Assembly (NCBI RefSeq): GCF_020510565.1
Contig: NZ_CP075189.1
Span: 3,208,501 to 3,272,500, forward strand
Direction: 5' to 3'
Length of the DNA stretch: 64,000 nt
Source of the DNA: Ferribacterium limneticum
GTDB lineage: Bacteria; Pseudomonadota; Gammaproteobacteria; Burkholderiales; Rhodocyclaceae
Position 1 is the first letter of the stretch, and every line of letters starts with the position of its first letter. A program made the position numbers and the translations under genes. Below the pieces are notes generated by a model. That model was not told the DNA's origin. It did no database searches and saw nothing but the letters and a program-made list of their open reading frames with translations. Positions 1 through 64,000 of this stretch are shown one piece after another.

Positions 1-1
1 G

Positions 2-640
2 ACACGGACCATCGACGACCGCCTCGGCCTGTCGCACGATGAAATGCGCCGCCGTTGCGGCAGGAGCAGCGAATCATTGCCAACCCGGGAATATCTGCTC
101 AGCGACCAACCCGAGCATCAAATCGCGCGTCCGCAAGGACAATCATTTGCCGATGACAACCCGTGGGGGTTCCGGATGCAGGTGCCGGAACTGCTCTACG
201 ACCATGGCGAAGTGAAGAATCTAGCCATCCAACGAGGCACATTGACCGACGAAGAACGTTACAAGATCAACGAGCACATCGTACTGACCATCAAAATGCT
301 GGAAGCCATGCCCTTCCCTCGGCACTTGAAGGCCGTGCCGGAAATAGCCGGCGGTCACCACGAGCGGACCGATAGCAAGGGTTATCCCAGAGCCATCCCG
401 GCCGCTTCCATGAGCATCCCGGCGCGCATGATGGCCATTGCTGACGTATTTGAAGCACTGACTGCAACCGACCGCCCCTACAAACAGGGGAAAAGCATCG
501 ATGAATCACTGGACATCATGCGCCATATGGCACAAGGAGGGCACCTTGACGTCGAACTGTTTGAGTTGTTCGCCCAGTCGGAGATTCCAGCCCGCTATGC
601 GTCGCAATTCCTGGCTACGAGGCAGGCTAGACCAGCCTAG
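2..640 (+). CDS. HD-GYP domain protein, C-terminal part (5' end outside window)
   Basis: The reading frame is open from the left edge, so the true start lies outside the window. What remains is the end of an HD-GYP phosphodiesterase, the class that hydrolyses cyclic di-GMP. Visible pieces are an NEH-containing helix (INEHIVLTIKMLEA), the GGHHER segment of the HD-GYP metal site and the GYP-like loop (KGYPRAI), followed by a MAIADVFEALTATDRPYK segment typical of the family. The first HD dyad should lie upstream of, or in, the missing part. The metal-binding residues I can see are intact. A periplasmic sensor domain is common upstream of this type but cannot be seen here. Confidence 0.85.
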   Translation, partial: TRTIDDRLGLSHDEMRRRCGRSSESLPTREYLLSDQPEHQIARPQGQSFADDNPWGFRMQVPELLYDHGEVKNLAIQRGTLTDEERYKINEHIVLTIKMLEAMPFPRHLKAVPEIAGGHHERTDSKGYPRAIPAASMSIPARMMAIADVFEALTATDRPYKQGKSIDESLDIMRHMAQGGHLDVELFELFAQSEIPARYASQFLATRQARPA

Positions 641-709
641 CAAAACCGTGCGTATCCGATTGAGCCAGCCCCCGCCAACAGGGAGCTGCGGACGCCACCC
701 TAGGGCGCA

Positions 710-744
710 TTATCAGTGAGCGACGGGCAGCCGCTTACTGATAA
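710..744. other. 13-bp stem-loop in the gap after the HD-GYP gene
   Basis: The arms TTATCAGTGAGCG and CGCTTACTGATAA pair over 13 positions with one G-T wobble around a 9-nt loop. There is no run of T after it on either strand, so it is not a classical terminator. It lies just left of an attC-like hairpin. Confidence 0.5.
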
Positions 745-764
745 CACGCCTCAGGAGGAATCGT

Positions 765-822
765 GCCTAACCCTGCGGTCGCTGGACGCTGCGCGATAAA
801 GCCGCGCAGCACCGGTTAGCTC
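765..822. other. Possible solitary integron attC-like hairpin
   Basis: An outer pair GCCTAACC / GGTTAG and a perfect inner stem GCTGCGCG / CGCGCAGC give an imperfect nested hairpin of about 58 nt. It opens with a RYYYAAC-like box and closes with GTTAGCT. This resembles the folded attC sites of chromosomal integrons, which occur in related betaproteobacteria. However, the inner spacers are unequal, the right box departs from GTTRRRY, and there is no integrase or cassette array nearby. A plain structured spacer is an equally good reading. No gene was seen in 641-891. Confidence 0.25.
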
Positions 823-891
823 TACGTTCCTGAAAGACCGCTTGCTAAATCTGGCTACGTCCGCAAAGGGCACGAAGCAGTCCGCCCCCCC

Positions 892-2529
892 TTACCCCGC
901 CAGCGCTGCCGTAACGATGGCCTGCGCCTCGCAGACCAGTTCGGCGAGGTGTTCGGCGCTCTTGAAGCTTTCGGCGTAGAGCTTGTAGATGTCTTCGGTA
1001 CCCGATGGGCGGGCGGCGAACCAGCCGTTGGCGGTGCTTACTTTGAGGCCGCCGATGGCGGCGCCGTTGCCGGGGGCTGTGGTCAGGCGGGCGGTGATGG
1101 CTTCGCCGGCCAGGCTGGCGGCGCTGACCTTGTCGCCGGTCAGTTGCTTGAAGGCGGCCTTTTGTTCGCAGCTGGCCGGGGCGTCGATGCGGGTGTAGTA
1201 CGGCGTGCCGTAACGCGCGGCGAGTTCCTGGTAATGGCGGCCCGGGTCCTGGCCGGTGACGGCGGTGATTTCGGCGGCGAGCAGGCCGAGGATGATGCCG
1301 TCCTTGTCGGTCGTCCACACCGTGCCGTCACGCTTGAGGAAGCTGGCGCCGGCGCTTTCTTCGCCGCCGAAGCAGATGCTGCCGTCGAGCAGGCCGGCCG
1401 AGAACCATTTGAAGCCGACCGGCACCTCGTAGAGCGTGCGCCCCAGGCCGGCGACGACGCGGTCGATCAGGCCGCTCGACACCAGGGTCTTGCCGACCGC
1501 CGAGGCCGCCGACCATTGCGGCCGATGGGACAGCAGGTACTGGATAGCGACGGCGAGGTAATGGTTGGGATTGACCAGGCCTAGCGAGGGCGTGACGATG
1601 CCGTGGCGGTCGACGTCGGCATCGTTGCCCCAGGCGATGTCGAAACGGTCCTTGAGGGCAACCAGGCTGGCCATGGCGTAGGGGCTGGAACAGTCCATGC
1701 GGATCTTGCCGTCGTGATCGAGGGTCATGAAGCCGAAGGCCGGATCGACCGCCGGATTGACCACCTCGATGTCGAGGCCGTATAGCTCGGCAATCGGCAG
1801 CCAGTAGGCGACGGCCGCGCCGCCCAGCGGATCGACGCCGATGCGCAGTTTGGCCCGGCGAATCGCCTCCATGTCGATGACTTCGCCGAGTTCGGCGATG
1901 TAGGGCGTCACCAGGTCGACCGCCCGGGTCGTCGGTGCGGCCAGGGCCTGTGCGTAGGGAAGCCGCTTGACGCCGCGATTGCCGTCGGCCAGCAGGGCGT
2001 TGGCGCGCTGCTCGATCCAGCCGGTGACATCGGTGTCGGCCGGGCCGCCGTGCGGCGGGTTGTACTTGATGCCGCCATCCTGCGGCGGATTGTGCGAGGG
2101 CGTGATGACGATGCCGTCGGCACGGTCGGCCGGATTGCCGGCGTTATGGACGAGGATGGCGCGCGAAATGACCGGCGTCGGCGTGTAGCCGTCATCGGCT
2201 TGGAGATGCGTCAGCACGCCGTTGGCGGCGAGAACTTCGAGGGCGGTCTGCTGGGCCGGGCCGGACAGCGCGTGGGTGTCCTTGCCGAGGAAGAGCGGGC
2301 CGCGGATGCCGGCTTGGGCGCGGTATTCGGCGACGGCCTGGGCGATGGCGAGAATGTGCGCCTCGTTGAAACTGCCATTGAAGGCCGTGCCGCGATGGCC
2401 GCTCGTGCCAAAGGCGACGCGCTGGGCCGGATCGCTGGCGTCCGGCAGATTTCGGTAAGCTGCCAGCAGGGCGGGAATGTCGGTCAGGCTGGATTTCGGG
2501 GCCGGCTGGCCGGCAAGGGGATGCGCCAT
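892..2529 (-). CDS. pgm: Phosphoglucomutase, alpha-D-glucose-specific
   Basis: 545 residues, the usual length of bacterial Pgm. It interconverts glucose 1-phosphate and glucose 6-phosphate in the cytoplasm for glycogen and cell-envelope sugar supply. The catalytic phosphoserine loop is TPSHNPP near residue 144. The magnesium loop is DADVDRHG near residue 305, the sugar-binding loop is GGEESAG, and the C-terminal phosphate-binding loop is RPSGTED near residue 500. The start follows a GGACATCACC stretch on the minus strand. It is monocistronic; the neighbours on both sides read in the opposite direction. Confidence 0.95.
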
Positions 2530-2712
2530 GGTGATGTCCTGTGGTGGAGGATTTCAGGCCGCTTGCCGAGCATCTGCCGGCAGCGGGGACGACATGGTAA
2601 CAAAGGTTTATGACCGGCAAGTATTTCGCGCTCAACAACGGGACGACCGGCGGCTGGATTCTGCACCTAACCGCCGGCAGGAACTGTGCCCTGGCGCATA
2701 TAATCCCGCCCC

Positions 2713-3132
2713 ATGCTGCGCTTAGTTCTCGATACCAATGTCGTCCTCGACCTCTTTCACTGGGGCAACACCGATGCCGTGCCGATCATGGCGGCGCTGG
2801 AGGCTGGGCGGATTCAATGCGTCGTCGACGCCCGCACGCTTGATGAGCTGCAACGCGTGCTGACCTATCCGCAACTCAAGCTGACGCCGGACATGATGGC
2901 CGAGCGCTATGCACGCTACACCGGGCTGGTCGAGGTTTTCCCCGCAGGCGAAGCGCCGAAGCTGCCGCGCTGCAAGGACAGGGACGACCAGAAGTTCCTT
3001 GAACTGGCCGCCCGCTGCGGCGCCAACCTGCTGGTCAGCAAGGACAAGGCGCTGCTCAGATTGCGCGGACGGACTAGCCTTGGTTTCCAGATCGTCAAAC
3101 CAGCAGCGGCATCGGCATTGCTGGCAACGTGA
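2713..3132 (+). CDS. PIN-domain protein (COG1569 type putative ribonuclease toxin)
   Basis: 139 residues that match the PIN-domain fold of the COG1569 type. The acidic metal-binding residues are visible: LDTNVVLD at the start, CKDRDDQKFLELA near residue 93, and VSKDKALL near residue 113. Proteins of this family are often annotated as toxin components acting as Mg-dependent ribonucleases. No antitoxin-like small gene precedes it: the 180 bp upstream hold only the divergent pgm start. It may be an orphan toxin or a housekeeping PIN protein. Confidence 0.8.
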   Translation: MLRLVLDTNVVLDLFHWGNTDAVPIMAALEAGRIQCVVDARTLDELQRVLTYPQLKLTPDMMAERYARYTGLVEVFPAGEAPKLPRCKDRDDQKFLELAARCGANLLVSKDKALLRLRGRTSLGFQIVKPAAASALLAT

Positions 3133-3168
3133 GACAAAATTAGCCCCGGGTGGGCGCCGGTACAGAAT

Positions 3169-3207
3169 CCCACGGTCAACCGGAAAAAATGGCAAAAATC
3201 AAAAAGG
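3169..3207 (+). repeat. Dispersed ACGGTCAACC/A-tract repeat, copy 1
   Basis: Core CACGGTCAACCGGAAAAAA followed by TGGCAAAAATC and a further A-rich run. Intergenic, between the PIN gene and the 3' end of the convergent lipoprotein gene. One of 12 copies of the same element in this window. Confidence 0.85.
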
Positions 3208-3234
3208 GAAATGCAGGGGCGGTTCGAGTTGGCG

Positions 3235-4191
3235 CTACTTCCCGTCAATTTCATATATCCGCGAGAGCAGCAAGTTGAATGCCGAGGTACGCGCCGGCTC
3301 GGTCGGACGAACGACGCCATACTCCTGCAAGACAGCGATCAATTTCATTGGCGCAACGCGCTTGTCACCAACGATCTCGACATGTCCGGCCTGCACTTCG
3401 ACGCGCTTTAACCGATGATCGTCTTCAACCATGGCATTGCGCTGCTCGGCCAGCGAGAAAATGTCGTCGTCCTCGATGCAGCGGCCGTTCTCCTCATGGC
3501 GACAGGTATCGCGCTCATCGGTATCGATTTTCAGATAGCTGGCGACTTGATCGGTCAATGCGCCCGGCTCGCGAATGAACCGCGACGAGTACGTGATGTC
3601 TGCCCACTTCGGCCCGGTCGCCACGTAGCAACTCAAGGGCAGCAGCCCGAGCGTCAGCGGGTACAACCAGGATTTGCCACAGGTGCGGGCGGACTCTATT
3701 CCCGAAAATGGACCCGAGACGGTGACTAGGCGCAAATCGACGTGCGGCGTACGGGTCGATGCGGTCAGTGAGCCGCGGGCGATCAGCGCGCCCTGGCTGT
3801 GACCGATCACCGTCACCTGCGGCACATGCGATTGCTCGGCCAGTTGCTCGATTGCCGTCCTCAATGCAGCCGCACTGTGCGCCAGTTTGGCGCGGTCATC
3901 GTAGGTAAAGCAGGCCGATTGCTGGCCGTGGAAGGCCAGTACCTGGGCCAGGCCGCGAAACTGGCCCGACGAACCGAAACAGCCATGGACCAGCACGTTG
4001 ATCGGCTGGCTCGCATCAAAATGCAAGCGCCGGTCCGGGTTGTCCGTGCACGGGCCCAGGCCGGGAATGTTGACGGTGATGCTGGGCGGCGGCTGGCGGC
4101 CGGGTTCGAGATCGAGCGCAGTGATCGCCTGGCGCGTCGCGCAGCCACCGAGAAGACTGACGGCGACCATGAAGAAAGCGATGCGAACCAT
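3235..4191 (-). CDS. Lipoprotein with alpha/beta-hydrolase fold
   Basis: 318 residues. The start used here is the Met opening a short lipoprotein signal peptide ending in LLGGC (Cys17), which should be lipidated; a longer reading would run into the hydrogenase gene on the other strand and lacks any family feature. The nucleophile elbow is GHSQGA, and the preceding loop is LVHGCFGSSGQF, as in triacylglycerol-lipase-like or PGAP1-like hydrolases. The substrate is unknown. It is divergent from the hydrogenase cassette with 262 bp between. Location is inferred to be the periplasmic face of a membrane. Confidence 0.75.
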   Translation of the reverse strand: MVRIAFFMVAVSLLGGCATRQAITALDLEPGRQPPPSITVNIPGLGPCTDNPDRRLHFDASQPINVLVHGCFGSSGQFRGLAQVLAFHGQQSACFTYDDRAKLAHSAAALRTAIEQLAEQSHVPQVTVIGHSQGALIARGSLTASTRTPHVDLRLVTVSGPFSGIESARTCGKSWLYPLTLGLLPLSCYVATGPKWADITYSSRFIREPGALTDQVASYLKIDTDERDTCRHEENGRCIEDDDIFSLAEQRNAMVEDDHRLKRVEVQAGHVEIVGDKRVAPMKLIAVLQEYGVVRPTEPARTSAFNLLLSRIYEIDGK

Positions 4192-4375
4192 GTTGGACAC
4201 CTGACTGATAGGGCGGGGATGAACGATCGAACTGCGCGGTGGCAAAGCTCGATCCGGCAGCGCATTTTGCGGCTGGCAAAATGGAATAACAAGGAGCGGT
4301 GGCAGCATCGCTCTTGCTGGCGACTTGACGCAAAGGAGCAGAAACAATTTAGTTTTTGCCGGTATTAACAATAAT

Positions 4376-4397
4376 GTTATATCTTTAGGCCTATAAC
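4376..4397. promoter_or_regulatory. Inverted repeat upstream of the hydrogenase cassette
   Basis: GTTATA-N10-TATAAC, a perfect 6-bp inverted repeat with one helical turn between half-site centres, in the AT-rich part of the gap before the hydrogenase small-subunit gene. It could be an operator. The regulator is unknown and no promoter boxes were assigned. Confidence 0.3.
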
Positions 4398-4453
4398 AGG
4401 AATTACCCGTCGACAAGCCCGCGCAAGCGTCTGTTGGCGAAAGGAGAGTCAGC

Positions 4454-5389
4454 ATGGTGAATCTCGTCTGGATGCAAGCCGGTGCCTGCAGCGGCGAAAG
4501 CATGGCCTTGCTCTGCGCCGACCGGCCCAGCCTGGAAAACCTGCTCCAGCAATATGACCTGAACCTGCTCTGGCATCCGTCACTGACCGCCGATACGCGC
4601 TTCGGACAAGTGCTTGAGGCGATCACCAGCGGCCGCCAAAAACTCGACATCCTGTGCATCGAAGGCAGCCTGATGACCGGGCCGGACGGCAGCGGCCAGT
4701 ACGACACCTGGAAAGGCCGCGCCAAGATCGACATCATTCGCGAGCTGGCGCCGCTGGCCACCCATGTCGTGGCCATGGGCACCTGCGCCGCTTTCGGCGG
4801 CGTGCATGCTGCCGGGCCGAACCCGACCGACTGCACCGGCCTGCAATTCCTCAAAGACCAGCCGGGCGGCCTGCTCGGCGCCGACTGGCGGGCGCGCAGC
4901 GGCCAGCCCGTCATCAACGTCGCCGGCTGCCCGGCCCACCCGAACACGATGACCAAGGTGCTGGCCATGCTGGCCGAGGGCGAAGCGCTCCAGCTCGACA
5001 CCCTCAACCGGCCGGCCGCCTTCTTCGCCAGCCTCGTCCATCAGGGCTGCACACGCAACGAGTACCACGAGTACGACATCGAGGACGAAGTGCTCGGCGG
5101 CCGCGGCTGCATGTTCTTCAGCCTCGGCTGCCGCGGCCCGCAAACCCTGGCGCCGTGCAATACCGAACTGTGGAACGGCCACAGCAGCAAGACGCGGGCT
5201 GGTGTGCCCTGCTTCGGCTGCACTTCCCCCGATTTCCCGGCCAACCGCGACCTGTTCGTGACGCCCAAAATCGGCGCCGTGCCGAAATTTCTGCCGCTCG
5301 GCGTCGCCCGAGCCAAGTACATGGCCTACAAAAATCTGGCCCGCGCTGCAGCACCCGAGCGGGTCGTCAAGCGCGAGATGGAACCATGA
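4454..5389 (+). CDS. NiFe hydrogenase small subunit, signal-less sensory type
   Basis: 311 residues. The electron-transfer subunit that carries the iron-sulfur clusters. There is no twin-arginine leader, so the enzyme should be cytoplasmic, as in H2-sensing HupU/HoxB proteins. Proximal-cluster ligands are Cys12, Cys111 (MGTCAAF) and Cys159 (VAGCPAHP). The fourth expected Cys, in the CxxC of the N-terminus, is Glu15 (ACSGES). Further ligands seen are His196, Cys199, Cys219, Cys226, Cys235, Cys253 and Cys256. The start has a good AAGGAGAG site. Its stop overlaps the large-subunit start (ATGA), so the two are translationally coupled. Family membership is clear; the sensory role is inferred from context. 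Confidence 0.9.
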   Translation: MVNLVWMQAGACSGESMALLCADRPSLENLLQQYDLNLLWHPSLTADTRFGQVLEAITSGRQKLDILCIEGSLMTGPDGSGQYDTWKGRAKIDIIRELAPLATHVVAMGTCAAFGGVHAAGPNPTDCTGLQFLKDQPGGLLGADWRARSGQPVINVAGCPAHPNTMTKVLAMLAEGEALQLDTLNRPAAFFASLVHQGCTRNEYHEYDIEDEVLGGRGCMFFSLGCRGPQTLAPCNTELWNGHSSKTRAGVPCFGCTSPDFPANRDLFVTPKIGAVPKFLPLGVARAKYMAYKNLARAAAPERVVKREMEP

Positions 5390-6903
5390 CCCGCGTCACC
5401 GTCGATATCGACCTCAACCGCGTCGAGGGCGACCTCGAATTCCAGCTCGACCTTGAAGACGGCGTGGTCGTCGACGCGCGCTGCGTCGGCACGCTGTATC
5501 GCGGTTTCGAGCAGATCATGATCGGCCGGGCGCCGCGTGACGCGCTGGTCATCACGCCGCGCGTCTGCGGCATTTGCGGCACCGCCCACCTTTATGCGGC
5601 TACGCTGGCGCTGGAACAGATCGCCAACATCACGCCGCCGGCCCACGCCGTGCTCGTTCGCAACCTGTGCCTGATGGCCGAGACGCTGCAAAGCGACCTG
5701 CGCCAGAGTTTCCTGTTTTTCACGCCGGATTTCTGCAACCCGCTCTACGCTGGCCACCCGCTGGCGGCTGAACTGACCGAGGCTTTCGCCCCGCTCAAGG
5801 GCAGCGTCGTGCGCGGCTGCCTGAAGAGCACGCGCGAAATGATCGGCATCGTCGCCATCTTCGGCGGCCAGTGGCCGCACTCGACCTACATGCTGCCCGG
5901 CGGCATCACCCAGCCGGCCAATGCCCGCCGGCTGATGGATACGCGCGACATTCTGGCCAGCGTGCGCGCGTGGTTCGAGCAGGCCGTAATCGGCGGCGAC
6001 CTCGACGAATGGCTGGCGCTTGATTCCGGCGAAGCGCTGTTCCGCTGGATGGCCGCCAGCCCGGCGCGGCAGCGCAGCGCCCTCGGCCTGTTCAACCGTT
6101 TCGGCCGCGACATCGGCCTGCACAAGCTCGGCGCCGGCACTGGCCACCTGCTAAGCTACGGCGTCAATCATCGGCCCGACGGCGCCGGCAGCGAATTGCC
6201 GGCCGGTTTTTTCAACGCCGACACGCAGCAGGTCGAGCCGCTCGACCACCTGCAGATCAACGAACACGTCCGCCACAGCTGGTTCCTCGATTACCCCGGC
6301 GGGCGCCACCCGTGGGCCGGCGAAACCATCCCCGATCATCAGCCGGGCAGCGACCGCTACACCTGGGCCAAGGCGCCGCGCTATGGCGACAAGGTGGTGC
6401 AGACCGGGCCGCTGGCCGAGCTGCGCATCGCCGGAGAGCCGCTCATCACCGACCTGCTGGCCAGCGAGGGTGACAACACCTGGCTGCGCCAGTTCGCCCG
6501 CCTGCGCAGGGCTGGCTGGCTGCTCAATGCTACGGTCAACACGAAAAAACAGCTAAAAATGAAATTGGACGAGCCGCATTTCATCGACCCGAAAATCGAT
6601 GTCTGGCCGGATGGCGAAAGTTATGGCCTGGTCGAGGCGGCGCGCGGTGGGCTCGGCCACTGGCTGCGCATCAAGGATGGGCTCATCGACAAATACCAGA
6701 TCGTCACGCCGACCGCCTGGAACGCCTCGCCGCGCGACAGCGCCGGCTGCCACGGCCACTGGGAACAGAGCATCATCGGCCTGCCGGTAGCAGACCCGGA
6801 AAATCCGGTGGAGATCGGCCACATCGTCCGCTCCCACGACCCGTGCCTGGTGTGCACCGTGCATTTCATCGGCAGCCACAAAAAAACGCATTTCAATGTC
6901 TGA
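5386..6903 (+). CDS. NiFe hydrogenase large subunit
   Basis: 505 residues, starting inside the small-subunit stop codon. It holds the Ni-Fe(CN)2CO active site. The ligand motifs are RVCGICGTAH (Cys61, Cys64) and DPCLVCTVH (Cys487, Cys490). Twelve residues follow His493 (FIGSHKKTHFNV). In enzymes that need a maturation protease a tail is removed after this His; HoxC-type H2 sensors are known for lacking it. Residues about 382-393 come from a copy of the dispersed repeat (LNATVNTKKQLK), inserted in or replacing a linker before the conserved GLVEAARGGLGHWL block. The downstream protease-kinase gene overlaps by 8 nt. Confidence 0.92.
   Translation: MTRVTVDIDLNRVEGDLEFQLDLEDGVVVDARCVGTLYRGFEQIMIGRAPRDALVITPRVCGICGTAHLYAATLALEQIANITPPAHAVLVRNLCLMAETLQSDLRQSFLFFTPDFCNPLYAGHPLAAELTEAFAPLKGSVVRGCLKSTREMIGIVAIFGGQWPHSTYMLPGGITQPANARRLMDTRDILASVRAWFEQAVIGGDLDEWLALDSGEALFRWMAASPARQRSALGLFNRFGRDIGLHKLGAGTGHLLSYGVNHRPDGAGSELPAGFFNADTQQVEPLDHLQINEHVRHSWFLDYPGGRHPWAGETIPDHQPGSDRYTWAKAPRYGDKVVQTGPLAELRIAGEPLITDLLASEGDNTWLRQFARLRRAGWLLNATVNTKKQLKMKLDEPHFIDPKIDVWPDGESYGLVEAARGGLGHWLRIKDGLIDKYQIVTPTAWNASPRDSAGCHGHWEQSIIGLPVADPENPVEIGHIVRSHDPCLVCTVHFIGSHKKTHFNV
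6530..6567 (+). repeat. Dispersed repeat, copy 2, inside the hydrogenase large-subunit gene
   Basis: TACGGTCAACACGAAAAAAC followed by AGCTAAAAATGAAATT. Read in frame as ATVNTKKQLKMK on the coding strand. Confidence 0.8.
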
Positions 6904-9900
6904 AAGCATGCGCATCCTCTGCTTCGGCAACCCGCTGCATGGCGACGACGGCTTCGGCCCGGCCGTCAGCCTGGCGCTCAAGCGGGTCAAGCTGCCACCG
7001 GAGGTCAGGGTCATCGATTGCGGCACGCGCGGGCTGGATGCCCTGCACCTGTTTGAAGACTGCGGCCACGTAGTCATCGTAGACGCCATGGCCGGAGCCA
7101 ATCCCGGCAAGCTGCGCCTCCTGAATGCCCGCAACGTACCAGTCGAAAACGCTGGCAGCGGCGGCCATGGCGCTGGCGTCGGCTACTTGCTGGCGGCTGT
7201 CCGCGAGATGATTGCGAAGCCACCGGTGATTGAGGTCATTGCCGTCGAGATCGGCCCGGTTAAAACCTTTTCGCCCGGCCTGTCGCTGGAAGTTGCCGCG
7301 GCCGTCGCCGAAGCCACCGATGTCATTCGCCTTTGCCAGGCACCCGCGGCATTTGGCCAGAACTGCGAATTGGCAGACGAACTGGACAGTTTGCGCCAGG
7401 CCAATCTGGCGCTGGAAAGCGAGCTGATCAAAAGCACCGAAGCGCTCGAACTGCTCATCGCCGAACAGGAAAGACAGCAGGACGAACTGCAGCTTCGCTC
7501 GCAGGAACTGGCCCAGCTGCACGGCGCGCTGGAGCGGGCCATCGGCACCATGGCCGAAATTTTCGTCATGCTCGGCCCGGACGGCCGGGTCATCCGCGCC
7601 AACAGCCTGCTCACCAAGGAACTGGGCTACGCGTCGGACGCCCTGGTCGGCCACTATTTCGAAGACTGCCTGCCCGAACCCGGCCGCCAGCAGTTGCGCC
7701 GGATGCTGCCGGCCAATCGCGGCACGCCGCTGCTGCTCAACGCCATTCGCGCCGCCGGCGGGCGCTTTGAAGCCGAACTCAATTTCCGCCGAGCCGAGAC
7801 GCCGGCCGATGACAAAAACGAGACGCTGCCCTATCTCGTCCACGCCAGCCTGATCCACAGCCAGGCCGGCAAACTGGAGGGCGCCGTCGTCGTCGCAAGC
7901 AATATCGCCGTGCTCAAGGACCGCGAAAAGGCCCTGCGCGACAACGAGCGCCTGCTCCACGAAACAGCCCAAGACCTGCGCGATCACCGCGACAATCTGA
8001 CGGCGATGGTCAATGAGCAAACGCACGATCTGCGTACGGCCAAGGAACAAGCCGAGCAGGCCAGCCAGGCCAAGAGCAATTTCCTGTCAAACATGTCGCA
8101 CGAGGTGCGGACACCGCTCACCGCCATCCTCGGTCTTTCCGACCTGTGCCTGCGCACGCCGCTCAACGTCCAGCAGGGACAGTATCTGGCCAAGATTCGC
8201 CTGGCCGCCCACCACCTGCTCGGCATCATCAACGACATCCTCGACTTTTCGCGCATCGAGGCCGGCAAGCTGGACATCGAGCAGGTGCCTTTCGAACTGC
8301 CCGCCCTGATCGACGAAATCACCGACCTGCTCATCGAGCGCATCGAAGAAAAGGGGCTGGAACTCTGCGTCGATATCGGGCCCGAGGTGCCCGGCAGTTT
8401 CGTCGGCGATCCGCTGCGACTCAAGCAGGTCATCATCAACCTGCTCGGCAACGCCATCAAGTTTTCGGAAAAAGGCACCCTGCGCCTCGAATGCCGGCTT
8501 GAGTCCGGCGACGATGCGCTGTCCCGGCTCCGTTTTTCGGTCGGCGACGAAGGCATCGGCATTTCGCCGGCCGAGCAGGACATCCTGTTTTCCGCCTTCA
8601 GTCAGGCCGATACCTCGACAACCCGGCGCTACGGCGGTTCCGGCCTCGGCCTGGTCATATCCCGCCGCCTCGTCGAACTGATGAACGGCCGCATCTGGCT
8701 GGACAGCGAACCCGGGCGCGGCAGCACCTTCCACTTCACAGCCAGCCTTCAGAGCGTGCCGAACGCCCCGCAGCCGGCGGCCGAACTCGCCACGCGCCTG
8801 GCCGCCCACGCCGGGCGCACAGTGCTGATCGTCGACGACAACCCGCTGCTGGCCGAAACGCTGGGCAAACAGGTACTGCAACTGGGCTTGCAGGCAGAAA
8901 CCTGCGCCAGCGGTCAAGCCGCGCTGAGCCAATTGAGCGAACCATCAGCCGATTACCTGGCAGTGCTGATCGATTGGCAGCTGCCTTCCGGCATGAGCGG
9001 CGTCGAAACCATCACGGCCATCCGCCAGACCATCGGCCCGCAGGCGCCGGCCCTGATCCTCCTGGCACCGCACAACAGCGCCACGCTGCCCTTCATGGAA
9101 AACCACGTGGCCGACGCCGTGCTGCACAAGCCAGCCAGCCTCCGGAGCCTTTATTCAGCGCTGGCCGTGCCGCTGCACTTGCCGGCGCTCCCGGTGTTGC
9201 CCCCGGCGAACGGCCTGCCCGACATTGCCAGCGTCCCCCACCTGCGCGGCGCCGACATCCTCGTCGTCGACGACGTAGACCTCAACCGCGATCTCATGCA
9301 GGAACTGCTCGGCATGGCCGGCCTCAAGATCCGCCTGGCCTGCGACGGCAAGCAGGCCATCGCTGCCATTCGCCAGAAACGCCCGGACCTCGTCCTGATG
9401 GATTGCCAGATGCCGATCATGGACGGCTTCACCGCCACCCGCCTGTTGCGCGCCGAGCCGGAATACGCCGACCTGCCGATCATCGCCCTGACCGCCGGCG
9501 CCCTCGAACACGACCGCCTGCAGTGCATGGAGGCCGGCATGAGCGCCCGCGTTACCAAGCCGGTCGATCTCGACAAGCTGCTGCACCTGATCAGCGATTT
9601 GCTCCAGCCCGGGATGAATGCCGCCATCCCCGTCACGCCGAGGGCGGAACCGACGCTGGAACCCGCCTGGATGCTCGACCTGCCGGGCATCGACATCGAA
9701 AACGGCCTAAAACTGATGGGCAACAAGGTCAATTTTTATCGGAGCATGCTGATCAAATTCCGCGACAGCCATGGCATCCGCTTCGAAACGAACCTGCGCA
9801 CCGCCCTTGGCAAAAACCAGCAGGTCGACGCGCTACGTCTGGCCCATACGCTCAAAGGCATCGCCCGCAATCTGGGCATGGAACACCTGGGCAATCTCGC

Positions 9901-10018
9901 CGCGACGGTCGAGGCCGAACTGAAGGAGCCGACAAGCGACCGGCTGCCGTCCATGCTCGAGCCCTTGTTCGCCGAAACAGCCCGAATTGCGAGCTTGCTG
10001 CAGAAACTGGGGCAATAA
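6896..10018 (+). CDS. Hydrogenase maturation protease fused to PAS hybrid histidine kinase (REC-REC-HPt)
   Basis: 1040 residues. Residues 1-155 are a HybD/HoxW-type nickel-dependent endopeptidase: FGNPLHGDDGFGP near 10-22, VIVDAMAG near 61-68, and SGGHGAGVGY near 88-97, matching the three metal ligands of the family. A coiled coil follows (165-215), then a PAS domain (220-340), a second coiled coil, HisKA with His402 in NMSHEVRTPL, and HATPase with DEGIGI and GGSGLGL. REC1 has Asp near 691 (LIDWQLP). REC2 has Asp near 836 (LMDCQMP). The HPt has His984 (AHTLKG). All phosphorelay residues are present. Overlap with the hydrogenase suggests H2 sensing. The final response regulator is not encoded here. 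Confidence 0.93.
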   Translation: MSESMRILCFGNPLHGDDGFGPAVSLALKRVKLPPEVRVIDCGTRGLDALHLFEDCGHVVIVDAMAGANPGKLRLLNARNVPVENAGSGGHGAGVGYLLAAVREMIAKPPVIEVIAVEIGPVKTFSPGLSLEVAAAVAEATDVIRLCQAPAAFGQNCELADELDSLRQANLALESELIKSTEALELLIAEQERQQDELQLRSQELAQLHGALERAIGTMAEIFVMLGPDGRVIRANSLLTKELGYASDALVGHYFEDCLPEPGRQQLRRMLPANRGTPLLLNAIRAAGGRFEAELNFRRAETPADDKNETLPYLVHASLIHSQAGKLEGAVVVASNIAVLKDREKALRDNERLLHETAQDLRDHRDNLTAMVNEQTHDLRTAKEQAEQASQAKSNFLSNMSHEVRTPLTAILGLSDLCLRTPLNVQQGQYLAKIRLAAHHLLGIINDILDFSRIEAGKLDIEQVPFELPALIDEITDLLIERIEEKGLELCVDIGPEVPGSFVGDPLRLKQVIINLLGNAIKFSEKGTLRLECRLESGDDALSRLRFSVGDEGIGISPAEQDILFSAFSQADTSTTRRYGGSGLGLVISRRLVELMNGRIWLDSEPGRGSTFHFTASLQSVPNAPQPAAELATRLAAHAGRTVLIVDDNPLLAETLGKQVLQLGLQAETCASGQAALSQLSEPSADYLAVLIDWQLPSGMSGVETITAIRQTIGPQAPALILLAPHNSATLPFMENHVADAVLHKPASLRSLYSALAVPLHLPALPVLPPANGLPDIASVPHLRGADILVVDDVDLNRDLMQELLGMAGLKIRLACDGKQAIAAIRQKRPDLVLMDCQMPIMDGFTATRLLRAEPEYADLPIIALTAGALEHDRLQCMEAGMSARVTKPVDLDKLLHLISDLLQPGMNAAIPVTPRAEPTLEPAWMLDLPGIDIENGLKLMGNKVNFYRSMLIKFRDSHGIRFETNLRTALGKNQQVDALRLAHTLKGIARNLGMEHLGNLAATVEAELKEPTSDRLPSMLEPLFAETARIASLLQKLGQ

Positions 10019-10055
10019 GCGACGCAGGCCATGATTCCGGCGCTTGGCCATGTTT

Positions 10056-10093
10056 GCCACGGTCAACCGGAAAAAACGGCCAAAATTGAAATG
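10056..10093 (+). repeat. Dispersed repeat, copy 3
   Basis: CCACGGTCAACCGGAAAAAA then CGGCCAAAATTGAAATG. This is close to the consensus. It lies between the convergent kinase and eutC genes. Confidence 0.9.
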
Positions 10094-10127
10094 GCTGGCG
10101 CGCCGGCCACCTCGCCTGCTTCCTGCC

Positions 10128-10913
10128 TCAGCGCTCGGCTTTCAGGCATGGCGAAAACACCGGCTCCGCAGGCAGCGCCTGGGTTTCGCTGTCATCCTTC
10201 AAACCGATGCCGGTCAATTGCCGAGCCAGGGCGGCACGAATCAGCCAGGCCAGCTTGACTGAAGCGGCGGCCGGTGTCAGCCCGGCCGGGCGGATGTTGG
10301 AAAGGCAATTGCGCTCGGCATCGAGCCGGCCGATCTTCGGCGCGAAAGTCAGGTAGGCGCCGAGGCTATCCGGCGATGAAAGGCCCGGTCGCTCGCCCAG
10401 GATGACGAGGACCAGCCGAGCCCGCAGCACAGCGCCAACTTCGTCACCGAGCGCCACCCGGCCCTGGCGGGCGATGACCGGCGGCGCGATACGCAAGCCG
10501 TCGAGCAGGGGCAGCAGGGCGCCCAGCAGCGGCAAGGCGTTCTCATGTACGGCGGTTGCCGAGAGCCCGTCGGCGATCACGATGGCCACATCGGGCACCT
10601 CGGGGAGGCACTGGGCGAGAAGCATCGCGGCGCTGGCCTCGTCGAGACTGCGGCCGAGGTCGGGGCGTTGCAGATAGGTGTGGCGGTTGATGGCCCGGCT
10701 ATGGACAACGAGCGGTTCTGCCCCGCCCATCTGGCGCCAGCGGGTAACCAGCCCGTCGACATCAAGCGCCTGATGCACGGCGTCGCGGGCCAGGGCATGG
10801 GCGACATCGAAACTGAGCACGGCGGCGGTCGGCAGGCTGTTGCCGGCACGGCCCAGGGCGATGCGGGCAGCGGTCAGCGTCGCCAGCGCTTGCCAGGGGT
10901 CCGGACGGCTCAT
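10128..10913 (-). CDS. eutC: Ethanolamine ammonia-lyase light chain
   Basis: 261 residues, slightly shorter than the enterobacterial protein. With EutB it forms the adenosylcobalamin-dependent lyase that converts ethanolamine to acetaldehyde and ammonia. Recognisable stretches are SRAINRHTYLQRPDLGR, VIADGLSA and LGERPGLSSPDSLGAY, followed by the C-terminal CLSNIRPAGL. It overlaps the end of eutB by 4 nt (ATGA), so it is cotranslated. No microcompartment, EutA reactivase or ethanolamine transporter gene is adjacent, which fits a simple nitrogen-scavenging use. Confidence 0.93.
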   Translation of the reverse strand: MSRPDPWQALATLTAARIALGRAGNSLPTAAVLSFDVAHALARDAVHQALDVDGLVTRWRQMGGAEPLVVHSRAINRHTYLQRPDLGRSLDEASAAMLLAQCLPEVPDVAIVIADGLSATAVHENALPLLGALLPLLDGLRIAPPVIARQGRVALGDEVGAVLRARLVLVILGERPGLSSPDSLGAYLTFAPKIGRLDAERNCLSNIRPAGLTPAAASVKLAWLIRAALARQLTGIGLKDDSETQALPAEPVFSPCLKAER

Positions 10914-12298
10914 GGCAGGCGCCGCCGCAGGTCGGCCAGCAGTCGATGATCGGGACTGGCTGGCAGCAGGCGCCCGGCCCCGTCGGTCAAACCCATGCTC
11001 GCCAGCCAGGCTTCGAATTCCGGCGCCCGCTGCAAACCGAGCGCCTGACGGACGAACAGCTGGTCGTGGAAGGAGGTGCTCTGGTAATTGAGCATGATGT
11101 CGTCGGCCCCCGGCACGCCCATGATGAAATTGACCCCGGCCGTACCGAGCAGCACGAGCAGGTTGTCGATGTCGTCCTGATCGGCCTCGGCGTGGTTGGT
11201 GTAGCAGATGTCGCAGCCCATCGGCAGCCCGAGCAGCTTGCCGCAGAAATGGTCTTCCAGCCCGGCGCGGATGATCTGCTTGCCGTCGTAGAGGTATTCA
11301 GGGCCGATGAAACCGACCACGGTATTGACCAGCAACGGCTTGAAATGCCGGGCCACGGCGTAAGCGCGGGCCTCGCAGGTCTGCTGGTCGACGCCGTGGT
11401 GGGCGTTGGCCGACAGGGCGCTGCCCTGCCCGGTTTCGAAATACATGACGTTGTCGCCGACCGTTCCGCGCTTGAGCGACAAGGCCGCCTCGCGCGCCTC
11501 CTGTAGCAGGGCCAGATTGATGCCGAAGCCGGCATTGGCCGCCTCGGTGCCGGCGATGGACTGGAAGACCAGATCGACCGGCAGTCCCGCCTCGATGGCG
11601 CGGATCTGGCTGCTGACATGGGTCAGCACGCAGGATTGCGTCGGAATCTGGAAACGGCCGATCAGTTCGTCGAGCATGCGCCACAAGCTGGCCAGCGCCG
11701 GCAGGCTGTCCGAAGCCGGGTTGATGCCGATCACCGCGTCGCCGACGCCGTACATCAGGCCGTCGAGCATCGAAGCGGCAATGCCGCTGGCGTCGTCGGT
11801 CGGATGATTCGGCTGCAGGCGCACAGCTAGCCGGCCGGGCAGGCCGATGGTGTCGCGGAAGGCGGTGACGACCCGGCACTTGCGGGCCACCGCGATGAGA
11901 TCCTGATTGCGCATCAGCTTGCTGACGGCAGCAGCCATCTCCGGCGTGATGCCGGGCGCCAGCGCGGCCAGTTCGGCTTCCCCCGTCGTCTCGTCGAGCA
12001 GCCATTCGCGGAATTCGCCCACCGTCAGCGACGCGACCGGCGCGAAGGCCGCGGCGTCGTGACTATCGACGATCAGCCGGGTGACTTCGTCGATTTCGTA
12101 GGGGATCAGCGCCGCGTCGAGAAAGCAGCGCAAGGGCAGATCGGCCAGCACCAGCCGGGCTGCCATCCGCTCGGCCGCACTCTGCGCGGCAATGCCGGCC
12201 AGCGCGTCGCCGGAACGGGCCGGGCTGGCCTTGGCCATTACCTCGCGCAGATCGGCGAAGCGATAACCTTGCGAACCGACGCTGGCCCGATAGTTCAT
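10910..12298 (-). CDS. eutB: Ethanolamine ammonia-lyase heavy chain
   Basis: 462 residues from the Met that begins MNYRASVGSQGY, which aligns with the known EutB N-terminus. An upstream in-frame extension would run into yaaA, so it is not used. EutB is the catalytic TIM-barrel chain that binds substrate and adenosylcobalamin. Visible conserved blocks are AKASPARSGD, VIGINPASDS, ALSANAHHGVDQQTCEARAY and MGCDICYTNHAEAD. The start lies 1 nt after the yaaA stop codon, so yaaA-eutB-eutC probably form one transcript. Confidence 0.94.
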   Translation of the reverse strand: MNYRASVGSQGYRFADLREVMAKASPARSGDALAGIAAQSAAERMAARLVLADLPLRCFLDAALIPYEIDEVTRLIVDSHDAAAFAPVASLTVGEFREWLLDETTGEAELAALAPGITPEMAAAVSKLMRNQDLIAVARKCRVVTAFRDTIGLPGRLAVRLQPNHPTDDASGIAASMLDGLMYGVGDAVIGINPASDSLPALASLWRMLDELIGRFQIPTQSCVLTHVSSQIRAIEAGLPVDLVFQSIAGTEAANAGFGINLALLQEAREAALSLKRGTVGDNVMYFETGQGSALSANAHHGVDQQTCEARAYAVARHFKPLLVNTVVGFIGPEYLYDGKQIIRAGLEDHFCGKLLGLPMGCDICYTNHAEADQDDIDNLLVLLGTAGVNFIMGVPGADDIMLNYQSTSFHDQLFVRQALGLQRAPEFEAWLASMGLTDGAGRLLPASPDHRLLADLRRRLP

Positions 12299-12299
12299 G

Positions 12300-13070
12300 T
12301 CATTGACGCCGGCGGAACACCCAGCTCTTGTCGTCGGATGCTTCGGGCGCGAAAGCGTAGCCGTCGCTATCAAAATCCTTGAGCCCTTCCGGCTCGCTCA
12401 GCCGGTTCAACACGGCGTAGCGCGTCATCAAGCCGCGCGCACGCTTGGCGTAGAAGCTGATGATCTTGTACTTACCGTTCTTCCAGTCCTCGAACACCGG
12501 CTGGATCACCGTGCCGTTGATCTTGCGGCCGACGGCGGCCTTGAAATACTCCTCGGAAGCGAGGTTGACCGCGACCGGTCGCGGCATGTCGGCCAACTCG
12601 GCATTGATCGCCTCGAGCAGACGCTCGCCCCAGTAGGCGTAGAGATCCTTGCCGGCCTTGTTGGCGAACTTGGTGCCCATTTCCAGCCGGTAGGGCTGCA
12701 TGAGGTCGAGCGGCTTGAGGATGCCGTAGAGTCCGGACAGGATGCGCACGCGCTGCTGGGCGAAGTCGAGATCCTCGGCGCCCAGCGTTTTCGCCGCCAG
12801 GCCATCGTAAACATCGCCGTCGAAGGCGAGCACTGCCTGCTTGGCGTTTTCCGGCGTGAAGGGCAGCGACCAGTCGGCGTAGCGGTTGAAATTGAGCAAC
12901 GCCAGCGGATCGGAGAGGTCCATCAAATTGGCGATATCGGCCGGCGACAATTTGCGCAGCTTTTTGATCAAGGCTTCCGAGTGCTTCAGGTAAGCCGGCT
13001 GCGTGTGCGTGGCGACGTGCGGCGGGGTCTTGTAATCAAGCGATTTGGCGGGGGACAGGAAAATCAGCAT
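12300..13070 (-). CDS. yaaA: YaaA family peroxide stress protein (UPF0246)
   Basis: 256 residues, the full family length. It opens with [12 protein letters not shown] and contains [19 protein letters not shown], INLASxEYFKA-like and [13 protein letters not shown] segments. In E. coli the homologue lowers intracellular iron damage under peroxide stress and binds DNA. It is the first gene of a probable yaaA-eutBC transcript. Confidence 0.93.
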
Positions 13071-13102
13071 GGTCGTTGGCGCGGGTTGGCAATGCCTCGA
13101 TT

Positions 13103-13915
13103 TTACGCGAGGGCGACCCGGCCACGCGGACTGTCGCGGCGGATGTCGCTGGGCGAACAGCCGAAACGGCGGCGAAAGCGTACGGCGAACTGCGACGGCG
13201 ACTGGTAGCCGACCTCGCCGGCGATGCGCGTCACCGGCTGCGCGGTCGACTGCAGCAGAGTGAGCGCCGTCGACATGCGCACGTCGAGCAGGATTTCGGA
13301 CAACGAACTGTCCTCGGCAGCCAGATGGCGGCGCAGGCTGGCCTCGCTCATGGCGAAATGGCCAGCCACTTCGGGCGAACGCCAGTCATGCGCCGGATCA
13401 CCAGCGAGCAGACGACGCACGCGCGGCGCCAGGCTCGCGTCGTCGAGCAACAGGCGACCAGCACCCTCCAGCCAGACCAGCATTTCCAGCGCCCGATGAG
13501 CGACCACCGCATCCGGCAGCGCCGCATCGTCGAATGATTGCGTCAATGCCGTGAAAGCATCGGCAAAGGCCGGCGCCACCTTGCCCAGCGTCACCACCGA
13601 CTGCGGCCGTTCGCCGGCCGTCGGCGCCCGCCACCGTTCGAGCAGGCCGCGCTCCCAGGCCAGCCAGCGGGCGCGATAGCTCGGCGCCTCGCCGAGATAA
13701 TTGGTGATGTCAAACGACTGGCCACCGGCCAACGCCACCGCCTGACCGGCCTCGACGCGGAAGGTGCCGGCCTCGCCGTGCAGAATCTTGTAGCCGGATT
13801 CGACCAGGACCAGCGTCGGCAGGTCGATCCACAGCCGCCGGAACTGCAAAGGCTGGCGCTGGACGATGCTGCCCGAGACGGCAATACCGGCGCGCTGGAC
13901 TATGGTTGGCTGCAT
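13103..13915 (-). CDS. AraC-family transcriptional regulator
   Basis: 270 residues. The N-terminal half is a cupin-like sensing region ([27 protein letters not shown]). The C-terminal hundred residues hold the two helix-turn-helix motifs, the second being [20 protein letters not shown]. The target is unknown. It lies between yaaA and ybhB, all on the same strand; the gap to yaaA is only 32 bp. Confidence 0.88.
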
Positions 13916-13930
13916 GCTTTTTTCTCCGGG

Positions 13931-13955
13931 AAGGCCGGCGGCATGCCGGCCTTTT
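13931..13955 (-). terminator. Stem-loop after the ybhB-like gene
   Basis: GGCCGGC-GGCAT-GCCGGCC, a strong GC stem in the 48-bp gap between the ybhB-like stop and the AraC gene start. The T-run lies on the plus-strand side only, so termination on the minus strand is uncertain. Confidence 0.4.
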
Positions 13956-13963
13956 CGCCCATG

Positions 13964-14509
13964 TTAACGCGAACCGAGCAGGGTCACGCTTGCCTTGCCG
14001 AGGCCGTTGGCCCAGGCCATGAAGCCAACCAGTGCCGGCGTCGCATTGGCCGGCAGATCAAGCTTGTCGACCTTGAGCGCATGCACGGTGAAGACGTAGC
14101 GGTGCGTCTGGCCGACCGGCGGGCAACTGCCGAGATAAGCAGACTCCCCGTTGTCGCCGGCGATGGCGCGGGCGCCGGCCGGCAGTGCGCCGCCGGGATT
14201 GCCGGCCGCCGGATCCAGATGATCGGCAGCGGCCGGCAGGTTGGCGACCACCCAATGCCACCAGCCAGACCCGGTCGGTGCATCCGGGTCGTACATGGTC
14301 ACGACAAAACTGCGCGTCCCGGCCGGCGCACCCGACCAATTCAAGGCCGGCGAGACGTTGCCGCCGTTGCAGCCGAAGACATTGGCGTAATGCGCCGGCG
14401 CCAGCCGACCATCCGGTCCGGCCTCGACGACCAGGCGAAAATCATCGGCACGGGCCAGGCCGCAGGCCAACAGGGCGGTAACCAGCGTGACGCGAAATAA
14501 GGTTTTCAT
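13964..14509 (-). CDS. YbhB/YbcL family (PEBP-like) secreted protein
   Basis: 181 residues, starting at the Met of a signal peptide (MKTLFRVTLVTALLACGLARA). The mature part carries phosphatidylethanolamine-binding-protein family marks: NVSPALNWSGAPAGT, MYDPDAPTGSGWWHWVVANLP and the HRYVFTVHAL strand. Family members are periplasmic or secreted and bind anionic ligands; the physiological role is unknown. An upstream in-frame extension into the MITE-like element is not credible. Confidence 0.87.
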   Translation of the reverse strand: MKTLFRVTLVTALLACGLARADDFRLVVEAGPDGRLAPAHYANVFGCNGGNVSPALNWSGAPAGTRSFVVTMYDPDAPTGSGWWHWVVANLPAAADHLDPAAGNPGGALPAGARAIAGDNGESAYLGSCPPVGQTHRYVFTVHALKVDKLDLPANATPALVGFMAWANGLGKASVTLLGSR

Positions 14510-14607
14510 GAAAAGGCTCCTTGCAGTGACGGGAGCCATCAGTCTGCCCGCCCGGCCCTTTCGACGCCGCTTCGTGGCGCGCAAGGATTGTCCCGATTCG
14601 CTCACGA

Positions 14608-14850
14608 TGATCCTAGAAACCTCAGTTGGACGTGGCTGTTGGTGCGTTTGGGCGGGATGGCCGGCGCGAAGCGACGCCGCGGCAGGCTCATGCCTGCAAG
14701 AAGGAGCGACAAAGCCGGACGCCCGACCAAATGTGCCAGCGGCCACGTAGCGCTGTCACCCAATGGATGAATCACAGCAAAGGCACAAACGTCAGATTTC
14801 ATGCGGCTCTCAAAGGATGGGAAAGCGGTCAACTGCGGTTTCTAGGATGA
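14608..14850. mobile_element. MITE-like element, 237 bp, with terminal inverted repeats and TGA target duplication
   Basis: Ends are TCCTAGAAACCTCAGTTG at 14611 and the inverted copy CAACTGCGGTTTCTAGGA ending at 14847, with 17 of 18 positions paired. TGA flanks both sides (14608-14610 and 14848-14850). No transposase is encoded; the interior is small, non-conserved open frames. It sits between the ybhB-like gene and the DUF2863 gene. It may be a remnant of a larger insertion sequence whose transposase acts in trans. Confidence 0.55.
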
Positions 14851-14925
14851 AATCCCGACCATCGATCCTGCGACGCTACCCCGCCCCCCTGTTAAAATCC
14901 CAACTTTGAATTTTCTGGACACCCG

Positions 14926-16098
14926 ATGAAACGCACCCGCTTTGGCTCTCGCGACCGTCTTTCCCGCGACGCGGCCGAACTGCAACGTCTGGCCACTGGC
15001 CTTTCCGAATCCGGCGGCAAGCTGGAAGACGCCTACTGGGAAGCGCAACTCGCCGAAGTCGTCGACAGCCTGCTCAAAAACGGTGACGAGGATGACATCA
15101 ACACCGCGCTCGACCGCCTGTTCGAGGCCAACCCGCGCGCCCACGACGAACTGGCCGACATGATCGAGTCGCGGGCCGAAACCAACCGCGTCGAAGTCCA
15201 GGGTCAGGCATACGACATCCAGCTCTTCGCCGCGCCCGTCCTTGCCTGGTCACGCTTTTCCATCCCCGCCAGCCCGCTCCCCAAGAGCACGCTGCAGGCC
15301 CTGCACGTGCATCTCGGCGCCCATGTCTTTGGCGGCGACGCGCGTATTGCGCTGGCCGACTTCCTGTTCAGCCCGGACCAGTTGCCGCGCAGCTTCTGCG
15401 AAACCTGGCAACTGACCAAACAACTTGGCGAAGCTGCGCTGGCCGGCAACCATCTGACCGTCGACAGCGCCAGCATGGCCGAAACCAACCGTTTCCTCTC
15501 CGACGTCCGCTACATCGTCGGTACCGTCGCCGTGCCGCGCGGCAAGCCGCTGTTCCGCTGGAACGAAAAGGACGGCAACAAGGAAACGGCGCTCAAGGAA
15601 TGGATCAAGCAGGGCAGCCCGAATATTGAACCGCTGCTCACCGGCTGCGCCTGGCAACCACTGCTGCCGGACTCCTATCACGCCTCCTGCCGCAACGCCG
15701 ACCGCCTGTCGCGGCCGTATTCGCTCAAGGCCTCCGTCGCCTTCCTGCAAAGCATGCTCGCCCTCATGCCGGCCGACATCCGCGCCGTCGTCGGTCCCTG
15801 CTACGACCGCCGCATGGAGGAATACCGCGTCGGCCTCGGCCCGACGACCGGTGACGAGGTCTATCACGGCATCGTCTGGCCGCTGCTCGGCGCCGAAGAC
15901 GAAGCAACCGATGCGGCCGGCGAAATTGAAGCCGTGCTGCGTGAAGCCGGCGTCAAGGACGTGCTCTTCCTCGACCATCACTTCCCGATGGAATTCTGCG
16001 ACGACTGCGGCGCCCCGCTCTTCCCCAACCGCGAAGCCGAACTGGTGCACGCCGAAATGCCGGAACAACCGGCGGCGACGTCACAAGTCCTGCATTGA
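14926..16098 (+). CDS. DUF2863 family protein
   Basis: 390 residues, resembling the DUF2863 family found mainly in betaproteobacteria. Function unknown. The N-terminus is polar (MKRTRFGSRDRLSRDAAELQRLA), there is no signal peptide or membrane segment, and an FCDDCGAPLFPN stretch near the C-terminus holds three Cys that may bind metal. The stop overlaps the bioA start (TGATG). Confidence 0.85.
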   Translation: MKRTRFGSRDRLSRDAAELQRLATGLSESGGKLEDAYWEAQLAEVVDSLLKNGDEDDINTALDRLFEANPRAHDELADMIESRAETNRVEVQGQAYDIQLFAAPVLAWSRFSIPASPLPKSTLQALHVHLGAHVFGGDARIALADFLFSPDQLPRSFCETWQLTKQLGEAALAGNHLTVDSASMAETNRFLSDVRYIVGTVAVPRGKPLFRWNEKDGNKETALKEWIKQGSPNIEPLLTGCAWQPLLPDSYHASCRNADRLSRPYSLKASVAFLQSMLALMPADIRAVVGPCYDRRMEEYRVGLGPTTGDEVYHGIVWPLLGAEDEATDAAGEIEAVLREAGVKDVLFLDHHFPMEFCDDCGAPLFPNREAELVHAEMPEQPAATSQVLH

Positions 16099-17444
16099 TG
16101 GCCAAGCCGTCGAACGCCGACTGGCTGGCCCGTAGCCAGTCGGCCGTCTGGCACCCGTGCACGCAGATGCAGCACCACGCGCAGACCGGCACGCCCGGCC
16201 ACCTGCCGCTGGTGCCCATCGCCCGTGGTCAGGGCGCCTGGCTTTACGACTTCGACGACAAGCGCTACCTCGACGGCATCAGTTCGTGGTGGACCAACCT
16301 GTTCGGCCACGCCAACCCGCGCATCAATGCGGCGCTGCGCGACCAGCTCGAAACGCTCGAACACGTCATGCTGGCCGGCTTCACGCACCAGCCGGTGGTC
16401 GAGCTTTCCGAGCGTTTATCGGCGTTGACCGGCGGCGCCCTCGGCCACGCCTTCTACGCCTCGGACGGCGCCTCGGCCACCGAAATCGCGCTCAAGATGA
16501 GCTTTCACTACTGGCGCAATATCGGTCGGCCGGAGAAGGCTGAATTCCTCTGCCTGCAAGGCAGTTACCACGGCGAAACGGTCGGCGCCCTGGCCGTCAC
16601 CGATGTCGCCATTTTCAAGGATGCCTACGCGCCGCTCGTCCGCGCCGCCACCGTCATCCCATCGCCCGACTTCCGCCAGGCCGAAGCCGGCGAATCACCG
16701 GCCGACGTCGCCCGCCGCGCCGCCGCCGCATTGGAAACCCACCTCGAGAAGCATGGCGAAAACATCGCCGCCCTGATCGTCGAACCGCTCGTCCAGGGCG
16801 CTGCCGGCATGGCGATGTACGACCCCGAATACCTGCGCCTCGCCCGCCAACTGTGCGATCGCTACGAAGTACACCTGATCTGCGACGAAATCGCCGTCGG
16901 CTGCGGCCGCACCGGCACCTTCTTCGCCCACGAACAGGCTGAAATCCGGCCCGACCTGATGTGCCTGTCAAAAGGCATCTCCGGCGGCTACCTGCCGCTC
17001 TCCATCGTCCTGTCCAGCGACACCATCTACAACGCCTTCCTCGACGATTCAGTGACCCGCGCCTTCCTCCACTCCCATTCCTACACCGGCAACCCGCTGG
17101 CCTGCCGCGCCGCGCTCGCCACGCTCGATATTTTCCTGTCCGACGACGTTCTCACGGTCAACCGGAAAAAAGCGCAAAAAATGGAATCCGCCCTCGCCCC
17201 GCAGACCGACCACCCGCAAGTCAAAAACCTGCGCCAGCGCGGCATGATCGCCGCCTTCGACGTCGAAACAGCCGACCCGCACTTCTCCCGCAAGTTCTAC
17301 CGTGCCGCGCTGGAACGCGAAGCGCTGATCCGCCCCATCGGCAACACGGTCTACCTGATGCCACCGTACATCGTCAGCGACGAGGAAATCGAGCATCTTG
17401 GAACTGCGATCAGCGGTGCATTGAACGACGCGCTAATCGAATAA
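16098..17444 (+). CDS. bioA: Adenosylmethionine-8-amino-7-oxononanoate aminotransferase
   Basis: 448 residues. A PLP enzyme that converts KAPA to DAPA in biotin synthesis, using S-adenosylmethionine as amino donor. Visible marks are WHPCTQM at the N-terminus, DGISSWWTNLFGH, YASDGASATEIALKM, the cofactor Asp in ICDEIAVGCGRTG, and the Schiff-base Lys in CLSKGISGGYLPLS. The ATG overlaps the DUF2863 stop; a TTG one codon earlier is possible. Residues about 352-363 (LTVNRKKAQKME) derive from the dispersed repeat and fall in the variable helix after the DDVL segment. Confidence 0.94.
   Translation: MAKPSNADWLARSQSAVWHPCTQMQHHAQTGTPGHLPLVPIARGQGAWLYDFDDKRYLDGISSWWTNLFGHANPRINAALRDQLETLEHVMLAGFTHQPVVELSERLSALTGGALGHAFYASDGASATEIALKMSFHYWRNIGRPEKAEFLCLQGSYHGETVGALAVTDVAIFKDAYAPLVRAATVIPSPDFRQAEAGESPADVARRAAAALETHLEKHGENIAALIVEPLVQGAAGMAMYDPEYLRLARQLCDRYEVHLICDEIAVGCGRTGTFFAHEQAEIRPDLMCLSKGISGGYLPLSIVLSSDTIYNAFLDDSVTRAFLHSHSYTGNPLACRAALATLDIFLSDDVLTVNRKKAQKMESALAPQTDHPQVKNLRQRGMIAAFDVETADPHFSRKFYRAALEREALIRPIGNTVYLMPPYIVSDEEIEHLGTAISGALNDALIE
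17152..17186 (+). repeat. Dispersed repeat, copy 4, inside bioA
   Basis: TCACGGTCAACCGGAAAAAA then GCGCAAAAAATGGAA, in frame as TVNRKKAQKME. Confidence 0.8.
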
Positions 17445-17543
17445 TCGACCAGCGCCAGATGGGTTTGTCTCAATCTGGCCAACAGCGGCCAGTCGATATG
17501 CGATATGGTTTAATGAAGGCAGGCGTTTCAGGAAACCCTTTCC

Positions 17544-17861
17544 GTGCTTTGGATCAGCGCTATCTCTTTTACAAAATATGCAGCTATTGCCTATCTCGTT
17601 CTCAGTGTTGGGGTGGGCACATACCTGTACGCCCACTCAAGAAGCTGGAAACAAGTGTTTTCTGTTCTACATCGTGAGAAAGTCGAGCGCTACAAAGGGT
17701 TGCCACGCCAGCTGACATACGCGTTAAAGGCGATACATGTTGCAAGATTTTCAGCCGCAGCTGGCGCCGCCACATTACTGCTAATAATGCTGGGCATCAA
17801 TGACAGCTCAGGGCACGAAACCGATATTGCCGACAAACCGGTGGTGTTGCATTCCCCGTAA
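17544..17861 (+). CDS. Small hypothetical membrane protein
   Basis: 105 residues from a GTG start with AGGAAA about 9 nt upstream. Two hydrophobic segments are visible (AAIAYLVLSVGVGTYLY near 12-28 and AAAGAATLLLIMLGI near 70-84) separated by a basic loop. Its base composition is more AT-rich than bioA and bioF. I do not recognise a family. It sits between bioA and the toxin-antitoxin pair and may have arrived with it. Confidence 0.5.
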   Translation: MLWISAISFTKYAAIAYLVLSVGVGTYLYAHSRSWKQVFSVLHREKVERYKGLPRQLTYALKAIHVARFSAAAGAATLLLIMLGINDSSGHETDIADKPVVLHSP

Positions 17862-17911
17862 CCCTCACCGCCATCCTTGCCAATTTTTGCCAAGCCCTCT
17901 ACGATAAACCC

Positions 17912-18151
17912 ATGAGCACGATGAACATTTCCCTGCCCGATGCGCTGAAGTCCTTCGTGGACGATCAGGTCAGTCAGCGCGGTTATGGCACAAGCAGCGA
18001 GTATGTGCGCGAGCTGATTCGCAAGGATCAGGATCGCCTGCAGTTGCGCGGCCTGTTGCTGGCTGGCGCGGCTTCGGCCCCGGCAGCACCGGCCGACGCG
18101 GCCTATTTTGCGGCTTTGCGGGCGCGCGTTGCTCAGCAAGCCGGGCGGTGA
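17912..18151 (+). CDS. ParD-like ribbon-helix-helix antitoxin
   Basis: 79 residues. The N-terminal strand and helices MNISLPDALKSFVDDQV and YGTSSEYVRELIRKDQDR are the ribbon-helix-helix DNA-binding and dimerisation unit of CC2985/ParD antitoxins. The tail wraps the toxin in known complexes. Its stop overlaps the GTG start of the toxin (GTGA). It probably autoregulates its own promoter. Confidence 0.88.
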   Translation: MSTMNISLPDALKSFVDDQVSQRGYGTSSEYVRELIRKDQDRLQLRGLLLAGAASAPAAPADAAYFAALRARVAQQAGR

Positions 18152-18477
18152 AGACGAAGCCGGTCATCCCGCGCGAGCAAGCCAATCGGGACATTGACGA
18201 AACACTGGCCTATTACCTGAACGAGGGATCGGAGAATGCGGCCCTCGGTTTCATCGATACGCTGGAACAGGCTTACGCGCACATTTCCCGCCACCCGGCC
18301 ACGGGATCGTCTCATTACGCCCACGAACTGAATTTACCCGGCCTGCGTTTCTGGCCGCTTAAACGCTATCCCCACCTCGTTTTCTACGTCGAGCACGAAA
18401 CGCATATTGACGTCTGGCGGGTTCTCAACGCCAGACGCGACATTCCCGCCTGGCTCCAGGAAAATAACGCCCCATGA
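18148..18477 (+). CDS. ParE/RelE-family toxin
   Basis: 109 residues, GTG start within the antitoxin stop. Family marks are IDETLAYYLNEGSENAAL, YAHISRHPATGS, GLRFWPLKRYPHLVFY and a C-terminal VWRVLNARRDIPAWL strand. Relatives poison DNA gyrase (ParE) or cleave mRNA at ribosomes (RelE); I cannot decide which here. Its stop codon overlaps the bioF start (ATGA), so it is translationally linked to a biotin gene, which is unusual for a toxin. Confidence 0.88.
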   Translation: MKTKPVIPREQANRDIDETLAYYLNEGSENAALGFIDTLEQAYAHISRHPATGSSHYAHELNLPGLRFWPLKRYPHLVFYVEHETHIDVWRVLNARRDIPAWLQENNAP

Positions 18478-19649
18478 CCACCTCCCCACTTGAAGACCAC
18501 CTGAACGCCGAACTCGCTGACATCGAAACAGCCGGCCTGACCCGTCGTCGCCGCGTCCTGGAAAGCTCCTGCGGGCGCATTGCCACGGTGAACGGCAAAA
18601 ATGTGCTGAATTTCGCCGCCAACGATTACCTCGGGCTGGCCGGCAATACCGAGATTGCCCGGGCGCTGGCCGATGGCGCGCTGCAATGGGGCGCCGGCAG
18701 CGGTGCCTCGCATCTGGTCAGCGGCCACCTCGCGCCGCACGAAGCGCTGGAAAAGGAAATCGCCGCCTTCACCGGCTTTCCGCGCGCCCTGACCTTCTCC
18801 ACCGGCTACCTGGCCAACCTCGCCGTGACGCCGACCCTGGCCGGGCGCGGCGACGCGGTTTTCGCCGACAAGCTCAACCACGCCTCGCTGATCGATGCCA
18901 TGCAGCAGGCCAAGGCCAACGGCGCCGAGGTCCACCGCTACGCGCACAACGATGTCGCGGCGCTCGAAAAGTTGCTGGCAGCTAGCACAGCAGCCACCAA
19001 GGTCATCGTCACTGACGCCGTGTTCAGCATGGACGGCGACCTCGCCCCGCTGCCGCTCATCTTCGCGCTGGCCGAGCGCTACGACGCCTGGCTGGTAATC
19101 GACGACGCGCACGGCTTTGGCGTTCTCGGTCGCGAAGGCAAGGGCAGCCTCGCCCATTTCAACCTGCCCGCCTCGCCGCGCATTTTGCTTATGGGCACGT
19201 TGGGCAAGGCGGCCGGTGTCGGCGGCGCCTTCGTGGCAGGTTCAGAAACCGCCATCGAATACCTGCTGCAAAAAGGCCGCAGCTACATTTTCACGACGGC
19301 CCAGCCGCCGGCTATCGCCTGCGCGCTGAGCAAGAGCCTGCAATTGATCGAAAACGGCGACGCCTTGCGCGCCAACCTAATGGCCCGCATCAGCCAGTTG
19401 CGCGACGGGCTGGCCGGCCTGCCGCTCAAATTGCTGCCGTCGCTGACCGCCATCCAGCCGCTCATCGTCGGCGAAAACGACGCCGCCGTCGCCCTCGCAA
19501 AAGCCTTGTGGGAGCGCGGCCTGTGGGTGCCAGCCATTCGCCCGCCGACAGTGCCGAAAGGCACGGCGCGCCTGCGCATTTCGGTCTCCGCCGCTCACAC
19601 CGAAGCCGATATCAACCAACTCGTCACCGCCCTCAAGGAACTGGCATGA
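18474..19649 (+). CDS. bioF: 8-amino-7-oxononanoate synthase
   Basis: 391 residues. PLP enzyme condensing pimeloyl-ACP (or -CoA) with L-alanine to give KAPA, the first ring-forming step of biotin synthesis. Marks are LNFAANDYLGLAG near residue 43, GSGASHLVSGH, VTDAVFSMDGDLAPL, VIDDAHGFGVLG and the PLP Lys in MGTLGKAAGVGG near 240. The start lies in the toxin stop codon and the stop overlaps the bioH start. Confidence 0.95.
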   Translation: MTTSPLEDHLNAELADIETAGLTRRRRVLESSCGRIATVNGKNVLNFAANDYLGLAGNTEIARALADGALQWGAGSGASHLVSGHLAPHEALEKEIAAFTGFPRALTFSTGYLANLAVTPTLAGRGDAVFADKLNHASLIDAMQQAKANGAEVHRYAHNDVAALEKLLAASTAATKVIVTDAVFSMDGDLAPLPLIFALAERYDAWLVIDDAHGFGVLGREGKGSLAHFNLPASPRILLMGTLGKAAGVGGAFVAGSETAIEYLLQKGRSYIFTTAQPPAIACALSKSLQLIENGDALRANLMARISQLRDGLAGLPLKLLPSLTAIQPLIVGENDAAVALAKALWERGLWVPAIRPPTVPKGTARLRISVSAAHTEADINQLVTALKELA

Positions 19650-20359
19650 CCGCTCCCCTCATTTTCCTGCCCGGCTGGTGCGTCGGCCGCGGCCCGCTCA
19701 ATGCTACGGTCAACCGGATAAATGGGCAGATTTTCGATTTGCCCGGCTACGGCAACGCGCCGCTGATCAGCGATTTTGATGCCGCCGCCGACGACATCGC
19801 CGCCCGCCTGCAAGCCGGCACGACGCTGGCCGGCTGGTCGCTCGGCGCGCAACTCGCGCTGGCCGTCGCCGCCCGTCATCCGGCCAAGGTCGGCAAGCTC
19901 GTGCTCGTCGCCGGCACGACTTCCTTCGTCCAGCGCGATGGCTGGCCGCACGCCATGCCGCCGGCCACCCTGGCCGAGTTCGCGGCTGGCGTCGCGGCCG
20001 ATGTCGAAGCCATGCTGCCGCGCTTCGTTGGCGGCTTCAACCGTGGCGACGCCCGCGCCAAGGCGGTCACGCTCGAACTCCTCAAACTCGCCGACCCGCG
20101 CCCGTCCGGCGAAGTCCTGGCGACCGGGCTGAACTGGCTGCGCGACATCGACCTGCGCGACCTCGCGCCGCAGGTCAAGGCGCCAACCCTGCTCATCCAC
20201 GGCGCCGCCGATCCGCTCATGCCGCTGGGCGCCGCCGAAGCCCTCGCCGCCCTGATTCCCGGCGCCAAGCTAGCCGTCTTCGACGACTGCGCCCACGCTC
20301 CCTTCATGTCCAGGCCTGACGATTTCGTCGCCACCGTGCACCAATTCCTGAATGACTAG
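19646..20359 (+). CDS. bioH: Pimeloyl-ACP methyl ester carboxylesterase
   Basis: 237 residues, starting in the bioF stop codon. Alpha/beta hydrolase that frees pimeloyl-ACP from its methyl ester after two elongation cycles. The catalytic triad is Ser65 (GWSLGAQ), Asp189 (GAADPL) and His217 (CAHAPF). Residues 20-30 (ATVNRINGQIF) come from a partly degraded copy of the dispersed repeat, lying before the DLPGYG loop; the triad is untouched. It overlaps bioC by 8 nt. Confidence 0.92.
   Translation: MTAPLIFLPGWCVGRGPLNATVNRINGQIFDLPGYGNAPLISDFDAAADDIAARLQAGTTLAGWSLGAQLALAVAARHPAKVGKLVLVAGTTSFVQRDGWPHAMPPATLAEFAAGVAADVEAMLPRFVGGFNRGDARAKAVTLELLKLADPRPSGEVLATGLNWLRDIDLRDLAPQVKAPTLLIHGAADPLMPLGAAEALAALIPGAKLAVFDDCAHAPFMSRPDDFVATVHQFLND
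19703..19736 (+). repeat. Dispersed repeat, copy 5, inside bioH (degraded 3' half)
   Basis: GCTACGGTCAACCGGATAAA then TGGGCAGATTTTCG. The 5' core is exact and the A-tracts are decayed. In frame as ATVNRINGQIF. Confidence 0.65.
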
Positions 20360-21113
20360 GCCCTCCAAGGCGCGCATCCGCGAATCCTTCGAGCGCGCCG
20401 CCCCGACCTACGACAGCGCCGCCGACATCCAGCGCCGCATCTGCACCCAGCTCGCCGAAGGCCTGCCGGCCATCGCCCCGGCCCGCCTGCTCGATGCCGG
20501 CTGCGGCACCGGTTTTGCCCAGGTCGACCTGCTCGCCCGTTTTCCCGATGCCCATGCCGTCGCCCTCGACCTCTCGCCGGCCATGCTCGACCGGGTCGCT
20601 GCGCCATGCTGCCGCATCGCCGGCGATCTCGAACACCTGCCGCTGTCAGATGCCAGCCTCGATCTTTACTGGTCCAGCCTCGCCGTCCAGTGGTGCGATC
20701 TGGCCACCGCACTGCGTGAAGCCCACCGCACGCTGCGCCCGAATGGCCTGGTCGCCCTCGCCAGCCTCGGCCCGGCCACCTTCCACGAGCTGCGCCACGC
20801 CTTCGCCGACGTCGACCACTACCGCCACACGTTGAGTTTTCACAGCCCCGAGGAAATCCGCAAAATCGCCGTCAATCTCGGCTTTGCTACGGTCAACCCG
20901 AAAAAAAGCACAAAAATCGCGCACTACCCGGACTTCAAAACCCTGCTTCGCGCCGTCAAGGCCATCGGCGCCAACCAGCTCGGCAACGGCCGGCGGACCA
21001 GTCTGATGAGCCGCGCCACCTTCCAGCGCGCCGAAGCCGCCTACGAGCAGCTGCGCACCCCGGCCGGCCTGCCGCTGACCTACGACGTGATCTATCTTTA
21101 CGCCAGCAAATGA
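20352..21113 (+). CDS. bioC: Malonyl-ACP O-methyltransferase
   Basis: 253 residues. S-adenosylmethionine methyltransferase that caps malonyl-ACP so that it can prime fatty-acid elongation towards pimelate. The SAM-binding loop is LLDAGCGTGF near residue 47. The segment after it, LDLYWSSLAVQWC, and the C-terminal LRAVKAIGANQLGNGRR are typical of BioC. Residues about 178-190 (ATVNPKKSTKIAH) derive from a copy of the dispersed repeat. The start overlaps the end of bioH; bioD follows 10 nt downstream. Confidence 0.94.
   Translation: MTRPSKARIRESFERAAPTYDSAADIQRRICTQLAEGLPAIAPARLLDAGCGTGFAQVDLLARFPDAHAVALDLSPAMLDRVAAPCCRIAGDLEHLPLSDASLDLYWSSLAVQWCDLATALREAHRTLRPNGLVALASLGPATFHELRHAFADVDHYRHTLSFHSPEEIRKIAVNLGFATVNPKKSTKIAHYPDFKTLLRAVKAIGANQLGNGRRTSLMSRATFQRAEAAYEQLRTPAGLPLTYDVIYLYASK
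20885..20920 (+). repeat. Dispersed repeat, copy 6, inside bioC
   Basis: TGCTACGGTCAACCCGAAAA then AAAGCACAAAAATCG, in frame as ATVNPKKSTKI. Confidence 0.8.
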
Positions 21114-21123
21114 GCGCCCGAAA

Positions 21124-21789
21124 ATGAGCCCCGCCTATTTCCTGACCGGCACCGACACCGAAATCGGCAAGACCTTCATCACCTGCGCCCTGCTCCACCG
21201 GGCCGGGCTGGACGGCCTCAAAGCCGTAGGACTCAAGCCCATCGCCGCCGGCACCGATGGCGCCGGGCTCAATGACGATGTCGAAGCGATCCGTGCCGCC
21301 AGCAACGTCGAACTGCCGCGCCAGATCATCAACCCCTATTGCTTCAAGCCCGCCGTCGCCCCGCACATCGCCGCGGCAGAAGCCGGCGTGAGCATCGAGT
21401 TCGGGCCAATCAGGGCGAGTTGCGACGCGGCCCGGCAGCAGGCCGATCTGGTCATCGTCGAAGGCGTCGGTGGATTTTGTGTGCCGTTAAGCGGCGAGCA
21501 GAGCACCGCCGACCTCGCCGTCAACCTCGGCTTGCCGGTCATCCTCGTCGTCGGCATGCGTCTCGGCTGCATCAACCACGCGCTGCTCACGGCCGAAGCC
21601 ATCACCGCCCGCGGCCTGAAGCTGGCTGGCTGGGTCGCCAACCGTATCGACCCGATGATGTCCCGCTTTGAAGAAAATTTGGCAACGCTGCAAACCTTGC
21701 TGCCGGCCCCCTTGCTCGGCGTCGTGCCGCACGGGCCGCAAGGCGGAGCCCATGGCGCCGCCGCCTTCCTCAAACTACCCGGCGCTTAA
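21124..21789 (+). CDS. bioD: Dethiobiotin synthetase
   Basis: 221 residues. ATP-dependent ring closure of DAPA with CO2 to dethiobiotin. The P-loop is GTDTEIGKTF at residues 8-17. The EGVGGFCVPL segment near 117 and the NRIDP segment near 177 are characteristic of the family. It is the last gene of the cluster; bioB is not in this window. Its 3' end overlaps the convergent HPt gene by 15 nt. Confidence 0.94.
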   Translation: MSPAYFLTGTDTEIGKTFITCALLHRAGLDGLKAVGLKPIAAGTDGAGLNDDVEAIRAASNVELPRQIINPYCFKPAVAPHIAAAEAGVSIEFGPIRASCDAARQQADLVIVEGVGGFCVPLSGEQSTADLAVNLGLPVILVVGMRLGCINHALLTAEAITARGLKLAGWVANRIDPMMSRFEENLATLQTLLPAPLLGVVPHGPQGGAHGAAAFLKLPGA

Positions 21790-22125
21790 AACCGCCGCAA
21801 TTTCCCGCAGGCGCTGCTGCAGTCCGGCCACTGCCTCGGCCTGATCGGCGATCAGCCCATCCCGCGCCCGCAGTTCGACAACACAGGCCTCGGCCGCTCC
21901 GGTCTCATCGGAAAACGTTGCCAGCAAGCCTTTGACCGTGTGGGCCTCGCGGCGCAGCACGGCAGGATCGCCGGACGCCAGGGCAGTGGCCAAGGCCGCG
22001 CAATTGTTGTCGACATCCTGCACGAACATGTCGACCATCATCGTGAAAATTTCTTCGTCACCGCCCAGACGGTCGAGAATCGACGCCTTGTCCAACACGA
22101 AAGCCCCTGCCATATTCTTCTCCAT
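21775..22125 (-). CDS. HPt (histidine phosphotransfer) domain protein
   Basis: 116 residues. The start chosen is the Met of MEKNMAGAF; a second Met four residues later is possible. A four-helix HPt domain with the phospho-accepting His in REAHTVKGLLATF (near residue 60). It should shuttle phosphate between a hybrid kinase and a response regulator. It lies just downstream of a REC-HD-GYP gene on the same strand, so these two are likely partners. Confidence 0.85.
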   Translation of the reverse strand: MEKNMAGAFVLDKASILDRLGGDEEIFTMMVDMFVQDVDNNCAALATALASGDPAVLRREAHTVKGLLATFSDETGAAEACVVELRARDGLIADQAEAVAGLQQRLREIAAVLSAG

Positions 22126-22166
22126 GCAGGCCGCCTGCCGAAACAGGAAATCGGCTGAAATCAAAT

Positions 22167-23219
22167 TCAGATCTGCGGCATCTCTTCGTCGCGGAAGCGC
22201 TGGCGGATATCGAGCACATGCTCCCAACCGGCCAGGAAAGCCTCGACACACATCGGATCGAAATGCTTGCCGCGCCCGTCTTCAAGAAACTTGCAGGCAT
22301 CGTCCAGCGACCACGCCCGCTTGTAGGGACGCTCCGAAGTCAGCGCGTCGAATACGTCGGCCACCGCCACGATGCGGCCGAACAGGGGAATCTGGTGCCC
22401 TTTGAGGCCATACGGGTAGCCCGTGCCATCGTATTTCTCGTGATGCGAGATCGCCACCTCGGCCCCGGCCTGAATGACTTCCGAACGACTGTCCTTGAGC
22501 AGCTCCTGGCCCAGCCGCGAATGCCCCTTCATGACCTCGAACTCTTCTGGCGTCAGCTTGCCGGGCTTGAGCAGGATGTAGTCGGGAATGCCAATCTTGC
22601 CGACGTCGTGCATCGGCGCCGCTTCGAGGATGAGCTTCTGCTGGGCAAGGCTCAGATCAAGGCCGAGGGCGATGATCTGCGAATAATGCGCCATGCGCTG
22701 GATGTGGGCACCGGTTTCCGGATCGCGGAATTCGGCCGCCCGCGAGATGCGGAAAATGAGTTCCTTCTCGCGATCGCGGATTTCAGCAGTACGCTCCTCG
22801 ACCAGCGAACTCAGATGCTCGGCGCGGTCGGCAAGGTACTTCTGCCCGGTTCGCAGCGCCAGCATGTTGCGGACGCGAGCTGAAAATTCGACACGGTCGA
22901 TCGGCTTGGTCAGGAAATCGTTGGCACCGCCAAGGAGCGCATCGTAACGAATGTCCTTCTGGTCGTTGGCGGTAATCATCAGCACCGGAATCTCGGTGCG
23001 ACCATGCAGCGCACGGAAAGCACTGATGAACTTGAGGCCGTCCATGTCCGGCATCATGTAATCGACAATGACCAGATCCGGCACGTTGCTGCGGCACCAC
23101 TCGAGCGCCGCCAGGGGATGATCGAACAAGGTCGGGCTGCAGTCGCCCAGTTTGAGAACCAGCGCCTTGATCAGCGTCAGGTTGATGTCGCTGTCATCGA
23201 TGATCAGGACGTTGTGCAT
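22167..23219 (-). CDS. Response regulator with HD-GYP output domain
   Basis: 350 residues. The receiver domain covers residues 1-120, with phospho-acceptor Asp53 in IVDYMMPD and conserved Lys in LTKPIDR. A coiled-coil linker (135-160) leads to an HD-GYP domain with HDVGKIGIP near 205, ISHHEKYDGTGYP near 260 and a VADVFDALTSERPYKRAW tail. All expected metal ligands are seen, so it should degrade cyclic di-GMP when phosphorylated. The start is the Met of MHNVLIIDD; sequence upstream of it overlaps the divergent yciB gene and is not coding. Confidence 0.92.
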   Translation of the reverse strand: MHNVLIIDDSDINLTLIKALVLKLGDCSPTLFDHPLAALEWCRSNVPDLVIVDYMMPDMDGLKFISAFRALHGRTEIPVLMITANDQKDIRYDALLGGANDFLTKPIDRVEFSARVRNMLALRTGQKYLADRAEHLSSLVEERTAEIRDREKELIFRISRAAEFRDPETGAHIQRMAHYSQIIALGLDLSLAQQKLILEAAPMHDVGKIGIPDYILLKPGKLTPEEFEVMKGHSRLGQELLKDSRSEVIQAGAEVAISHHEKYDGTGYPYGLKGHQIPLFGRIVAVADVFDALTSERPYKRAWSLDDACKFLEDGRGKHFDPMCVEAFLAGWEHVLDIRQRFRDEEMPQI

Positions 23220-23271
23220 GAACTCCCCTGCTTGCCGGATAGTTGTTTTCCGCAGTATATAATGCCCCGCC

Positions 23272-23880
23272 ATGAAACTGCTCTTCGACCTCTTCCCCGT
23301 CATTCTCTTTTTCGCCACTTTCAAATATGCGGAAAAGAGCCCTGAACTCGCGGCCAGCTGGATGGGCTCGCTGCTCGGCTTCGTCCCCGACGACGTCAAG
23401 CTGGCGCCGATCCTGCTCGCCACCGTTGTCGTCATCGCGGCCACCGTCGCCCAGATCATCTGGGTGCATTTCCGCCACGGCAAAGTCGACAAGATGCTCT
23501 GGGTCAGCCTCGTTCTCGTCGTCGTCTTCGGCGGCATGACCCTGGCCTTCCAGAACGAAGCATTCATCAAGTGGAAGCCGACCATCCTGTACTGGGTATT
23601 CGCCGGCAGCATGGCTTTCAGCGCCTATGTGCTCAAGAAAAACGCCATCAAGGCCATGCTCGGCGAGCAGCTGACGCTGCCAGAGCCGGTCTGGGCCAAG
23701 GTCAATCTGTCGTGGATCGCCTTTTTCCTGGTCATGGGCGCCGTCAATTTGATCGTCGCCTTCAATTTCTCGACCGATACTTGGGTCAATTTCAAACTGT
23801 TCGGCGGCATGGGCCTGATGCTCGTCTTCGTCCTCGGCCAGGGGATGCTGCTTTCAAAATATGTTGAGGAAGAAAAGTAA
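23272..23880 (+). CDS. yciB: Inner membrane septation protein YciB/IspZ
   Basis: 202 residues with five or six hydrophobic segments. It matches the intracellular-septation protein A family ([20 protein letters not shown] at the N-terminus, [24 protein letters not shown] in the middle). In E. coli it helps envelope synthesis at the septum. The stop overlaps the YciI start (TAATG), first gene of a yciB-yciI-bolA-ppiC unit. Confidence 0.94.
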
Positions 23881-24182
23881 TGCTCTACGCCATCATCGCT
23901 GAAGACAAAGCCGGTACGCTCGACCAGCGCATGGCCGCCCGCCCCGCCCACGTCGAGCGCCTGCAGGCCTTGCAGGCCGAAGGTCGCCTGATCCTGGCCG
24001 GTCCCTGCCCGGCCATCGACTCGCCGGACCCTGGCCCGGCCGGCTTTTCGGGAAGCATCATCATCGCCGAGTTCGCCTCGCTTGAAGCTGCCCGGACCTG
24101 GGCCGATGTCGACCCCTACATCGCCGCCGGCGTCTATGAAAAGGTTGTCATCAAGCCGTTCAAGAAGGTTTTGCCGGCGTGA
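23880..24182 (+). CDS. YciI family protein
   Basis: 100 residues. Ferredoxin-like fold family with the conserved His in [11 protein letters not shown] and Asp in [13 protein letters not shown]. The catalytic role is unknown. Cotranslated with yciB and bolA by overlapping codons. Confidence 0.92.
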
Positions 24183-24445
24183 GTGCCGGGACTGTTGAGT
24201 TGCTGCGCCAGAGACTGGCCGTGCTGCAACCGGATTCCATCGCCATCATCGACAATTCGCACCGCCACGCCGGCCATGCCGGTGCGCGCGACGGCGGACA
24301 CTACCAGTTACAAATTGTTGCACAGGCATTCGCCGGTAAAAGTACCATGGCCCGTCATCGCATGATTTATGATGCTGCTGGTGACTTGATGCGCGGCAGG
24401 ATTCATGCGCTCAGCATTCGCGCCGAAGTACCCGGCGAAGTATAA
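24179..24445 (+). CDS. bolA: BolA family protein
   Basis: 88 residues from a GTG inside the yciI stop. The BolA fold is marked by [11 protein letters not shown] near residue 24 and the helix [12 protein letters not shown]. Family members pair with monothiol glutaredoxins and take part in iron-sulfur handling or regulation. Confidence 0.9.
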
Positions 24446-24479
24446 TTTTTCGATATTCCCTTCACCCAAGGATAGATAC

Positions 24480-25271
24480 ATGCTCAAGCTCTCCCGTCTG
24501 GCCGCTCTGCTTATCGCCGGCGCCATCGTTTCTGCCCCGGCTTTTGCTGCCGAGAAGGGCAAGGCCTTTGCCACCGTCAACGGCCAGCCGATTTCCCAAA
24601 GCGTCTATGACGCTTTCGTCACCGAACAGAAGGCCCAGGGCGCTCCGGATTCGCCGGAACTGAAAAACGCCGTCAAGGAAGAGCTTGTGCGTCGCGAAAT
24701 CCTCGCCCAGGAAGCCAAGAAGAAAGGCCTCGACAAGTCGGCCAACATCCAGGGCCAGATCGAACTCGCCAAGCAAGCCGTGTTGATCCGCGCCTACCTG
24801 ACCGACTACGTCAAGGCCAACCCGATCAGCGAAGCCCAGCTCAAGGCCGAGTACGAACTGATCAAGACCAACCTCGGCGCCACCGAATACAAGGCCCGTC
24901 ACGTGCTGGTCGAGAAGGAAGACGACGCCAAGGCGATCATCGCCAAGCTGGAGAAGGGCGAGAAATTCTCCGAGCTGGCCAAGGTATCCAAGGATCCGGG
25001 TTCCAAGGACAAGGGCGGCGAACTCGGCTGGAGCTCCCCGAACGCCTACGTCAAGCCGTTTGGCGAAGCGCTGGGTAAGCTCAAGAAGGGCGAATACACC
25101 AAGGCACCGGTCAAGTCCGACTTCGGCTACCACGTCATCCAGCTCGACGACTCGCGTCCGATGACCCCGCCTCCGTTCGATCAGGTCAAGCCGCAACTGC
25201 AGCAGCGCGCCGGCCAGCAGCAGGTTGAAAACCTGGTCAAGGAACTACGCGGCAAGGCCAAGGTCGACTAA
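24480..25271 (+). CDS. Periplasmic parvulin-type peptidyl-prolyl isomerase
   Basis: 263 residues. A signal peptide (MLKLSRLAALLIAGAIVSAPAFA) is followed by a helical SurA-N-like chaperone region (30-125) and one parvulin domain (about 132-235; KARHVLVEKEDDA, GGELGWSSPNAYV, FGYHVIQLDD). It should help fold outer-membrane proteins. The start has AAGGAT 6 nt upstream. A strong terminator follows. Confidence 0.92.
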   Translation: MLKLSRLAALLIAGAIVSAPAFAAEKGKAFATVNGQPISQSVYDAFVTEQKAQGAPDSPELKNAVKEELVRREILAQEAKKKGLDKSANIQGQIELAKQAVLIRAYLTDYVKANPISEAQLKAEYELIKTNLGATEYKARHVLVEKEDDAKAIIAKLEKGEKFSELAKVSKDPGSKDKGGELGWSSPNAYVKPFGEALGKLKKGEYTKAPVKSDFGYHVIQLDDSRPMTPPPFDQVKPQLQQRAGQQQVENLVKELRGKAKVD

Positions 25272-25288
25272 ACCTTCGCCGAGCATGC

Positions 25289-25319
25289 GAAAATGCCCAC
25301 CCTGCGGTGGGCATTTTTG
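25289..25319 (+). terminator. Rho-independent terminator after ppiC-like gene
   Basis: ATGCCCACC-CTGC-GGTGGGCAT with flanking A and T runs, ending in TTTTTG. It closes the yciB-yciI-bolA-ppiC unit. Confidence 0.9.
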
Positions 25320-25335
25320 TTTGTGGGAGACGAGT

Positions 25336-26655
25336 GTGTTCAACAGCCTGAAAAAACTGTTCAGCGGAAAATCCGGGCCAGCCGACGCGACCCAGCCCAC
25401 CCCGGTAGCGCAAACGACCGCCGCCGCGACCCAGTTTCTTCGCCGCGAAGCCGTTTTTGACCGCAACAATCGCCTGTCCGGTCACGTTTTCACGCTGCAG
25501 GAATCGACAATGCTGGCCGAGGCTGACGATGCCCGCCAGCGCAGCTTTGACGAAACTCTGCTCGATACGCTGAACACCAGCACCGACGCCTGGAATACCA
25601 GCCTCGCCTTCATTCCGCTCAGTTCCGCCAGCCTCGATCTGGCTGCGGTCGACCGCCTGAAAACGACGAATATCGTCCTTGTCCTCCAGTTGGCCGCCGA
25701 TGCCGAAGCGGACATCGTAGGCGAGGCAATCGACCGGCTGCACGAGCGCGGCATCCAGATCGGCGTATTCCGCCAGCCGAAGAACCCGGCGTTCGCCAAG
25801 GTCATCCATCTGGCCGACTATGCAGCCATCGATATCGGCGCCAACGAAGCCGATACCGCCCGCGACTTTTCCGCTGCGGTCCGGGCCAGTGCGGGAGAAC
25901 GCCCCAAGAAGCTGCTGGCCTGCAATGTCGAAACGCTCGACGACCTGCGCTTCTGCCAGCAGTGGCATTTCGACAATTTCCACGGAAAATTCGCCAGCTC
26001 GGATTCGGGCGTTCGTTCGGATAACAGCGGCGATCCGCACAAGGCGCTACTGCTCAACATCATGCGCCTGGTCCAGGGCGATGCCGAGACGGCCGAGATT
26101 GCAGCGGCGATGAAGCAGGACCCGCTGCTCAGTTTCCGCATCCTGCGCTACCTGAACTCCCCGGCCCTCGGCCTGAGCAATCGTATCGACTCGCTGGCGC
26201 AGGCACTGGTCATTCTCGGCCGCCAGCGCCTGACCCGCTGGCTCTCGGTGCTGCTTTTTTCGGTGCGTGACCCGCATTTCGGCGACTGGCTGCTGGTCGA
26301 GAATGCACTGACCCGTGGCCGATTGATGGAGGTACTCGGCGAACAGTCGATGCCGGGCGTCGCGCATGACCCGCTGTTCCTGACCGGAATTTTTTCCTGC
26401 CTCGGCGAATTGCTGCATCGGCCGCTGGCCGAAACACTCAACGACATGCTGCTCGCCGATGACATCAGGAACGCGCTGCTTGAACGCAGCGGCCCTTATG
26501 CCCCACTGCTGGCGGTGGCCGAAGCGTGTGAGGATTTCGATCTGCCACGCATGAAAACTACGGCGCAGGAAGCCGGCGTCGACCCGGCCACGGTCAACCG
26601 CGCCCTGCTCGCCGCCACGGCCTGGGCCAGCGAAGTCACCGAATACTGGGAATAA
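25336..26655 (+). CDS. HDOD domain signalling protein
   Basis: 439 residues, GTG start with GGGAGA 6 nt upstream. The N-terminal half (residues 30-210) resembles a degenerate EAL domain as in YuxH proteins: FLRREAVFDRNNRLSGHVF and a later IDIGANEAD, without the EAL motif. The C-terminal half is an HDOD domain (IAAAMKQDPLLSFRILRYLNSPALGL, LGRQRLTRWLSVLLF) lacking the HD metal residues. It is probably a non-catalytic signalling scaffold. Confidence 0.88.
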   Translation: MFNSLKKLFSGKSGPADATQPTPVAQTTAAATQFLRREAVFDRNNRLSGHVFTLQESTMLAEADDARQRSFDETLLDTLNTSTDAWNTSLAFIPLSSASLDLAAVDRLKTTNIVLVLQLAADAEADIVGEAIDRLHERGIQIGVFRQPKNPAFAKVIHLADYAAIDIGANEADTARDFSAAVRASAGERPKKLLACNVETLDDLRFCQQWHFDNFHGKFASSDSGVRSDNSGDPHKALLLNIMRLVQGDAETAEIAAAMKQDPLLSFRILRYLNSPALGLSNRIDSLAQALVILGRQRLTRWLSVLLFSVRDPHFGDWLLVENALTRGRLMEVLGEQSMPGVAHDPLFLTGIFSCLGELLHRPLAETLNDMLLADDIRNALLERSGPYAPLLAVAEACEDFDLPRMKTTAQEAGVDPATVNRALLAATAWASEVTEYWE

Positions 26656-26734
26656 GCCGGCCAGCCTGAATTTCGCCGGAAAACTTGATGCAGGTTGAGG
26701 CCGGAATTTGTCGGCGGTGGCTAAATCCGCTGCA

Positions 26735-27964
26735 ATGGCCAACCGTCTTTTCTTCGCTGCCCTCTGCCTAAGCCTGTTGCTGCCGGCCCACGCCGCCGAC
26801 CAATCCCTGCAGGCCTGGATCGATACGGCGCTGCCGGGCACCATCCTGCGCCTGCCGCCCGGCATCTACCGCGGCCCGGCCAGCATCACCAAGCCGCTGA
26901 CACTGGAAGGCAACGGCAAGGTCATCGTCGATGGTGGTGGCAAGGGGACGGTGCTGACCATCAAGGCCGACCGAGTGACCATTCGTGGCCTGACCCTGCG
27001 CGCCAGCGGCGATTCGCATGACGCCATCGACGGCGCCATCATGGTGACCGAAGGCAGCGGACTGCTCATCGAAAACAATGTGATCGAGGACGTGTTGTTC
27101 GGCATTTCGCTGCACCGGACGACCGACAGCATCATTCGCCACAACCGCATCCGCTCGCGCCCGGTCGATTCGGCCGACCGTGGCGACGGCCTGCGCCTCT
27201 GGTACAGCACGGGCAACCGCATCGAGAACAACGACATCGCGCAGATCCGCGACATCACGGTGAGCAATTCGCCGCACAACCGCTACACCGGCAACACCAT
27301 CCGCGACAGCAGGCGGGCCTTCAATTTCCTTTTTTCGCACCGAAGTCTGGTTGACCGTAACATTCTCGACAAGAACTCGACCGGCATCATCGCCCTCAAC
27401 TCCGATGGCCTGATCATCCGTGGCAACCGAATCCTGCACGCCATGGACGCCTCCGGCGCCGGCATCGCGCTCAAGGAAACCTCGGCGGCGCTGGTCATCG
27501 ACAACGAAATCGTGCACTGCGCCCACGGCATCATGGCCGATTCGCCGATGGACGCCATCAACCGCATCGTTTTCATCAACAATGTCATCGCCCACAACAT
27601 CACCGGCATCTATTTTTATGGCGCCAAGGGCGGCCACATTGCCATCAACAACACCTTCCGCAGCAATTTGTGGCCAGTCACGGCCATCGGCGATGGCGAC
27701 CCGATGAACGACACCTGGTGGGGCAATACCTGGGATACCTACGAGGGTTTCGACCTCGATGGCGACGGTTTCGGCGACAAGCCGCACGAACTGCACGCTT
27801 ACGCCGACCGCCTGTGGATCGAGACGCCGAGCGTCACTTTTTTCCGCAATTCGCCGGTGCTTGAACTGCTCGATTTCCTTGAACGGTTGGCGCCATTTTC
27901 GGCGCCTTCGCTCATCCTGCGCGACACGGCGCCGCGCATGCAGCCGGCCAAAGCCTACAACTGA
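26735..27964 (+). CDS. NosD-like periplasmic parallel beta-helix protein
   Basis: 409 residues. A signal peptide (ANRLFFAALCLSLLLPAHA) is followed by about ten right-handed beta-helix (PbH1) repeats and an end domain (NTWDTYEGFDLDGDGFGDKPHEL) typical of NosD. NosD is needed for copper-site assembly in nitrous oxide reductase. No nosZ, nosF, nosY or nosL is adjacent. It may serve another copper enzyme or belong to a dispersed nos system. The start is the Met opening the signal peptide; a TTG 27 nt earlier is less likely. The 3' end overlaps convergent cysB by 10 nt. Confidence 0.85.
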   Translation: MANRLFFAALCLSLLLPAHAADQSLQAWIDTALPGTILRLPPGIYRGPASITKPLTLEGNGKVIVDGGGKGTVLTIKADRVTIRGLTLRASGDSHDAIDGAIMVTEGSGLLIENNVIEDVLFGISLHRTTDSIIRHNRIRSRPVDSADRGDGLRLWYSTGNRIENNDIAQIRDITVSNSPHNRYTGNTIRDSRRAFNFLFSHRSLVDRNILDKNSTGIIALNSDGLIIRGNRILHAMDASGAGIALKETSAALVIDNEIVHCAHGIMADSPMDAINRIVFINNVIAHNITGIYFYGAKGGHIAINNTFRSNLWPVTAIGDGDPMNDTWWGNTWDTYEGFDLDGDGFGDKPHELHAYADRLWIETPSVTFFRNSPVLELLDFLERLAPFSAPSLILRDTAPRMQPAKAYN

Positions 27965-28896
27965 TATTCGTCGCCGCCGCCCTGCATGGCCATTTCGACC
28001 ACCCGTTTGGACAGATGCGGGGCAAATAGCGAAATCAGGTCGTAGTCGTAGCGGCGCAGATAGGTGCCGCGGCGCAGGGCGAGCCGCGTCGTGTTCGATT
28101 CGAACAAATGGGCGGCATCAATCGCCACCAAGCCGCTATCGCGCTGGGCGTCGAAAGCCAGCGCGGAAATGATGCCCAACCCCAGGCCGAGGCTGACGTA
28201 GGTCTTGATCACGTCGGCATCGAGGGCGGTCAGCGCCACATTCGGCTGCGCCCCGATGCGCTCGAAGGCGCGGTTGATGCGCGAACGGCCGGTAAACGCC
28301 GTGTCGTAGGTAATCAGCGGCCATTTCGCCAGTTCGTTCAGTGACAATGGCTGCGATTTGAGGATGGGGTGGCCCTCCGGGGCGATCACGCAATGCGTCC
28401 ACTGGCGCACTGGCAGGGTGATCAGTTGCGGATACTGGTCGAGAGATTCGGTGGCAATCCCGATATCGGCGGCGCCGGCGACCACCCATTCGGCGATCTG
28501 GATCGGGCTGCCTTGGTGCATTTCGAGCTTGACGTCGGGGTGCTGCGCGACGAAATCACGGACCACCACCGGCAAGGCATAGCGCGCCTGGGTGTGCGTC
28601 GCGGCCAGGATCAGCCGGCCGGAATTTCCCGTGGCGAACTCGCTGCTCGCACGTTTGAGGTTTTCCGCCTCGCGCAGGATGCGTTCGGCGATGGTCAGCA
28701 CCACCTTGCCCGGCTCGGTGACGCCGGTGAAACGCTTGCCGCTGCGCTCGAAGATGGCGATGCCGAGTTCGTCCTCGAGCAGCTTGACCTGCTTGGAGAT
28801 GCCGGGCTGCGAGGTGTAGAGCGATTCCGCAGCCTCGGAGACATTGAGTCCCTGGCGCTGGATTTCGACGATGTAACGCAGTTGTTGGAGTTTCAT
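27955..28896 (-). CDS. cysB: LysR-family sulfur regulator CysB
   Basis: 313 residues, opening with MKLQQLRYIVEIQRQGLNVS, the CysB/Cbl-type N-terminus. The helix-turn-helix covers residues 15-60 (SQPGISKQVKLLEDELG). The effector domain includes the Thr-rich THTQARYALP and QGSPIQIAEWV segments that bind acetylserine or sulfate in known homologues. It is divergent from the TauE-cysI-cysH cluster and probably activates it through the 80-bp AT-rich gap. Confidence 0.92.
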   Translation of the reverse strand: MKLQQLRYIVEIQRQGLNVSEAAESLYTSQPGISKQVKLLEDELGIAIFERSGKRFTGVTEPGKVVLTIAERILREAENLKRASSEFATGNSGRLILAATHTQARYALPVVVRDFVAQHPDVKLEMHQGSPIQIAEWVVAGAADIGIATESLDQYPQLITLPVRQWTHCVIAPEGHPILKSQPLSLNELAKWPLITYDTAFTGRSRINRAFERIGAQPNVALTALDADVIKTYVSLGLGLGIISALAFDAQRDSGLVAIDAAHLFESNTTRLALRRGTYLRRYDYDLISLFAPHLSKRVVEMAMQGGGDEYQL

Positions 28897-28977
28897 GGCA
28901 GACTTAATAACTTATCGATATAACAATCTAACTCAATATTCTTTTTGATTCAATTGGCCGCGGTTAACATGCTCACC

Positions 28978-29754
28978 ATGGATTATCTCTACACCCTTTC
29001 CGGCTTTGCCGTTGGCGCCATTGTCGGGCTGACCGGCGTCGGCGGCGGCTCGCTGATGACGCCGCTGCTCGTGCTGCTGTTCGGCGTGCCACCAGCCACC
29101 GCCGTCGGCACCGATCTGCTTTATGCGGCGATGACCAAGGCCGGCGGCACCGTGGCGCACGGCAGGAAAGGCCATATCGACTGGGCCGTCACCGGCCGGC
29201 TGGCGCTCGGCAGCATCCCGGCTGCCGCCATTACGGTCTATATCCTGTCGCAGCTGCCGAAGGGTAGCAATGTCATCGGCCAGATCATTTCGCACGGCCT
29301 CGGTTTTGCCCTGATGCTGACCGCCGTTGCCATCCTGTTCGGCCGCAAGTTGCGCGACTACGCATCGAAGCACGAAGATTCGCCGCTGCGCCAGTGCTGC
29401 CTGGGCAAGATCACGGTCGCCGTCGGCGTCATTCTCGGCGTGCTGGTCACCATTTCGTCGGTCGGCGCTGGCGCGCTTGGCGTTGCTGCGCTGTTTTTCC
29501 TCTACCCCAAACTTTCTCCGGTCCGCATTGTCGGATCGGATGTTGCCCACGCCGTGCCGCTGACGCTGGTTGCCGGCCTCGGCCACTGGATGCTCGGCGG
29601 AGTTGACTGGCCGCTGCTCGGTGCGCTGCTGCTTGGCTCTCTGCCCGGTATCTGGGTTGGGACACAAGTTTCCGCCAAGGTGCCGGAGCACATCCTGCGC
29701 CGCCTTCTGGCTGCCATGCTGGTGCTCATCGGCACCAAGCTGGTTTTTGCCTGA
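28978..29754 (+). CDS. TauE/SafE family sulfite exporter or anion permease
   Basis: 258 residues with seven or eight membrane segments. The duplicated glycine-rich motif GLTGVGGGSLMTPLLVLLFG (first half) and the ISSVGAGALGVAALFFLYP counterpart in the second half mark the TauE/SafE family. Starting at MDYLYTL; a Met three codons earlier is possible. It sits between divergent cysB and cysI, so sulfite or sulfate transport is the natural guess. Confidence 0.88.
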   Translation: MDYLYTLSGFAVGAIVGLTGVGGGSLMTPLLVLLFGVPPATAVGTDLLYAAMTKAGGTVAHGRKGHIDWAVTGRLALGSIPAAAITVYILSQLPKGSNVIGQIISHGLGFALMLTAVAILFGRKLRDYASKHEDSPLRQCCLGKITVAVGVILGVLVTISSVGAGALGVAALFFLYPKLSPVRIVGSDVAHAVPLTLVAGLGHWMLGGVDWPLLGALLLGSLPGIWVGTQVSAKVPEHILRRLLAAMLVLIGTKLVFA

Positions 29755-29775
29755 CGTTTTCCCCAAGGACGTTTC

Positions 29776-31467
29776 ATGTACAAATACGATGCCATCGACC
29801 GCCAGCTCATCAACGAGCGCGTCGACCAATTTCGCGATCAAGTCCGCCGCTGGAAAGCCGGCGAACTGAGCGACGACGAGTTCCGCCCGCTGCGCCTGCA
29901 GAACGGCCTCTACATCCAGCGCCATGCGCCGATGTTCCGCATTGCCGTGCCTTACGCCATGCTCAATTCGGCCCAGCTGCGCACGCTCGGGCACGTTGCC
30001 AGCAAGTATGACCGCGGCTACGGCCACTTCACAACGCGCCACAATCTGCAACTGAACTGGCCGAAGATCGAGGACGTGCCGGAGATTCTGGCCGAGCTGG
30101 CCGAAGTCGAAATGCACGCCATCCAGACCTCGGGCAACTGCCTGCGCAACATCACCACCGACCAGTTCGCTGGCGTTGCTGCCGATGAAGTGATCGACCC
30201 GCGCCCGCTGGCCGAAATCCTCCGCCAGTGGACGACCTTCCACCCGGAATTCGCCTTCCTGCCGCGCAAGTTCAAGATCGCCATTTCCGGGACGAAGGAG
30301 GACCGCGCCGTGACGTGGTTCCACGATATCGGCCTGCAACTTCAGCAGCAAAACGGCGAAGTCGGCTTCCGCGTCATCGTCGGTGGCGGCCTCGGCCGGA
30401 CGCCGATCCGCGGCCAGATCGTCCGCGAATTCCTGCCCTGGCAACACATCCTGACCTATTGCGAAGCGATCCTGCGCGTCTATAACCGTCAAGGCCGCCG
30501 CGACAACGCCTACAAGGCGCGCATCAAGATTCTCGTCCAGGCGCTCGGCGTCGAAGCCTTCGCCCAACTGGTCGAAGAAGAATGGGCGCACGGCAAGAAC
30601 GGCCCGGCCACCTTGACGCAAGCCGAATTTGACCGCGTCGCCGCCCACTTCAGCGCCCCGGCCTACGAAAAAGTGAGCGCCGACGATGCCGGCCTGAGCG
30701 AAAAGCTGGCATTTGAAAAATCGTTCAAAAACTGGGTTGACCGTAGCACCCACCCGCACAAGGTGCCGGGCTACACCGCCGTCACGCTGTCGCTCAAGAA
30801 GCACGGCGTTGCGCCAGGCGACATCACTTCCGAGCAGATGGCCGTCGTTGCCGACCTCGCCGACCAGTACAGTTTTGGTGAACTGCGCATCAGCCACGAG
30901 CAAAACATCATCCTGGCCGACGTCAAGCTGGCCGACCTTTACGACGTCTGGCAGAAGGCCAAAGCCGCCGGCCTCGCCACGCCGAACATCGGCCTGCTGA
31001 CCGGCATCATCTGCTGCCCGGGCGGCGATTTCTGCGATCTGGCCAACGCCAAGTCCATCCCCATCGCCACCGCCATTCAGGCCCGCTTCGACGATCTCGA
31101 TTACCTGTTCGACATCGGCGAAATCGACCTCAACATCTCCGGCTGCATGAACGCCTGCGGCCACCATCACGTCGGCCACATCGGCGTGCTCGGCGTCGAC
31201 AAGAACGATTCCGAGTTCTACCAGGTCACGCTGGGCGGCCGTCAGGGCAACGACGCCAAACTCGGCAAGGTGATCGGCCCGTCGTTCGCGGCCGATGAAA
31301 TGCCCGACGTTGTCGACAAGATCATCAAGGTTTACATCGAAAGCCGTCACCCCGACGAGCGTTTCCTCGACACTTTCGATCGCATCGGCATCGACCCGTT
31401 CAAGAACCGCGTTTACGAAGGCCGCGCCCACGGCAAGGCCAAGGCAGCACAAAAGGAGGCCGCATAA
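29776..31467 (+). CDS. cysI: Sulfite reductase hemoprotein (nitrite/sulfite reductase family)
   Basis: 563 residues. Six-electron reduction of sulfite to sulfide on a siroheme coupled to a 4Fe-4S cluster. The cluster and siroheme ligands are in CCPGGDFC near residue 414 and SGCMNACGHHH near 456. Ferredoxin-like halves FRPLRLQNGLYIQRHAPM and GHFTTRHNLQLNWP mark the substrate-binding side. Sulfite rather than nitrite is indicated by overlap with DUF934 and by downstream cysH. No flavoprotein partner (cysJ) is nearby, so ferredoxin may be the donor. Confidence 0.9.
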   Translation: MYKYDAIDRQLINERVDQFRDQVRRWKAGELSDDEFRPLRLQNGLYIQRHAPMFRIAVPYAMLNSAQLRTLGHVASKYDRGYGHFTTRHNLQLNWPKIEDVPEILAELAEVEMHAIQTSGNCLRNITTDQFAGVAADEVIDPRPLAEILRQWTTFHPEFAFLPRKFKIAISGTKEDRAVTWFHDIGLQLQQQNGEVGFRVIVGGGLGRTPIRGQIVREFLPWQHILTYCEAILRVYNRQGRRDNAYKARIKILVQALGVEAFAQLVEEEWAHGKNGPATLTQAEFDRVAAHFSAPAYEKVSADDAGLSEKLAFEKSFKNWVDRSTHPHKVPGYTAVTLSLKKHGVAPGDITSEQMAVVADLADQYSFGELRISHEQNIILADVKLADLYDVWQKAKAAGLATPNIGLLTGIICCPGGDFCDLANAKSIPIATAIQARFDDLDYLFDIGEIDLNISGCMNACGHHHVGHIGVLGVDKNDSEFYQVTLGGRQGNDAKLGKVIGPSFAADEMPDVVDKIIKVYIESRHPDERFLDTFDRIGIDPFKNRVYEGRAHGKAKAAQKEAA

Positions 31468-31976
31468 TGGCGCAACTGATCAAGCACGGGACGGCTACGG
31501 TCGACACCTGGAAAACGCTCGAAATCGCTGAAGGCGAAACGCCGGAAACGGTCGCCCTGCCGGCTGGCGACGTCATCTTCCCGCTTGCCGTCTGGCAGGC
31601 GCGCAAGGCCGAGATCATCTCCTGCCACAAGCGCATCGGCCTGCTCATCCAGCCCGATGAGCGCGTCGAAGACATTGCAGCCGATCTCGACTACTTCATC
31701 GTCATCGCCGTCAACTTCCCGAAATTCGTCGATGGCCGCGGCTACTCGACAGCCAGCCTGCTGCGCCAGCGCTACCAGTACCAAGGCGAACTGCGCGCTG
31801 TCGGCGACGTGCTGCACGACCAGCTGTTCTACATGCAGCGGGTTGGTTTCGACAGCTACGCACTGAAGGACGGGAAGAACGTCGTGGTCGCCATCGAAGC
31901 CGGCTTCAGCACCTTCAGCGACGCTTACCAGGCCTCGACCACCCAGCCGCAACCCCATTTCCGCCGTCGCGCCTAG
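31467..31976 (+). CDS. DUF934 family protein
   Basis: 169 residues. DUF934 proteins are almost always encoded between cysI and cysH in betaproteobacteria, as here. The C-terminal two-thirds carry the conserved IAVNFPKFVDGRGYSTA and RAVGDVLHDQLFYMQRVGFD blocks. Biochemical role unknown; assumed to support sulfite reduction. It starts within the cysI stop (TAATG). Confidence 0.9.
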   Translation: MAQLIKHGTATVDTWKTLEIAEGETPETVALPAGDVIFPLAVWQARKAEIISCHKRIGLLIQPDERVEDIAADLDYFIVIAVNFPKFVDGRGYSTASLLRQRYQYQGELRAVGDVLHDQLFYMQRVGFDSYALKDGKNVVVAIEAGFSTFSDAYQASTTQPQPHFRRRA

Positions 31977-31984
31977 GAACATCC

Positions 31985-32704
31985 ATGTCCCCCAGCCTGC
32001 TCAACATCACGCCCGAACTGACCGCCAGCGTCGCCACCAAGACCAAGGCCGTGCAAGCCCTGCTCGCCGACATCGCCGTCAACTGGTCGACCGCCGCCTT
32101 CGCCAACAGCCTGGGCGCCGAAGACATGGTGCTGACCGACCTCATCGTCAAGGCCAAGCTGCCCATCGAAATCTTCAGCCTCGACACCGGCCGTCTGCCG
32201 CTCGAAACCTATGACCTGATGGATGCCCTGCGCAAGCACTACGGCCTCAAGCTGAAAATCTACTTCCCGCAAGCCGAAGAAGTCGAAGCCTTCGTCCGCA
32301 ACCACGGCATCAACGGCTTCTACGACTCCGTCACCCTGCGCAAAGCCTGCTGCCACGCCCGCAAGGTCGAGCCGCTCAAACGCGCCCTGGCTGGCAAGCG
32401 CGCCTGGATCACCGGCCTGCGCGCCCAGCAAGCCACCACGCGCACCGGCCTGCCCTTCCGCGAATACGACGAAGGCAACGGCCTGGAAAAATTCAATCCC
32501 CTGTCGGACTGGAGCGAAAAGGAAGTCTGGGCCTACATCAAGCAACACGCCGTGCCCTACAACGCCCTGCACGACAAGTTCTACCCCAGCATCGGCTGCG
32601 CCCCCTGCACCCGCGCCATCTCGCCGGGCGAGGACGTCCGCGCCGGGCGGTGGTGGTGGGAGAATCCGGAAACCAAGGAATGCGGGCTGCACGTCAAAGG
32701 CTGA
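31985..32704 (+). CDS. cysH: Adenylylsulfate (APS) reductase, iron-sulfur type
   Basis: 239 residues. It reduces APS to sulfite with thioredoxin. The paired Cys motif KACCHARK near 120 and GCAPCTR near 207 supply the four ligands of the 4Fe-4S cluster found in APS reductases and absent from PAPS-only enzymes, so APS is the likely substrate. The catalytic Cys is in the C-terminal ECGLHVKG tail. The PP-loop begins with NSLGAEDMVLTDL. A terminator follows. Confidence 0.93.
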   Translation: MSPSLLNITPELTASVATKTKAVQALLADIAVNWSTAAFANSLGAEDMVLTDLIVKAKLPIEIFSLDTGRLPLETYDLMDALRKHYGLKLKIYFPQAEEVEAFVRNHGINGFYDSVTLRKACCHARKVEPLKRALAGKRAWITGLRAQQATTRTGLPFREYDEGNGLEKFNPLSDWSEKEVWAYIKQHAVPYNALHDKFYPSIGCAPCTRAISPGEDVRAGRWWWENPETKECGLHVKG

Positions 32705-32720
32705 CCCCGTTCAAGACCAT

Positions 32721-32749
32721 CAAAAACCCGGCTTCGAGCCGGGTTTTTT
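32721..32749 (+). terminator. Rho-independent terminator after cysH
   Basis: AACCCGGCT-TCG-AGCCGGGTT followed by TTTT. Confidence 0.92.
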
Positions 32750-32804
32750 GTTGGCTGACGCTAAAATGTCGGGCGAATAGTGAATTTACGCCATAAGCAT
32801 GATT

Positions 32805-32842
32805 TCCACGGTCAACCGGAAAAAATGGGCGAAAATGAAATG
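32805..32842 (+). repeat. Dispersed repeat, copy 7
   Basis: CCACGGTCAACCGGAAAAAA then TGGGCGAAAATGAAATG. Intergenic. The 16 nt before it (GCCATAAGCATGATTT) resemble the sequence before copy 8, so the unit may extend further 5'. Confidence 0.9.
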
Positions 32843-32868
32843 ACTCCGAACCTTTGACTCTCTTACCC

Positions 32869-33318
32869 ATGAACTCAGTCGATTTTCGATATTCTCCGGG
32901 CAACCTGCTGTATTTCGCACTACTAGCACCACTATCTGCGGGCTGTGGCGGCTTGTTGGTTCAGTTGAATAAGCCTATGGCGGTCATAGTAGGTGGAGTG
33001 TTTATCGCTATGGCAGCAGCTCTATGCTGGAAATTCTTGACCACACCACGTGTTGTTCATGTTGATTTAAAAACTGGGCTGGCCACCTTTCAGGCGCCGC
33101 GCTGGTTGGTGCGGACCAATCGTATCCCTATCCAAATTCGTGAGTTTTCGAGCGTATATACTGCGACACGAAGGCCTGGCGTAACGTACTACGTCGCCGT
33201 ATCAAATAGCATTGGCGAGTCTGTAACACTGCTCTCGTGTGTGGGTGCAGGAGAGGCGAAAAAGGCATGCAATTTACTTAATGAGCACTTTGGCCTAATC
33301 AATCGCGGTCTAAATTAG
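32869..33318 (+). CDS. Hypothetical protein with two N-terminal membrane segments
   Basis: 149 residues. Hydrophobic stretches LLYFALLAPLSAGCGGLLV (near 12-30) and MAVIVGGVFIAMAAALCW (near 37-55) precede a soluble C-terminal region of beta character. The frame is richer in A and T than neighbours and ends in a plain TAG, suggesting transfer. I do not recognise a family. Confidence 0.5.
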   Translation: MNSVDFRYSPGNLLYFALLAPLSAGCGGLLVQLNKPMAVIVGGVFIAMAAALCWKFLTTPRVVHVDLKTGLATFQAPRWLVRTNRIPIQIREFSSVYTATRRPGVTYYVAVSNSIGESVTLLSCVGAGEAKKACNLLNEHFGLINRGLN

Positions 33319-33402
33319 GTTACGCTTGCTCCCCATGCAGAAAGCATCATCTCTGCTCTCAGGAAGCTCATCAGTGCCATAGGGGCCAGGCTCGAACCAA
33401 GC

Positions 33403-34725
33403 CTAGCCCAGCAGCAAATGCTGGCCGCCGATGCTTTCAATCTCCGCATCAGGCACCCCGGTTTCCCGCGCAAACTCAGGCCAGTTCCTGATGGTTTCCC
33501 TGACCTTCCTGATCACCCTCGGTGCCGTGCCGATCTTGAAGCGGTCGGCTTCGGCCAGCAGGTCGGCTTCGCTGAAGTTCTTGAATTTCCCATTGACCGA
33601 CATGAGGTGCTGGTTGGTCCACTCTCCAGCCGGGTTGTGGGCGAAGGTGATGTCGTAGGCGGGGGACAGGGCCCAGGTTTCGTTGGCTTTCAGGCGGAAC
33701 GAGATGTTCTTGGTGTGGTCGTCGCAGTTGCGCGCCATGACGTTGAAGGTCATGCGCCGGAACGCCTCTTCCTTCTGCTCGTAGGGCAGCCCGAGTTTGT
33801 CCATGACCAGGAAAAGCTGCGAGTAGGCGTTGGTGCCCTTTCTCTTGTAGTCCAGGTGGTCCATGGCGCACAGGGTTTGCATGTGGTGGCGGACGGCGCC
33901 GTCTTCGCGGTCGAAACGGCGCGTCATGAAGTGCGCCCGGCCGTTTTCTTCGAGCAACCGGCATTCCATCATCTCGATGCCGGCCGCCCTGGCCATCAGG
34001 TAATAGGCCTGCTCGATACGGCCGTAGCCCCCCGAGGCGCCGAGTTCGAGGTCTTTGCCGATGCCGTCGAATTTGAGCAGCCAGTGTTCGAAGCCCTCGC
34101 CGGCCTCGAACTGCCCGGAGCGCACCTCGTTGGTCGTCCGGTTCCAGGCGATGACCGCCTTGGCGCGCGCCCCGCCGGCCGAGGTGCCGACGTCGATGAT
34201 GCTGCGCAGGGCGGCGTCGGTCTGCTCGTCGTCTTCAATCGTCCCGGCAACGGCCTTGCGCGCTTCGCTGACCAGGTCGCTCAGTTCGATGGGCGTCGGT
34301 TTCTGGCGAATGGGGCCGCGGCCCGGCTTGAAAATCATGGCGCCCATGGCGCGGTTGCCCATGTAGGCCAGCCGGTCGATTTCAGAAACCTGGCTGGCCG
34401 GGATACCGCGGTCAGCCATGTATTTGTTGATCAGGGCGTTGCCGAAATCGTCCGGCAGGGCGTCGCTGAGCAGTGCCGGCAGCGCCTTGTAGGTTTCGCG
34501 CGGCAGATCGGTAAAGATGTAGGGCTCTTCGCGCAGCGGCATGCGCAGGGGCGAGGGCTCGATCCCTTTGGCGATGAACTTCGGGTCGTAGGCAAAGGCG
34601 TAGAAGCCATAGCTCGGGTCGAGGGCAACGGCGCCCATGAGTTGGCCCCAGAGATGGACTTCGACACGGTCGACGTGCTTGTACGGCGCAGCGCGGGTAC
34701 GACGGGGCTTGGGAAGAGTAGCCAT
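33403..34725 (-). CDS. hipA: HipA-family serine/threonine kinase toxin
   Basis: 440 residues. Kinase marks: the glycine-rich loop VGTSAGGARAKAVI near residue 178, the catalytic RNCDDHTKN near 336 and the metal-binding SPAYDITF near 357. In E. coli HipA phosphorylates glutamyl-tRNA synthetase and causes growth arrest; the target of this divergent family is not known. It is downstream of a HipB-like gene with a 9-nt gap. Full length, no disruption. Confidence 0.9.
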   Translation of the reverse strand: MATLPKPRRTRAAPYKHVDRVEVHLWGQLMGAVALDPSYGFYAFAYDPKFIAKGIEPSPLRMPLREEPYIFTDLPRETYKALPALLSDALPDDFGNALINKYMADRGIPASQVSEIDRLAYMGNRAMGAMIFKPGRGPIRQKPTPIELSDLVSEARKAVAGTIEDDEQTDAALRSIIDVGTSAGGARAKAVIAWNRTTNEVRSGQFEAGEGFEHWLLKFDGIGKDLELGASGGYGRIEQAYYLMARAAGIEMMECRLLEENGRAHFMTRRFDREDGAVRHHMQTLCAMDHLDYKRKGTNAYSQLFLVMDKLGLPYEQKEEAFRRMTFNVMARNCDDHTKNISFRLKANETWALSPAYDITFAHNPAGEWTNQHLMSVNGKFKNFSEADLLAEADRFKIGTAPRVIRKVRETIRNWPEFARETGVPDAEIESIGGQHLLLG

Positions 34726-34734
34726 GGCTGCGCG

Positions 34735-35052
34735 CTATTTGGCCGGCGACGACTTGACGCGGGTAGACGTTGCCCGCTGCCGCTCCCGACGGGCGCGAAC
34801 CATGTTCAACGGATTGATCGTGGCGGTCGGCGCCAGGAGCGTCAGCCAGTCTTCACGATCAAGCGCGCGCACCACGGAGAGCAGGCTGGCGGTACTCGAC
34901 CCCGTGCCCGCCTCGAGATTCTGCAGGGCCCGGCGACTGATCCCGGCGCGTTCGGCGAGCAGGGTCTGGTCGATGTTTCGGCTCAGCCGGAGCTTTTTTA
35001 CCTGCTCGCCCAGGACCGCTTCGAGTTCGGCGAGCGTACGACTGGTTTGCAT
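34735..35052 (-). CDS. hipB: HipB-like helix-turn-helix antitoxin
   Basis: 105 residues. Cro/CI-type helix-turn-helix (VKKLRLSRNIDQTLLAERAGISRRALQNLEAG, residues 18-49), then a basic tail (RRERQRATSTRVKSS) that could contact DNA or HipA. It should neutralise HipA and repress the operon through the palindromes upstream. Confidence 0.88.
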   Translation of the reverse strand: MQTSRTLAELEAVLGEQVKKLRLSRNIDQTLLAERAGISRRALQNLEAGTGSSTASLLSVVRALDREDWLTLLAPTATINPLNMVRARRERQRATSTRVKSSPAK

Positions 35053-35109
35053 GTCACATTCTCCACAAGACGCACTATTACACGCTTAGTTTGAATATTA
35101 GACAACTAA

Positions 35110-35210
35110 GCGCATCTTTTGACGCACCATATCATAAATACAATATTCTGTAACGCGCATAATATTGCGCTAATTAAATATTATTTTCTATAACGCGCAC
35201 CATATTGCGC
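35110..35210. promoter_or_regulatory. Tandem palindromes upstream of hipBA (probable operators)
   Basis: Two near-identical 16-bp palindromic sites, GCGCATAATATTGCGC at 35155-35170 and GCGCACCATATTGCGC at 35195-35210, lie 40 bp apart (about four helical turns). A weaker match (GCGCATCTTTTGACGC) is at 35110-35125, 45 bp before the first. The region is markedly AT-rich. HipB autorepression through evenly spaced operators is the established arrangement in E. coli; here it is inferred. Confidence 0.6.
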
Positions 35211-35337
35211 TTTTCAAAAGTTTATTACATATTAATTAGCACAGCCCGTGCAGCGAACCTGGCATCAAGCCCTCAGTTCCCCCTGCAGCAAGACCGAATC
35301 GCCGCCTGAGCGCTGGTTCTCGGCCATAAACGTGATT

Positions 35338-35374
35338 GCCACGGTCAACCCGAAAAAACGGCCAAAATTGAAAT
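35338..35374 (+). repeat. Dispersed repeat, copy 8
   Basis: GCCACGGTCAACCCGAAAAA then ACGGCCAAAATTGAAAT. Intergenic, between the hipBA operators and the penicillin-binding protein gene. Apart from this copy and the operators I see no gene in 35211-35614. Confidence 0.9.
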
Positions 35375-35614
35375 CCCTGAAGCCGCTTTCGCTCCCGACC
35401 GCTGATCCCGACGCCCGTCGGACTGGATACCGGCGAGCCGCCGGAGGAAGCGCAGACAATGAAGCGTTTCGGGAGCGCGTAGAATTACCCGGACTGACTT
35501 ATCATGCAAACTTCGTAACGGATTTTGACTCCGCCGTACCTCACATAAAAACAGAAACGCCGGGCGCGCCCACGCTTTCGCCCATCACGCTTCCGAACCC
35601 CCTGCCCCCGACTC

Positions 35615-38600
35615 ATGGCCCGCTTCGACCCGCAACAAAGCTTCCTGCTCCAGCCCCACCCGCCACGCTGGAAATTCCAGCTTCTCCTTGGCCTCATCGT
35701 CGTCGGCGCCGCAGTTGCCGGCGTCGCCTGGGTCGAGCTGGAGGAGTCCTTCATCCAGGCCAGCCATTTCGCCGAACGGGCGAGAACGTCAACATGGACC
35801 GTCGAGCCCGGCGCCGACAAGGACATCTGGCTGCCCAGCACCGGCCCCTACGAACAGCGCCTGGGCTATGCGCAGCTCAATACCTTCCTGCCGCGCCTGA
35901 CCGGTGCCGGTTTCACTGTTGCCGCACAGGCCCGGCAATCCAAAGGCTTCCGCGCCATTGTCGGGCGCGGCCACTTCCCCATTTACCGCGAGAAATCGCG
36001 GGCCGGCCTGAGCATCCTTGACCGCCACGACCAGCCGCTCTACGACAGCCAGTATCCGCGCGTCCAGTACGCCAGCTTCGAGGCGATCCCGCCGGTGCTG
36101 GTCGAAGCGCTGTTGTTCATCGAAAACCGCGATCTGCTCGATGCCAATTCGCCGAAACACAATCCGGCAGTCGATTGGGGCCGGCTGACCCGCGTCGCGG
36201 CCGGCCAGGCCGCCCGCCAGGTTGGTCTCGGCGGTGGTCGGGCCGGCGGCAGCACGCTGGCCACACAGATCGAGAAATTCCGCCACTCGCCCGGCGGCCG
36301 CACGCATGACAGCAAGGACAAATATCACCAGATGATGTCGGCCGCCCTGCGCGCCTACCAGGACGGCGAGGAAAACCTGCCGGCCCGCCGCCGCATCGTG
36401 CTCGATTTCGTCAATTCCGTGCCGCTCGGCGGCATCCCCGGCTACGGCGAGGTCAATGGCCTGGGCGATGGCCTGTGGGCCTGGTACGGCCAGGATTTCA
36501 GCCAGATCAACCAGCTGCTGGCCGACCCCAAGGCTGATCTGACGCAACGCGCCAAGGCCTTCAAGCAGGCGCTCTCGCTCTTCGTCGCCCAGCGCCGGCC
36601 GTCCGGCTTGCTCGGCGACACCACGGGGCGCCTCAACACGCTCACCGACAGCTATATCCGCCTGCTCGCCGACGACCATCTGATCCCTACCGACCTGCGC
36701 GAAGCCGCCCTGCTCGTGCAGATCAGCCCAGCCCGCCAGGCCCGGCCGGCCGAAGAGGTGTCCTTCGTCGAGCGCAAGGCGGTCAATGAAATCCGCGGCA
36801 CGCTGGGCGATCTGCTCAACGTCGAAAACCTCTACGCCCTCGACCGCTACGACCTGACCGTGCACAGCACCCTCGACGGCCCGAGCCAGCAGGCCGTGAC
36901 GCGCGTCCTCAACCGCCTGGCCGACCCGGCTTTCCTGGCCTGCGCCGGCCTCAAGGAAGGCCGGCTGCTGGCCAAGGGCGATCCGAAACAGGTCAATTAC
37001 AGCCTGACGCTCTACGAGCGCACGCCGACCGCCAACGTCCTGCGCATCCAGGCCGACAACCTCGACCAGCCGCTCGACATCAACGCCGGCACCAAGCTCG
37101 ATCTCGGCTCCAGCGCCAAGTTCCGCACCCTGGTGTCCTACCTGCTGGTCGTCGCCGACCTGCACAAACGCTACAGCCAGACGCCGCCGGAAGAACTGGC
37201 CAAGCTCAAGCAACATCCGGCCGACCGCCTGAGCAACTGGGCCATCGACATCCTGCGCGCCAAACCGGAAACGACGCTGGAAGAACTGCTCGAAGCCGCC
37301 ATGGAACGCCGCTACTCGGCCGATCCCGGCGCCACCTTCTTCACCGGCGGCGGCATCCACCGTTTCGGCAATTTCAAGCACGAAGACGACGGCAAGGTGC
37401 CGAGCGTCGCCGAAGCGCTCGAACAGTCGGTCAATCTCTCCTTCGTGCGCATCATGCACGACGTCGTCCACTACCACGCCTACGAGGCCGTCGACGCCCC
37501 GGCCCGCGGCCTGCGCGACAAGGATGACGACGAGACCCGTCAGGCCTTCCTCAACCGCTTCGCCGAGCGCGAAGGCCTCGGCTTCCTGCGCACCTACTGG
37601 CACAAATACCGCGACGTCGCCCCGGCCGATCGCCTCGAAGTTCTCAGCGATTCAGTCCCGTCCCGCCCGACCCCGCAGGCCGCCGCCTACCTGAGCGTGC
37701 TGCCGAAGAGTGATTTCGACAGCTTTGCCGCCTTCATGCGCAAGCAGCTTGGCGAGCGGGCCGGCACCGACGCCGGGCTGCGCCGCCTGTTCGACATGCA
37801 CGCCACGCGCCAGTACAACCTGGCCGACCAGGGCTATCTGGCCCGCGTCCATCCGCTCGAGCTGTGGCTGGTCCGCCACCTCCAGAGCGATCCCAAAGCG
37901 ACGCTCAAGGATATCGTCCCGGCCAGCGTCGAAGCCCGCCGCGACGCCTCGAAATGGCTGTTCGCCCCGCGTTTCAAGCATGCCCAGCAGGTGCGCATCG
38001 ACATCGTCGTCGAAGTCGCCGCCTTCGAGCGCATCGCCGAAGAGTGGCGCCGCCTGGGTTACCCTTTCGAGCATCTGGTGCCCTCGCTGGCCACCTCGAT
38101 CGGCAGTTCGGCCGACCGCCCGGCCGCGCTGGCCGAGCTCATGGGCATCGTCGTCAATGATGGTATCCGCCGGCCGACGGTGCGCATCGACGAACTCCAC
38201 TTCGCCACCAATACCCCATTCGAAACCCGCCTGCAGCACCAGACCGCCGCTGGCCAGCGCGTCATGCCGGCCGAAGTCGCCCAGGTCACGCGGCGCGCCC
38301 TGCTCCGCGTCGTCAATAGCGGCACGGCCCGGCGCATCAAGGATACCTACCGCGACCACGAGGAACAGCCGCTGGCCATGGGCGGCAAGACCGGCACCGG
38401 CGACCACCGTTCCAAGGTCATCGGCGCCGACGGCGGTGTGCGCAGCGCCAAGGTCATGAACCGCGCCGCCACCTTCGCCTTCTACATCGGCGAGCGTTTC
38501 TACGGCGTCGTCACTGCCTTCGTTCCCGGCTCCAAGGCGGCCGGCTACGACTTCACCTCCGCGCTGCCGGTGCAGATCATGAAGGAAATGGAACCGGCCC

Positions 38601-38653
38601 TGCGTCCTTTGATCGCCGATCGCCCGGCGGCCGAAGGCAAGTGCAAGGGCTGA
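35615..38653 (+). CDS. Divergent bifunctional (class A) penicillin-binding protein
   Basis: 1012 residues. One N-terminal membrane anchor (FQLLLGLIVVGAAVAGVAW, near 22-40). A GT51-like transglycosylase region has LLFIENRDLLDAN (where the family usually has ED) and AGGSTLATQIEKF. Then a transpeptidase domain with SSAK near 508, QSVN near 606 and GKTGTGD near 923. All three penicillin-binding motifs are present, so crosslinking activity is likely. The glycosyltransferase motifs depart from the norm. Extra 300 residues lie between SxN and KTG. Followed by a terminator. Confidence 0.8.
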   Translation: MARFDPQQSFLLQPHPPRWKFQLLLGLIVVGAAVAGVAWVELEESFIQASHFAERARTSTWTVEPGADKDIWLPSTGPYEQRLGYAQLNTFLPRLTGAGFTVAAQARQSKGFRAIVGRGHFPIYREKSRAGLSILDRHDQPLYDSQYPRVQYASFEAIPPVLVEALLFIENRDLLDANSPKHNPAVDWGRLTRVAAGQAARQVGLGGGRAGGSTLATQIEKFRHSPGGRTHDSKDKYHQMMSAALRAYQDGEENLPARRRIVLDFVNSVPLGGIPGYGEVNGLGDGLWAWYGQDFSQINQLLADPKADLTQRAKAFKQALSLFVAQRRPSGLLGDTTGRLNTLTDSYIRLLADDHLIPTDLREAALLVQISPARQARPAEEVSFVERKAVNEIRGTLGDLLNVENLYALDRYDLTVHSTLDGPSQQAVTRVLNRLADPAFLACAGLKEGRLLAKGDPKQVNYSLTLYERTPTANVLRIQADNLDQPLDINAGTKLDLGSSAKFRTLVSYLLVVADLHKRYSQTPPEELAKLKQHPADRLSNWAIDILRAKPETTLEELLEAAMERRYSADPGATFFTGGGIHRFGNFKHEDDGKVPSVAEALEQSVNLSFVRIMHDVVHYHAYEAVDAPARGLRDKDDDETRQAFLNRFAEREGLGFLRTYWHKYRDVAPADRLEVLSDSVPSRPTPQAAAYLSVLPKSDFDSFAAFMRKQLGERAGTDAGLRRLFDMHATRQYNLADQGYLARVHPLELWLVRHLQSDPKATLKDIVPASVEARRDASKWLFAPRFKHAQQVRIDIVVEVAAFERIAEEWRRLGYPFEHLVPSLATSIGSSADRPAALAELMGIVVNDGIRRPTVRIDELHFATNTPFETRLQHQTAAGQRVMPAEVAQVTRRALLRVVNSGTARRIKDTYRDHEEQPLAMGGKTGTGDHRSKVIGADGGVRSAKVMNRAATFAFYIGERFYGVVTAFVPGSKAAGYDFTSALPVQIMKEMEPALRPLIADRPAAEGKCKG

Positions 38654-38670
38654 GGCTGACGTCCTGTCAA

Positions 38671-38699
38671 TGAAACCCGGCTGCGGCCGGGTTTTTCAT
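38671..38699 (+). terminator. Rho-independent terminator after the PBP gene
   Basis: AAACCCGGC-TGCG-GCCGGGTTT followed by TTC. Confidence 0.88.
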
Positions 38700-38721
38700 G
38701 GCTATCCGAACGCTGCCGATT

Positions 38722-38757
38722 GCCACGGTCAACCGGAAAAAACAGCAAAAAATCAAA
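38722..38757 (+). repeat. Dispersed repeat, copy 9
   Basis: GCCACGGTCAACCGGAAAAA then ACAGCAAAAAATCAAAT. It lies 22 bp after the PBP terminator. Confidence 0.9.
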
Positions 38758-38918
38758 TGTGCCATCCCCCAGTATTTGCGCAAAATCCCGCCAGCAGGAA
38801 AGCGCGAAAACATCGGCACAAATTAAATCAAGCTGCGGTTATCCACGCTTTGCTGCATCGCAACAAAATGGTAGTCTTGTGGCCATAAGATATAGCCTTC
38901 AAGGCAAGGGAAAACAGC

Positions 38919-41237
38919 ATGAGCGAAATTGATCTGAAACGATTCTTCCTTGAGCAGGTGCGCCTGTTCGAGAACTTTCCGGCCGACAAGGTCGAGGAAA
39001 TCGTCATCAAGTCCCGCCTGGCCACCTACGAAGGCAACGAAGCCATCCTCGAAACCGGCGACGACGGCCGTTTCATCGGCGTCATGATCAGCGGCCACGC
39101 CGAGATCTCGATGACCGACAACACCGGCACCCGCGCCGTCATCACCCAGCTTGGCGTCGGTGATGTCTTCGGCGTCATGTCGCTGCTCACCGGCGACCGC
39201 ATCGTCGCCGATGTCATCGCCGGCAACCGTTGCTTCGTGCTGATGATCCCGCAGGAAGTCTTCAACACGCACATCCTGACCAACCCCAAGGCCGTCGGCT
39301 ATCTTTCGCGCCTGCTCGCCGACCGCACCCGCGCCATGTCGGTCGATCTGGTCACCGCCCAGGCCAATGCCATCGTCCGCTCGCGCGACCCGTACGCGCT
39401 GTCGCTGACCACCAATGAGCCGGGCAAGGTCGTCGTCCTCAATGTCGGCATCAGCCAGATTCATTTCGGCATTTACGACACCGAAGAGAGTGGCGCCGAT
39501 GTGCACGGCATCATCGACCACGCCGACCAGCAGGTGACGCGGATCACCGTCAAGGTCGGCACCCAGCAGAAGAGTATCGACCACGCGCCGTTCAAGCTCT
39601 CCGACCTGTTCGCGGTCATGCAGGAAACCACCGCCCTGCTCGGCGAGGCCTTCACCTTCCACCCCGAAGACGTCAGCGCCATCGGCCATCGCGTCGTCCA
39701 TGGCGGCAACAAGTTCTCGAGTTCGGTCGTCATCACCCCGGCCGTCATCGCCGACATCGAAGAGCTGTCCGTCTTCGCCCCGCTGCATAACCCGGTCAAT
39801 GTCGCCGGCATCCGCGTCGCCATGAAGCTGTTCCCGAACGTGCCGCAAGTCGCCGTTTTCGACACCGCCTTCCACCAGACGCTGGCCCCCTACGCCTACC
39901 TTTACGGCCTGCCCTACGACCTCTACAAGCAGCACGGCATCCGCCGTTACGGTTTCCACGGCACCTCGCACCGCTACGTCTCGCTGAAATCGGCTGAAGT
40001 CCTCAAGCGCCCGCTCGGCGAACTGGAAATCGTCTCCTGCCACCTCGGCATCGGCGCCTCGCTGTGCGCCATCGACCACGGCCGTTCGATCGACACGACG
40101 ATGGGCATGACACCGAGCGACGGCCTGATCATGCCGAGCCGTTCGGGCAGTATCGACCCGGCGGTGATGATTCACCTCATGGAAAAGCACCACATGTCGC
40201 CCGAGCAGCTATCGACGCTGATCAATAGCGAAAGTGGCCTCAAGGGCATCTCCGGCATTTCCAGCGACATCCACGACATCGAGGCCGCCGCTGCCGACGG
40301 CCACCACCGCGCCCTGCTCGCCCACAAGGCTTACTGCTACCAGGTGCGCAAGAACATTGGCGCCTACGTCGCGGCGATGGGCGGCATCGACGTTCTGGCC
40401 TTTACCGGCGATGTCGGTGAAACGAGCGCCACGGTGCGCAGCCTGGCCTGCCAGGGCCTTGAATTCATGGGCATCAAGCTCGACGAGGAAAAGAACCGCA
40501 ATGTCGGCAGCGTCGACAATTTCGCCATCATCTCGGCCGACGATTCGCCGGTCACCATCCTCGTCGTCGCCAATGACGACGAGCGCCTGGTTGCCTGGGA
40601 AACGCTGCGCTCCATCGAGCGCAATGCCTTGCTGCTGGCGGCCAACGCCGAAGAACTACCGATTCCGGTCGAAATCTCTGCCCACCACGCCCACCTCTCG
40701 CAGGCCGACGTCGAAAAACTGTTCGGCCCCGGCCACCAGCTAACGCCCATGCACGAACTGTCGCAGCCCGGCCAGTTCGCCTGTGAAGAACAAGTCCATC
40801 TCGTCGGCCCCAAGGGGCGGATCGCCAAGGTCCGCGTCCTCGGCCCGACGCGCAAGGAAACCCAGGTCGAGATCGCCATGACCGAGCAGTTCAAGCTCGG
40901 CATCCAGCCCCCCATCCGCCAGTCCGGCGACCTCGCCGGCACGCCCGGCGTGACGCTCGAAGGCCCGTACGGCAGCTCGGTCATCGAACGCGGCGTCGTC
41001 TGCGCCCAGCGTCACATCCACATGACGCCGGAAGACGCCATGCGCTTCCATGTGCGCGACAACTACGTCGTCCGCGTGCGCATCGAAGGCGAACGCCAGC
41101 TGATCTTCGGCGACGTGGTCGTCCGGGTCAATCCGGCCTTCCGCCTGGCCATGCATATCGATACCGATGAAGGCAATGCGGGCAATATCCAGACCGGGAT
41201 GCTGGGGTACATTGAGGAAATTCAGAGCCGGCATTGA
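38919..41237 (+). CDS. Fusion: cyclic-nucleotide-binding domain + acetate kinase-like + PduL phosphotransacylase
   Basis: 772 residues. Residues 1-140 are a CRP-type cyclic-nucleotide-binding domain (EGNEAILETGDDGRFIGVMI, LGVGDVFGVMSLL). Residues 168-565 match acetate kinase, with Arg258, His290, Asp315, His347, Arg408 and Glu501 kept. But the phosphate loop LNCGSSSLK reads LNVGISQIH (174-182), HLGNG reads HLGIG, and RSGDIDP reads RSGSIDP. Residues 583-765 are a PduL phosphotransacylase with both zinc motifs (HHAHLS, RHIHM), SQPGQFACEEQV and MHIDTDEGNA. It could link acetyl-CoA, acetyl phosphate and acetate under nucleotide control. The kinase half may be weak or regulatory. AAGGG precedes the start; a terminator follows. 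Confidence 0.92.
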   Translation: MSEIDLKRFFLEQVRLFENFPADKVEEIVIKSRLATYEGNEAILETGDDGRFIGVMISGHAEISMTDNTGTRAVITQLGVGDVFGVMSLLTGDRIVADVIAGNRCFVLMIPQEVFNTHILTNPKAVGYLSRLLADRTRAMSVDLVTAQANAIVRSRDPYALSLTTNEPGKVVVLNVGISQIHFGIYDTEESGADVHGIIDHADQQVTRITVKVGTQQKSIDHAPFKLSDLFAVMQETTALLGEAFTFHPEDVSAIGHRVVHGGNKFSSSVVITPAVIADIEELSVFAPLHNPVNVAGIRVAMKLFPNVPQVAVFDTAFHQTLAPYAYLYGLPYDLYKQHGIRRYGFHGTSHRYVSLKSAEVLKRPLGELEIVSCHLGIGASLCAIDHGRSIDTTMGMTPSDGLIMPSRSGSIDPAVMIHLMEKHHMSPEQLSTLINSESGLKGISGISSDIHDIEAAAADGHHRALLAHKAYCYQVRKNIGAYVAAMGGIDVLAFTGDVGETSATVRSLACQGLEFMGIKLDEEKNRNVGSVDNFAIISADDSPVTILVVANDDERLVAWETLRSIERNALLLAANAEELPIPVEISAHHAHLSQADVEKLFGPGHQLTPMHELSQPGQFACEEQVHLVGPKGRIAKVRVLGPTRKETQVEIAMTEQFKLGIQPPIRQSGDLAGTPGVTLEGPYGSSVIERGVVCAQRHIHMTPEDAMRFHVRDNYVVRVRIEGERQLIFGDVVVRVNPAFRLAMHIDTDEGNAGNIQTGMLGYIEEIQSRH

Positions 41238-41251
41238 TCCGACACTGCTGA

Positions 41252-41281
41252 TAATGGCCGGCTTGTCCGGCCATTTTTTTG
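41252..41281 (+). terminator. Rho-independent terminator after the acetate kinase-PduL fusion
   Basis: AATGGCCGG-CTTGT-CCGGCCATT followed by seven T. Confidence 0.93.
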
Positions 41282-41322
41282 AGCCGGATTTCCGGATGTT
41301 GCTGCTGGGGCGCATTAAATTA

Positions 41323-41879
41323 GCTTGGGGTTCCGCCTTGCTGGCGGGCGTACTTTCTTCTTGCTTCGCCAAGAAGAAAGTAGCCAAAGAAGAAGGCGAC
41401 CCTGGGTCGGTGCCGGCTGCGCCGGTTCCCTGCGCTACTAGGAAAGCCGGGCGGCTGCGGAACTCGGGGCTACGCCCCTCAGACAGTCCTCGCCGAAGGC
41501 CCCCGGCCTTCCTGCGTTGCTCGGCACCTCTCAAGGGGCCCGGTGAAACGACCTGTAGTTGAGCTTGGGTGCCAGAATGGCCGATTTCATTTTTGGCCGT
41601 TTTTTCCGGTTGACCGTGGAAACCCGCTTTTTTCGGCACAACGGTTGAGCATGGACGCCTTTGGGCCCCCCGTGGAAGGCGCTGAGCAACGCAGGTAGGC
41701 CGGGGGCAGTCGGCGAGGACTGTTTGAGGGCGAAGCCCGAGTTCCGCAGCCGCCCGGCCTGCCGAGTAGCGCAAGGGACCGGCAACGCCGGCGCCGCCCT
41801 CGGGGTCGCCTTTTCTTTGGCTACTTTCTTTTGGCGAAGCAAAAGAAAGTACGCCCGCCAGCAAGGCGGAAACCCAAGC
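41323..41879. repeat. Large imperfect inverted repeat (arms about 218 bp, 120-bp spacer)
   Basis: The arm 41323-41541 (CTTGGGGTTCCGCCTTGCTG onward) is the inverse of 41662-41879. Both arms read as a KKVAKE-GD-P-PVPCAT-AGRLRNSG peptide in one frame, a non-coding signature of a repeat seen widely in proteobacterial spacers. The left arm also has an internal perfect hairpin (ACTTTCTTCTTG / CAAGAAGAAAGT). The spacer carries a copy of the dispersed repeat. No gene is supported in 41282-41900. Confidence 0.85.
41583..41621 (-). repeat. Dispersed repeat, copy 10, in the loop of the large inverted repeat
   Basis: Minus strand: TCCACGGTCAACCGGAAAAA then ACGGCCAAAAATGAAATCG. Near-consensus. Confidence 0.9.
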
Positions 41880-41900
41880 CCGAACCCCGGGCTACAGTCT

Positions 41901-42257
41901 TTAAGCCGCCGCCAGCAGCGAATTAACCCCCGGCGTACTGAAACGCAATTGCTCCTTATGAACAATCCCATTAGCCGCCAAACTGGCAGCCGGATCAGGC
42001 TTCCACGGCTGGCCGGCCTTCAGCCATGCGACCGAAGCCAGATCCACCACCGCCGCATCCGGATCAGCCCCAATCAGCGGCCTGACGACATTCTCCAGCA
42101 GATCGCCAAAGCTCATCCCCGGCTCGACAACGAGCAGCAGCGGCGTCGCGAACAACATGTGGTGATCCCAGCAAACATAAACGATCTGCTTGCCATTGAA
42201 GTTTTGCACCACGTCACGCGGAACGCCGACGTAGGGCTTGGTTGAAGTCAATGCCAT
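41901..42257 (-). CDS. dmpO: Phenol hydroxylase gamma (small oxygenase) subunit
   Basis: 118 residues, matching DmpO/PhcO (YVCWDHHMLFATPLLLVVEPGM). With the DmpL and DmpN chains it forms the (LNO)2 diiron oxygenase that hydroxylates phenol to catechol. It is the last gene of this operon; dmpP, the reductase gene that normally follows, is absent and the large inverted repeat begins 22 bp after the stop. Confidence 0.92.
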   Translation of the reverse strand: MALTSTKPYVGVPRDVVQNFNGKQIVYVCWDHHMLFATPLLLVVEPGMSFGDLLENVVRPLIGADPDAAVVDLASVAWLKAGQPWKPDPAASLAANGIVHKEQLRFSTPGVNSLLAAA

Positions 42258-42273
42258 TTATCTCTCCCGATAT

Positions 42274-43794
42274 TCACTGATTGCTGGTCGTCTGCTGGCG
42301 CCAGGCTGCGAAATTGCGCTCGTCCTCGGAGCCGTCGAAATCCCCGTTGTCCTTGCCCGGAACCAGGCTGACCCAGTTCATCCACGCCCCGAGATCGCCG
42401 TTGATCGGCGCCTGGAAGAGCTGCTGCATGGGTAGCCAGGCCTGGATGTACTTTTCCGGCTCGTTCTCGAAGATGTGCTGGCAACCGTCCGAGCAGAAGT
42501 GGTATTTCTCGCCCTTGTATTCGGTTTCGCGCTGGCACAGCGAGGTCGGATCGTCCGGCTCGGTGAACACGGTCGGGATCTGGCAGGTCTGGCACAGCTT
42601 GGCCAGGCCCATGTTGGCGAACGGCGTGCCGGCGGCCTTGAGCTTGCTGAGGTGGGCCCAGCGCGGACGGTAGTACTTGTCGAAGGTGTCGGGATACTTC
42701 TTCGACAGCCATTCCATTTCGTCCTCGGACGGAATCCAGCTATGGAAAGCCGTGCCAAAGTTGTATTGATAAAGCGCCAGCATGAACTGGTGCGACATGT
42801 GATCGATGCCCTTCTCGGCGTCGTCCCAGCCCTTGGGCGGGCGAATGCCGTAGCGCGCCAGATCGCGGAACAGGGCGCCGCCGTTCTCGACGCCGTAGAT
42901 ATTCCACGCCTCGCGCCAGGACATGACGCGCTTCGGCAGCATGTAGTCCATCATCGTGCCGACCACGCCGAGCAGGCGGAAGCCGCGCCAGAACCATTTG
43001 TCGATCCAGCCCTGGACGATCGGCAGATTGGCCGGGTCCTGCTCGAGCATGAACTTGATGCACTCGAGGCCGAGCGTCATGTGACGGGCTTCGTCGGATT
43101 GCGCCGAGAAACCGAAGGTCACCGTCGCCATGTCACCGTTGTAGGCAGCACCGGACATGAAGGGAACGAAGAGCAGGTTGGTCAGCACGTATTCGAAGCT
43201 GAAGCCGATGGCGATCATGAATTCGAACGGCCCGGACGACAGCGCGTCGTCGAAGAAGGAGCGCGGCAGCGTGCAGTACCACATGCGGTCACGGGCGTCG
43301 GCGAAGGCGTGGAAGCCGTTGTAGAACTTGTTGTAGTTCGACAGCGCGTGAATCTGCGTCTGGGCGTGACGGATCTCGTCGATCGACTGCATCTGGCAGG
43401 CGACCTGCGTGCCGACGCCCGGGAATTCCCGACCCATCCGGGCAAAGCCCTTGCCGGCGGCGTATTCGCCCGGGCTGATGGCCTGCAGGAAAATCTTCAG
43501 GGCGCTCAGGTAGCGGGCATCGGTGATGTTCAGGTGACCGTTGTTCTGGGCGTGAGCATCGATGATCGCGTAGAACTTGCGCTCCTTCTCGGCCTGGTAT
43601 TTCCAGTACGAATCCATGGTCAGGCGGAAGGGGTCTTCCCACTTATCCCAATCGTGAATCTTGATGCCTTCGTACTGAACGTAGGGAAAGACTTCGTCCT
43701 TGGTGTGATAGGTCGTGTCCCAGCCGAGGTCGCGGGTCAGCAGCTTGTATTTTTCTTTCAGGCTGAGTTTCTTCTTGGCAACTTGCATGTCCAT
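42274..43794 (-). CDS. dmpN: Phenol hydroxylase alpha (catalytic diiron) subunit
   Basis: 506 residues. Diiron ligands by position and motif: Glu110, Glu140 and His143 (DEIRH), Glu201, Glu235 and His238 (DEARH). A C-terminal Cys-rich patch (CQTCQIP ... CSDGC, residues 400-445) is like the metal site of toluene and phenol monooxygenases. A GGAG site precedes the start. Cytoplasmic. Confidence 0.95.
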   Translation of the reverse strand: MDMQVAKKKLSLKEKYKLLTRDLGWDTTYHTKDEVFPYVQYEGIKIHDWDKWEDPFRLTMDSYWKYQAEKERKFYAIIDAHAQNNGHLNITDARYLSALKIFLQAISPGEYAAGKGFARMGREFPGVGTQVACQMQSIDEIRHAQTQIHALSNYNKFYNGFHAFADARDRMWYCTLPRSFFDDALSSGPFEFMIAIGFSFEYVLTNLLFVPFMSGAAYNGDMATVTFGFSAQSDEARHMTLGLECIKFMLEQDPANLPIVQGWIDKWFWRGFRLLGVVGTMMDYMLPKRVMSWREAWNIYGVENGGALFRDLARYGIRPPKGWDDAEKGIDHMSHQFMLALYQYNFGTAFHSWIPSEDEMEWLSKKYPDTFDKYYRPRWAHLSKLKAAGTPFANMGLAKLCQTCQIPTVFTEPDDPTSLCQRETEYKGEKYHFCSDGCQHIFENEPEKYIQAWLPMQQLFQAPINGDLGAWMNWVSLVPGKDNGDFDGSEDERNFAAWRQQTTSNQ

Positions 43795-43812
43795 TTTTAT
43801 CTCCTTCTACTC

Positions 43813-44082
43813 TCAGGCATTCCAGCGCAGGGTGAAGCTGTCTTCGTCCTCGTCGACATTGCCGGAGAGGGTGATCAGGTTGATCTGCAGTTCCTGCAGG
43901 TCGTAGGCGCGGCCTATGTGTTCCTCGATGGTTTCGCGACGGATGGTCATCGAACCGGGAACGTCGATCTTGACCATGGCCGGCTGGCGATTGACGATGG
44001 CAGTCGGGTTGTCTTGCACGATGGCGTCGATGATCGGACGCGTGTCTTCGTTGGCTTGCAGGGCAATGAATACGGTCGACAT
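43813..44082 (-). CDS. dmpM: Phenol hydroxylase effector protein
   Basis: 89 residues, the cofactor-free coupling protein that binds the oxygenase and allows turnover. Family marks are MSTVFIALQANEDTRPIIDA and the C-terminal DEDEDSFTLRWNA. It lies between dmpL and dmpN with gaps of 9 and 18 nt. Confidence 0.93.
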   Translation of the reverse strand: MSTVFIALQANEDTRPIIDAIVQDNPTAIVNRQPAMVKIDVPGSMTIRRETIEEHIGRAYDLQELQINLITLSGNVDEDEDSFTLRWNA

Positions 44083-44091
44083 GGTTTTTCC

Positions 44092-45084
44092 TCAGATTTC
44101 CACGCCGACTTTTTTCAGGCGCGCCTTGAAGGCGGCGACTTCTTCGCCGACGACTTCTTCGGCATCCGCCCCCAACGCTTTGCGGACAACCGGCAACATG
44201 GCGGCAGCGGCCCGGGTGCTCCACTTTTCCGTCCACTCCTGCAGGATGGCGCGGTTGTGCTCCGACTCGGCGGCGGCCACTTTCATGACGGCATCGACCC
44301 ACTTGCGGGTTTCATCGAACCAGTCGTTCATGAACTGGCAGAGCATGGCCACGGCCGACGCGCCTTGGGATGACAGGTGGCCATCGACGATGCGCTCATA
44401 GACCAGCGGATAGAGCAGGCCGTCGAGCGCCACGTTCTGGGCGACGAACAATTCGAAGGGATCGCGCACGACCAGGCAATCCTCGATATAGCGGCGCATC
44501 GGCTGCCAGGCTTCATCGTCCAGCCAGGCGGTCTTGCCTTCGGTCAGCGCCTCCTGATCGCCGAGCAGCAAACCGAGGCGCGACAGGTACTGGGCGATGC
44601 CGAGGTTGTCCATGGCGTGGAACATGCACGCCTGGGTAAAGATGGCGGCGTAGCCATAGCCCGAGATGAAGGAATTGTTCATGTTGGCGCCCCAGGCGGC
44701 ATGGCGCAGGGGAACCAGCACATCCAGCGCAATCTGTTTCAACTCGTCCGGCAACATGTCGGCCAGAGCACGGCTTTCGACGAAGCTGAAATTTGCTTCG
44801 GCCGTTTCCTGCTGGCGGGCGCGGGCCAGCGTGTAGTTGTTGTAAAAGTACTGGCGCGGATCCTTCAGCGCATACCAGTCGGCCATGACGATTTTGGTGA
44901 TCGAGGCATCGTAGATCAGCTGATCGGGATCCCAGGTCGGCCGGTAGTGCAGGTTTTCGGTCGCCTGGATGTCGTAGCTGGCCTCCTGGTAGCGCGAGGC
45001 CGGCTTGTCGCCGAAGCGGCGCGCCAGATGATCAAAGGTGTTGCGCTGCTGCTTGATGCTGACGGTGCGAAGATCGATTTGCAT
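44092..45084 (-). CDS. dmpL: Phenol hydroxylase beta subunit
   Basis: 330 residues. Ferritin-like helical chain paralogous to DmpN but without diiron ligands, as expected. Marks are YNNYTLARARQQE, MNNSFISGYGYAAIFTQA and CMFHAMDNLG. The small dmpK gene that usually precedes dmpL is missing; catechol 2,3-dioxygenase no. 1 takes its place. Confidence 0.94.
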   Translation of the reverse strand: MQIDLRTVSIKQQRNTFDHLARRFGDKPASRYQEASYDIQATENLHYRPTWDPDQLIYDASITKIVMADWYALKDPRQYFYNNYTLARARQQETAEANFSFVESRALADMLPDELKQIALDVLVPLRHAAWGANMNNSFISGYGYAAIFTQACMFHAMDNLGIAQYLSRLGLLLGDQEALTEGKTAWLDDEAWQPMRRYIEDCLVVRDPFELFVAQNVALDGLLYPLVYERIVDGHLSSQGASAVAMLCQFMNDWFDETRKWVDAVMKVAAAESEHNRAILQEWTEKWSTRAAAAMLPVVRKALGADAEEVVGEEVAAFKARLKKVGVEI

Positions 45085-45161
45085 TCGTCCTGTCTCCTTT
45101 TGGAATTATGTGATGCGACTGCCGCGGCGCGCGGCAGCCGTCCCGATTCGTGCCGGCGCTT

Positions 45162-46091
45162 TCAGCTGACGACAGTCAGGAAAGTCTCGTGCAGCTTGCG
45201 TTGCGGGTAATCGAGCCCCTGGCCGAAGTTGTCGAAAGTCCAGGTCATCGGCTCGTAGTCGGGGTACGGTAGGTGGCCGCCAAAGAAGGTTTCGAAACGG
45301 TTGCCGGACGGGTCCCAAGCGTAGATGGTGCAGCCACGGGTCACGCCGTGGCGGGTCGGGCCGATATCGACCGGTACGGCATTCATCGACATGATGTCGC
45401 CGCCGCGCAGGACCTGCTCCCAGCTTTCCATGAGGAATGAGCAGTGGTGCAGTTTGCCGGGTTCCGGATACTCGGCGAAAGCGATGTCGTGCACCTTTTG
45501 GCCGCAGGACAGCCAGATCGCCGCATTGCCATTGCCATCCGGCGTCAGGACGCGTTCGACCAGATAGAAACCGAGCACTTCGGTGAAAATCTTCTGCACT
45601 TCGGCGACATTCGGGCCGTAGAGCAGGCAGTGGTCGAGGCGCGTCGGCGCGATGCCGTTATCGCGCGCCTTGCTCCACGGCGCCGGATTGACCAGGGGAA
45701 TGCCATTGCCGATCTTGGACTTCTCGGCATACAGCTCCATGACATGGCCGGAAGGCAGCGTGAAGCGGACGCGCTCGCCGGTTTCCAGCATTTCACCGGC
45801 CGGGATGCGCTCGGTCTTGAGGCCGTAGGCCTGCAGGTCGGCATCGAGCTTGTCGAGCGTTGCCTTGTCGAGCACGCGGAAGCCGAAGAAATCGAGGCCG
45901 GCCCGGTCGGCCTGACGGATCACATAGCTGTTGTGGTCGCGCTCGTCCCAGCATTTGAAATAGACGCGCCCCTGGGTGTCACGGCCGGTTTCGACCAGAC
46001 CTAGAACGTCGCGATAAAAAGTCACTGCCTCTTCCAGATCCAGCACGCGAACCTGTGCATGCCCCGGGCGAAGTACGCCTGTCATTGCCAT
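45162..46091 (-). CDS. Catechol 2,3-dioxygenase no. 1 (extradiol)
   Basis: 309 residues. Fe(II) ligands are His154 (LDHCLLYG), His216 (KLHHCSF) and Glu267 (GNRFETFF), as in XylE and DmpB. It opens the catechol ring to 2-hydroxymuconic semialdehyde in the cytoplasm. A paralogue starting with almost the same 20 residues is at 61728-62654. First gene of the operon with dmpLMNO, which is an unusual order. GAGGAGA lies before the start, and a sigma-54-type promoter lies 80-110 bp upstream. Confidence 0.94.
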   Translation of the reverse strand: MAMTGVLRPGHAQVRVLDLEEAVTFYRDVLGLVETGRDTQGRVYFKCWDERDHNSYVIRQADRAGLDFFGFRVLDKATLDKLDADLQAYGLKTERIPAGEMLETGERVRFTLPSGHVMELYAEKSKIGNGIPLVNPAPWSKARDNGIAPTRLDHCLLYGPNVAEVQKIFTEVLGFYLVERVLTPDGNGNAAIWLSCGQKVHDIAFAEYPEPGKLHHCSFLMESWEQVLRGGDIMSMNAVPVDIGPTRHGVTRGCTIYAWDPSGNRFETFFGGHLPYPDYEPMTWTFDNFGQGLDYPQRKLHETFLTVVS

Positions 46092-46181
46092 AATCTTGTC
46101 TCCTCTTTTTCGTTAATGACTTGAAATAACCCATTTCAACGACATCCATTTTTTAGCGAATGTCTTTTGTCGAGAGGCTAA

Positions 46182-46200
46182 TCGCAGGATGCATGCCAAA
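46182..46200 (-). promoter_or_regulatory. Sigma-54 (-24/-12) promoter of the C23O-dmpLMNO operon
   Basis: Minus strand TTGGCATGCATCCTGCGAT: GG, ten bases, then GC, with TTGGCAT and CTGCG flanks close to the sigma-54 consensus. Transcription would start near 46172 with an 80-nt leader. Phenol operons of this type are known to use sigma-54 with a DmpR/XylR activator; that activator is not in this window. Confidence 0.65.
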
Positions 46201-46219
46201 TTGGCAAAGCCTTGTTTAC

Positions 46220-46277
46220 ATTAACCAATCGTAAATTGATTCATTTAACCGAAACTTGATTGAACATTCTTGATCAA
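46220..46277. promoter_or_regulatory. Possible DmpR/XylR-type upstream activating sites
   Basis: TTGATTGAACATTCTTGATC near 46257-46276 and a related CCAATCGTAAATTGATTC near 46226 resemble the known site TTGANCAATTGATCAA. They sit 40-95 bp upstream of the -24 element. Partial matches only. They also lie in the leader region of the divergent LysR gene. Confidence 0.4.
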
Positions 46278-46427
46278 GCTGTTTTTAGAAAATGAAGAAA
46301 TTTATCAACCGACTACGTAAGCGATTGCCTCGTCGCTGAGAGCAGATTAGGAAGCCTGAGCTATACTGTCCAATACCAGATTTTGCACACAGCCATACCT
46401 TTTCGAGCAAGCACCAAGGAACAGCCC

Positions 46428-47324
46428 ATGGACCTGCGCCACCTCAAATATTTCATCGCCGTTGCCGAGGAACTGAATATCGGACGTGCCGCGCTGCGCC
46501 TGTGCATCTCGCAGCCGCCGCTGACCCGGCAGATTCAGCAACTGGAAGAGGAACTCGGCGTCCAGCTGTTCATACGCACGCCACGCGGCGTCGAGCTGAC
46601 CCAGGCCGGCGAGATGTTCTACGAGGAGGCGACCAATATCCGCGCCCTCGTCGAGCAGGCCATCGAGCGCACCAAGCGGGCCGGCCAGGGCAAGCTCGGG
46701 CGGCTCGACATCGGCATTTTCGGCACCGGCATCCTGGGCACCATTCCCAGGCTGCTGCAGCTGTTCAAGGACACCAACCCGGATGTCGTCGTCTCGCTGC
46801 ACACCCTGTCGAAATCGGAACAGATCGAAGCGCTGCGCCAGCGCCGCATCACCATCGGCTTCAACCGCATGCTCGTGCCGCTGCCCGACATCACGACCGA
46901 ACTGATCATGCGCGAGCCGCTCTACCTCGTGATCAGCGCGGACCACCCGCTGGCCCGGCTCGACTCGGTGCCGTTCATGGAAGTCGCCAAGTACCCGCTG
47001 GTTTTGTTCCCGTCGGGCGCCCGCCCCAACTTCGTCGATCGCATCGTCCAGCTGTGCGGGAACATGGGCGTCACGCCGCAGATTTCCCAGGTGGTCGGCG
47101 ACGCCGTGACCGGCATGGCGCTCGTCGCCGGCGGCTTCGGCATGACCATCGTGCCCAAGTCGGCCACCACCATCAGCCTGCCCGGCGTCGTCTGCCGGCC
47201 ATTCCGCGACGCCATTTCGGCCACCGTGGACCTCAGCTGCATTTACCGCACCGACGATCACTCACCGATCCTGCAGGCCTTCCTGGCCAGCGTGCAGAAG
47301 TTCCGGGAAGCGCCCAGCGACTAG
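46428..47324 (+). CDS. LysR-family transcriptional regulator (aromatic catabolism type)
   Basis: 298 residues from the Met of MDLRHLKYFIAVAEELNIG, with AAGGA 8 nt upstream. Helix-turn-helix at residues 16-60 (RLCISQPPLTRQIQQLEEELG), effector-binding domain from 90 on. The N-terminus resembles the CatM/BenM/CatR group, which respond to muconate or benzoate. It is divergent from the C23O-dmpLMNO operon, so that operon or the transport cluster downstream are likely targets. Confidence 0.88.
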   Translation: MDLRHLKYFIAVAEELNIGRAALRLCISQPPLTRQIQQLEEELGVQLFIRTPRGVELTQAGEMFYEEATNIRALVEQAIERTKRAGQGKLGRLDIGIFGTGILGTIPRLLQLFKDTNPDVVVSLHTLSKSEQIEALRQRRITIGFNRMLVPLPDITTELIMREPLYLVISADHPLARLDSVPFMEVAKYPLVLFPSGARPNFVDRIVQLCGNMGVTPQISQVVGDAVTGMALVAGGFGMTIVPKSATTISLPGVVCRPFRDAISATVDLSCIYRTDDHSPILQAFLASVQKFREAPSD

Positions 47325-47335
47325 ATTTGAGAGTC

Positions 47336-47372
47336 CCACGGTCAACCGGAAAAATTGATCAAAATTGAAATC
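47336..47372 (+). repeat. Dispersed repeat, copy 11
   Basis: CCCACGGTCAACCGGAAAAA then TTGATCAAAATTGAAAT. It lies 12 bp after the LysR stop. Confidence 0.9.
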
Positions 47373-47379
47373 CGGGACA

Positions 47380-47406
47380 AAAAAATGGGGGGCCTAAAGG
47401 CCCCCC
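47380..47406 (-). terminator. Rho-independent terminator of the minus-strand transport operon
   Basis: GGGGGGCCT-TTAGGCCCCCC on the minus strand followed by ATTTTTTTG. Confidence 0.85.
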
Positions 47407-47476
47407 GAATGAGGGAGAAAGGGGTTTCCATACAGAAACCCTCGCCCGCAGAGACAGTGAAATACTTAAGGCGTGG

Positions 47477-48781
47477 TTAATCCCCGCCGCGCAGGTTCTG
47501 AACCTGGAAGAGGCCCGGAGGCGCCTTCTTCGGATCGACCTGGCCCTTGAACTGGGCGGTCGTGCAGTGCTTGGCCTGGACGTCAACCATGATCACGCCG
47601 TCATCGATACCGATACCCGAGCCCTTGTTGACCGGCAGGTGATGGTCAGGATGCGACTTGCCAACGCTGAAAGCCTTCCACAGTTCGCCCTTGCGGTCGT
47701 AAATGTCGATGGCACCGTTCAGGTTCTGCAACTGGGCATCCATGTAGAAAGTCCGCTTGCTGATCGGGTGATTCGGGTTGACCGGCACGGCTTCCAGAAC
47801 ATAGACCTTGCGCAACTGCCAGGTGCCATCCGGGAAGCAGCCGCCCTGGCCGCCGTAGTTCACGAACTTGTAGCCATCGGCTTCCTTGAACTCATCGGAA
47901 AGCTTGAGTTCGTTGTGGTTCCACATCGGCAACAGCATGTTCTTGGTGCCCTTGTAGTTCCACTTCATGTCGGAAACGCGGCCGTTGTAGCCTTCGAAGT
48001 CTTCGATCATCAGATCGGAGCCGAGGAAGGAATCGGTCACCTGCCCCTGGGCCAGACGACGGACGCGACGCTGGAAGCCCAGATACAGGTAGGCGTCGTC
48101 GAGCTTGCTGTCGTCTTCGAAACGCTGGATCAGCAACTGCGTATTCTTCAGATCCTGCGGCTCGTTGGCCTTGACGTAAATCGCACGGTACAGACCGGAC
48201 GGATTCGGCGTGAATTCCGGAATCGGCGCATCCTTGGTGCGATGCATGAAGTTCAGGAAGTGGAAGTCATACTTGATGGTCTTCTCGATCTGCCCGGTGG
48301 TCATGTTGCGGTAACGCCAGTAGAACGGAGAAATGACCGCACCGTCGCCCCAGTTCACACCGTACTTGTAGTTCCAGGCCAGCTTTTCGCCCGCACGCGG
48401 ATCCTTCGCATCCGGTTCCTCGGGGAATGGACGACCGGCTACGTAACCCGTCAGATTCTCGCCGGCCTTGGAGCCCAGCTTGGTCTTGTTCAGATTGGCC
48501 TTGGTCGCGTTGATGTAGCTGCTGTTGATCATGAACTGGGTGGTAGGACCCACTTTCATTTCAAAAGCGCCATCCTTGAGCAGTTTGTACAGACCAACCG
48601 ACAGGACGTCCTTGAACTGGTCGGCATTGGCCTTGGTGATCACCGTACCGGGTGTCACACCCGGCGCGCTGGGCATGCCAGCCTTGTAGGGATTGAAGGT
48701 ATTTTCGACATCGGCTTCCGTAGCAGCGAATGCCGAACCGACCAAGCCCGCCAAGAGCAGAGGAATCATGGTTTTTTTCAT
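47477..48781 (-). CDS. DUF1329 family exported protein
   Basis: 434 residues with a signal peptide (MKKTMIPLLLAGLVGSAFA). DUF1329 proteins are related to LolB-type lipid-carrying beta folds and are periplasmic or outer-membrane associated. It is last in a four-gene unit with DUF1302, an RND permease and a YCF48 lipoprotein, a combination seen in gene sets for hydrophobic substrates. A carrier role for an aromatic or lipid is inferred. Confidence 0.88.
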   Translation of the reverse strand: MKKTMIPLLLAGLVGSAFAATEADVENTFNPYKAGMPSAPGVTPGTVITKANADQFKDVLSVGLYKLLKDGAFEMKVGPTTQFMINSSYINATKANLNKTKLGSKAGENLTGYVAGRPFPEEPDAKDPRAGEKLAWNYKYGVNWGDGAVISPFYWRYRNMTTGQIEKTIKYDFHFLNFMHRTKDAPIPEFTPNPSGLYRAIYVKANEPQDLKNTQLLIQRFEDDSKLDDAYLYLGFQRRVRRLAQGQVTDSFLGSDLMIEDFEGYNGRVSDMKWNYKGTKNMLLPMWNHNELKLSDEFKEADGYKFVNYGGQGGCFPDGTWQLRKVYVLEAVPVNPNHPISKRTFYMDAQLQNLNGAIDIYDRKGELWKAFSVGKSHPDHHLPVNKGSGIGIDDGVIMVDVQAKHCTTAQFKGQVDPKKAPPGLFQVQNLRGGD

Positions 48782-48802
48782 GGGTATGTCTCCAGACTTA
48801 AA

Positions 48803-50716
48803 TTAGAACTTGTAGTTCAGGCGAACAAAAATGTCGTTTTCCTTGTACGCGGCACCAATCGGGCCAGCGCGGAAGCGGCCGAGGGGTTCCATGCCGCCGA
48901 GGCCGTAGTTCTCACCAACTGCTTGGCCAGGTGCCGCAAATTGAACAAACGGAGCACAAGTACGGCAGTCATCGAACTTCCAGCGCCCACGCCCTTCCGC
49001 CAGCTTGTAGTTGGCACCGATGGTCACCTTGAGATCGTTCGTAACATTCCACTCGACCTGCGGCGCCATGGCTGTCGCTTGTGCCTGGAAATCATGGGCA
49101 AAGATGACTTGCGGGCTGACCGTTCCATTTTTCAGGAAACCCTTGATGAGCAGGGTGGCAATAAAGTTATCCTCCCAGTCCACCATGCCGATTTTGCCCA
49201 GCGGCGCGTCCCGAAGTTCGTGATTGAAAATATGCTGATAGAACAACTGGGCTGAAATCAACGTTGCCGATGTTTCGCTGATGAAAGGAATGAAGGTAGG
49301 ACGATCAATCCCGATCACACTCCGGAACACCTTGTTCTTGGAATACAACTCATCACGCGTAGAGTTGGCGAACTCCTCACCCCAAGTCATGGCACCTTCC
49401 ATCCGAACCGCAGCGCCAATAGCTGGCAACTGGAAGTCCATCGAACCGCCGAGCAAATTGACACGCGGGAAATGCATATCGAAAGCGATCAGCTTCTTCG
49501 AAGTTTCCGACACCCCGGTTGCCGGGTTTACTGTCGCCGTTGTGTTACCGAAGGCATGCAGGCTGGGCAGCTGGGAACGATAGTGCAAGGCATTGAGAGA
49601 GAACGAGAGGCCATTTGCCGTAACACCCTCAAACTTCCCGCCAAGTTGAGTGTTGGCCAATGACCACTCAGGAAGGTGAACGTTACGGATACCAATCTGG
49701 CCAGGGCCAAAATTAGTTGCCAAAACTCCACCAGCAAAATTCGAAACGGTGCCACCGTTGTCCCAAAGGTTGGCCATACCACGGAAGAAGCAACCAGCGT
49801 CCAGAATCACGTTTGGTGACCCGCACTGGCCGAGATTGTTGGCACGAAACTGATCGAAGTTCCAAACCAGCTGGAAGTTGCGGTCCTGCATCATGTCGCT
49901 AGCCCCCATGCGGTATTCCGCCTGGGCAATCCACATTGGGATGCGAATATCGGACAGCTCGTCGTAGATGTTGTTGCGCGAATAGTCGACCGGATTGATC
50001 ACATCGAGAACACGGAAGAGGTCCGTACGTCCCCAAACAACCTGTTGCTTACCAAGCTTCAGGAAAAGATCCTTGCCCTCGGCCAGATTGAAGGTTTTCT
50101 TGACATACAACTCGCGGACGAAATCGAGTCGCTTATTGAATTCCGGAGCCTCGAGTTCCGAAATTCCCTGATCGCCGTATCCACCGAAATCACGACATCC
50201 GCGACTATCGACATCACAGGGACGGACTGGCACACCAAAAGTAACCCCGCCTTCTGCGTTATGCCAACGATCACCAAGCACGCGCATTCCAGCGTTTGGA
50301 TTATTGGCCAGAATTTGGGCTGTACTACCGCCGAATAATTGAACGTCACCGAAGCCGTGCGCAACACTGCCGCTCCCGCCCACACTTTCCAGCATGATTG
50401 GACCACCCGCGTCCTTGCCATACTCACCGCTGTTCATGCGATAAACGCCGTCCCAGCTACCACGCAGGATGCCGTGGATACCCCAGCCATTGCCGGCCTT
50501 TTTGTCGAACTCGGCCTGCATGGTGTTGCGGAACTTGGCCAGGCCAGCATGCTCACGATGTGCCGTATGGTTCTCGTAAGTCACATCGATCTGCCAGGGC
50601 GAAGACTCCTCGCCCATGGACGGAAGGTCATCACCCCACGCCTGTGTCGCGAAAGAGGCGGAGAGCGCTGCCGCGATGAGCGTCAGGCGCCTTCCAGTAT
50701 TCAGTTTTGTCTCCAT
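48803..50716 (-). CDS. DUF1302 family outer-membrane protein
   Basis: 637 residues. Signal peptide (RLTLIAAALSASFATQAWG) and a beta-rich mature chain ending in a C-terminal Phe (RLNYKF), as expected of an outer-membrane barrel. DUF1302 members accompany DUF1329 in uptake or export sets for hydrophobic compounds. Cys pairs near 167-173 (RPCDVDSRGCRD) may form a disulfide. Confidence 0.9.
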   Translation of the reverse strand: METKLNTGRRLTLIAAALSASFATQAWGDDLPSMGEESSPWQIDVTYENHTAHREHAGLAKFRNTMQAEFDKKAGNGWGIHGILRGSWDGVYRMNSGEYGKDAGGPIMLESVGGSGSVAHGFGDVQLFGGSTAQILANNPNAGMRVLGDRWHNAEGGVTFGVPVRPCDVDSRGCRDFGGYGDQGISELEAPEFNKRLDFVRELYVKKTFNLAEGKDLFLKLGKQQVVWGRTDLFRVLDVINPVDYSRNNIYDELSDIRIPMWIAQAEYRMGASDMMQDRNFQLVWNFDQFRANNLGQCGSPNVILDAGCFFRGMANLWDNGGTVSNFAGGVLATNFGPGQIGIRNVHLPEWSLANTQLGGKFEGVTANGLSFSLNALHYRSQLPSLHAFGNTTATVNPATGVSETSKKLIAFDMHFPRVNLLGGSMDFQLPAIGAAVRMEGAMTWGEEFANSTRDELYSKNKVFRSVIGIDRPTFIPFISETSATLISAQLFYQHIFNHELRDAPLGKIGMVDWEDNFIATLLIKGFLKNGTVSPQVIFAHDFQAQATAMAPQVEWNVTNDLKVTIGANYKLAEGRGRWKFDDCRTCAPFVQFAAPGQAVGENYGLGGMEPLGRFRAGPIGAAYKENDIFVRLNYKF

Positions 50717-50781
50717 GGATCAAACCCCCAATGGTTTTGTTGAAAGAATGGTTGCTGTTCCCCCGGTCTTCCGGAGTGTTG

Positions 50782-53172
50782 TTAGTCGTTTTCCAGAACA
50801 CCGTCTTCGTCGTAATGCACTGCCGTCACAAACTTCGGTTTGAAGACGACGCACCATGACGGCACGATCAGTACGGCGGCGATCGCGTTGACGATGAGCA
50901 TGAAAGAAAGAAGGATCGCGGCATCTGACTGGAAGCGCAGATCGGACATGAAGATCCACATGACGACGCCGGCAATCAGCGTCACCGCCGTAAAACTGAC
51001 GGCGTAGCCGGTGGTGGCGACGGCGGTGATGACGGCCTTTTTCATGTCACGCATCACGGCATATTCTTCGCGGATGCGGTCCATGAAATACACGGCGTAG
51101 TCGATGCCGACACCGACACCGACAGCAATGACCGGCACCGTATTGACGCTGATCCCGATGTTGAGCGCGCCCATGTAGGCGTAAGTCATCAGGGTCGAGA
51201 ACAGCATCGGCAGGACCATCAGCCAGCCGGCGTGCAGCGAGCTGTAGTAGATCATGACGATGAAGAAGGCGAGCAGCATGACGGCCGGGATGATGATCAT
51301 GTGGTCGGTATGCAGCGCCTGGTTGCCAGCCGCCGTGACGCCGATGATGCCGCCCCCCAGTTCGATGTGCAGGCCGGGCACTTCGGCCTCGATCTTCTTA
51401 ATGCCTTCCTCGGCCAGCGCGACGATGCGGTTGATCGTTTCCGCCTGGTGGTCCTTGTAGTAGAAGACCATGTTGGCTTCGTTTTCGTCGGAGGTGACGA
51501 ATTCCTTCAAGGCACCGGGGATCGGGCTGGAAGCCATGTAGGCGAACATCAGGCCGCCGATTTCGTCGGCCGTATCGGGCAGTTGCATCCAGCGCGGGTC
51601 GTCGTTGTGGGTCAGCTTGTTGACCACGCGCAGCACGCCCGGCATGGCCTTGGTACCGCCCAGTGTCGGATCGGACAGCATGTGCGCCTGGAAGCGTTCG
51701 ATGGCCGCCATCACTTCGGGTCGCTTGATGCCGCCTTTTTCGTCGGTCCGCGCCGCGACATGCAGCTCCTCGGAGCCCGGGAAGCGCGTGTTGATGGCCT
51801 TGGTCGACACGTTGAAGTCGTGACTAAGGTGGAGCAGCGGCGAGCCCGGCTCTGATTCACCGAGTTGCACCTTGCTTACGAAGTAGGTGCCGCCGATGGC
51901 GCCGATCAGGGTCAGGATCAGGATCGAGCGGGCACCGCCATCGGTACCACCGGTCAGGGACATGGCTTTGCCGAGGAAGGCGCGAATACCTTCGTTGCCG
52001 TTCTTGTGGTTCTTCGGCGCCGGCAGGATGGTCAGAGCCAGCGGGACCATGAAGTGCACCGTGAAGATCACCGAGAAGCCCCAGAAGCCGGCGGCCAGAC
52101 CGAGCTTGTGGTTGAAAGGGGCAGCGCCCAGCACAAGCACGGCGATACCCACCGCATCGACGATGATGGCTAGCGAACCGGGACGGAACAAGGCATCCAG
52201 CGCGTTGCGGGCGGCCTTCTTGCCATCATGGACGATGGCCAGTTCCTCGTAGTAGCGCACGACCAGTTGCACGCCGTGCGAGGTTGCGCGGGCGGCGATC
52301 AGGAAGGGAATCGGCAGGGACAGCGGCTCAAGGTTGATACCCATCGCCGCCATGAAGCCAAGGCCCCAGATCGAGGACAGGGCGATACCAAGTAGTGGCA
52401 GCGCAACGCCGTAGAAGCGCCGGAAGTAGAGAATCAGCAGGGCGGACAGCAGGAGCAGCGTCCACATCATGATCTCGACGATCTGGTTGAGATAGGTATA
52501 GACCCAGCCGGTCAGTACCGGATTCCCCGTCACATAGATTTGATGCCCCGGCCGGGCCAGCGTCTCGCGGACTTTCTGCAAGGCGGCGAAGGTGGTCGGG
52601 TAGTCGATCGAGCCCTCGTTCATCTGGGCCTTGATCAGCGCCGCCTTCATGTCCGGCGAAACGAGCAGGCCGTAGATGGTCGGGTTGGCGATGACGTCGT
52701 TTCTGAGTTGCTCGAGTTCGGCCACCGTCCGCTTCGGCTTGAGCGGATCGTAGTAGGACTCGGAGGCGAAACCGCCCTGATCGTCGAGGAAGACCTTGCG
52801 CGCCGTACGGTGCGTCAGGCTGCTGACGAGGTTGTGGTTGACGCTCGGCAGGTTGTCGACGCCTTGGGTGGCCTCGTGAATGAGTTGCAGGGTTTCATCG
52901 TTGAAGATGGTGCCCTTGTCGACTTCGACCGACATGACGATCATGTTGGCACCGCCGAAGTTTTCTTTCAGGCGGTTGTAGACCTTGATGTAGCCGTGGT
53001 TCTGCGGCAGCAGATCGGCAAAGTCGGTGAACACGCGCAGGCTGGGCAGCGCCATGCTGAACAGGATGGTGACGGCCAGAACCAGCGACAGGACGATCTT
53101 CGGATTGCGGAAAATCCATTCCTCGCCCTGATGCAGGGCGTGGGTAATGGCGTGACGTGTTTGTGCAACCAT
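50782..53172 (-). CDS. RND/MMPL-family inner-membrane transporter
   Basis: 796 residues with the RND pattern of one membrane helix, a large periplasmic loop, five helices, and repeat. First helix VLSLVLAVTILFSMALPSL near 28, core helices near 225-375 and 620-770. Sequence AVGVGVGIDYAVYFMDRIREE in the second half is the sterol-sensing-like, MmpL/HpnN type helix 4. It lacks the usual periplasmic adaptor gene; YCF48 and DUF1302 replace it. Confidence 0.92.
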   Translation of the reverse strand: MVAQTRHAITHALHQGEEWIFRNPKIVLSLVLAVTILFSMALPSLRVFTDFADLLPQNHGYIKVYNRLKENFGGANMIVMSVEVDKGTIFNDETLQLIHEATQGVDNLPSVNHNLVSSLTHRTARKVFLDDQGGFASESYYDPLKPKRTVAELEQLRNDVIANPTIYGLLVSPDMKAALIKAQMNEGSIDYPTTFAALQKVRETLARPGHQIYVTGNPVLTGWVYTYLNQIVEIMMWTLLLLSALLILYFRRFYGVALPLLGIALSSIWGLGFMAAMGINLEPLSLPIPFLIAARATSHGVQLVVRYYEELAIVHDGKKAARNALDALFRPGSLAIIVDAVGIAVLVLGAAPFNHKLGLAAGFWGFSVIFTVHFMVPLALTILPAPKNHKNGNEGIRAFLGKAMSLTGGTDGGARSILILTLIGAIGGTYFVSKVQLGESEPGSPLLHLSHDFNVSTKAINTRFPGSEELHVAARTDEKGGIKRPEVMAAIERFQAHMLSDPTLGGTKAMPGVLRVVNKLTHNDDPRWMQLPDTADEIGGLMFAYMASSPIPGALKEFVTSDENEANMVFYYKDHQAETINRIVALAEEGIKKIEAEVPGLHIELGGGIIGVTAAGNQALHTDHMIIIPAVMLLAFFIVMIYYSSLHAGWLMVLPMLFSTLMTYAYMGALNIGISVNTVPVIAVGVGVGIDYAVYFMDRIREEYAVMRDMKKAVITAVATTGYAVSFTAVTLIAGVVMWIFMSDLRFQSDAAILLSFMLIVNAIAAVLIVPSWCVVFKPKFVTAVHYDEDGVLEND

Positions 53173-53192
53173 GGTGTTGAGTTCTCCGTGGC

Positions 53193-54158
53193 TTATTGTT
53201 TGGCGTGCGTACTGACCGCACGGAGCAGGCCACCGGGGCCACCGATCACGACGGCCGACTGTCCCGGCAGGGAAGCGCCTCCGCCCAGGAAGACCGGCAC
53301 GGGGTCGGTATACGGCACGGCGCGCCAGCTATCGCCTTCGAGGCGGGCAATGACGCCGCTGGCACCGACGCCGAAGGGCTGGCCTTCATGCATGAACAGC
53401 CGATTGAGCGATGCCTGCGTGGCATTGGCCTGCTTGCTCCACGACTTGCCGCCATCGGCGGTGTGCAGCATCTGCCCGGCCAGACCGGACACCCAGCCTT
53501 CGTTACGGCTGGCGAAAAGCGCCGCGTAGGGATAGAACTCGCCCGGCATCTTCGGGCCTTTTTTCCAGGTGGCGCCGCCATCGTCAGTCATCACCGTCAG
53601 GCCGAACTCGCCGAGGGCGATGCCATTTTTTTCGTCGAGAAACTGAATGGTGGTGATCTGCGTGTCTTCGCCCAGATCGGTGGTTTTCCAGGTCTTGCCC
53701 TGATCGGTGCTGCCGGCAATGACGGCATTGACGCCAACAACCCACCAGCCGCCCTGCTTGTCGCAAGTGACAGCCAATGGCGTACGCGGCATTTCGAGGG
53801 GAACCGATTTCCAGCTCTTGCCTTCGGCATCGGCCGACCAGACCTTGTGGTAATGATCGATGGCGACGAAGCCCTGATCGCCGCAGACGGTCATGTCGAC
53901 CAGCGAGGTGTTGCCAAGGGGCGTGCGTTTCCAGCTCTTGCCCTGATCTTCCGAGGTCAGGACGACACCGCTTTGCGTACCAACCACGACCACCTTGCCA
54001 TTACTGGCCATCGCTTGGCTGATGTCATAGCGATGCACCGAACGTTCACGCTCCGCTGCAATCCCGGACATGTCCGGACCTTGCGAGCAAGCGGAAAGCA
54101 CTCCGCAGGCAATGGTGGTGCCGAATGGCAGCCACGATATTTTCTTCACCCAGCCCAT
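53193..54158 (-). CDS. YCF48/BNR-repeat lipoprotein
   Basis: 321 residues. Lipoprotein signal with lipobox LSAC (Cys near 24). The rest is a beta-propeller of photosynthesis-assembly-factor YCF48 type with repeats ending in SxDxGKSWK (SEDQGKSWKRTPL, STDQGKTWKTTDLG, TDDGGATWKKGPK, TADGGKSWSKQ). It is first in the transport unit and could be an assembly or adaptor part for the RND pump. Confidence 0.88.
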   Translation of the reverse strand: MGWVKKISWLPFGTTIACGVLSACSQGPDMSGIAAERERSVHRYDISQAMASNGKVVVVGTQSGVVLTSEDQGKSWKRTPLGNTSLVDMTVCGDQGFVAIDHYHKVWSADAEGKSWKSVPLEMPRTPLAVTCDKQGGWWVVGVNAVIAGSTDQGKTWKTTDLGEDTQITTIQFLDEKNGIALGEFGLTVMTDDGGATWKKGPKMPGEFYPYAALFASRNEGWVSGLAGQMLHTADGGKSWSKQANATQASLNRLFMHEGQPFGVGASGVIARLEGDSWRAVPYTDPVPVFLGGGASLPGQSAVVIGGPGGLLRAVSTHAKQ

Positions 54159-54248
54159 CTATTCCTCCGGTTATCCGTGCCTTTTTTGGTGGCACTTTTT
54201 TCAATCGTTTTTCGTTGAAACAGCCGCTAAAAATTCGGCTTATTCAGA

Positions 54249-54268
54249 CTATGCATTGCCCCAACCAA
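54249..54268 (-). promoter_or_regulatory. Candidate -24/-12 sequence upstream of the YCF48-RND-DUF1302-DUF1329 unit
   Basis: Minus strand ATTGGTTGGGGCAATGCATA holds GG-N10-GC with TGG and TGCA flanks. The -24 box departs from TGGCAC. Leader to the first start would be about 80 nt. Confidence 0.35.
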
Positions 54269-54367
54269 TACCGTCCAATACCAATTAACACAGCATTAAA
54301 TACCGACAAGGTATGGATAATTCCGCACTGGAAATTAGCCCTGCAAACGTTCAATTCGTTATGTTTT

Positions 54368-54398
54368 GCCGGTGCGGGAAGACATTTCCCGCTCCGGC
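54368..54398. terminator. Stem-loop after the meta-pathway operon
   Basis: GCCGGTGCGGGAA-GACA-TTTCCCGCTCCGGC, a long GC stem 10 bp past the dmpI stop. No T-run on the minus strand, so it may act as a transcript-end stabiliser or as a weak terminator. Confidence 0.5.
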
Positions 54399-54408
54399 TA
54401 CTCGATTT

Positions 54409-54600
54409 CTAGCGCCCGAGATCTTTGGCCGTCTTGCCGCCAATTCCCCATTGCGCCTTGGGCACGTCGTGAATCCAGACACGGACGTTCTCGATCGGCG
54501 CACCGAGCGCTTCGACCAGGGCGGCACTGACTTTTTCGATGACCGCCCTCTTCTGCTCTTCGGTCCGGCCTTCGATCAAATAGATTTGCGCGAATGGCAT
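54409..54600 (-). CDS. dmpI: 4-oxalocrotonate tautomerase
   Basis: 63 residues. The catalytic Pro follows the initiator Met (MPFAQIYLIEG), Arg residues lie near 12 and 40, and the FRVWI-like strand is VRVWIHD. It ketonises 2-hydroxymuconate in the 4-oxalocrotonate branch. Last gene of the operon. Confidence 0.94.
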   Translation of the reverse strand: MPFAQIYLIEGRTEEQKRAVIEKVSAALVEALGAPIENVRVWIHDVPKAQWGIGGKTAKDLGR

Positions 54601-54609
54601 GGTGTCTCC

Positions 54610-55398
54610 TTAAACGAAACGGCAGCTGACGCCACCCAGCGACTGGATACGCAGATTGACGTGATCGCCGGCCTTGACCGCAACAGCCTCGGTCACACCG
54701 CCAGACAGGATCATCGTACCGGCCGGAATCTCCTCGCCGCGGGCGCCAAGATGGTTGGCCAGCATGGCAATCGCCGCTGCCGGATGGCCGAGTACGGCGG
54801 CACCGGCACCGATGGCGACGGGTTCGCCGTTCTTTTCCATGACCACGCCCAGCGTGCGCAGGTCGAGACCAGCGACCGGCGTCATCTGGCCGCCAAGGAC
54901 AAAGCGCGACGACGAGCAGTTGTCGGCAATGACGCTCTTGAGATCGAACTTGAAATCGCGGTAACGCGAATCGATGATCTCGATGCCCGGCATGATGAAA
55001 TCGGTCGCTGCCAACACGGCGCCGATGTGGCAGCCCGGGCCTTTCAGGGCCTTTTTCAGCACGAAGACAATTTCCGGCTCGACCTTCGGGTGGATCAGTT
55101 GTTCGATCTTGATTTCGCCGCCATCCGGCACGCTGAAATAATCGACCAGGAAGCCGAAACACGGGGTTTCAACGCCCATCTGCTTCATCTTGGCGTGCGA
55201 GGTCAGGCCGGCCTTCAGGCCGACGACGCGATTGCCACGGGCCAGCTTGCGGCGCAGGATTTCGTTCTGGATGGCGTAGGCGTCATCCCAATCCATTTCC
55301 GGATTGGCATCGGTAATCTTGACGACATCGTGCGCCTGCAGTTCGGCGTTTTCGAGCAGTTCGGCCAATTGGCCAATCGTTTGCTGGTTCAGTTTCAT
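54610..55398 (-). CDS. dmpH: 4-oxalocrotonate decarboxylase
   Basis: 262 residues. Fumarylacetoacetase-like metal-dependent decarboxylase of the branch that follows HMS dehydrogenase. Metal-site marks are [12 protein letters not shown] near 105 and IEIIDSRY near 140. It is homologous to dmpE of the same operon. It overlaps the dmpG stop (ATGA). Confidence 0.93.
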
Positions 55399-56426
55399 GC
55401 CATCAGTCCCCGTTCGCGTGCCATGCTCATGGCGGTGTCTTCAATCATGTCTTCCTGTCCGCCGACCATGCCGCGCCGGCCCAACTCAACCAGGATGTCG
55501 CGGGCCGGCACGCCGTATTTGACGGAGGCACGCTTGGCAAACAGCAGGAAGGAGCCATAGACGCCGGCATAACCGAGCGTCAATGCATCGCGGTCGATGC
55601 GGATCGGGAAGTCCATCATCGGCACGACGAGGTCTTCGGCGACGTCGGTGATCTTGGCGACATCGACACCGGTTTCGATGCCCATCAGGCTGCACACGGC
55701 GATCAGCACTTCCATCGGCGTGTTGCCGGCCCCGGCACCGAGGCCAGCAGCAGCCGCATCGACGCGGTTGGCACCGACTTCGATGGCGGCGATGGAGTTG
55801 GCGACGCCCATGGCCAGGTTGTGGTGGCCGTGGAAACCAAGTTCGGTTTCCGGTTTCAATGCCGCACGCACGGCCGACAGACGTTCCTTGACGCCTTCCG
55901 GCAGCAGATGACCGGCGGAGTCGGTGACGTAGATGCAGTTGGCGCCGTAGCTTTCCATGAGCTTGGCTTGCTTGACCAAGCCTTCGGCGCTGTTCATGTG
56001 AGCCATCATCAGGAAGCCGACGGTGTCCATGTTGAGCTTTCTCGCCATGGTGATGTGCTGCTCGGAAACGTCGGCTTCGGTGCAGTGGGTGGCGACGCGA
56101 ATGGTGTTGACGCCTAGATCGCGCGCCATTTTGAGGTGGTCGACGGTGCCGATTCCGGGCAGTAGCAGGGCCGAGATCTTGGCCTTCTTCATCTTGGGGA
56201 TGACGGCGCCGAGGTATTCCTCGTCGGTGTGGGCCGGGAAGCCGTAGTTGACCGAGGAACCACCGAGGCCGTCGCCGTGGGTGACTTCGATGAGCGGCAC
56301 GCCGGCTTCATCGAGGCCGGTGGCGATGCTGATCATCTGGTCGAGGGTCATCAGGTGACGCTTGGGATGCATGCCATCCCGCAGGGTCATGTCGTGGACG
56401 GTTACTTTTTTGCCGCGTAGGGTCAT
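55395..56426 (-). CDS. dmpG: 4-hydroxy-2-oxovalerate aldolase
   Basis: 343 residues from the Met of [12 protein letters not shown], with CTGGAG upstream. TIM-barrel aldolase that splits 4-hydroxy-2-oxovalerate to pyruvate and acetaldehyde. Motifs are [13 protein letters not shown] near 12-24 and [15 protein letters not shown] near 195. It forms a channelling complex with DmpF, whose gene is directly upstream. Confidence 0.95.
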
Positions 56427-56442
56427 TGTTTTCTCCAGTTCC

Positions 56443-57357
56443 TTAGGCAACGACGGGCTCAAGCTTGAGCGTGCCCTTGATCATTTCTTCGGCGAACATT
56501 TCGGCGGTGCGGGCACCGGCGGCGGTCATGATGTCGAGGTTGCCGGCGTAGGTCGGCAGGAAGTCGCCGAGGCCGGTGACTTCCATGTAGACGGAGACGC
56601 GGTTGCCGTCGAAGACTGGACCGTTGACCAGGCGGTAGCCAGGCACATACTTCTGGACTTCCTTGATCATGGCGTGGATGGATTCGGTGATCGCCGCTTG
56701 ATCCGGGGCTGTTTCGGTCAGGCAGTGCACGGTGTCGCGCATGACGAGCGGTGGTTCGGCCGGGTTGATGATGATGATGGCCTTGCCTTTCTTGGCGCCA
56801 CCGACCTTTTCGACAGCCCCGGCAGTGGTGCGGGTGAATTCGTCGATGTTCTTGCGGGTACCGGGACCGGCGCTCTTGGAAGAAACCGTGGCGACGATTT
56901 CACCGTAGGCCACCGGTTGAACGCGGGAGACGGCAGCGACCATCGGGATCGTAGCCTGGCCACCGCAGGTGACCATATTGACGTTCATTTCACGGCGACC
57001 GACGTGTTCCTTGAGGTTGACCGGCGGCACACAGAACGGGCCGATGGCGGCCGGCGTCAGGTCGATCATGAGAACACCGAGGGCATTGAGCTTGCGGCTG
57101 TTCTCGGCGTGGACGTAGGCCGAGGTGGCGTCGAAGGCGATCTGGACGTTGTCAGCGAGGACATGGGGGAGGAAGCCGTCCACGCCCGTCGAGCAGGTTT
57201 TCAGGCCCATCTCGGCAGCACGCTTGAGACCTTCGGATTCCGGGTCAATACCGATCATCCAGACCGGGTCGAGGAAGGGGCTGCGCTTTAGTTTGTAAAG
57301 CAGGTCGGTCCCGATATTGCCCGGGCCGATCAGGGCGCATTTGATTTTTTGGGTCAT
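56443..57357 (-). CDS. dmpF: Acetaldehyde dehydrogenase (acylating)
   Basis: 304 residues. Converts acetaldehyde to acetyl-CoA with NAD and CoA. Rossmann motif [12 protein letters not shown] near 8, catalytic Cys in [11 protein letters not shown] near 130. ATG at MTQKIKC; a TTG one codon earlier is possible. Confidence 0.95.
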
Positions 57358-57381
57358 CAATATTTCCTTATTGATCGTTGT

Positions 57382-58176
57382 TCAGCAAATTGTGGAAACG
57401 ATCCCGCCTTCGACGCGCAGCGCGGCGCCTGTCGTCGCAGCCGCTCTCGCGCTGCAGACGTAGGCGACCAGCGCAGCCACTTCGGCCGGATCGATCATGC
57501 GTTTGATAATTGAGGTCGGACGGCCTTCGGCGAAGAAACGGCGCTCCATCTCATCGAGGCCGATACCCGCCTCGGCGGCCAGCTTGGCGAAGAACTCGCC
57601 GACGCCTTCGGAGCGTGTCGGACCGGGCAGCACGGCATTGACCGTAACGCCCGTACCGGCGCAGCTCTGGGCCAGACCGCGCGACACCGCCAACTGGGCC
57701 GACTTGGTCATGCCGTAATGGACCATCTCACCGGGCGTGTTCACGCCCGACTCGCTGGAGATGAAAACGATACGTCCCCAGTTGGCCGCCTTCATGGCCG
57801 GCAGATAATGGCGGGCCAGACGAACGCCGCTCATCACATTGATGTCGAAGAAGCGTTGCCATTCGCTGTCGGGAATGGCGTCGAAAGGTACCGGGTCGAA
57901 GATGCCGAGGTTGTTGACCAGAATGTCGGCCTGCGGACAGGCAGCGAACAGAAGCTGGCAACCTTCAGCCGTGGACAGATCTGCCGCCACGCCCTTTACG
58001 TCAGCACCGGCCACCAGCGAACGCAGCCGGGAAACCGCTGCATCGACACTTTTCTGGCTGCGACCGTTGATCACCACCCGGGCGCCTTCCCGAGCCAGCT
58101 CGATGGCAATAGCAAAGCCGATTCCCACGGTCGACCCGGAAATTACGGCAATTTTGGAATGTATCTGGAGGTCCAT
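57382..58176 (-). CDS. SDR-family dehydrogenase/reductase
   Basis: 264 residues. Classical short-chain dehydrogenase: cofactor loop GSTVGIG near 15, NNLG near 90 and the YxxxK pair in VHYGMTKSAQLA near 160. It sits between dmpE and dmpF where reference operons have no gene. It may act on a side-chain alcohol or a ring-fission product of substituted phenols; the substrate is unknown. Confidence 0.88.
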   Translation of the reverse strand: MDLQIHSKIAVISGSTVGIGFAIAIELAREGARVVINGRSQKSVDAAVSRLRSLVAGADVKGVAADLSTAEGCQLLFAACPQADILVNNLGIFDPVPFDAIPDSEWQRFFDINVMSGVRLARHYLPAMKAANWGRIVFISSESGVNTPGEMVHYGMTKSAQLAVSRGLAQSCAGTGVTVNAVLPGPTRSEGVGEFFAKLAAEAGIGLDEMERRFFAEGRPTSIIKRMIDPAEVAALVAYVCSARAAATTGAALRVEGGIVSTIC

Positions 58177-58190
58177 TTCGGGCCGCCGGC

Positions 58191-58973
58191 TTAGATGAAA
58201 CGCACCGAGCAGCCGCCGAGGCCGCCGATGGTCATGCGCAGGTTGTCGCCCTTGACCACCGGCACCATGGCACCCATCGCGCCGGACAGCACGATGTCGC
58301 CAGCCTTGAGGGCAATGCCCAGCTTGCCCAGCGTATTGGCGAGCCAGACCATGGCATTGACCGGATGACCCATGGTGGCGGCGCCGGCGCCGGTAACGAC
58401 GATTTCGCCGTTCTTTTCGAGGACCATGCCGCACAGACCGAGGTCGATGTTGCTGATATCAACGAGCTGGTCGCCGAGCACGAAGACGCCGCAGGAGGCG
58501 TTGTCGGCGACGGTGTCCTGGATCTTGATTTTCCAGTCGGTGATGCGCGAATCAACGATTTCGAAGCAGGCCATGACGCCTTCGGTGGCGGCCAGCACGT
58601 CGGCTGCAGTGACGCCCGGGCCTTGCAGATCCTTCTTGAGCAGGAAGGCGATTTCACCTTCGGCCTTGGGCTGGATCAGCGTGCTCATTTCGATGGATTC
58701 GCCTTCGTTGTAGACCATGCCGTCGAGCAGGTAGCCGAAGTCGGGTTGATGGACGCCGAGCATATTCATGACCGGCTTGCTGGTGACGCCGATCTTCTTG
58801 CCGATGACGCGTTCACCCTTGGCTAGACGGCGCGACAGCATCTGCTGCTGGATGTGGTAGGCGTCCTCGATGGTGATGTCGAAGCCGCGCGAGGTCAGCG
58901 GGCTGACCGTCTTGCCAGCGACCAGGGCTGCGTAGAGTTCGTCGCCGAGTTGGGTGATTTGCGATTGTTCCAT
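58191..58973 (-). CDS. dmpE: 2-hydroxypenta-2,4-dienoate (2-oxopent-4-enoate) hydratase
   Basis: 260 residues. Adds water to the dienoate to give 4-hydroxy-2-oxovalerate. Metal-site marks are QPKAEGEIAFLL near 105 and FEIVDSRITDW near 138. Paralogous to dmpH. It lies between dmpD and the SDR gene. Confidence 0.94.
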   Translation of the reverse strand: MEQSQITQLGDELYAALVAGKTVSPLTSRGFDITIEDAYHIQQQMLSRRLAKGERVIGKKIGVTSKPVMNMLGVHQPDFGYLLDGMVYNEGESIEMSTLIQPKAEGEIAFLLKKDLQGPGVTAADVLAATEGVMACFEIVDSRITDWKIKIQDTVADNASCGVFVLGDQLVDISNIDLGLCGMVLEKNGEIVVTGAGAATMGHPVNAMVWLANTLGKLGIALKAGDIVLSGAMGAMVPVVKGDNLRMTIGGLGGCSVRFI

Positions 58974-58985
58974 GATGTTTTCTCT

Positions 58986-59810
58986 TTATTCGGCCAGGAA
59001 GTTGCTGACCAGCTGGTTAAATTCGCGGTTGTGTTCGATCTGGACCCAATGCCCGCAGCGCCCGAAAACATGCAGCTGCGAGTCGTCGATCCAGCAGTTC
59101 AGGGTCAGGGAATTGCTCAGCGGAATGACTCGGTCGTCGCGGCCGTGAATGACCAGCGTCTTGTGTTTGATCGCCCGGATGTCCGCCTCGGCACTGGCCA
59201 TGGCATCGACCCAACGCTGACGCGGGGCCGGGAACATGGCCGAAAAGGATTCCTGGAAACCGGGCCGGATGCTGGCCTGATAGCGCAACTCGGCGAGTTC
59301 GTCGTTAACCAGGCTGCGGTCGTGGGCGAAGATGTCGAGCAGGCCGCGCATCGCAGCGAGCGACGGCTCGTAACCCCACACCGCGTCGAGTTCCGGCGTA
59401 ATGTCGAAGGGCACACCAACGCTGCCCATCAGCACCAGCCGGCGCACGCGCTGCGGATAGCGAATGGCCAGCGCCAGCGCTATCGCGCCACCGAAGGAAT
59501 TGCCGATCAGGTCGGTTTGTTCGATACCCAGCGCATCGAGCAGGCCAATGGCGTGATCGACCCAGCCATCGGTGCTGTACTGAATGCCGGCCGGCCGCTC
59601 GGTATAGCCGAAGCCGACCATGTCCGGCGCGATGGCGCGGCAGGTCTTGGCTAGTTCCGGCAGAACCAGGCGCCAGTTGGCCCACGCCGTCACCCCCGGC
59701 CCGGAACCGTGGATGAGCAGCACCGGCGCCCCGCTACCGACATCGTGGTAGTTGGTTTCAATGCCGCCCGCCAAGATTCGGCGACCGATTTCAGGGGAGT
59801 TTGCGGACAC
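58986..59810 (-). CDS. dmpD: 2-hydroxymuconic semialdehyde hydrolase
   Basis: 274 residues from a GTG with AAGG 8 nt upstream (a second GTG three codons earlier is possible; anything further overlaps dmpC). Alpha/beta hydrolase of the hydrolytic branch. HGSGPGVTAWANWR is the oxyanion loop, Ser is in GNSFGGAIAL, Asp in HGRDDRVIPL and His in CGHWVQIEH. The dehydrogenase branch is encoded alongside, so both branches are available. Confidence 0.92.
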   Translation of the reverse strand: MSANSPEIGRRILAGGIETNYHDVGSGAPVLLIHGSGPGVTAWANWRLVLPELAKTCRAIAPDMVGFGYTERPAGIQYSTDGWVDHAIGLLDALGIEQTDLIGNSFGGAIALALAIRYPQRVRRLVLMGSVGVPFDITPELDAVWGYEPSLAAMRGLLDIFAHDRSLVNDELAELRYQASIRPGFQESFSAMFPAPRQRWVDAMASAEADIRAIKHKTLVIHGRDDRVIPLSNSLTLNCWIDDSQLHVFGRCGHWVQIEHNREFNQLVSNFLAE

Positions 59811-59820
59811 GCTCGACACC

Positions 59821-61275
59821 TTACAGCTTGATGCAGACGTTCTTGAGTTCGGTGTAGAACTCAAGCGAATGGACGCCGCCTTCGCGGCCTATGCCGGACT
59901 GCTTGGCGCCGCCGAACGGTGTGCGCAAGTCGCGCAGGAACCAGCTGTTGACCCAGACCAGACCAACTTCCATCTGCGCGGCGACGCGGTGAGCACGGTT
60001 GATGTTCTGCGTGAACACCGAGGCGGCCAGACCGTAGGTCGTGTTGTTGGCGCGCTTGATGACTTCGTCTTCGCTGTCGAAGGGCATGATCGTCGTACAG
60101 GGTCCGAAGATTTCCTCGCGGACAACCGTGGCGTTGTCATCCAGACCGGTCCAGATGGTCGGCTGCACCCAGGCGCCATTGGCCAGTTCGCCCGGCATTT
60201 TCGGAATACCGCCGCCGGTAACGACCGTCGCACCTTCGTCGACGGCCTTCTTGTAATACGACAACACCTTGTCGCGATGTTCCTGGCTGACCAGCGGCCC
60301 CATATTGGTGGCCGGATCGCTCGGCACGCCGAGCTTGAGCTTCTCAGCGCCGACCTTCATGCGGGCGACGAACTCGTCGAAAATCGGACGCTCGACATAG
60401 ACCCGCTCGGTTCCCAGACAAACCTGGCCGCAGTTGGCGAAGCAGGAGCGCAGGGTGGCTTCGATGGCGACATCGAGGTCGGCATCGGCGAAAACGATAC
60501 CCGGATTCTTGCCGCCCATTTCGAGCGACACCGGGCGCGAGCCATGCGCCGCTGCCTTGTTGATGATCTCGCCGGTACGCGTTTCGCCGGTGAAGGTGAT
60601 GGCGTTGACATTCTGGTTGGTGGTCAGGAATTCGCCGGCCGAATTCGGGCCGAAACCATGCACAACGTTATAGACACCCTTGGGCACGCCACAGGCATTC
60701 ATCACTTCGCCGAGCAGCGTGGCAGTCGACGGTGTTTCTTCCGACGGCTTGACGACAACGGTGTTGCCACAGGCCAGCGCCGGGCCGACCTTCCAGGTCA
60801 TGAGCAGCAGCGGCAGGTTCCACGGACAAACCACACCGACGACGCCAACCGGGCGGCGAATCGCGTAGTTCAGCGCGCCCTTGCCATCCGGCGTCGCCAT
60901 TTCGAAGAATTCGGTCGGCGCATTTTTGATGACGTCGGCGAATATCTTGAAGTTGGCGGCGCCGCGCGGGATGTCGATGTGCGAAGCGAGGCTCTTCGGC
61001 TTGCCGGTATCGGCGCATTCGGCGTCGAGGAACTCGTCGAAGCGGCGGGTAATTTCGTCGGCCACCTTGTTCAGGATGTCGGTGCGCTCGACGACGGTCA
61101 TCTTGCCCCACGGGCCGCGCAGGGCATCGTGGGCGGCCTGGACGGCGGCATCGACTTCAAGCTTGCCGGCTTCGTGCACCATGCCGATGATCGAGTTATC
61201 GAGCGGCGTACGCTTCTCGAACTGCTTTGCCGTCGAGACGAATTCGCCGTTGATGAAATTCAGGATTTGCTTCAT
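59821..61275 (-). CDS. dmpC: 2-hydroxymuconic semialdehyde dehydrogenase
   Basis: 484 residues. Aldehyde dehydrogenase family: NAD region FTGETRTGEIINKAA near 220, catalytic Glu in SLEMGGKNPG near 252 and Cys in NCGQVCLGTERVYV near 286. It oxidises the ring-fission semialdehyde to 4-oxalocrotonate. Confidence 0.95.
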   Translation of the reverse strand: MKQILNFINGEFVSTAKQFEKRTPLDNSIIGMVHEAGKLEVDAAVQAAHDALRGPWGKMTVVERTDILNKVADEITRRFDEFLDAECADTGKPKSLASHIDIPRGAANFKIFADVIKNAPTEFFEMATPDGKGALNYAIRRPVGVVGVVCPWNLPLLLMTWKVGPALACGNTVVVKPSEETPSTATLLGEVMNACGVPKGVYNVVHGFGPNSAGEFLTTNQNVNAITFTGETRTGEIINKAAAHGSRPVSLEMGGKNPGIVFADADLDVAIEATLRSCFANCGQVCLGTERVYVERPIFDEFVARMKVGAEKLKLGVPSDPATNMGPLVSQEHRDKVLSYYKKAVDEGATVVTGGGIPKMPGELANGAWVQPTIWTGLDDNATVVREEIFGPCTTIMPFDSEDEVIKRANNTTYGLAASVFTQNINRAHRVAAQMEVGLVWVNSWFLRDLRTPFGGAKQSGIGREGGVHSLEFYTELKNVCIKL

Positions 61276-61305
61276 TCCCTTGTTTTCCTTTTTTGTTTGC
61301 TGTTC

Positions 61306-61728
61306 TTAAGCCAGACCGATGGCGGCTAGCCCGGCCCGCGCACATTCTTCGTCCTGTGCTTCAGAAGCACCGGAAACGCCGATGCCGCCGAGCCAATCGC
61401 CCGAACCCACCGGCAAACCGCCACCAAAAACGATCAACCGCGGCTGGGCCGAAAAGCCCAGCTTCATCCCTTCGTCGTGACCGATTGCCCCCATCCAGGC
61501 CTTGGTCGGAAAGCCAAAGCTGGCCGAGGTAAAGGCCTTGTCAATGGCGATATCGATCGAGTGGATGAAGGCGCCGGGCATGCGCAGGAAGGCCATCAGG
61601 TTGCCGCCGCGATCAACCACGGCGACATTGATCTTCCAGCCGTTGGCCGTGGCGTGGGCCACGGCCGCCGAACAGGCGGCCGCAGCCGCCTCGGCTGAAA
61701 TCCCGGCTTGGCTGACGGCGACTTGCAT
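61306..61728 (-). CDS. GlcG/HbpS family (DUF336) protein
   Basis: 140 residues of the heme-degrading/HbpS-like family (VAVVDRGGNLMAFLRM, SIDIAIDKAFTSASF, GGLPVGSGDWLGGIGVSGA). Small genes of this family recur in phenol and catechol operons with unknown role. It overlaps the C23O stop by 1 nt (TGATG), so it is cotranslated with dmpB. Confidence 0.88.
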   Translation of the reverse strand: MQVAVSQAGISAEAAAAACSAAVAHATANGWKINVAVVDRGGNLMAFLRMPGAFIHSIDIAIDKAFTSASFGFPTKAWMGAIGHDEGMKLGFSAQPRLIVFGGGLPVGSGDWLGGIGVSGASEAQDEECARAGLAAIGLA

Positions 61729-62654
61729 CAGGTCACGACGGTCAGGAAGCGGTCATTGAGCTTGCGGTCGTGATAGAACACGGCAGCGCCGACTTCATCC
61801 ATGGTCCACTTCGTTGCCTTCTGATCGGGGTAGGCATAGTTGCCGCCGCAGAAGGTTTCGAAGCGATTGCCGTTCGGGTCGAAGGCGTAAATCGTCGTGC
61901 CGCGGGTGACGCCGTGACGTGTCGGGCCGATGTCGATGGAGACGCGGTTCATCGACATCAGGTCGGCGGCGCGCAGCACCTGTTCCCAGGTTTCGAGCAG
62001 GAAGGAAACGTGGTGCAGCTTGCCCGGTTCCGGATGACGGACGAAAGCGATGTCATGGGCCTTGGTCGAGCACGACAGCCAGATCGCCAGATCCTGGCTG
62101 TCGTCGAGCGCGATGTGTTCGACCAGATAGAAGCCGAGGACGTCCTGGAAGATGGCCTGGGCCTTTTCAATGTCCGGACCGTAAAGCAGGCAGTGGTCGA
62201 GGCGGATCGGGGCGATGCCCTTTTCGGCGGAGGCACACCAGGCTTCCGGATTGAGTTCGCCCATGTCGTTGCCAATGGCCGTCTTTTGCGAATACAGCTC
62301 GATGTCGTGGCCGGTCGGCAGCGTGAAGCGCACGCGCTCGCCGGTTTCGAGCAGCTCGCCGGCCTCAATGCGCCGTGTGGGAACGCCGTAGGCGTTCAGA
62401 TCCTTCTCGAACTTGGCCAGCGTCGCATCGCTATCGACCTTGAAGGCGAAGAAGTCGATGCCGGCGGTATCGGCCTGACGCAGGATCACGCTGTTGTGAT
62501 CGCGCTCTTCCCAGGTCTTGAAATAAACACGGCCTTGGGCATCACGACCGGTTTCGATCAAGCCCAGCACCTTCGAGTAGAAATCAACGCTTTCTTCAAT
62601 GTCGAGCACCCGCATCTGAGCGTGTCCGGGACGTAAAACACCAGTCATTGCCAT
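61728..62654 (-). CDS. dmpB: Catechol 2,3-dioxygenase no. 2
   Basis: 308 residues. Iron ligands in LDHCLLYG (near 154), KLHHVSFLL (near 216) and GNRFETFCGG (near 267). It heads the complete meta-pathway operon. It starts with the same MAMTGVLRPGHAQ as the paralogue at 45162-46091, and the two share motifs throughout. TCTCCT-type ribosome site on the plus strand (AGGAGA on the minus) lies before the start. Confidence 0.95.
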   Translation of the reverse strand: MAMTGVLRPGHAQMRVLDIEESVDFYSKVLGLIETGRDAQGRVYFKTWEERDHNSVILRQADTAGIDFFAFKVDSDATLAKFEKDLNAYGVPTRRIEAGELLETGERVRFTLPTGHDIELYSQKTAIGNDMGELNPEAWCASAEKGIAPIRLDHCLLYGPDIEKAQAIFQDVLGFYLVEHIALDDSQDLAIWLSCSTKAHDIAFVRHPEPGKLHHVSFLLETWEQVLRAADLMSMNRVSIDIGPTRHGVTRGTTIYAFDPNGNRFETFCGGNYAYPDQKATKWTMDEVGAAVFYHDRKLNDRFLTVVT

Positions 62655-62697
62655 TTGTCTTCTCCTGTTTTTTGAGTTTGTCGATCACACAAAAATC

Positions 62698-62716
62698 TGC
62701 GCAATCGATTTACCAT
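62698..62716 (-). promoter_or_regulatory. Candidate sigma-54 promoter of the meta-pathway operon
   Basis: Minus strand AATGGTAAATCGATTGCGC: GG-N10-GC with TTGC at -12 and TGGTAA at -24. The leader to dmpB would be about 36 nt. Weaker than the C23O-1 promoter. Confidence 0.45.
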
Positions 62717-62841
62717 TACGATATTTACAACGAATCTCGAAGTCAATACTTTTTCTCGAGATTTTTAAAAACCATGAAAATTCTTTCGATCAGGGTAGAA
62801 TTTCACCATCTGGTCAAACCACTGAACCGAACCCACACGTC

Positions 62842-63558
62842 ATGGCTAACAACAACACATCAACCGGCGACAGCCTCATGGCCGAACCGAAAACACTGGT
62901 CGAATCTGCCTACCGCGCCCTGCGTCGCGACATCATCGAAGGCCACCTCGCCCCCGGAGAAAAACTCCGGGTCGAGCACCTCAAGGATGACTACGGCGTC
63001 GGTGCCGGCACCCTGCGCGAAGCGCTTTCGCTGCTCATTTCCGATGCCCTCGTCGTCAGCCAGGGCCAGCGCGGCTTCCGCGTCGCGCCGGTGTCCCTCG
63101 AAGACTTCGGCGATATCACCCAAACCCGCGTCATGCTCGAATGCGAGGCCCTGCGCCAGTCGATCACCATGGGCGACGATGCCTGGGAAGGTGACCTGCT
63201 CGCTGCCTTCCACCGCCTCACCAAGGCCGAAGAAAAACGCATCGGCAGCGATGACCGGGAAGAGTGGGAAGAACGCAACCGGATCTTCCATGAGGTGCTG
63301 ATTTCGGCTTGTCCTTCGCGCTGGCTCAAGCATTTCCTCTCCATCCTCTATCAGCAGGCCGAACGCTATCGCCGCCTGTCGCTTTACCTGAAGCCGATTC
63401 CGCGCGACATCCATGCCGAACACGAAGCCCTGATGCAGGCGGCCATGGCCCGCGATGCCGACAAGGCCACCGCGATCCTCGGCGAGCACATCCGGCTCAC
63501 CTTCCGCTCCATCGAGCAGATTCCGAAAGACCAGTTGAACGAAAAACTGGCGGCCTGA
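62842..63558 (+). CDS. GntR-family (FCD) regulator
   Basis: 238 residues. Winged-helix at 22-80 (YRALRRDIIEGHLAPGEKLR, GVGAGTLREALSLLISDALV), then an FCD all-helical effector domain. An inner Met at residue 13 is an alternative start. Divergent from the meta operon. It resembles the position and class of AphS, the GntR repressor of phenol genes in Comamonas testosteroni, so repression of dmpBCDEFGHI is a fair inference. Confidence 0.9.
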   Translation: MANNNTSTGDSLMAEPKTLVESAYRALRRDIIEGHLAPGEKLRVEHLKDDYGVGAGTLREALSLLISDALVVSQGQRGFRVAPVSLEDFGDITQTRVMLECEALRQSITMGDDAWEGDLLAAFHRLTKAEEKRIGSDDREEWEERNRIFHEVLISACPSRWLKHFLSILYQQAERYRRLSLYLKPIPRDIHAEHEALMQAAMARDADKATAILGEHIRLTFRSIEQIPKDQLNEKLAA

Positions 63559-63572
63559 ACGCTGCTGGCCAC

Positions 63573-63611
63573 ATTTCAAAATTGGCTATTTTTTACGGTT
63601 GACCGTAGAAA
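63573..63611 (-). repeat. Dispersed repeat, copy 12
   Basis: Minus strand: TTCTACGGTCAACCGTAAAA then AATAGCCAATTTTGAAATG. It lies 14 bp after the GntR stop. Confidence 0.85.
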
Positions 63612-63615
63612 TGAG

Positions 63616-63642
63616 TGGCGCCGACCGGGCTGGTCGGCGCCA
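63616..63642. terminator. Stem-loop between convergent GntR and ferredoxin genes
   Basis: TGGCGCCGACC-GGGCT-GGTCGGCGCCA, an 11-bp perfect stem in the convergent gap. Bidirectional termination is inferred; T-runs are absent. Confidence 0.5.
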
Positions 63643-63650
63643 GCTGCTGT

Positions 63651-63992
63651 CTAAGCCGTGAGCGTCGTCGGTGCCGCCTGGAGCGGCGACCGATAGACGT
63701 TTTTAGCCATCTTGCCGATCACCTTCAGGCTGATGTCGCTGGTCGGCCGCACCCGGCAGGCCAGCACGCGATCTGCCGCCTCGTCCTCGACACTGACGTA
63801 TTCGCGGCTCATCACCCGCTTGAGGTAAGTGCCGGCTGTGATCTCGACCTTGCAGACGCCGCAACCACCGCCCCGACAACCGACCGGAATGCCCTTCTTG
63901 CCGAGGCGTTCCATCCCGACGAGTAGCGATTCGGTCGGCGAGCAACGAAAGCTCTCGCCGGTTTCCTCGATCAGCACGTTGTAATAGATCAT
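63651..63992 (-). CDS. XylT/DmpQ-like [2Fe-2S] ferredoxin
   Basis: 113 residues, start 9 nt from the right edge. Chloroplast-type ferredoxin with cluster Cys in PVGCRGGGCGVCKVE (three Cys) and LACRVRP (fourth). XylT and DmpQ reactivate catechol 2,3-dioxygenase by reducing oxidised active-site iron. In reference operons the gene lies next to the dioxygenase; here it ends a minus-strand unit that continues out of the window, where a second phenol hydroxylase operon (dmpKLMNOP) may lie. Confidence 0.9.
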   Translation of the reverse strand: MIYYNVLIEETGESFRCSPTESLLVGMERLGKKGIPVGCRGGGCGVCKVEITAGTYLKRVMSREYVSVEDEAADRVLACRVRPTSDISLKVIGKMAKNVYRSPLQAAPTTLTA

Positions 63993-64000
63993 TGATCGCT

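Follow-up and report, generated by a model that had tools for sequence, protein, structure and literature searches.

The window, a stretch of 64,000 nucleotides from Ferribacterium limneticum whose genome is a single contig, contains on the + strand a three-gene operon which encodes a hydrogenase small subunit, a hydrogenase large subunit and, as the last gene, a fusion protein. The small subunit (4454..5389, 311 aa; PF01058 and PF14720) begins with MVNLVWMQAGAC, where no Tat signal was seen by eye; as no such signal is visible, the hydrogenase is probably cytoplasmic. The large subunit (5386..6904, 505 aa; PF00374) ends with DPCLVCTVH followed by a 12-residue tail, FIGSHKKTHFNV. The fusion protein (6896..10018) is an open reading frame of 1040 aa. 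The three genes are linked by overlapping codons, as had been read from the letters: the stop of the small subunit is overlapped by 4 nt by the ATG of the large subunit at 5386, and the end of the large subunit (stop 6902–6904) by 9 nt by the ATG of the fusion at 6896. Neither of the ORFs flanking the operon encodes a response regulator according to Pfam.

Concerning the fusion protein, Pfam and the conserved motifs give the order protease–coiled coil–PAS–HisKA–HATPase–REC–REC–HPt, which is the order proposed by the sequence-only reading with the addition of the coiled coil, overlooked there. The HycI/HybD-type endopeptidase domain occupies residues 1–147 (6896..7336; PF01750, HycI match at 27–144, E 2.9e-15), with ligand positions D18, D63 and H91. 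In the AlphaFold2 model a long helix or coiled coil of 62 residues (156–217; 7361..7546) joins it to the PAS domain (residues about 218–345, 7547..7930; PF13426, PAS_9 at 223–300). HisKA (392–457) and HATPase_c (504–618) follow (8069..8749; Pfam), and then two receiver domains with an acceptor Asp (8822..9592; PF00072 and motifs), at 643–748 based on motifs and at 788–899, the better of the two stretches matched by Response_reg. The HPt domain (966–1032, 9791..9991; PF01627) is C-terminal. The phosphorelay motifs are SNMSHEVRTPL (398–408), VLIDWQLP (690–697), VLMDCQMP (833–840) and, in the HPt domain, AHTLKG (983–988). A full phosphorelay, as claimed earlier, is therefore found by motifs in the window protein but is not a general trait: the Chromatiaceae proteins L022–L024 are HK–REC without HPt, and its absence in L023 is also seen by Pfam. 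Hybrid kinases of the BarA/ArcB type likewise have HisKA–HATPase–REC(–REC)–HPt; the differences are that BarA, the top NCBIfam match of the kinase part, scores 456, far under its cut-off of 890, that no HAMP domain was found by Pfam, and that protease, coiled coil and PAS stand in front.

The PF01750 score of the fusion is 56.7 bits against a curated cut-off of 23, and the Foldseek matches of the protease domain are 5ttx, 1cfz (HybD), 5zby and 2e85. The fold and the residues at the ligand positions are thus those of the HybD/HycI/HoxM endopeptidases, which are free-standing small proteins, whereas in the fusion it forms the N-terminal part of a kinase of 1040 aa. D18, D63 and H91, placed by homology and presumably nickel ligands, are invariant in all 56 fusion proteins (window and 55 homologues), and their positions are also kept in 32 of 32 rows of a second alignment (A2), in agreement with the earlier description of a complete HybD/HoxW-type endopeptidase with three ligand segments. 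The H91 loop (86–92) has a pLDDT below 50 in the model. When the window gene is compared with the fused genes of 8 of the 17 scan loci, the protease domain has a dN of 0.09–0.20 and a dS of 0.64–1.12 in all eight comparisons; dN well below dS and the invariant ligand residues both argue against a dead domain. The same genome encodes four large subunits, three of them with tails, and three proteases: one linked to group 1 (L167), a HoxW-like ORF (L165, by eye) and the fusion. PF01750 detects two of these domains, in the group 1 operon and in the fusion; HoxH has a small ORF of its own, in which GDD, D and H motifs can be made out by eye but which Pfam misses. Since three tailed large subunits face three proteases, the fusion would be the natural partner of the large subunit of its own operon. 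That another protease of the genome serves this subunit is less likely, as the others pair with the group 1 operon and with HoxH.

Within the genus, 16 of 76 genomes carry the fusion, the window genome among them, and it occurs in all 17 scan loci L011–L027; because scan loci and surveyed genomes overlap, these two counts cannot be added. The 55 database homologues come from the 7998 candidates sharing most words with the query, among proteins of 0.55–1.75 times its length; the two genome surveys scored at first look up to 15 and up to 7 candidates per genome. Gene order was inspected for L009–L050, out of 80 loci kept among 139 relatives (L051–L090 lie outside this set). L031 and L163 are apparently one contig. 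The protease follows the large subunit in all 17 fused loci and also in every one of the 20 loci that make up the unfused GGDEF–EAL set (L009, L028–L045, L047), of which 18 have a GGDEF–EAL output with a separate protease; the domain order and the synteny with NiFe genes which the sequence-only reading had proposed to look for are thus found elsewhere. Eight loci combine a split kinase and a separate protease. Of the ten unfused loci sampled in the family, two (G028, G194) were read in short stretches only. In L127 the kinase is interrupted, with coiled coil–PAS and HK in two ORFs and an in-frame stop between them. Two more proteins, P0055 and P0056, join protease and output at the point corresponding to that of the fusion; the protease of P0056 stands where the kinase P0061 has a Rieske domain, the two being 87% identical over 595 columns. 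The protease was fused to an output at least once and probably two or three times. The fusion may be neutral or merely translational, a stop having been lost between adjoining, overlapping genes, so that the protease cuts the tail and leaves and the tether only equalises dosage. Protease and output genes do adjoin in unfused relatives, and unfused systems persist, one (G177) within the same genus. We nevertheless consider this unlikely: the fusion persists as a single clade in both Azonexaceae and Chromatiaceae (100/100 for large subunits, 97/75 for proteases), P0055 and P0056 repeat it, and a conserved helix links the domains.

An equivalent of the coiled coil is seen in an alignment of 27 outputs, which comprises fused, split-kinase and GGDEF–EAL proteins. 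The PAS query matches 15 of 18 GGDEF–EAL proteins (missed: L009, L030 and L042), eight of eight split kinases and none of the five distant kinases. A coiled coil–PAS profile matches all three HoxJ-type kinases (residues 13–111, 23–121 and 51–203, the last in stop-to-stop numbering), the match in two of them spanning model positions 20–118 of 184 only. In a profile search of the window genome HoxJ ranks second of 46 matches, with 47.4 bits vs 43.3 for the next PAS, 4 bits apart. Because most unfused outputs keep the module and HoxJ-type kinases match its profile, coiled coil–PAS is the more economical choice and would be the likeliest reader of the hydrogenase, rather than the protease; the protease is attached onto this putative reader. 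The docking or sensing part which the sequence-only reading gave to the protease is less well supported, since relatives with a separate protease mostly keep a coiled coil–PAS output. A sensing role is possible: the protease may remain bound to the large subunit or probe it from time to time, and the kinase would then signal its nickel loading or maturation state, and through it H2, instead of H2 alone. The nickel-dependent protease sits directly on the signalling helix, and in P0056 its place, that of the Rieske domain of P0061, is a possible input position; however, coiled coil–PAS apparently suffices for input in unfused relatives, and we find such a sensor quite doubtful. According to PMC6769069, HybC is no longer bound by the chaperone HybG once it has been processed.

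All 18 large subunits in the fused clade carry a C-terminal tail of 12 residues. Those linked to GGDEF–EAL have a tail in all 20 loci as well, its length being 12 residues in 17 of them, 13 in L009 and 16 in L040 and L043. HoxC of Cupriavidus and that of the window genome end at CTVH without a tail, and HoxC as the large subunit of HoxBC/HoxJ is described as tail-less in PMC10073562; the contrast drawn earlier with HoxBC–HoxJ therefore stands. In the large-subunit tree, built without the partial or broken L017, L035, L036 and L048, the fused-locus sequences (n=18, window included) form one clade (100/100) whose sister is the GGDEF–EAL-linked clade with separate proteases (97/89); the HoxC clade (5 rows) is apart from them (100/100), the order of the deep groups being less sure, with long branches. 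The GGDEF–EAL-linked clade resembles group 2c of HydDB, for which we take it based on the description in HydDB Table 1, and the hydrogenase of the fusion thus appears related to this putative sensor group. The tail FIGSHKKTHFNV and the place in the tree rule out a plain HoxBC-type sensor. At the gate positions of HoxC, I62 and F110, all 18 large subunits of the fused clade have I and F, while group 1 has V and L; because group 2a and the group 3 row share I62, this residue does not by itself mark a sensor. The closest solved relatives by sequence are 7uus/7utd, ‘Hydrogenase-2’, which we take to be the uptake enzyme Huc. This relationship favours an energy or redox enzyme whose kinase answers another cue, e.g. 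redox or O2 via the PAS domain, as does the processed tail, typical of standard, non-sensory hydrogenases according to PMC10073562 and PMC6769069. Against this, the operon consists of small subunit, large subunit and output only, signalling genes (HK or GGDEF–EAL) follow in the sister groups and the gate residues are HoxC-like, which makes such an enzyme improbable. The weakest alternative, that two genes were joined artificially by a frameshift or a faulty assembly or that the fusion is confined to one genome, is in effect eliminated by its recurrence across genomes, loci and database proteins and by the single-contig genome, with nothing found in its favour: the fusion is real and shares its operon with the tail-bearing [NiFe] hydrogenase to which it belongs.

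Our main reading, to which we give a probability of about 0.6, is a putative H2-sensing two-component system based on a group 2 [NiFe] hydrogenase, probably cytoplasmic, with the maturation endopeptidase as the first domain of the kinase; this protease probably processes the large subunit of its own operon and thereby brings the kinase to that subunit. The protease domain would bind the nickel-loaded precursor and cut after the His of DPCLVCTVH, removing the 12-residue tail, as the intact ligands, the tail and the gene order suggest. Because the protease is covalently joined to coiled coil–PAS, maturation itself would put the kinase on the finished large subunit, one kinase to one functional sensor. 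Coiled coil–PAS would then read the H2-activated hydrogenase as HoxJ does, judging from module similarity, and phosphate would pass via REC–REC–HPt, whose domains and residues are present, to a response regulator encoded elsewhere. Intact domains and catalytic residues, dN below dS, the tails, the I/F gate residues and the common coiled coil–PAS speak for this mechanism. Points against it are the small margin of the HoxJ match, the three GGDEF–EAL proteins and five distant kinases missed by the PAS query, the lack of a response regulator beside the operon, the low pLDDT of the H91 loop and the HoxBC pair and HoxJ orthologue already encoded in the genome. More speculatively, the protease may be a working input module which engages the nickel-loaded large subunit and signals through the coiled coil, gating on sensor maturation (nickel, cofactor, assembly) as well as H2. 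Protease and Rieske domain would be interchangeable heads on a common hydrogenase-reading coiled coil–PAS: a Rieske head would accept electrons of the hydrogenase, whereas a protease head would read its active site. A Rieske-type protein, HucE, is encoded next to the Huc hydrogenase.

Compared with known systems, HoxBC–HoxJ (HupUV–HupT), the ‘histidine kinase-linked’ group 2b of HydDB, also pairs a [NiFe] hydrogenase of two subunits with a histidine kinase that has a PAS domain, and shares the I62/F110 residues and the coiled coil–PAS profile. It differs in that HoxC has neither tail nor protease of its own, that HoxJ is a simple, non-hybrid kinase and that the large subunits fall in separate clades. 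Group 2c, ‘diguanylate cyclase-linked (putative)’, presumably the sister clade, shares the tails, the order small subunit–large subunit–protease–output and, in most members, coiled coil–PAS; its output is GGDEF–EAL with a separate protease gene (except P0055), whereas that of the fusion is a hybrid histidine kinase. The introduction of PMC6769069 names sensory hydrogenases as an exception to tail processing. The putative sensor clades studied here do carry tails and retain the protease in the operon, and one lineage builds it into the kinase. The fusion may couple the building of a sensor with its wiring to signal output, and is a natural one-chain tool for studying the coupling of hydrogenase maturation to sensor assembly. 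It can likewise be used to study the transfer of electrons or of conformational change between an H2 sensor and its kinase, and the Rieske-headed sister kinases make the electron-transfer model directly testable. Among the full-text matches listed, with most subscription papers outside their scope, none deals with the fusion or with Rieske-headed hydrogenase kinases. In the protease tree a methanogen locus (L046), where the protease query is the sole match and the GGDEF–EAL label given to it is mistaken, groups with the outgroup.

The fusion ORF (6896–10018, forward strand) is open over 1040 codons and stands third in its operon, after the hydrogenase small subunit (4454–5389, forward) and large subunit (5386–6904, forward). 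Pfam places HycI, PAS, HisKA, HATPase_c, two receiver stretches and HPt within it, the phosphorelay motifs are there, and the genes overlap by 4 nt (small/large subunit) and 9 nt (large subunit/fusion), as read from the sequence. The order protease-PAS-HisKA-HATPase-REC-REC-HPt in one ORF and the overlapping codons, both claimed in the sequence-only reading, are borne out. An AlphaFold2 model of residues 1–345 (mean pLDDT 83.6, pTM 0.45) adds a long helix (residues 156–217) between protease and PAS, which that description lacked. Downstream, eutC and eutB (ethanolamine ammonia-lyase, by Pfam; 10128–12373, reverse strand) are oriented toward the 3' end of the fusion gene. Further along the window (16095–21789), bioA, bioF, bioH, bioC and bioD-like ORFs were read as a biotin synthesis cluster, with a small ParE-like ORF (18148–18477) between bioA and bioF; these labels are presumptive.

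A protein search with residues 1–215, restricted by length, yielded 55 homologues, 54 with histidine kinase domains and one (P0055) with GGDEF-EAL. The precomputed HycI label is carried by 54/55, the exception being P0056, which only just reaches the HycI cut-off in a direct scan (23 bits). The genome-collection scan gave 17 fused loci (L011–L027), including Dechloromonas agitata is5, Thiorhodococcus minor, Thiorhodococcus drewsii and Imhoffiella purpurea. In all 17 a single frame encodes protease, coiled coil and PAS, and the large subunit lies upstream; the kinase is present in 16 (L025 stops at its contig end), as is the small subunit (L017 starts too late to show it). Among the 76 genomes of the genus, its own included, 17 match at 1e-30 (16 fused and one unfused, G177). 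Some match at 0.001 occurs in 109 of the 199 genomes of the family sample, with 12 below 1e-38: two fused (G000, G112) and ten with separate proteases. At the level of the order, 1e-30 matches occur in five of 399 genomes: two are fused and three unfused. These counts show that the fusion is real and patchy, across Azonexaceae and Chromatiaceae.

The top solved relatives of the protease domain by sequence are 5ttx and HybD, and in structure comparison its model resembles the maturation proteases 5ttx, HybD (1cfz, rmsd 2.4), 5zby and 2e85. Its nickel-ligand positions are occupied by D18, D63 and H91, without a single substitution in 32/32 fused and separate proteases (alignment A2) or in 56/56 fusion proteins (that of the window plus its 55 homologues). 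Model residues 86–92, H91 included, have pLDDT <50. In all eight comparisons of the window gene with other fused genes (8/17 fused scan loci), dN is far below dS in the protease domain. Against L012, L013, L015 and L016, dS is 0.70–0.78 in the protease (6896–7336) and 0.28–0.37 in PAS plus kinase (7547–8755), so that recombination inside the fused gene is likely.

The predicted substrate is the tailed large subunit. The window large subunit ends in DPCLVCTVH-FIGSHKKTHFNV, and 12 residues follow CTVH in 18/18 fused-locus large subunits of the tree, whereas HoxC of Cupriavidus necator (L010) and its orthologue in the own genome (L002/L166) end at CTVH, as had been claimed for HoxBC sensors. PMC6769069 names sensory and Ech hydrogenases as the exception to tail processing, and PMC10073562 describes HoxC as lacking a C-terminal extension. 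The own genome has four large subunits (group 1-like, HoxC, HoxH-like and that of the fusion operon). The group 1-like enzyme (L167) has a protease of its own; the HoxH-like one (L165) has a tail and is followed by a HoxW-like ORF (L165 7706–8191), with a protease motif read by eye and PF01750 silent, so protease counts from Pfam alone may run too low. The three tails fit three proteases one to one.

A separate protease gene follows the large subunit in 20 loci (L028–L045, L047 and L009, an annotated Ideonella dechloratans plasmid locus), and a GGDEF-EAL protein comes next in 18 (contigs L038 and L047 end too early). In eight wider family loci (L124–L130, L136), the two hydrogenase subunits and the protease are accompanied by a PAS histidine kinase in a gene of its own; in L127 a stop interrupts this kinase, separating PAS from HK. 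The protease is also a separate gene in five more distant loci (L131–L135), whose kinases are of other kinds. In the large-subunit tree (61 rows; flagged by the tool for long branches in its deepest groups), the fused (18 rows, 100/100) and GGDEF-EAL-linked (18 rows, 99/97) large subunits each form one clade, and the two are sisters (97/89). Next outward, each as one clade, come the eight split-kinase, the five distant-kinase and the group 2a rows, with HoxC apart. At HoxC positions 62 and 110, where we take I62/F110 to form the regulatory hydrogenase's narrow gas gate, I and F are found in 18/18 fused and 8/8 split-kinase rows; position 110 is F in 16 and Y in two GGDEF-EAL rows and M in 5/5 distant-kinase rows, and I62 occurs also in the group 3 row and in all three of group 2a. 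HydDB Table 1 links group 2b to histidine kinases and group 2c, listed as putatively sensory, to diguanylate cyclases; given these descriptions and the sister position, the fused clade seems to be a neighbouring branch of group 2c that has a histidine kinase as output. H2-sensing hydrogenases are already known, as is group 2c; the papers listed by full-text literature searches, which did not reach the main 2016 survey, include none on the protease–kinase fusion.

The coiled coil-PAS, with the motif LRxANxALE, is common to all three output groups of alignment A3 (9 fused, 8 split-kinase and 10 GGDEF-EAL sequences). A PAS query matches 8/8 split kinases and 15/18 GGDEF-EAL proteins, with no match in the other three or in 5/5 distant kinases. 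All three presumed HoxJ kinases match the A3 profile (E 1.1e-9, 1.3e-13 and 2.5e-13; Z = 4000); two are annotated merely as ATP-binding protein beside HoxBC/HupUV, and the third is the own-genome orthologue (54% identity to Cupriavidus HoxJ), which ranks second of 46 matches there (5.2e-12), just 4 bits ahead of another PAS protein. This sharing and the HoxJ matches are suggestive of the coiled coil-PAS as the hydrogenase-reading part.

Beside the observed architecture, conserved residues, operon, tails and clades, we set a scheme to which we give a probability of about 0.6 as a whole: the protease domain would process the large subunit of its own operon, tail processing would deliver the kinase to that subunit, the coiled coil-PAS would read the H2-activated enzyme, and phosphate would pass through REC-REC-HPt to an unlinked regulator. 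That the fusion is neutral seems unlikely, and that the protease itself senses the maturation state seems quite improbable; the three readings partly overlap.

Two database proteins differ in make-up. P0055 (protease-PAS-GGDEF-EAL) shares 64% identity from residue 150 on with P0057, a GGDEF-EAL protein beginning exactly at that point; P0056 (protease-coiled coil-PAS-PAS-HK) shares 87% from residue 180 on with P0061, over 595 columns. The kinases of P0056 and P0061 are near-identical, the first domain being protease in P0056 and Rieske in P0061 (PF00355, 28.0 bits vs cut-off 20.3). The protease tree unites the main fused group in one clade (97/75) and places P0055, weakly supported (87/41), among the proteases of GGDEF-EAL loci; P0056 lies outside both. 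P0055 is most simply explained by a fusion event of its own, and P0056 may represent a third event or a recombinant. Neither P0055 nor P0056, used as a search query, brought up another protein of like make-up; both are thus single metagenomic sequences and could be chimaeras. In P0058 (Methylomonas MAG), residues 1–196 share 65% identity with P0055 residues 150–345 and are followed by PAS-HK-REC-HPt, so the output end is swapped as well.

A Rieske-type C-x-H...C-x2-H motif precedes the coiled coil in five of the eight split kinases, all in hydrogenase operons (L125 3869–6085, forward; L126 3957–6518, reverse; L127, L128 and L136); P0061, a database protein without context, has it too. By eye, the motif is degenerate in L129 and L130 and absent from L124. 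Of these, L125 and L126 were scanned with Pfam, and both exceed the Rieske cut-off; compared with solved structures, the L125 segment matches Rieske proteins at E 0.03–0.06 only. Two Sulfuricella GGDEF-EAL proteins (L029, L031) also have the motif, and Pfam shows no Rieske domain for L029. HucE, a Rieske-type protein, is encoded together with the group 2a hydrogenase Huc (PMC12319191). Together, these motifs and HucE beside Huc suggest that hydrogenase electrons reach the output protein of these relatives through the Rieske head, possibly as a direct input to the kinase. The protease of the fused clade occupies the place held by that head. In a related locus of Photobacterium sp. JCM 19050 (L048 5504–10520), pieces of both hydrogenase subunits, the protease and the kinase are spread over several broken frames, through draft errors or decay.
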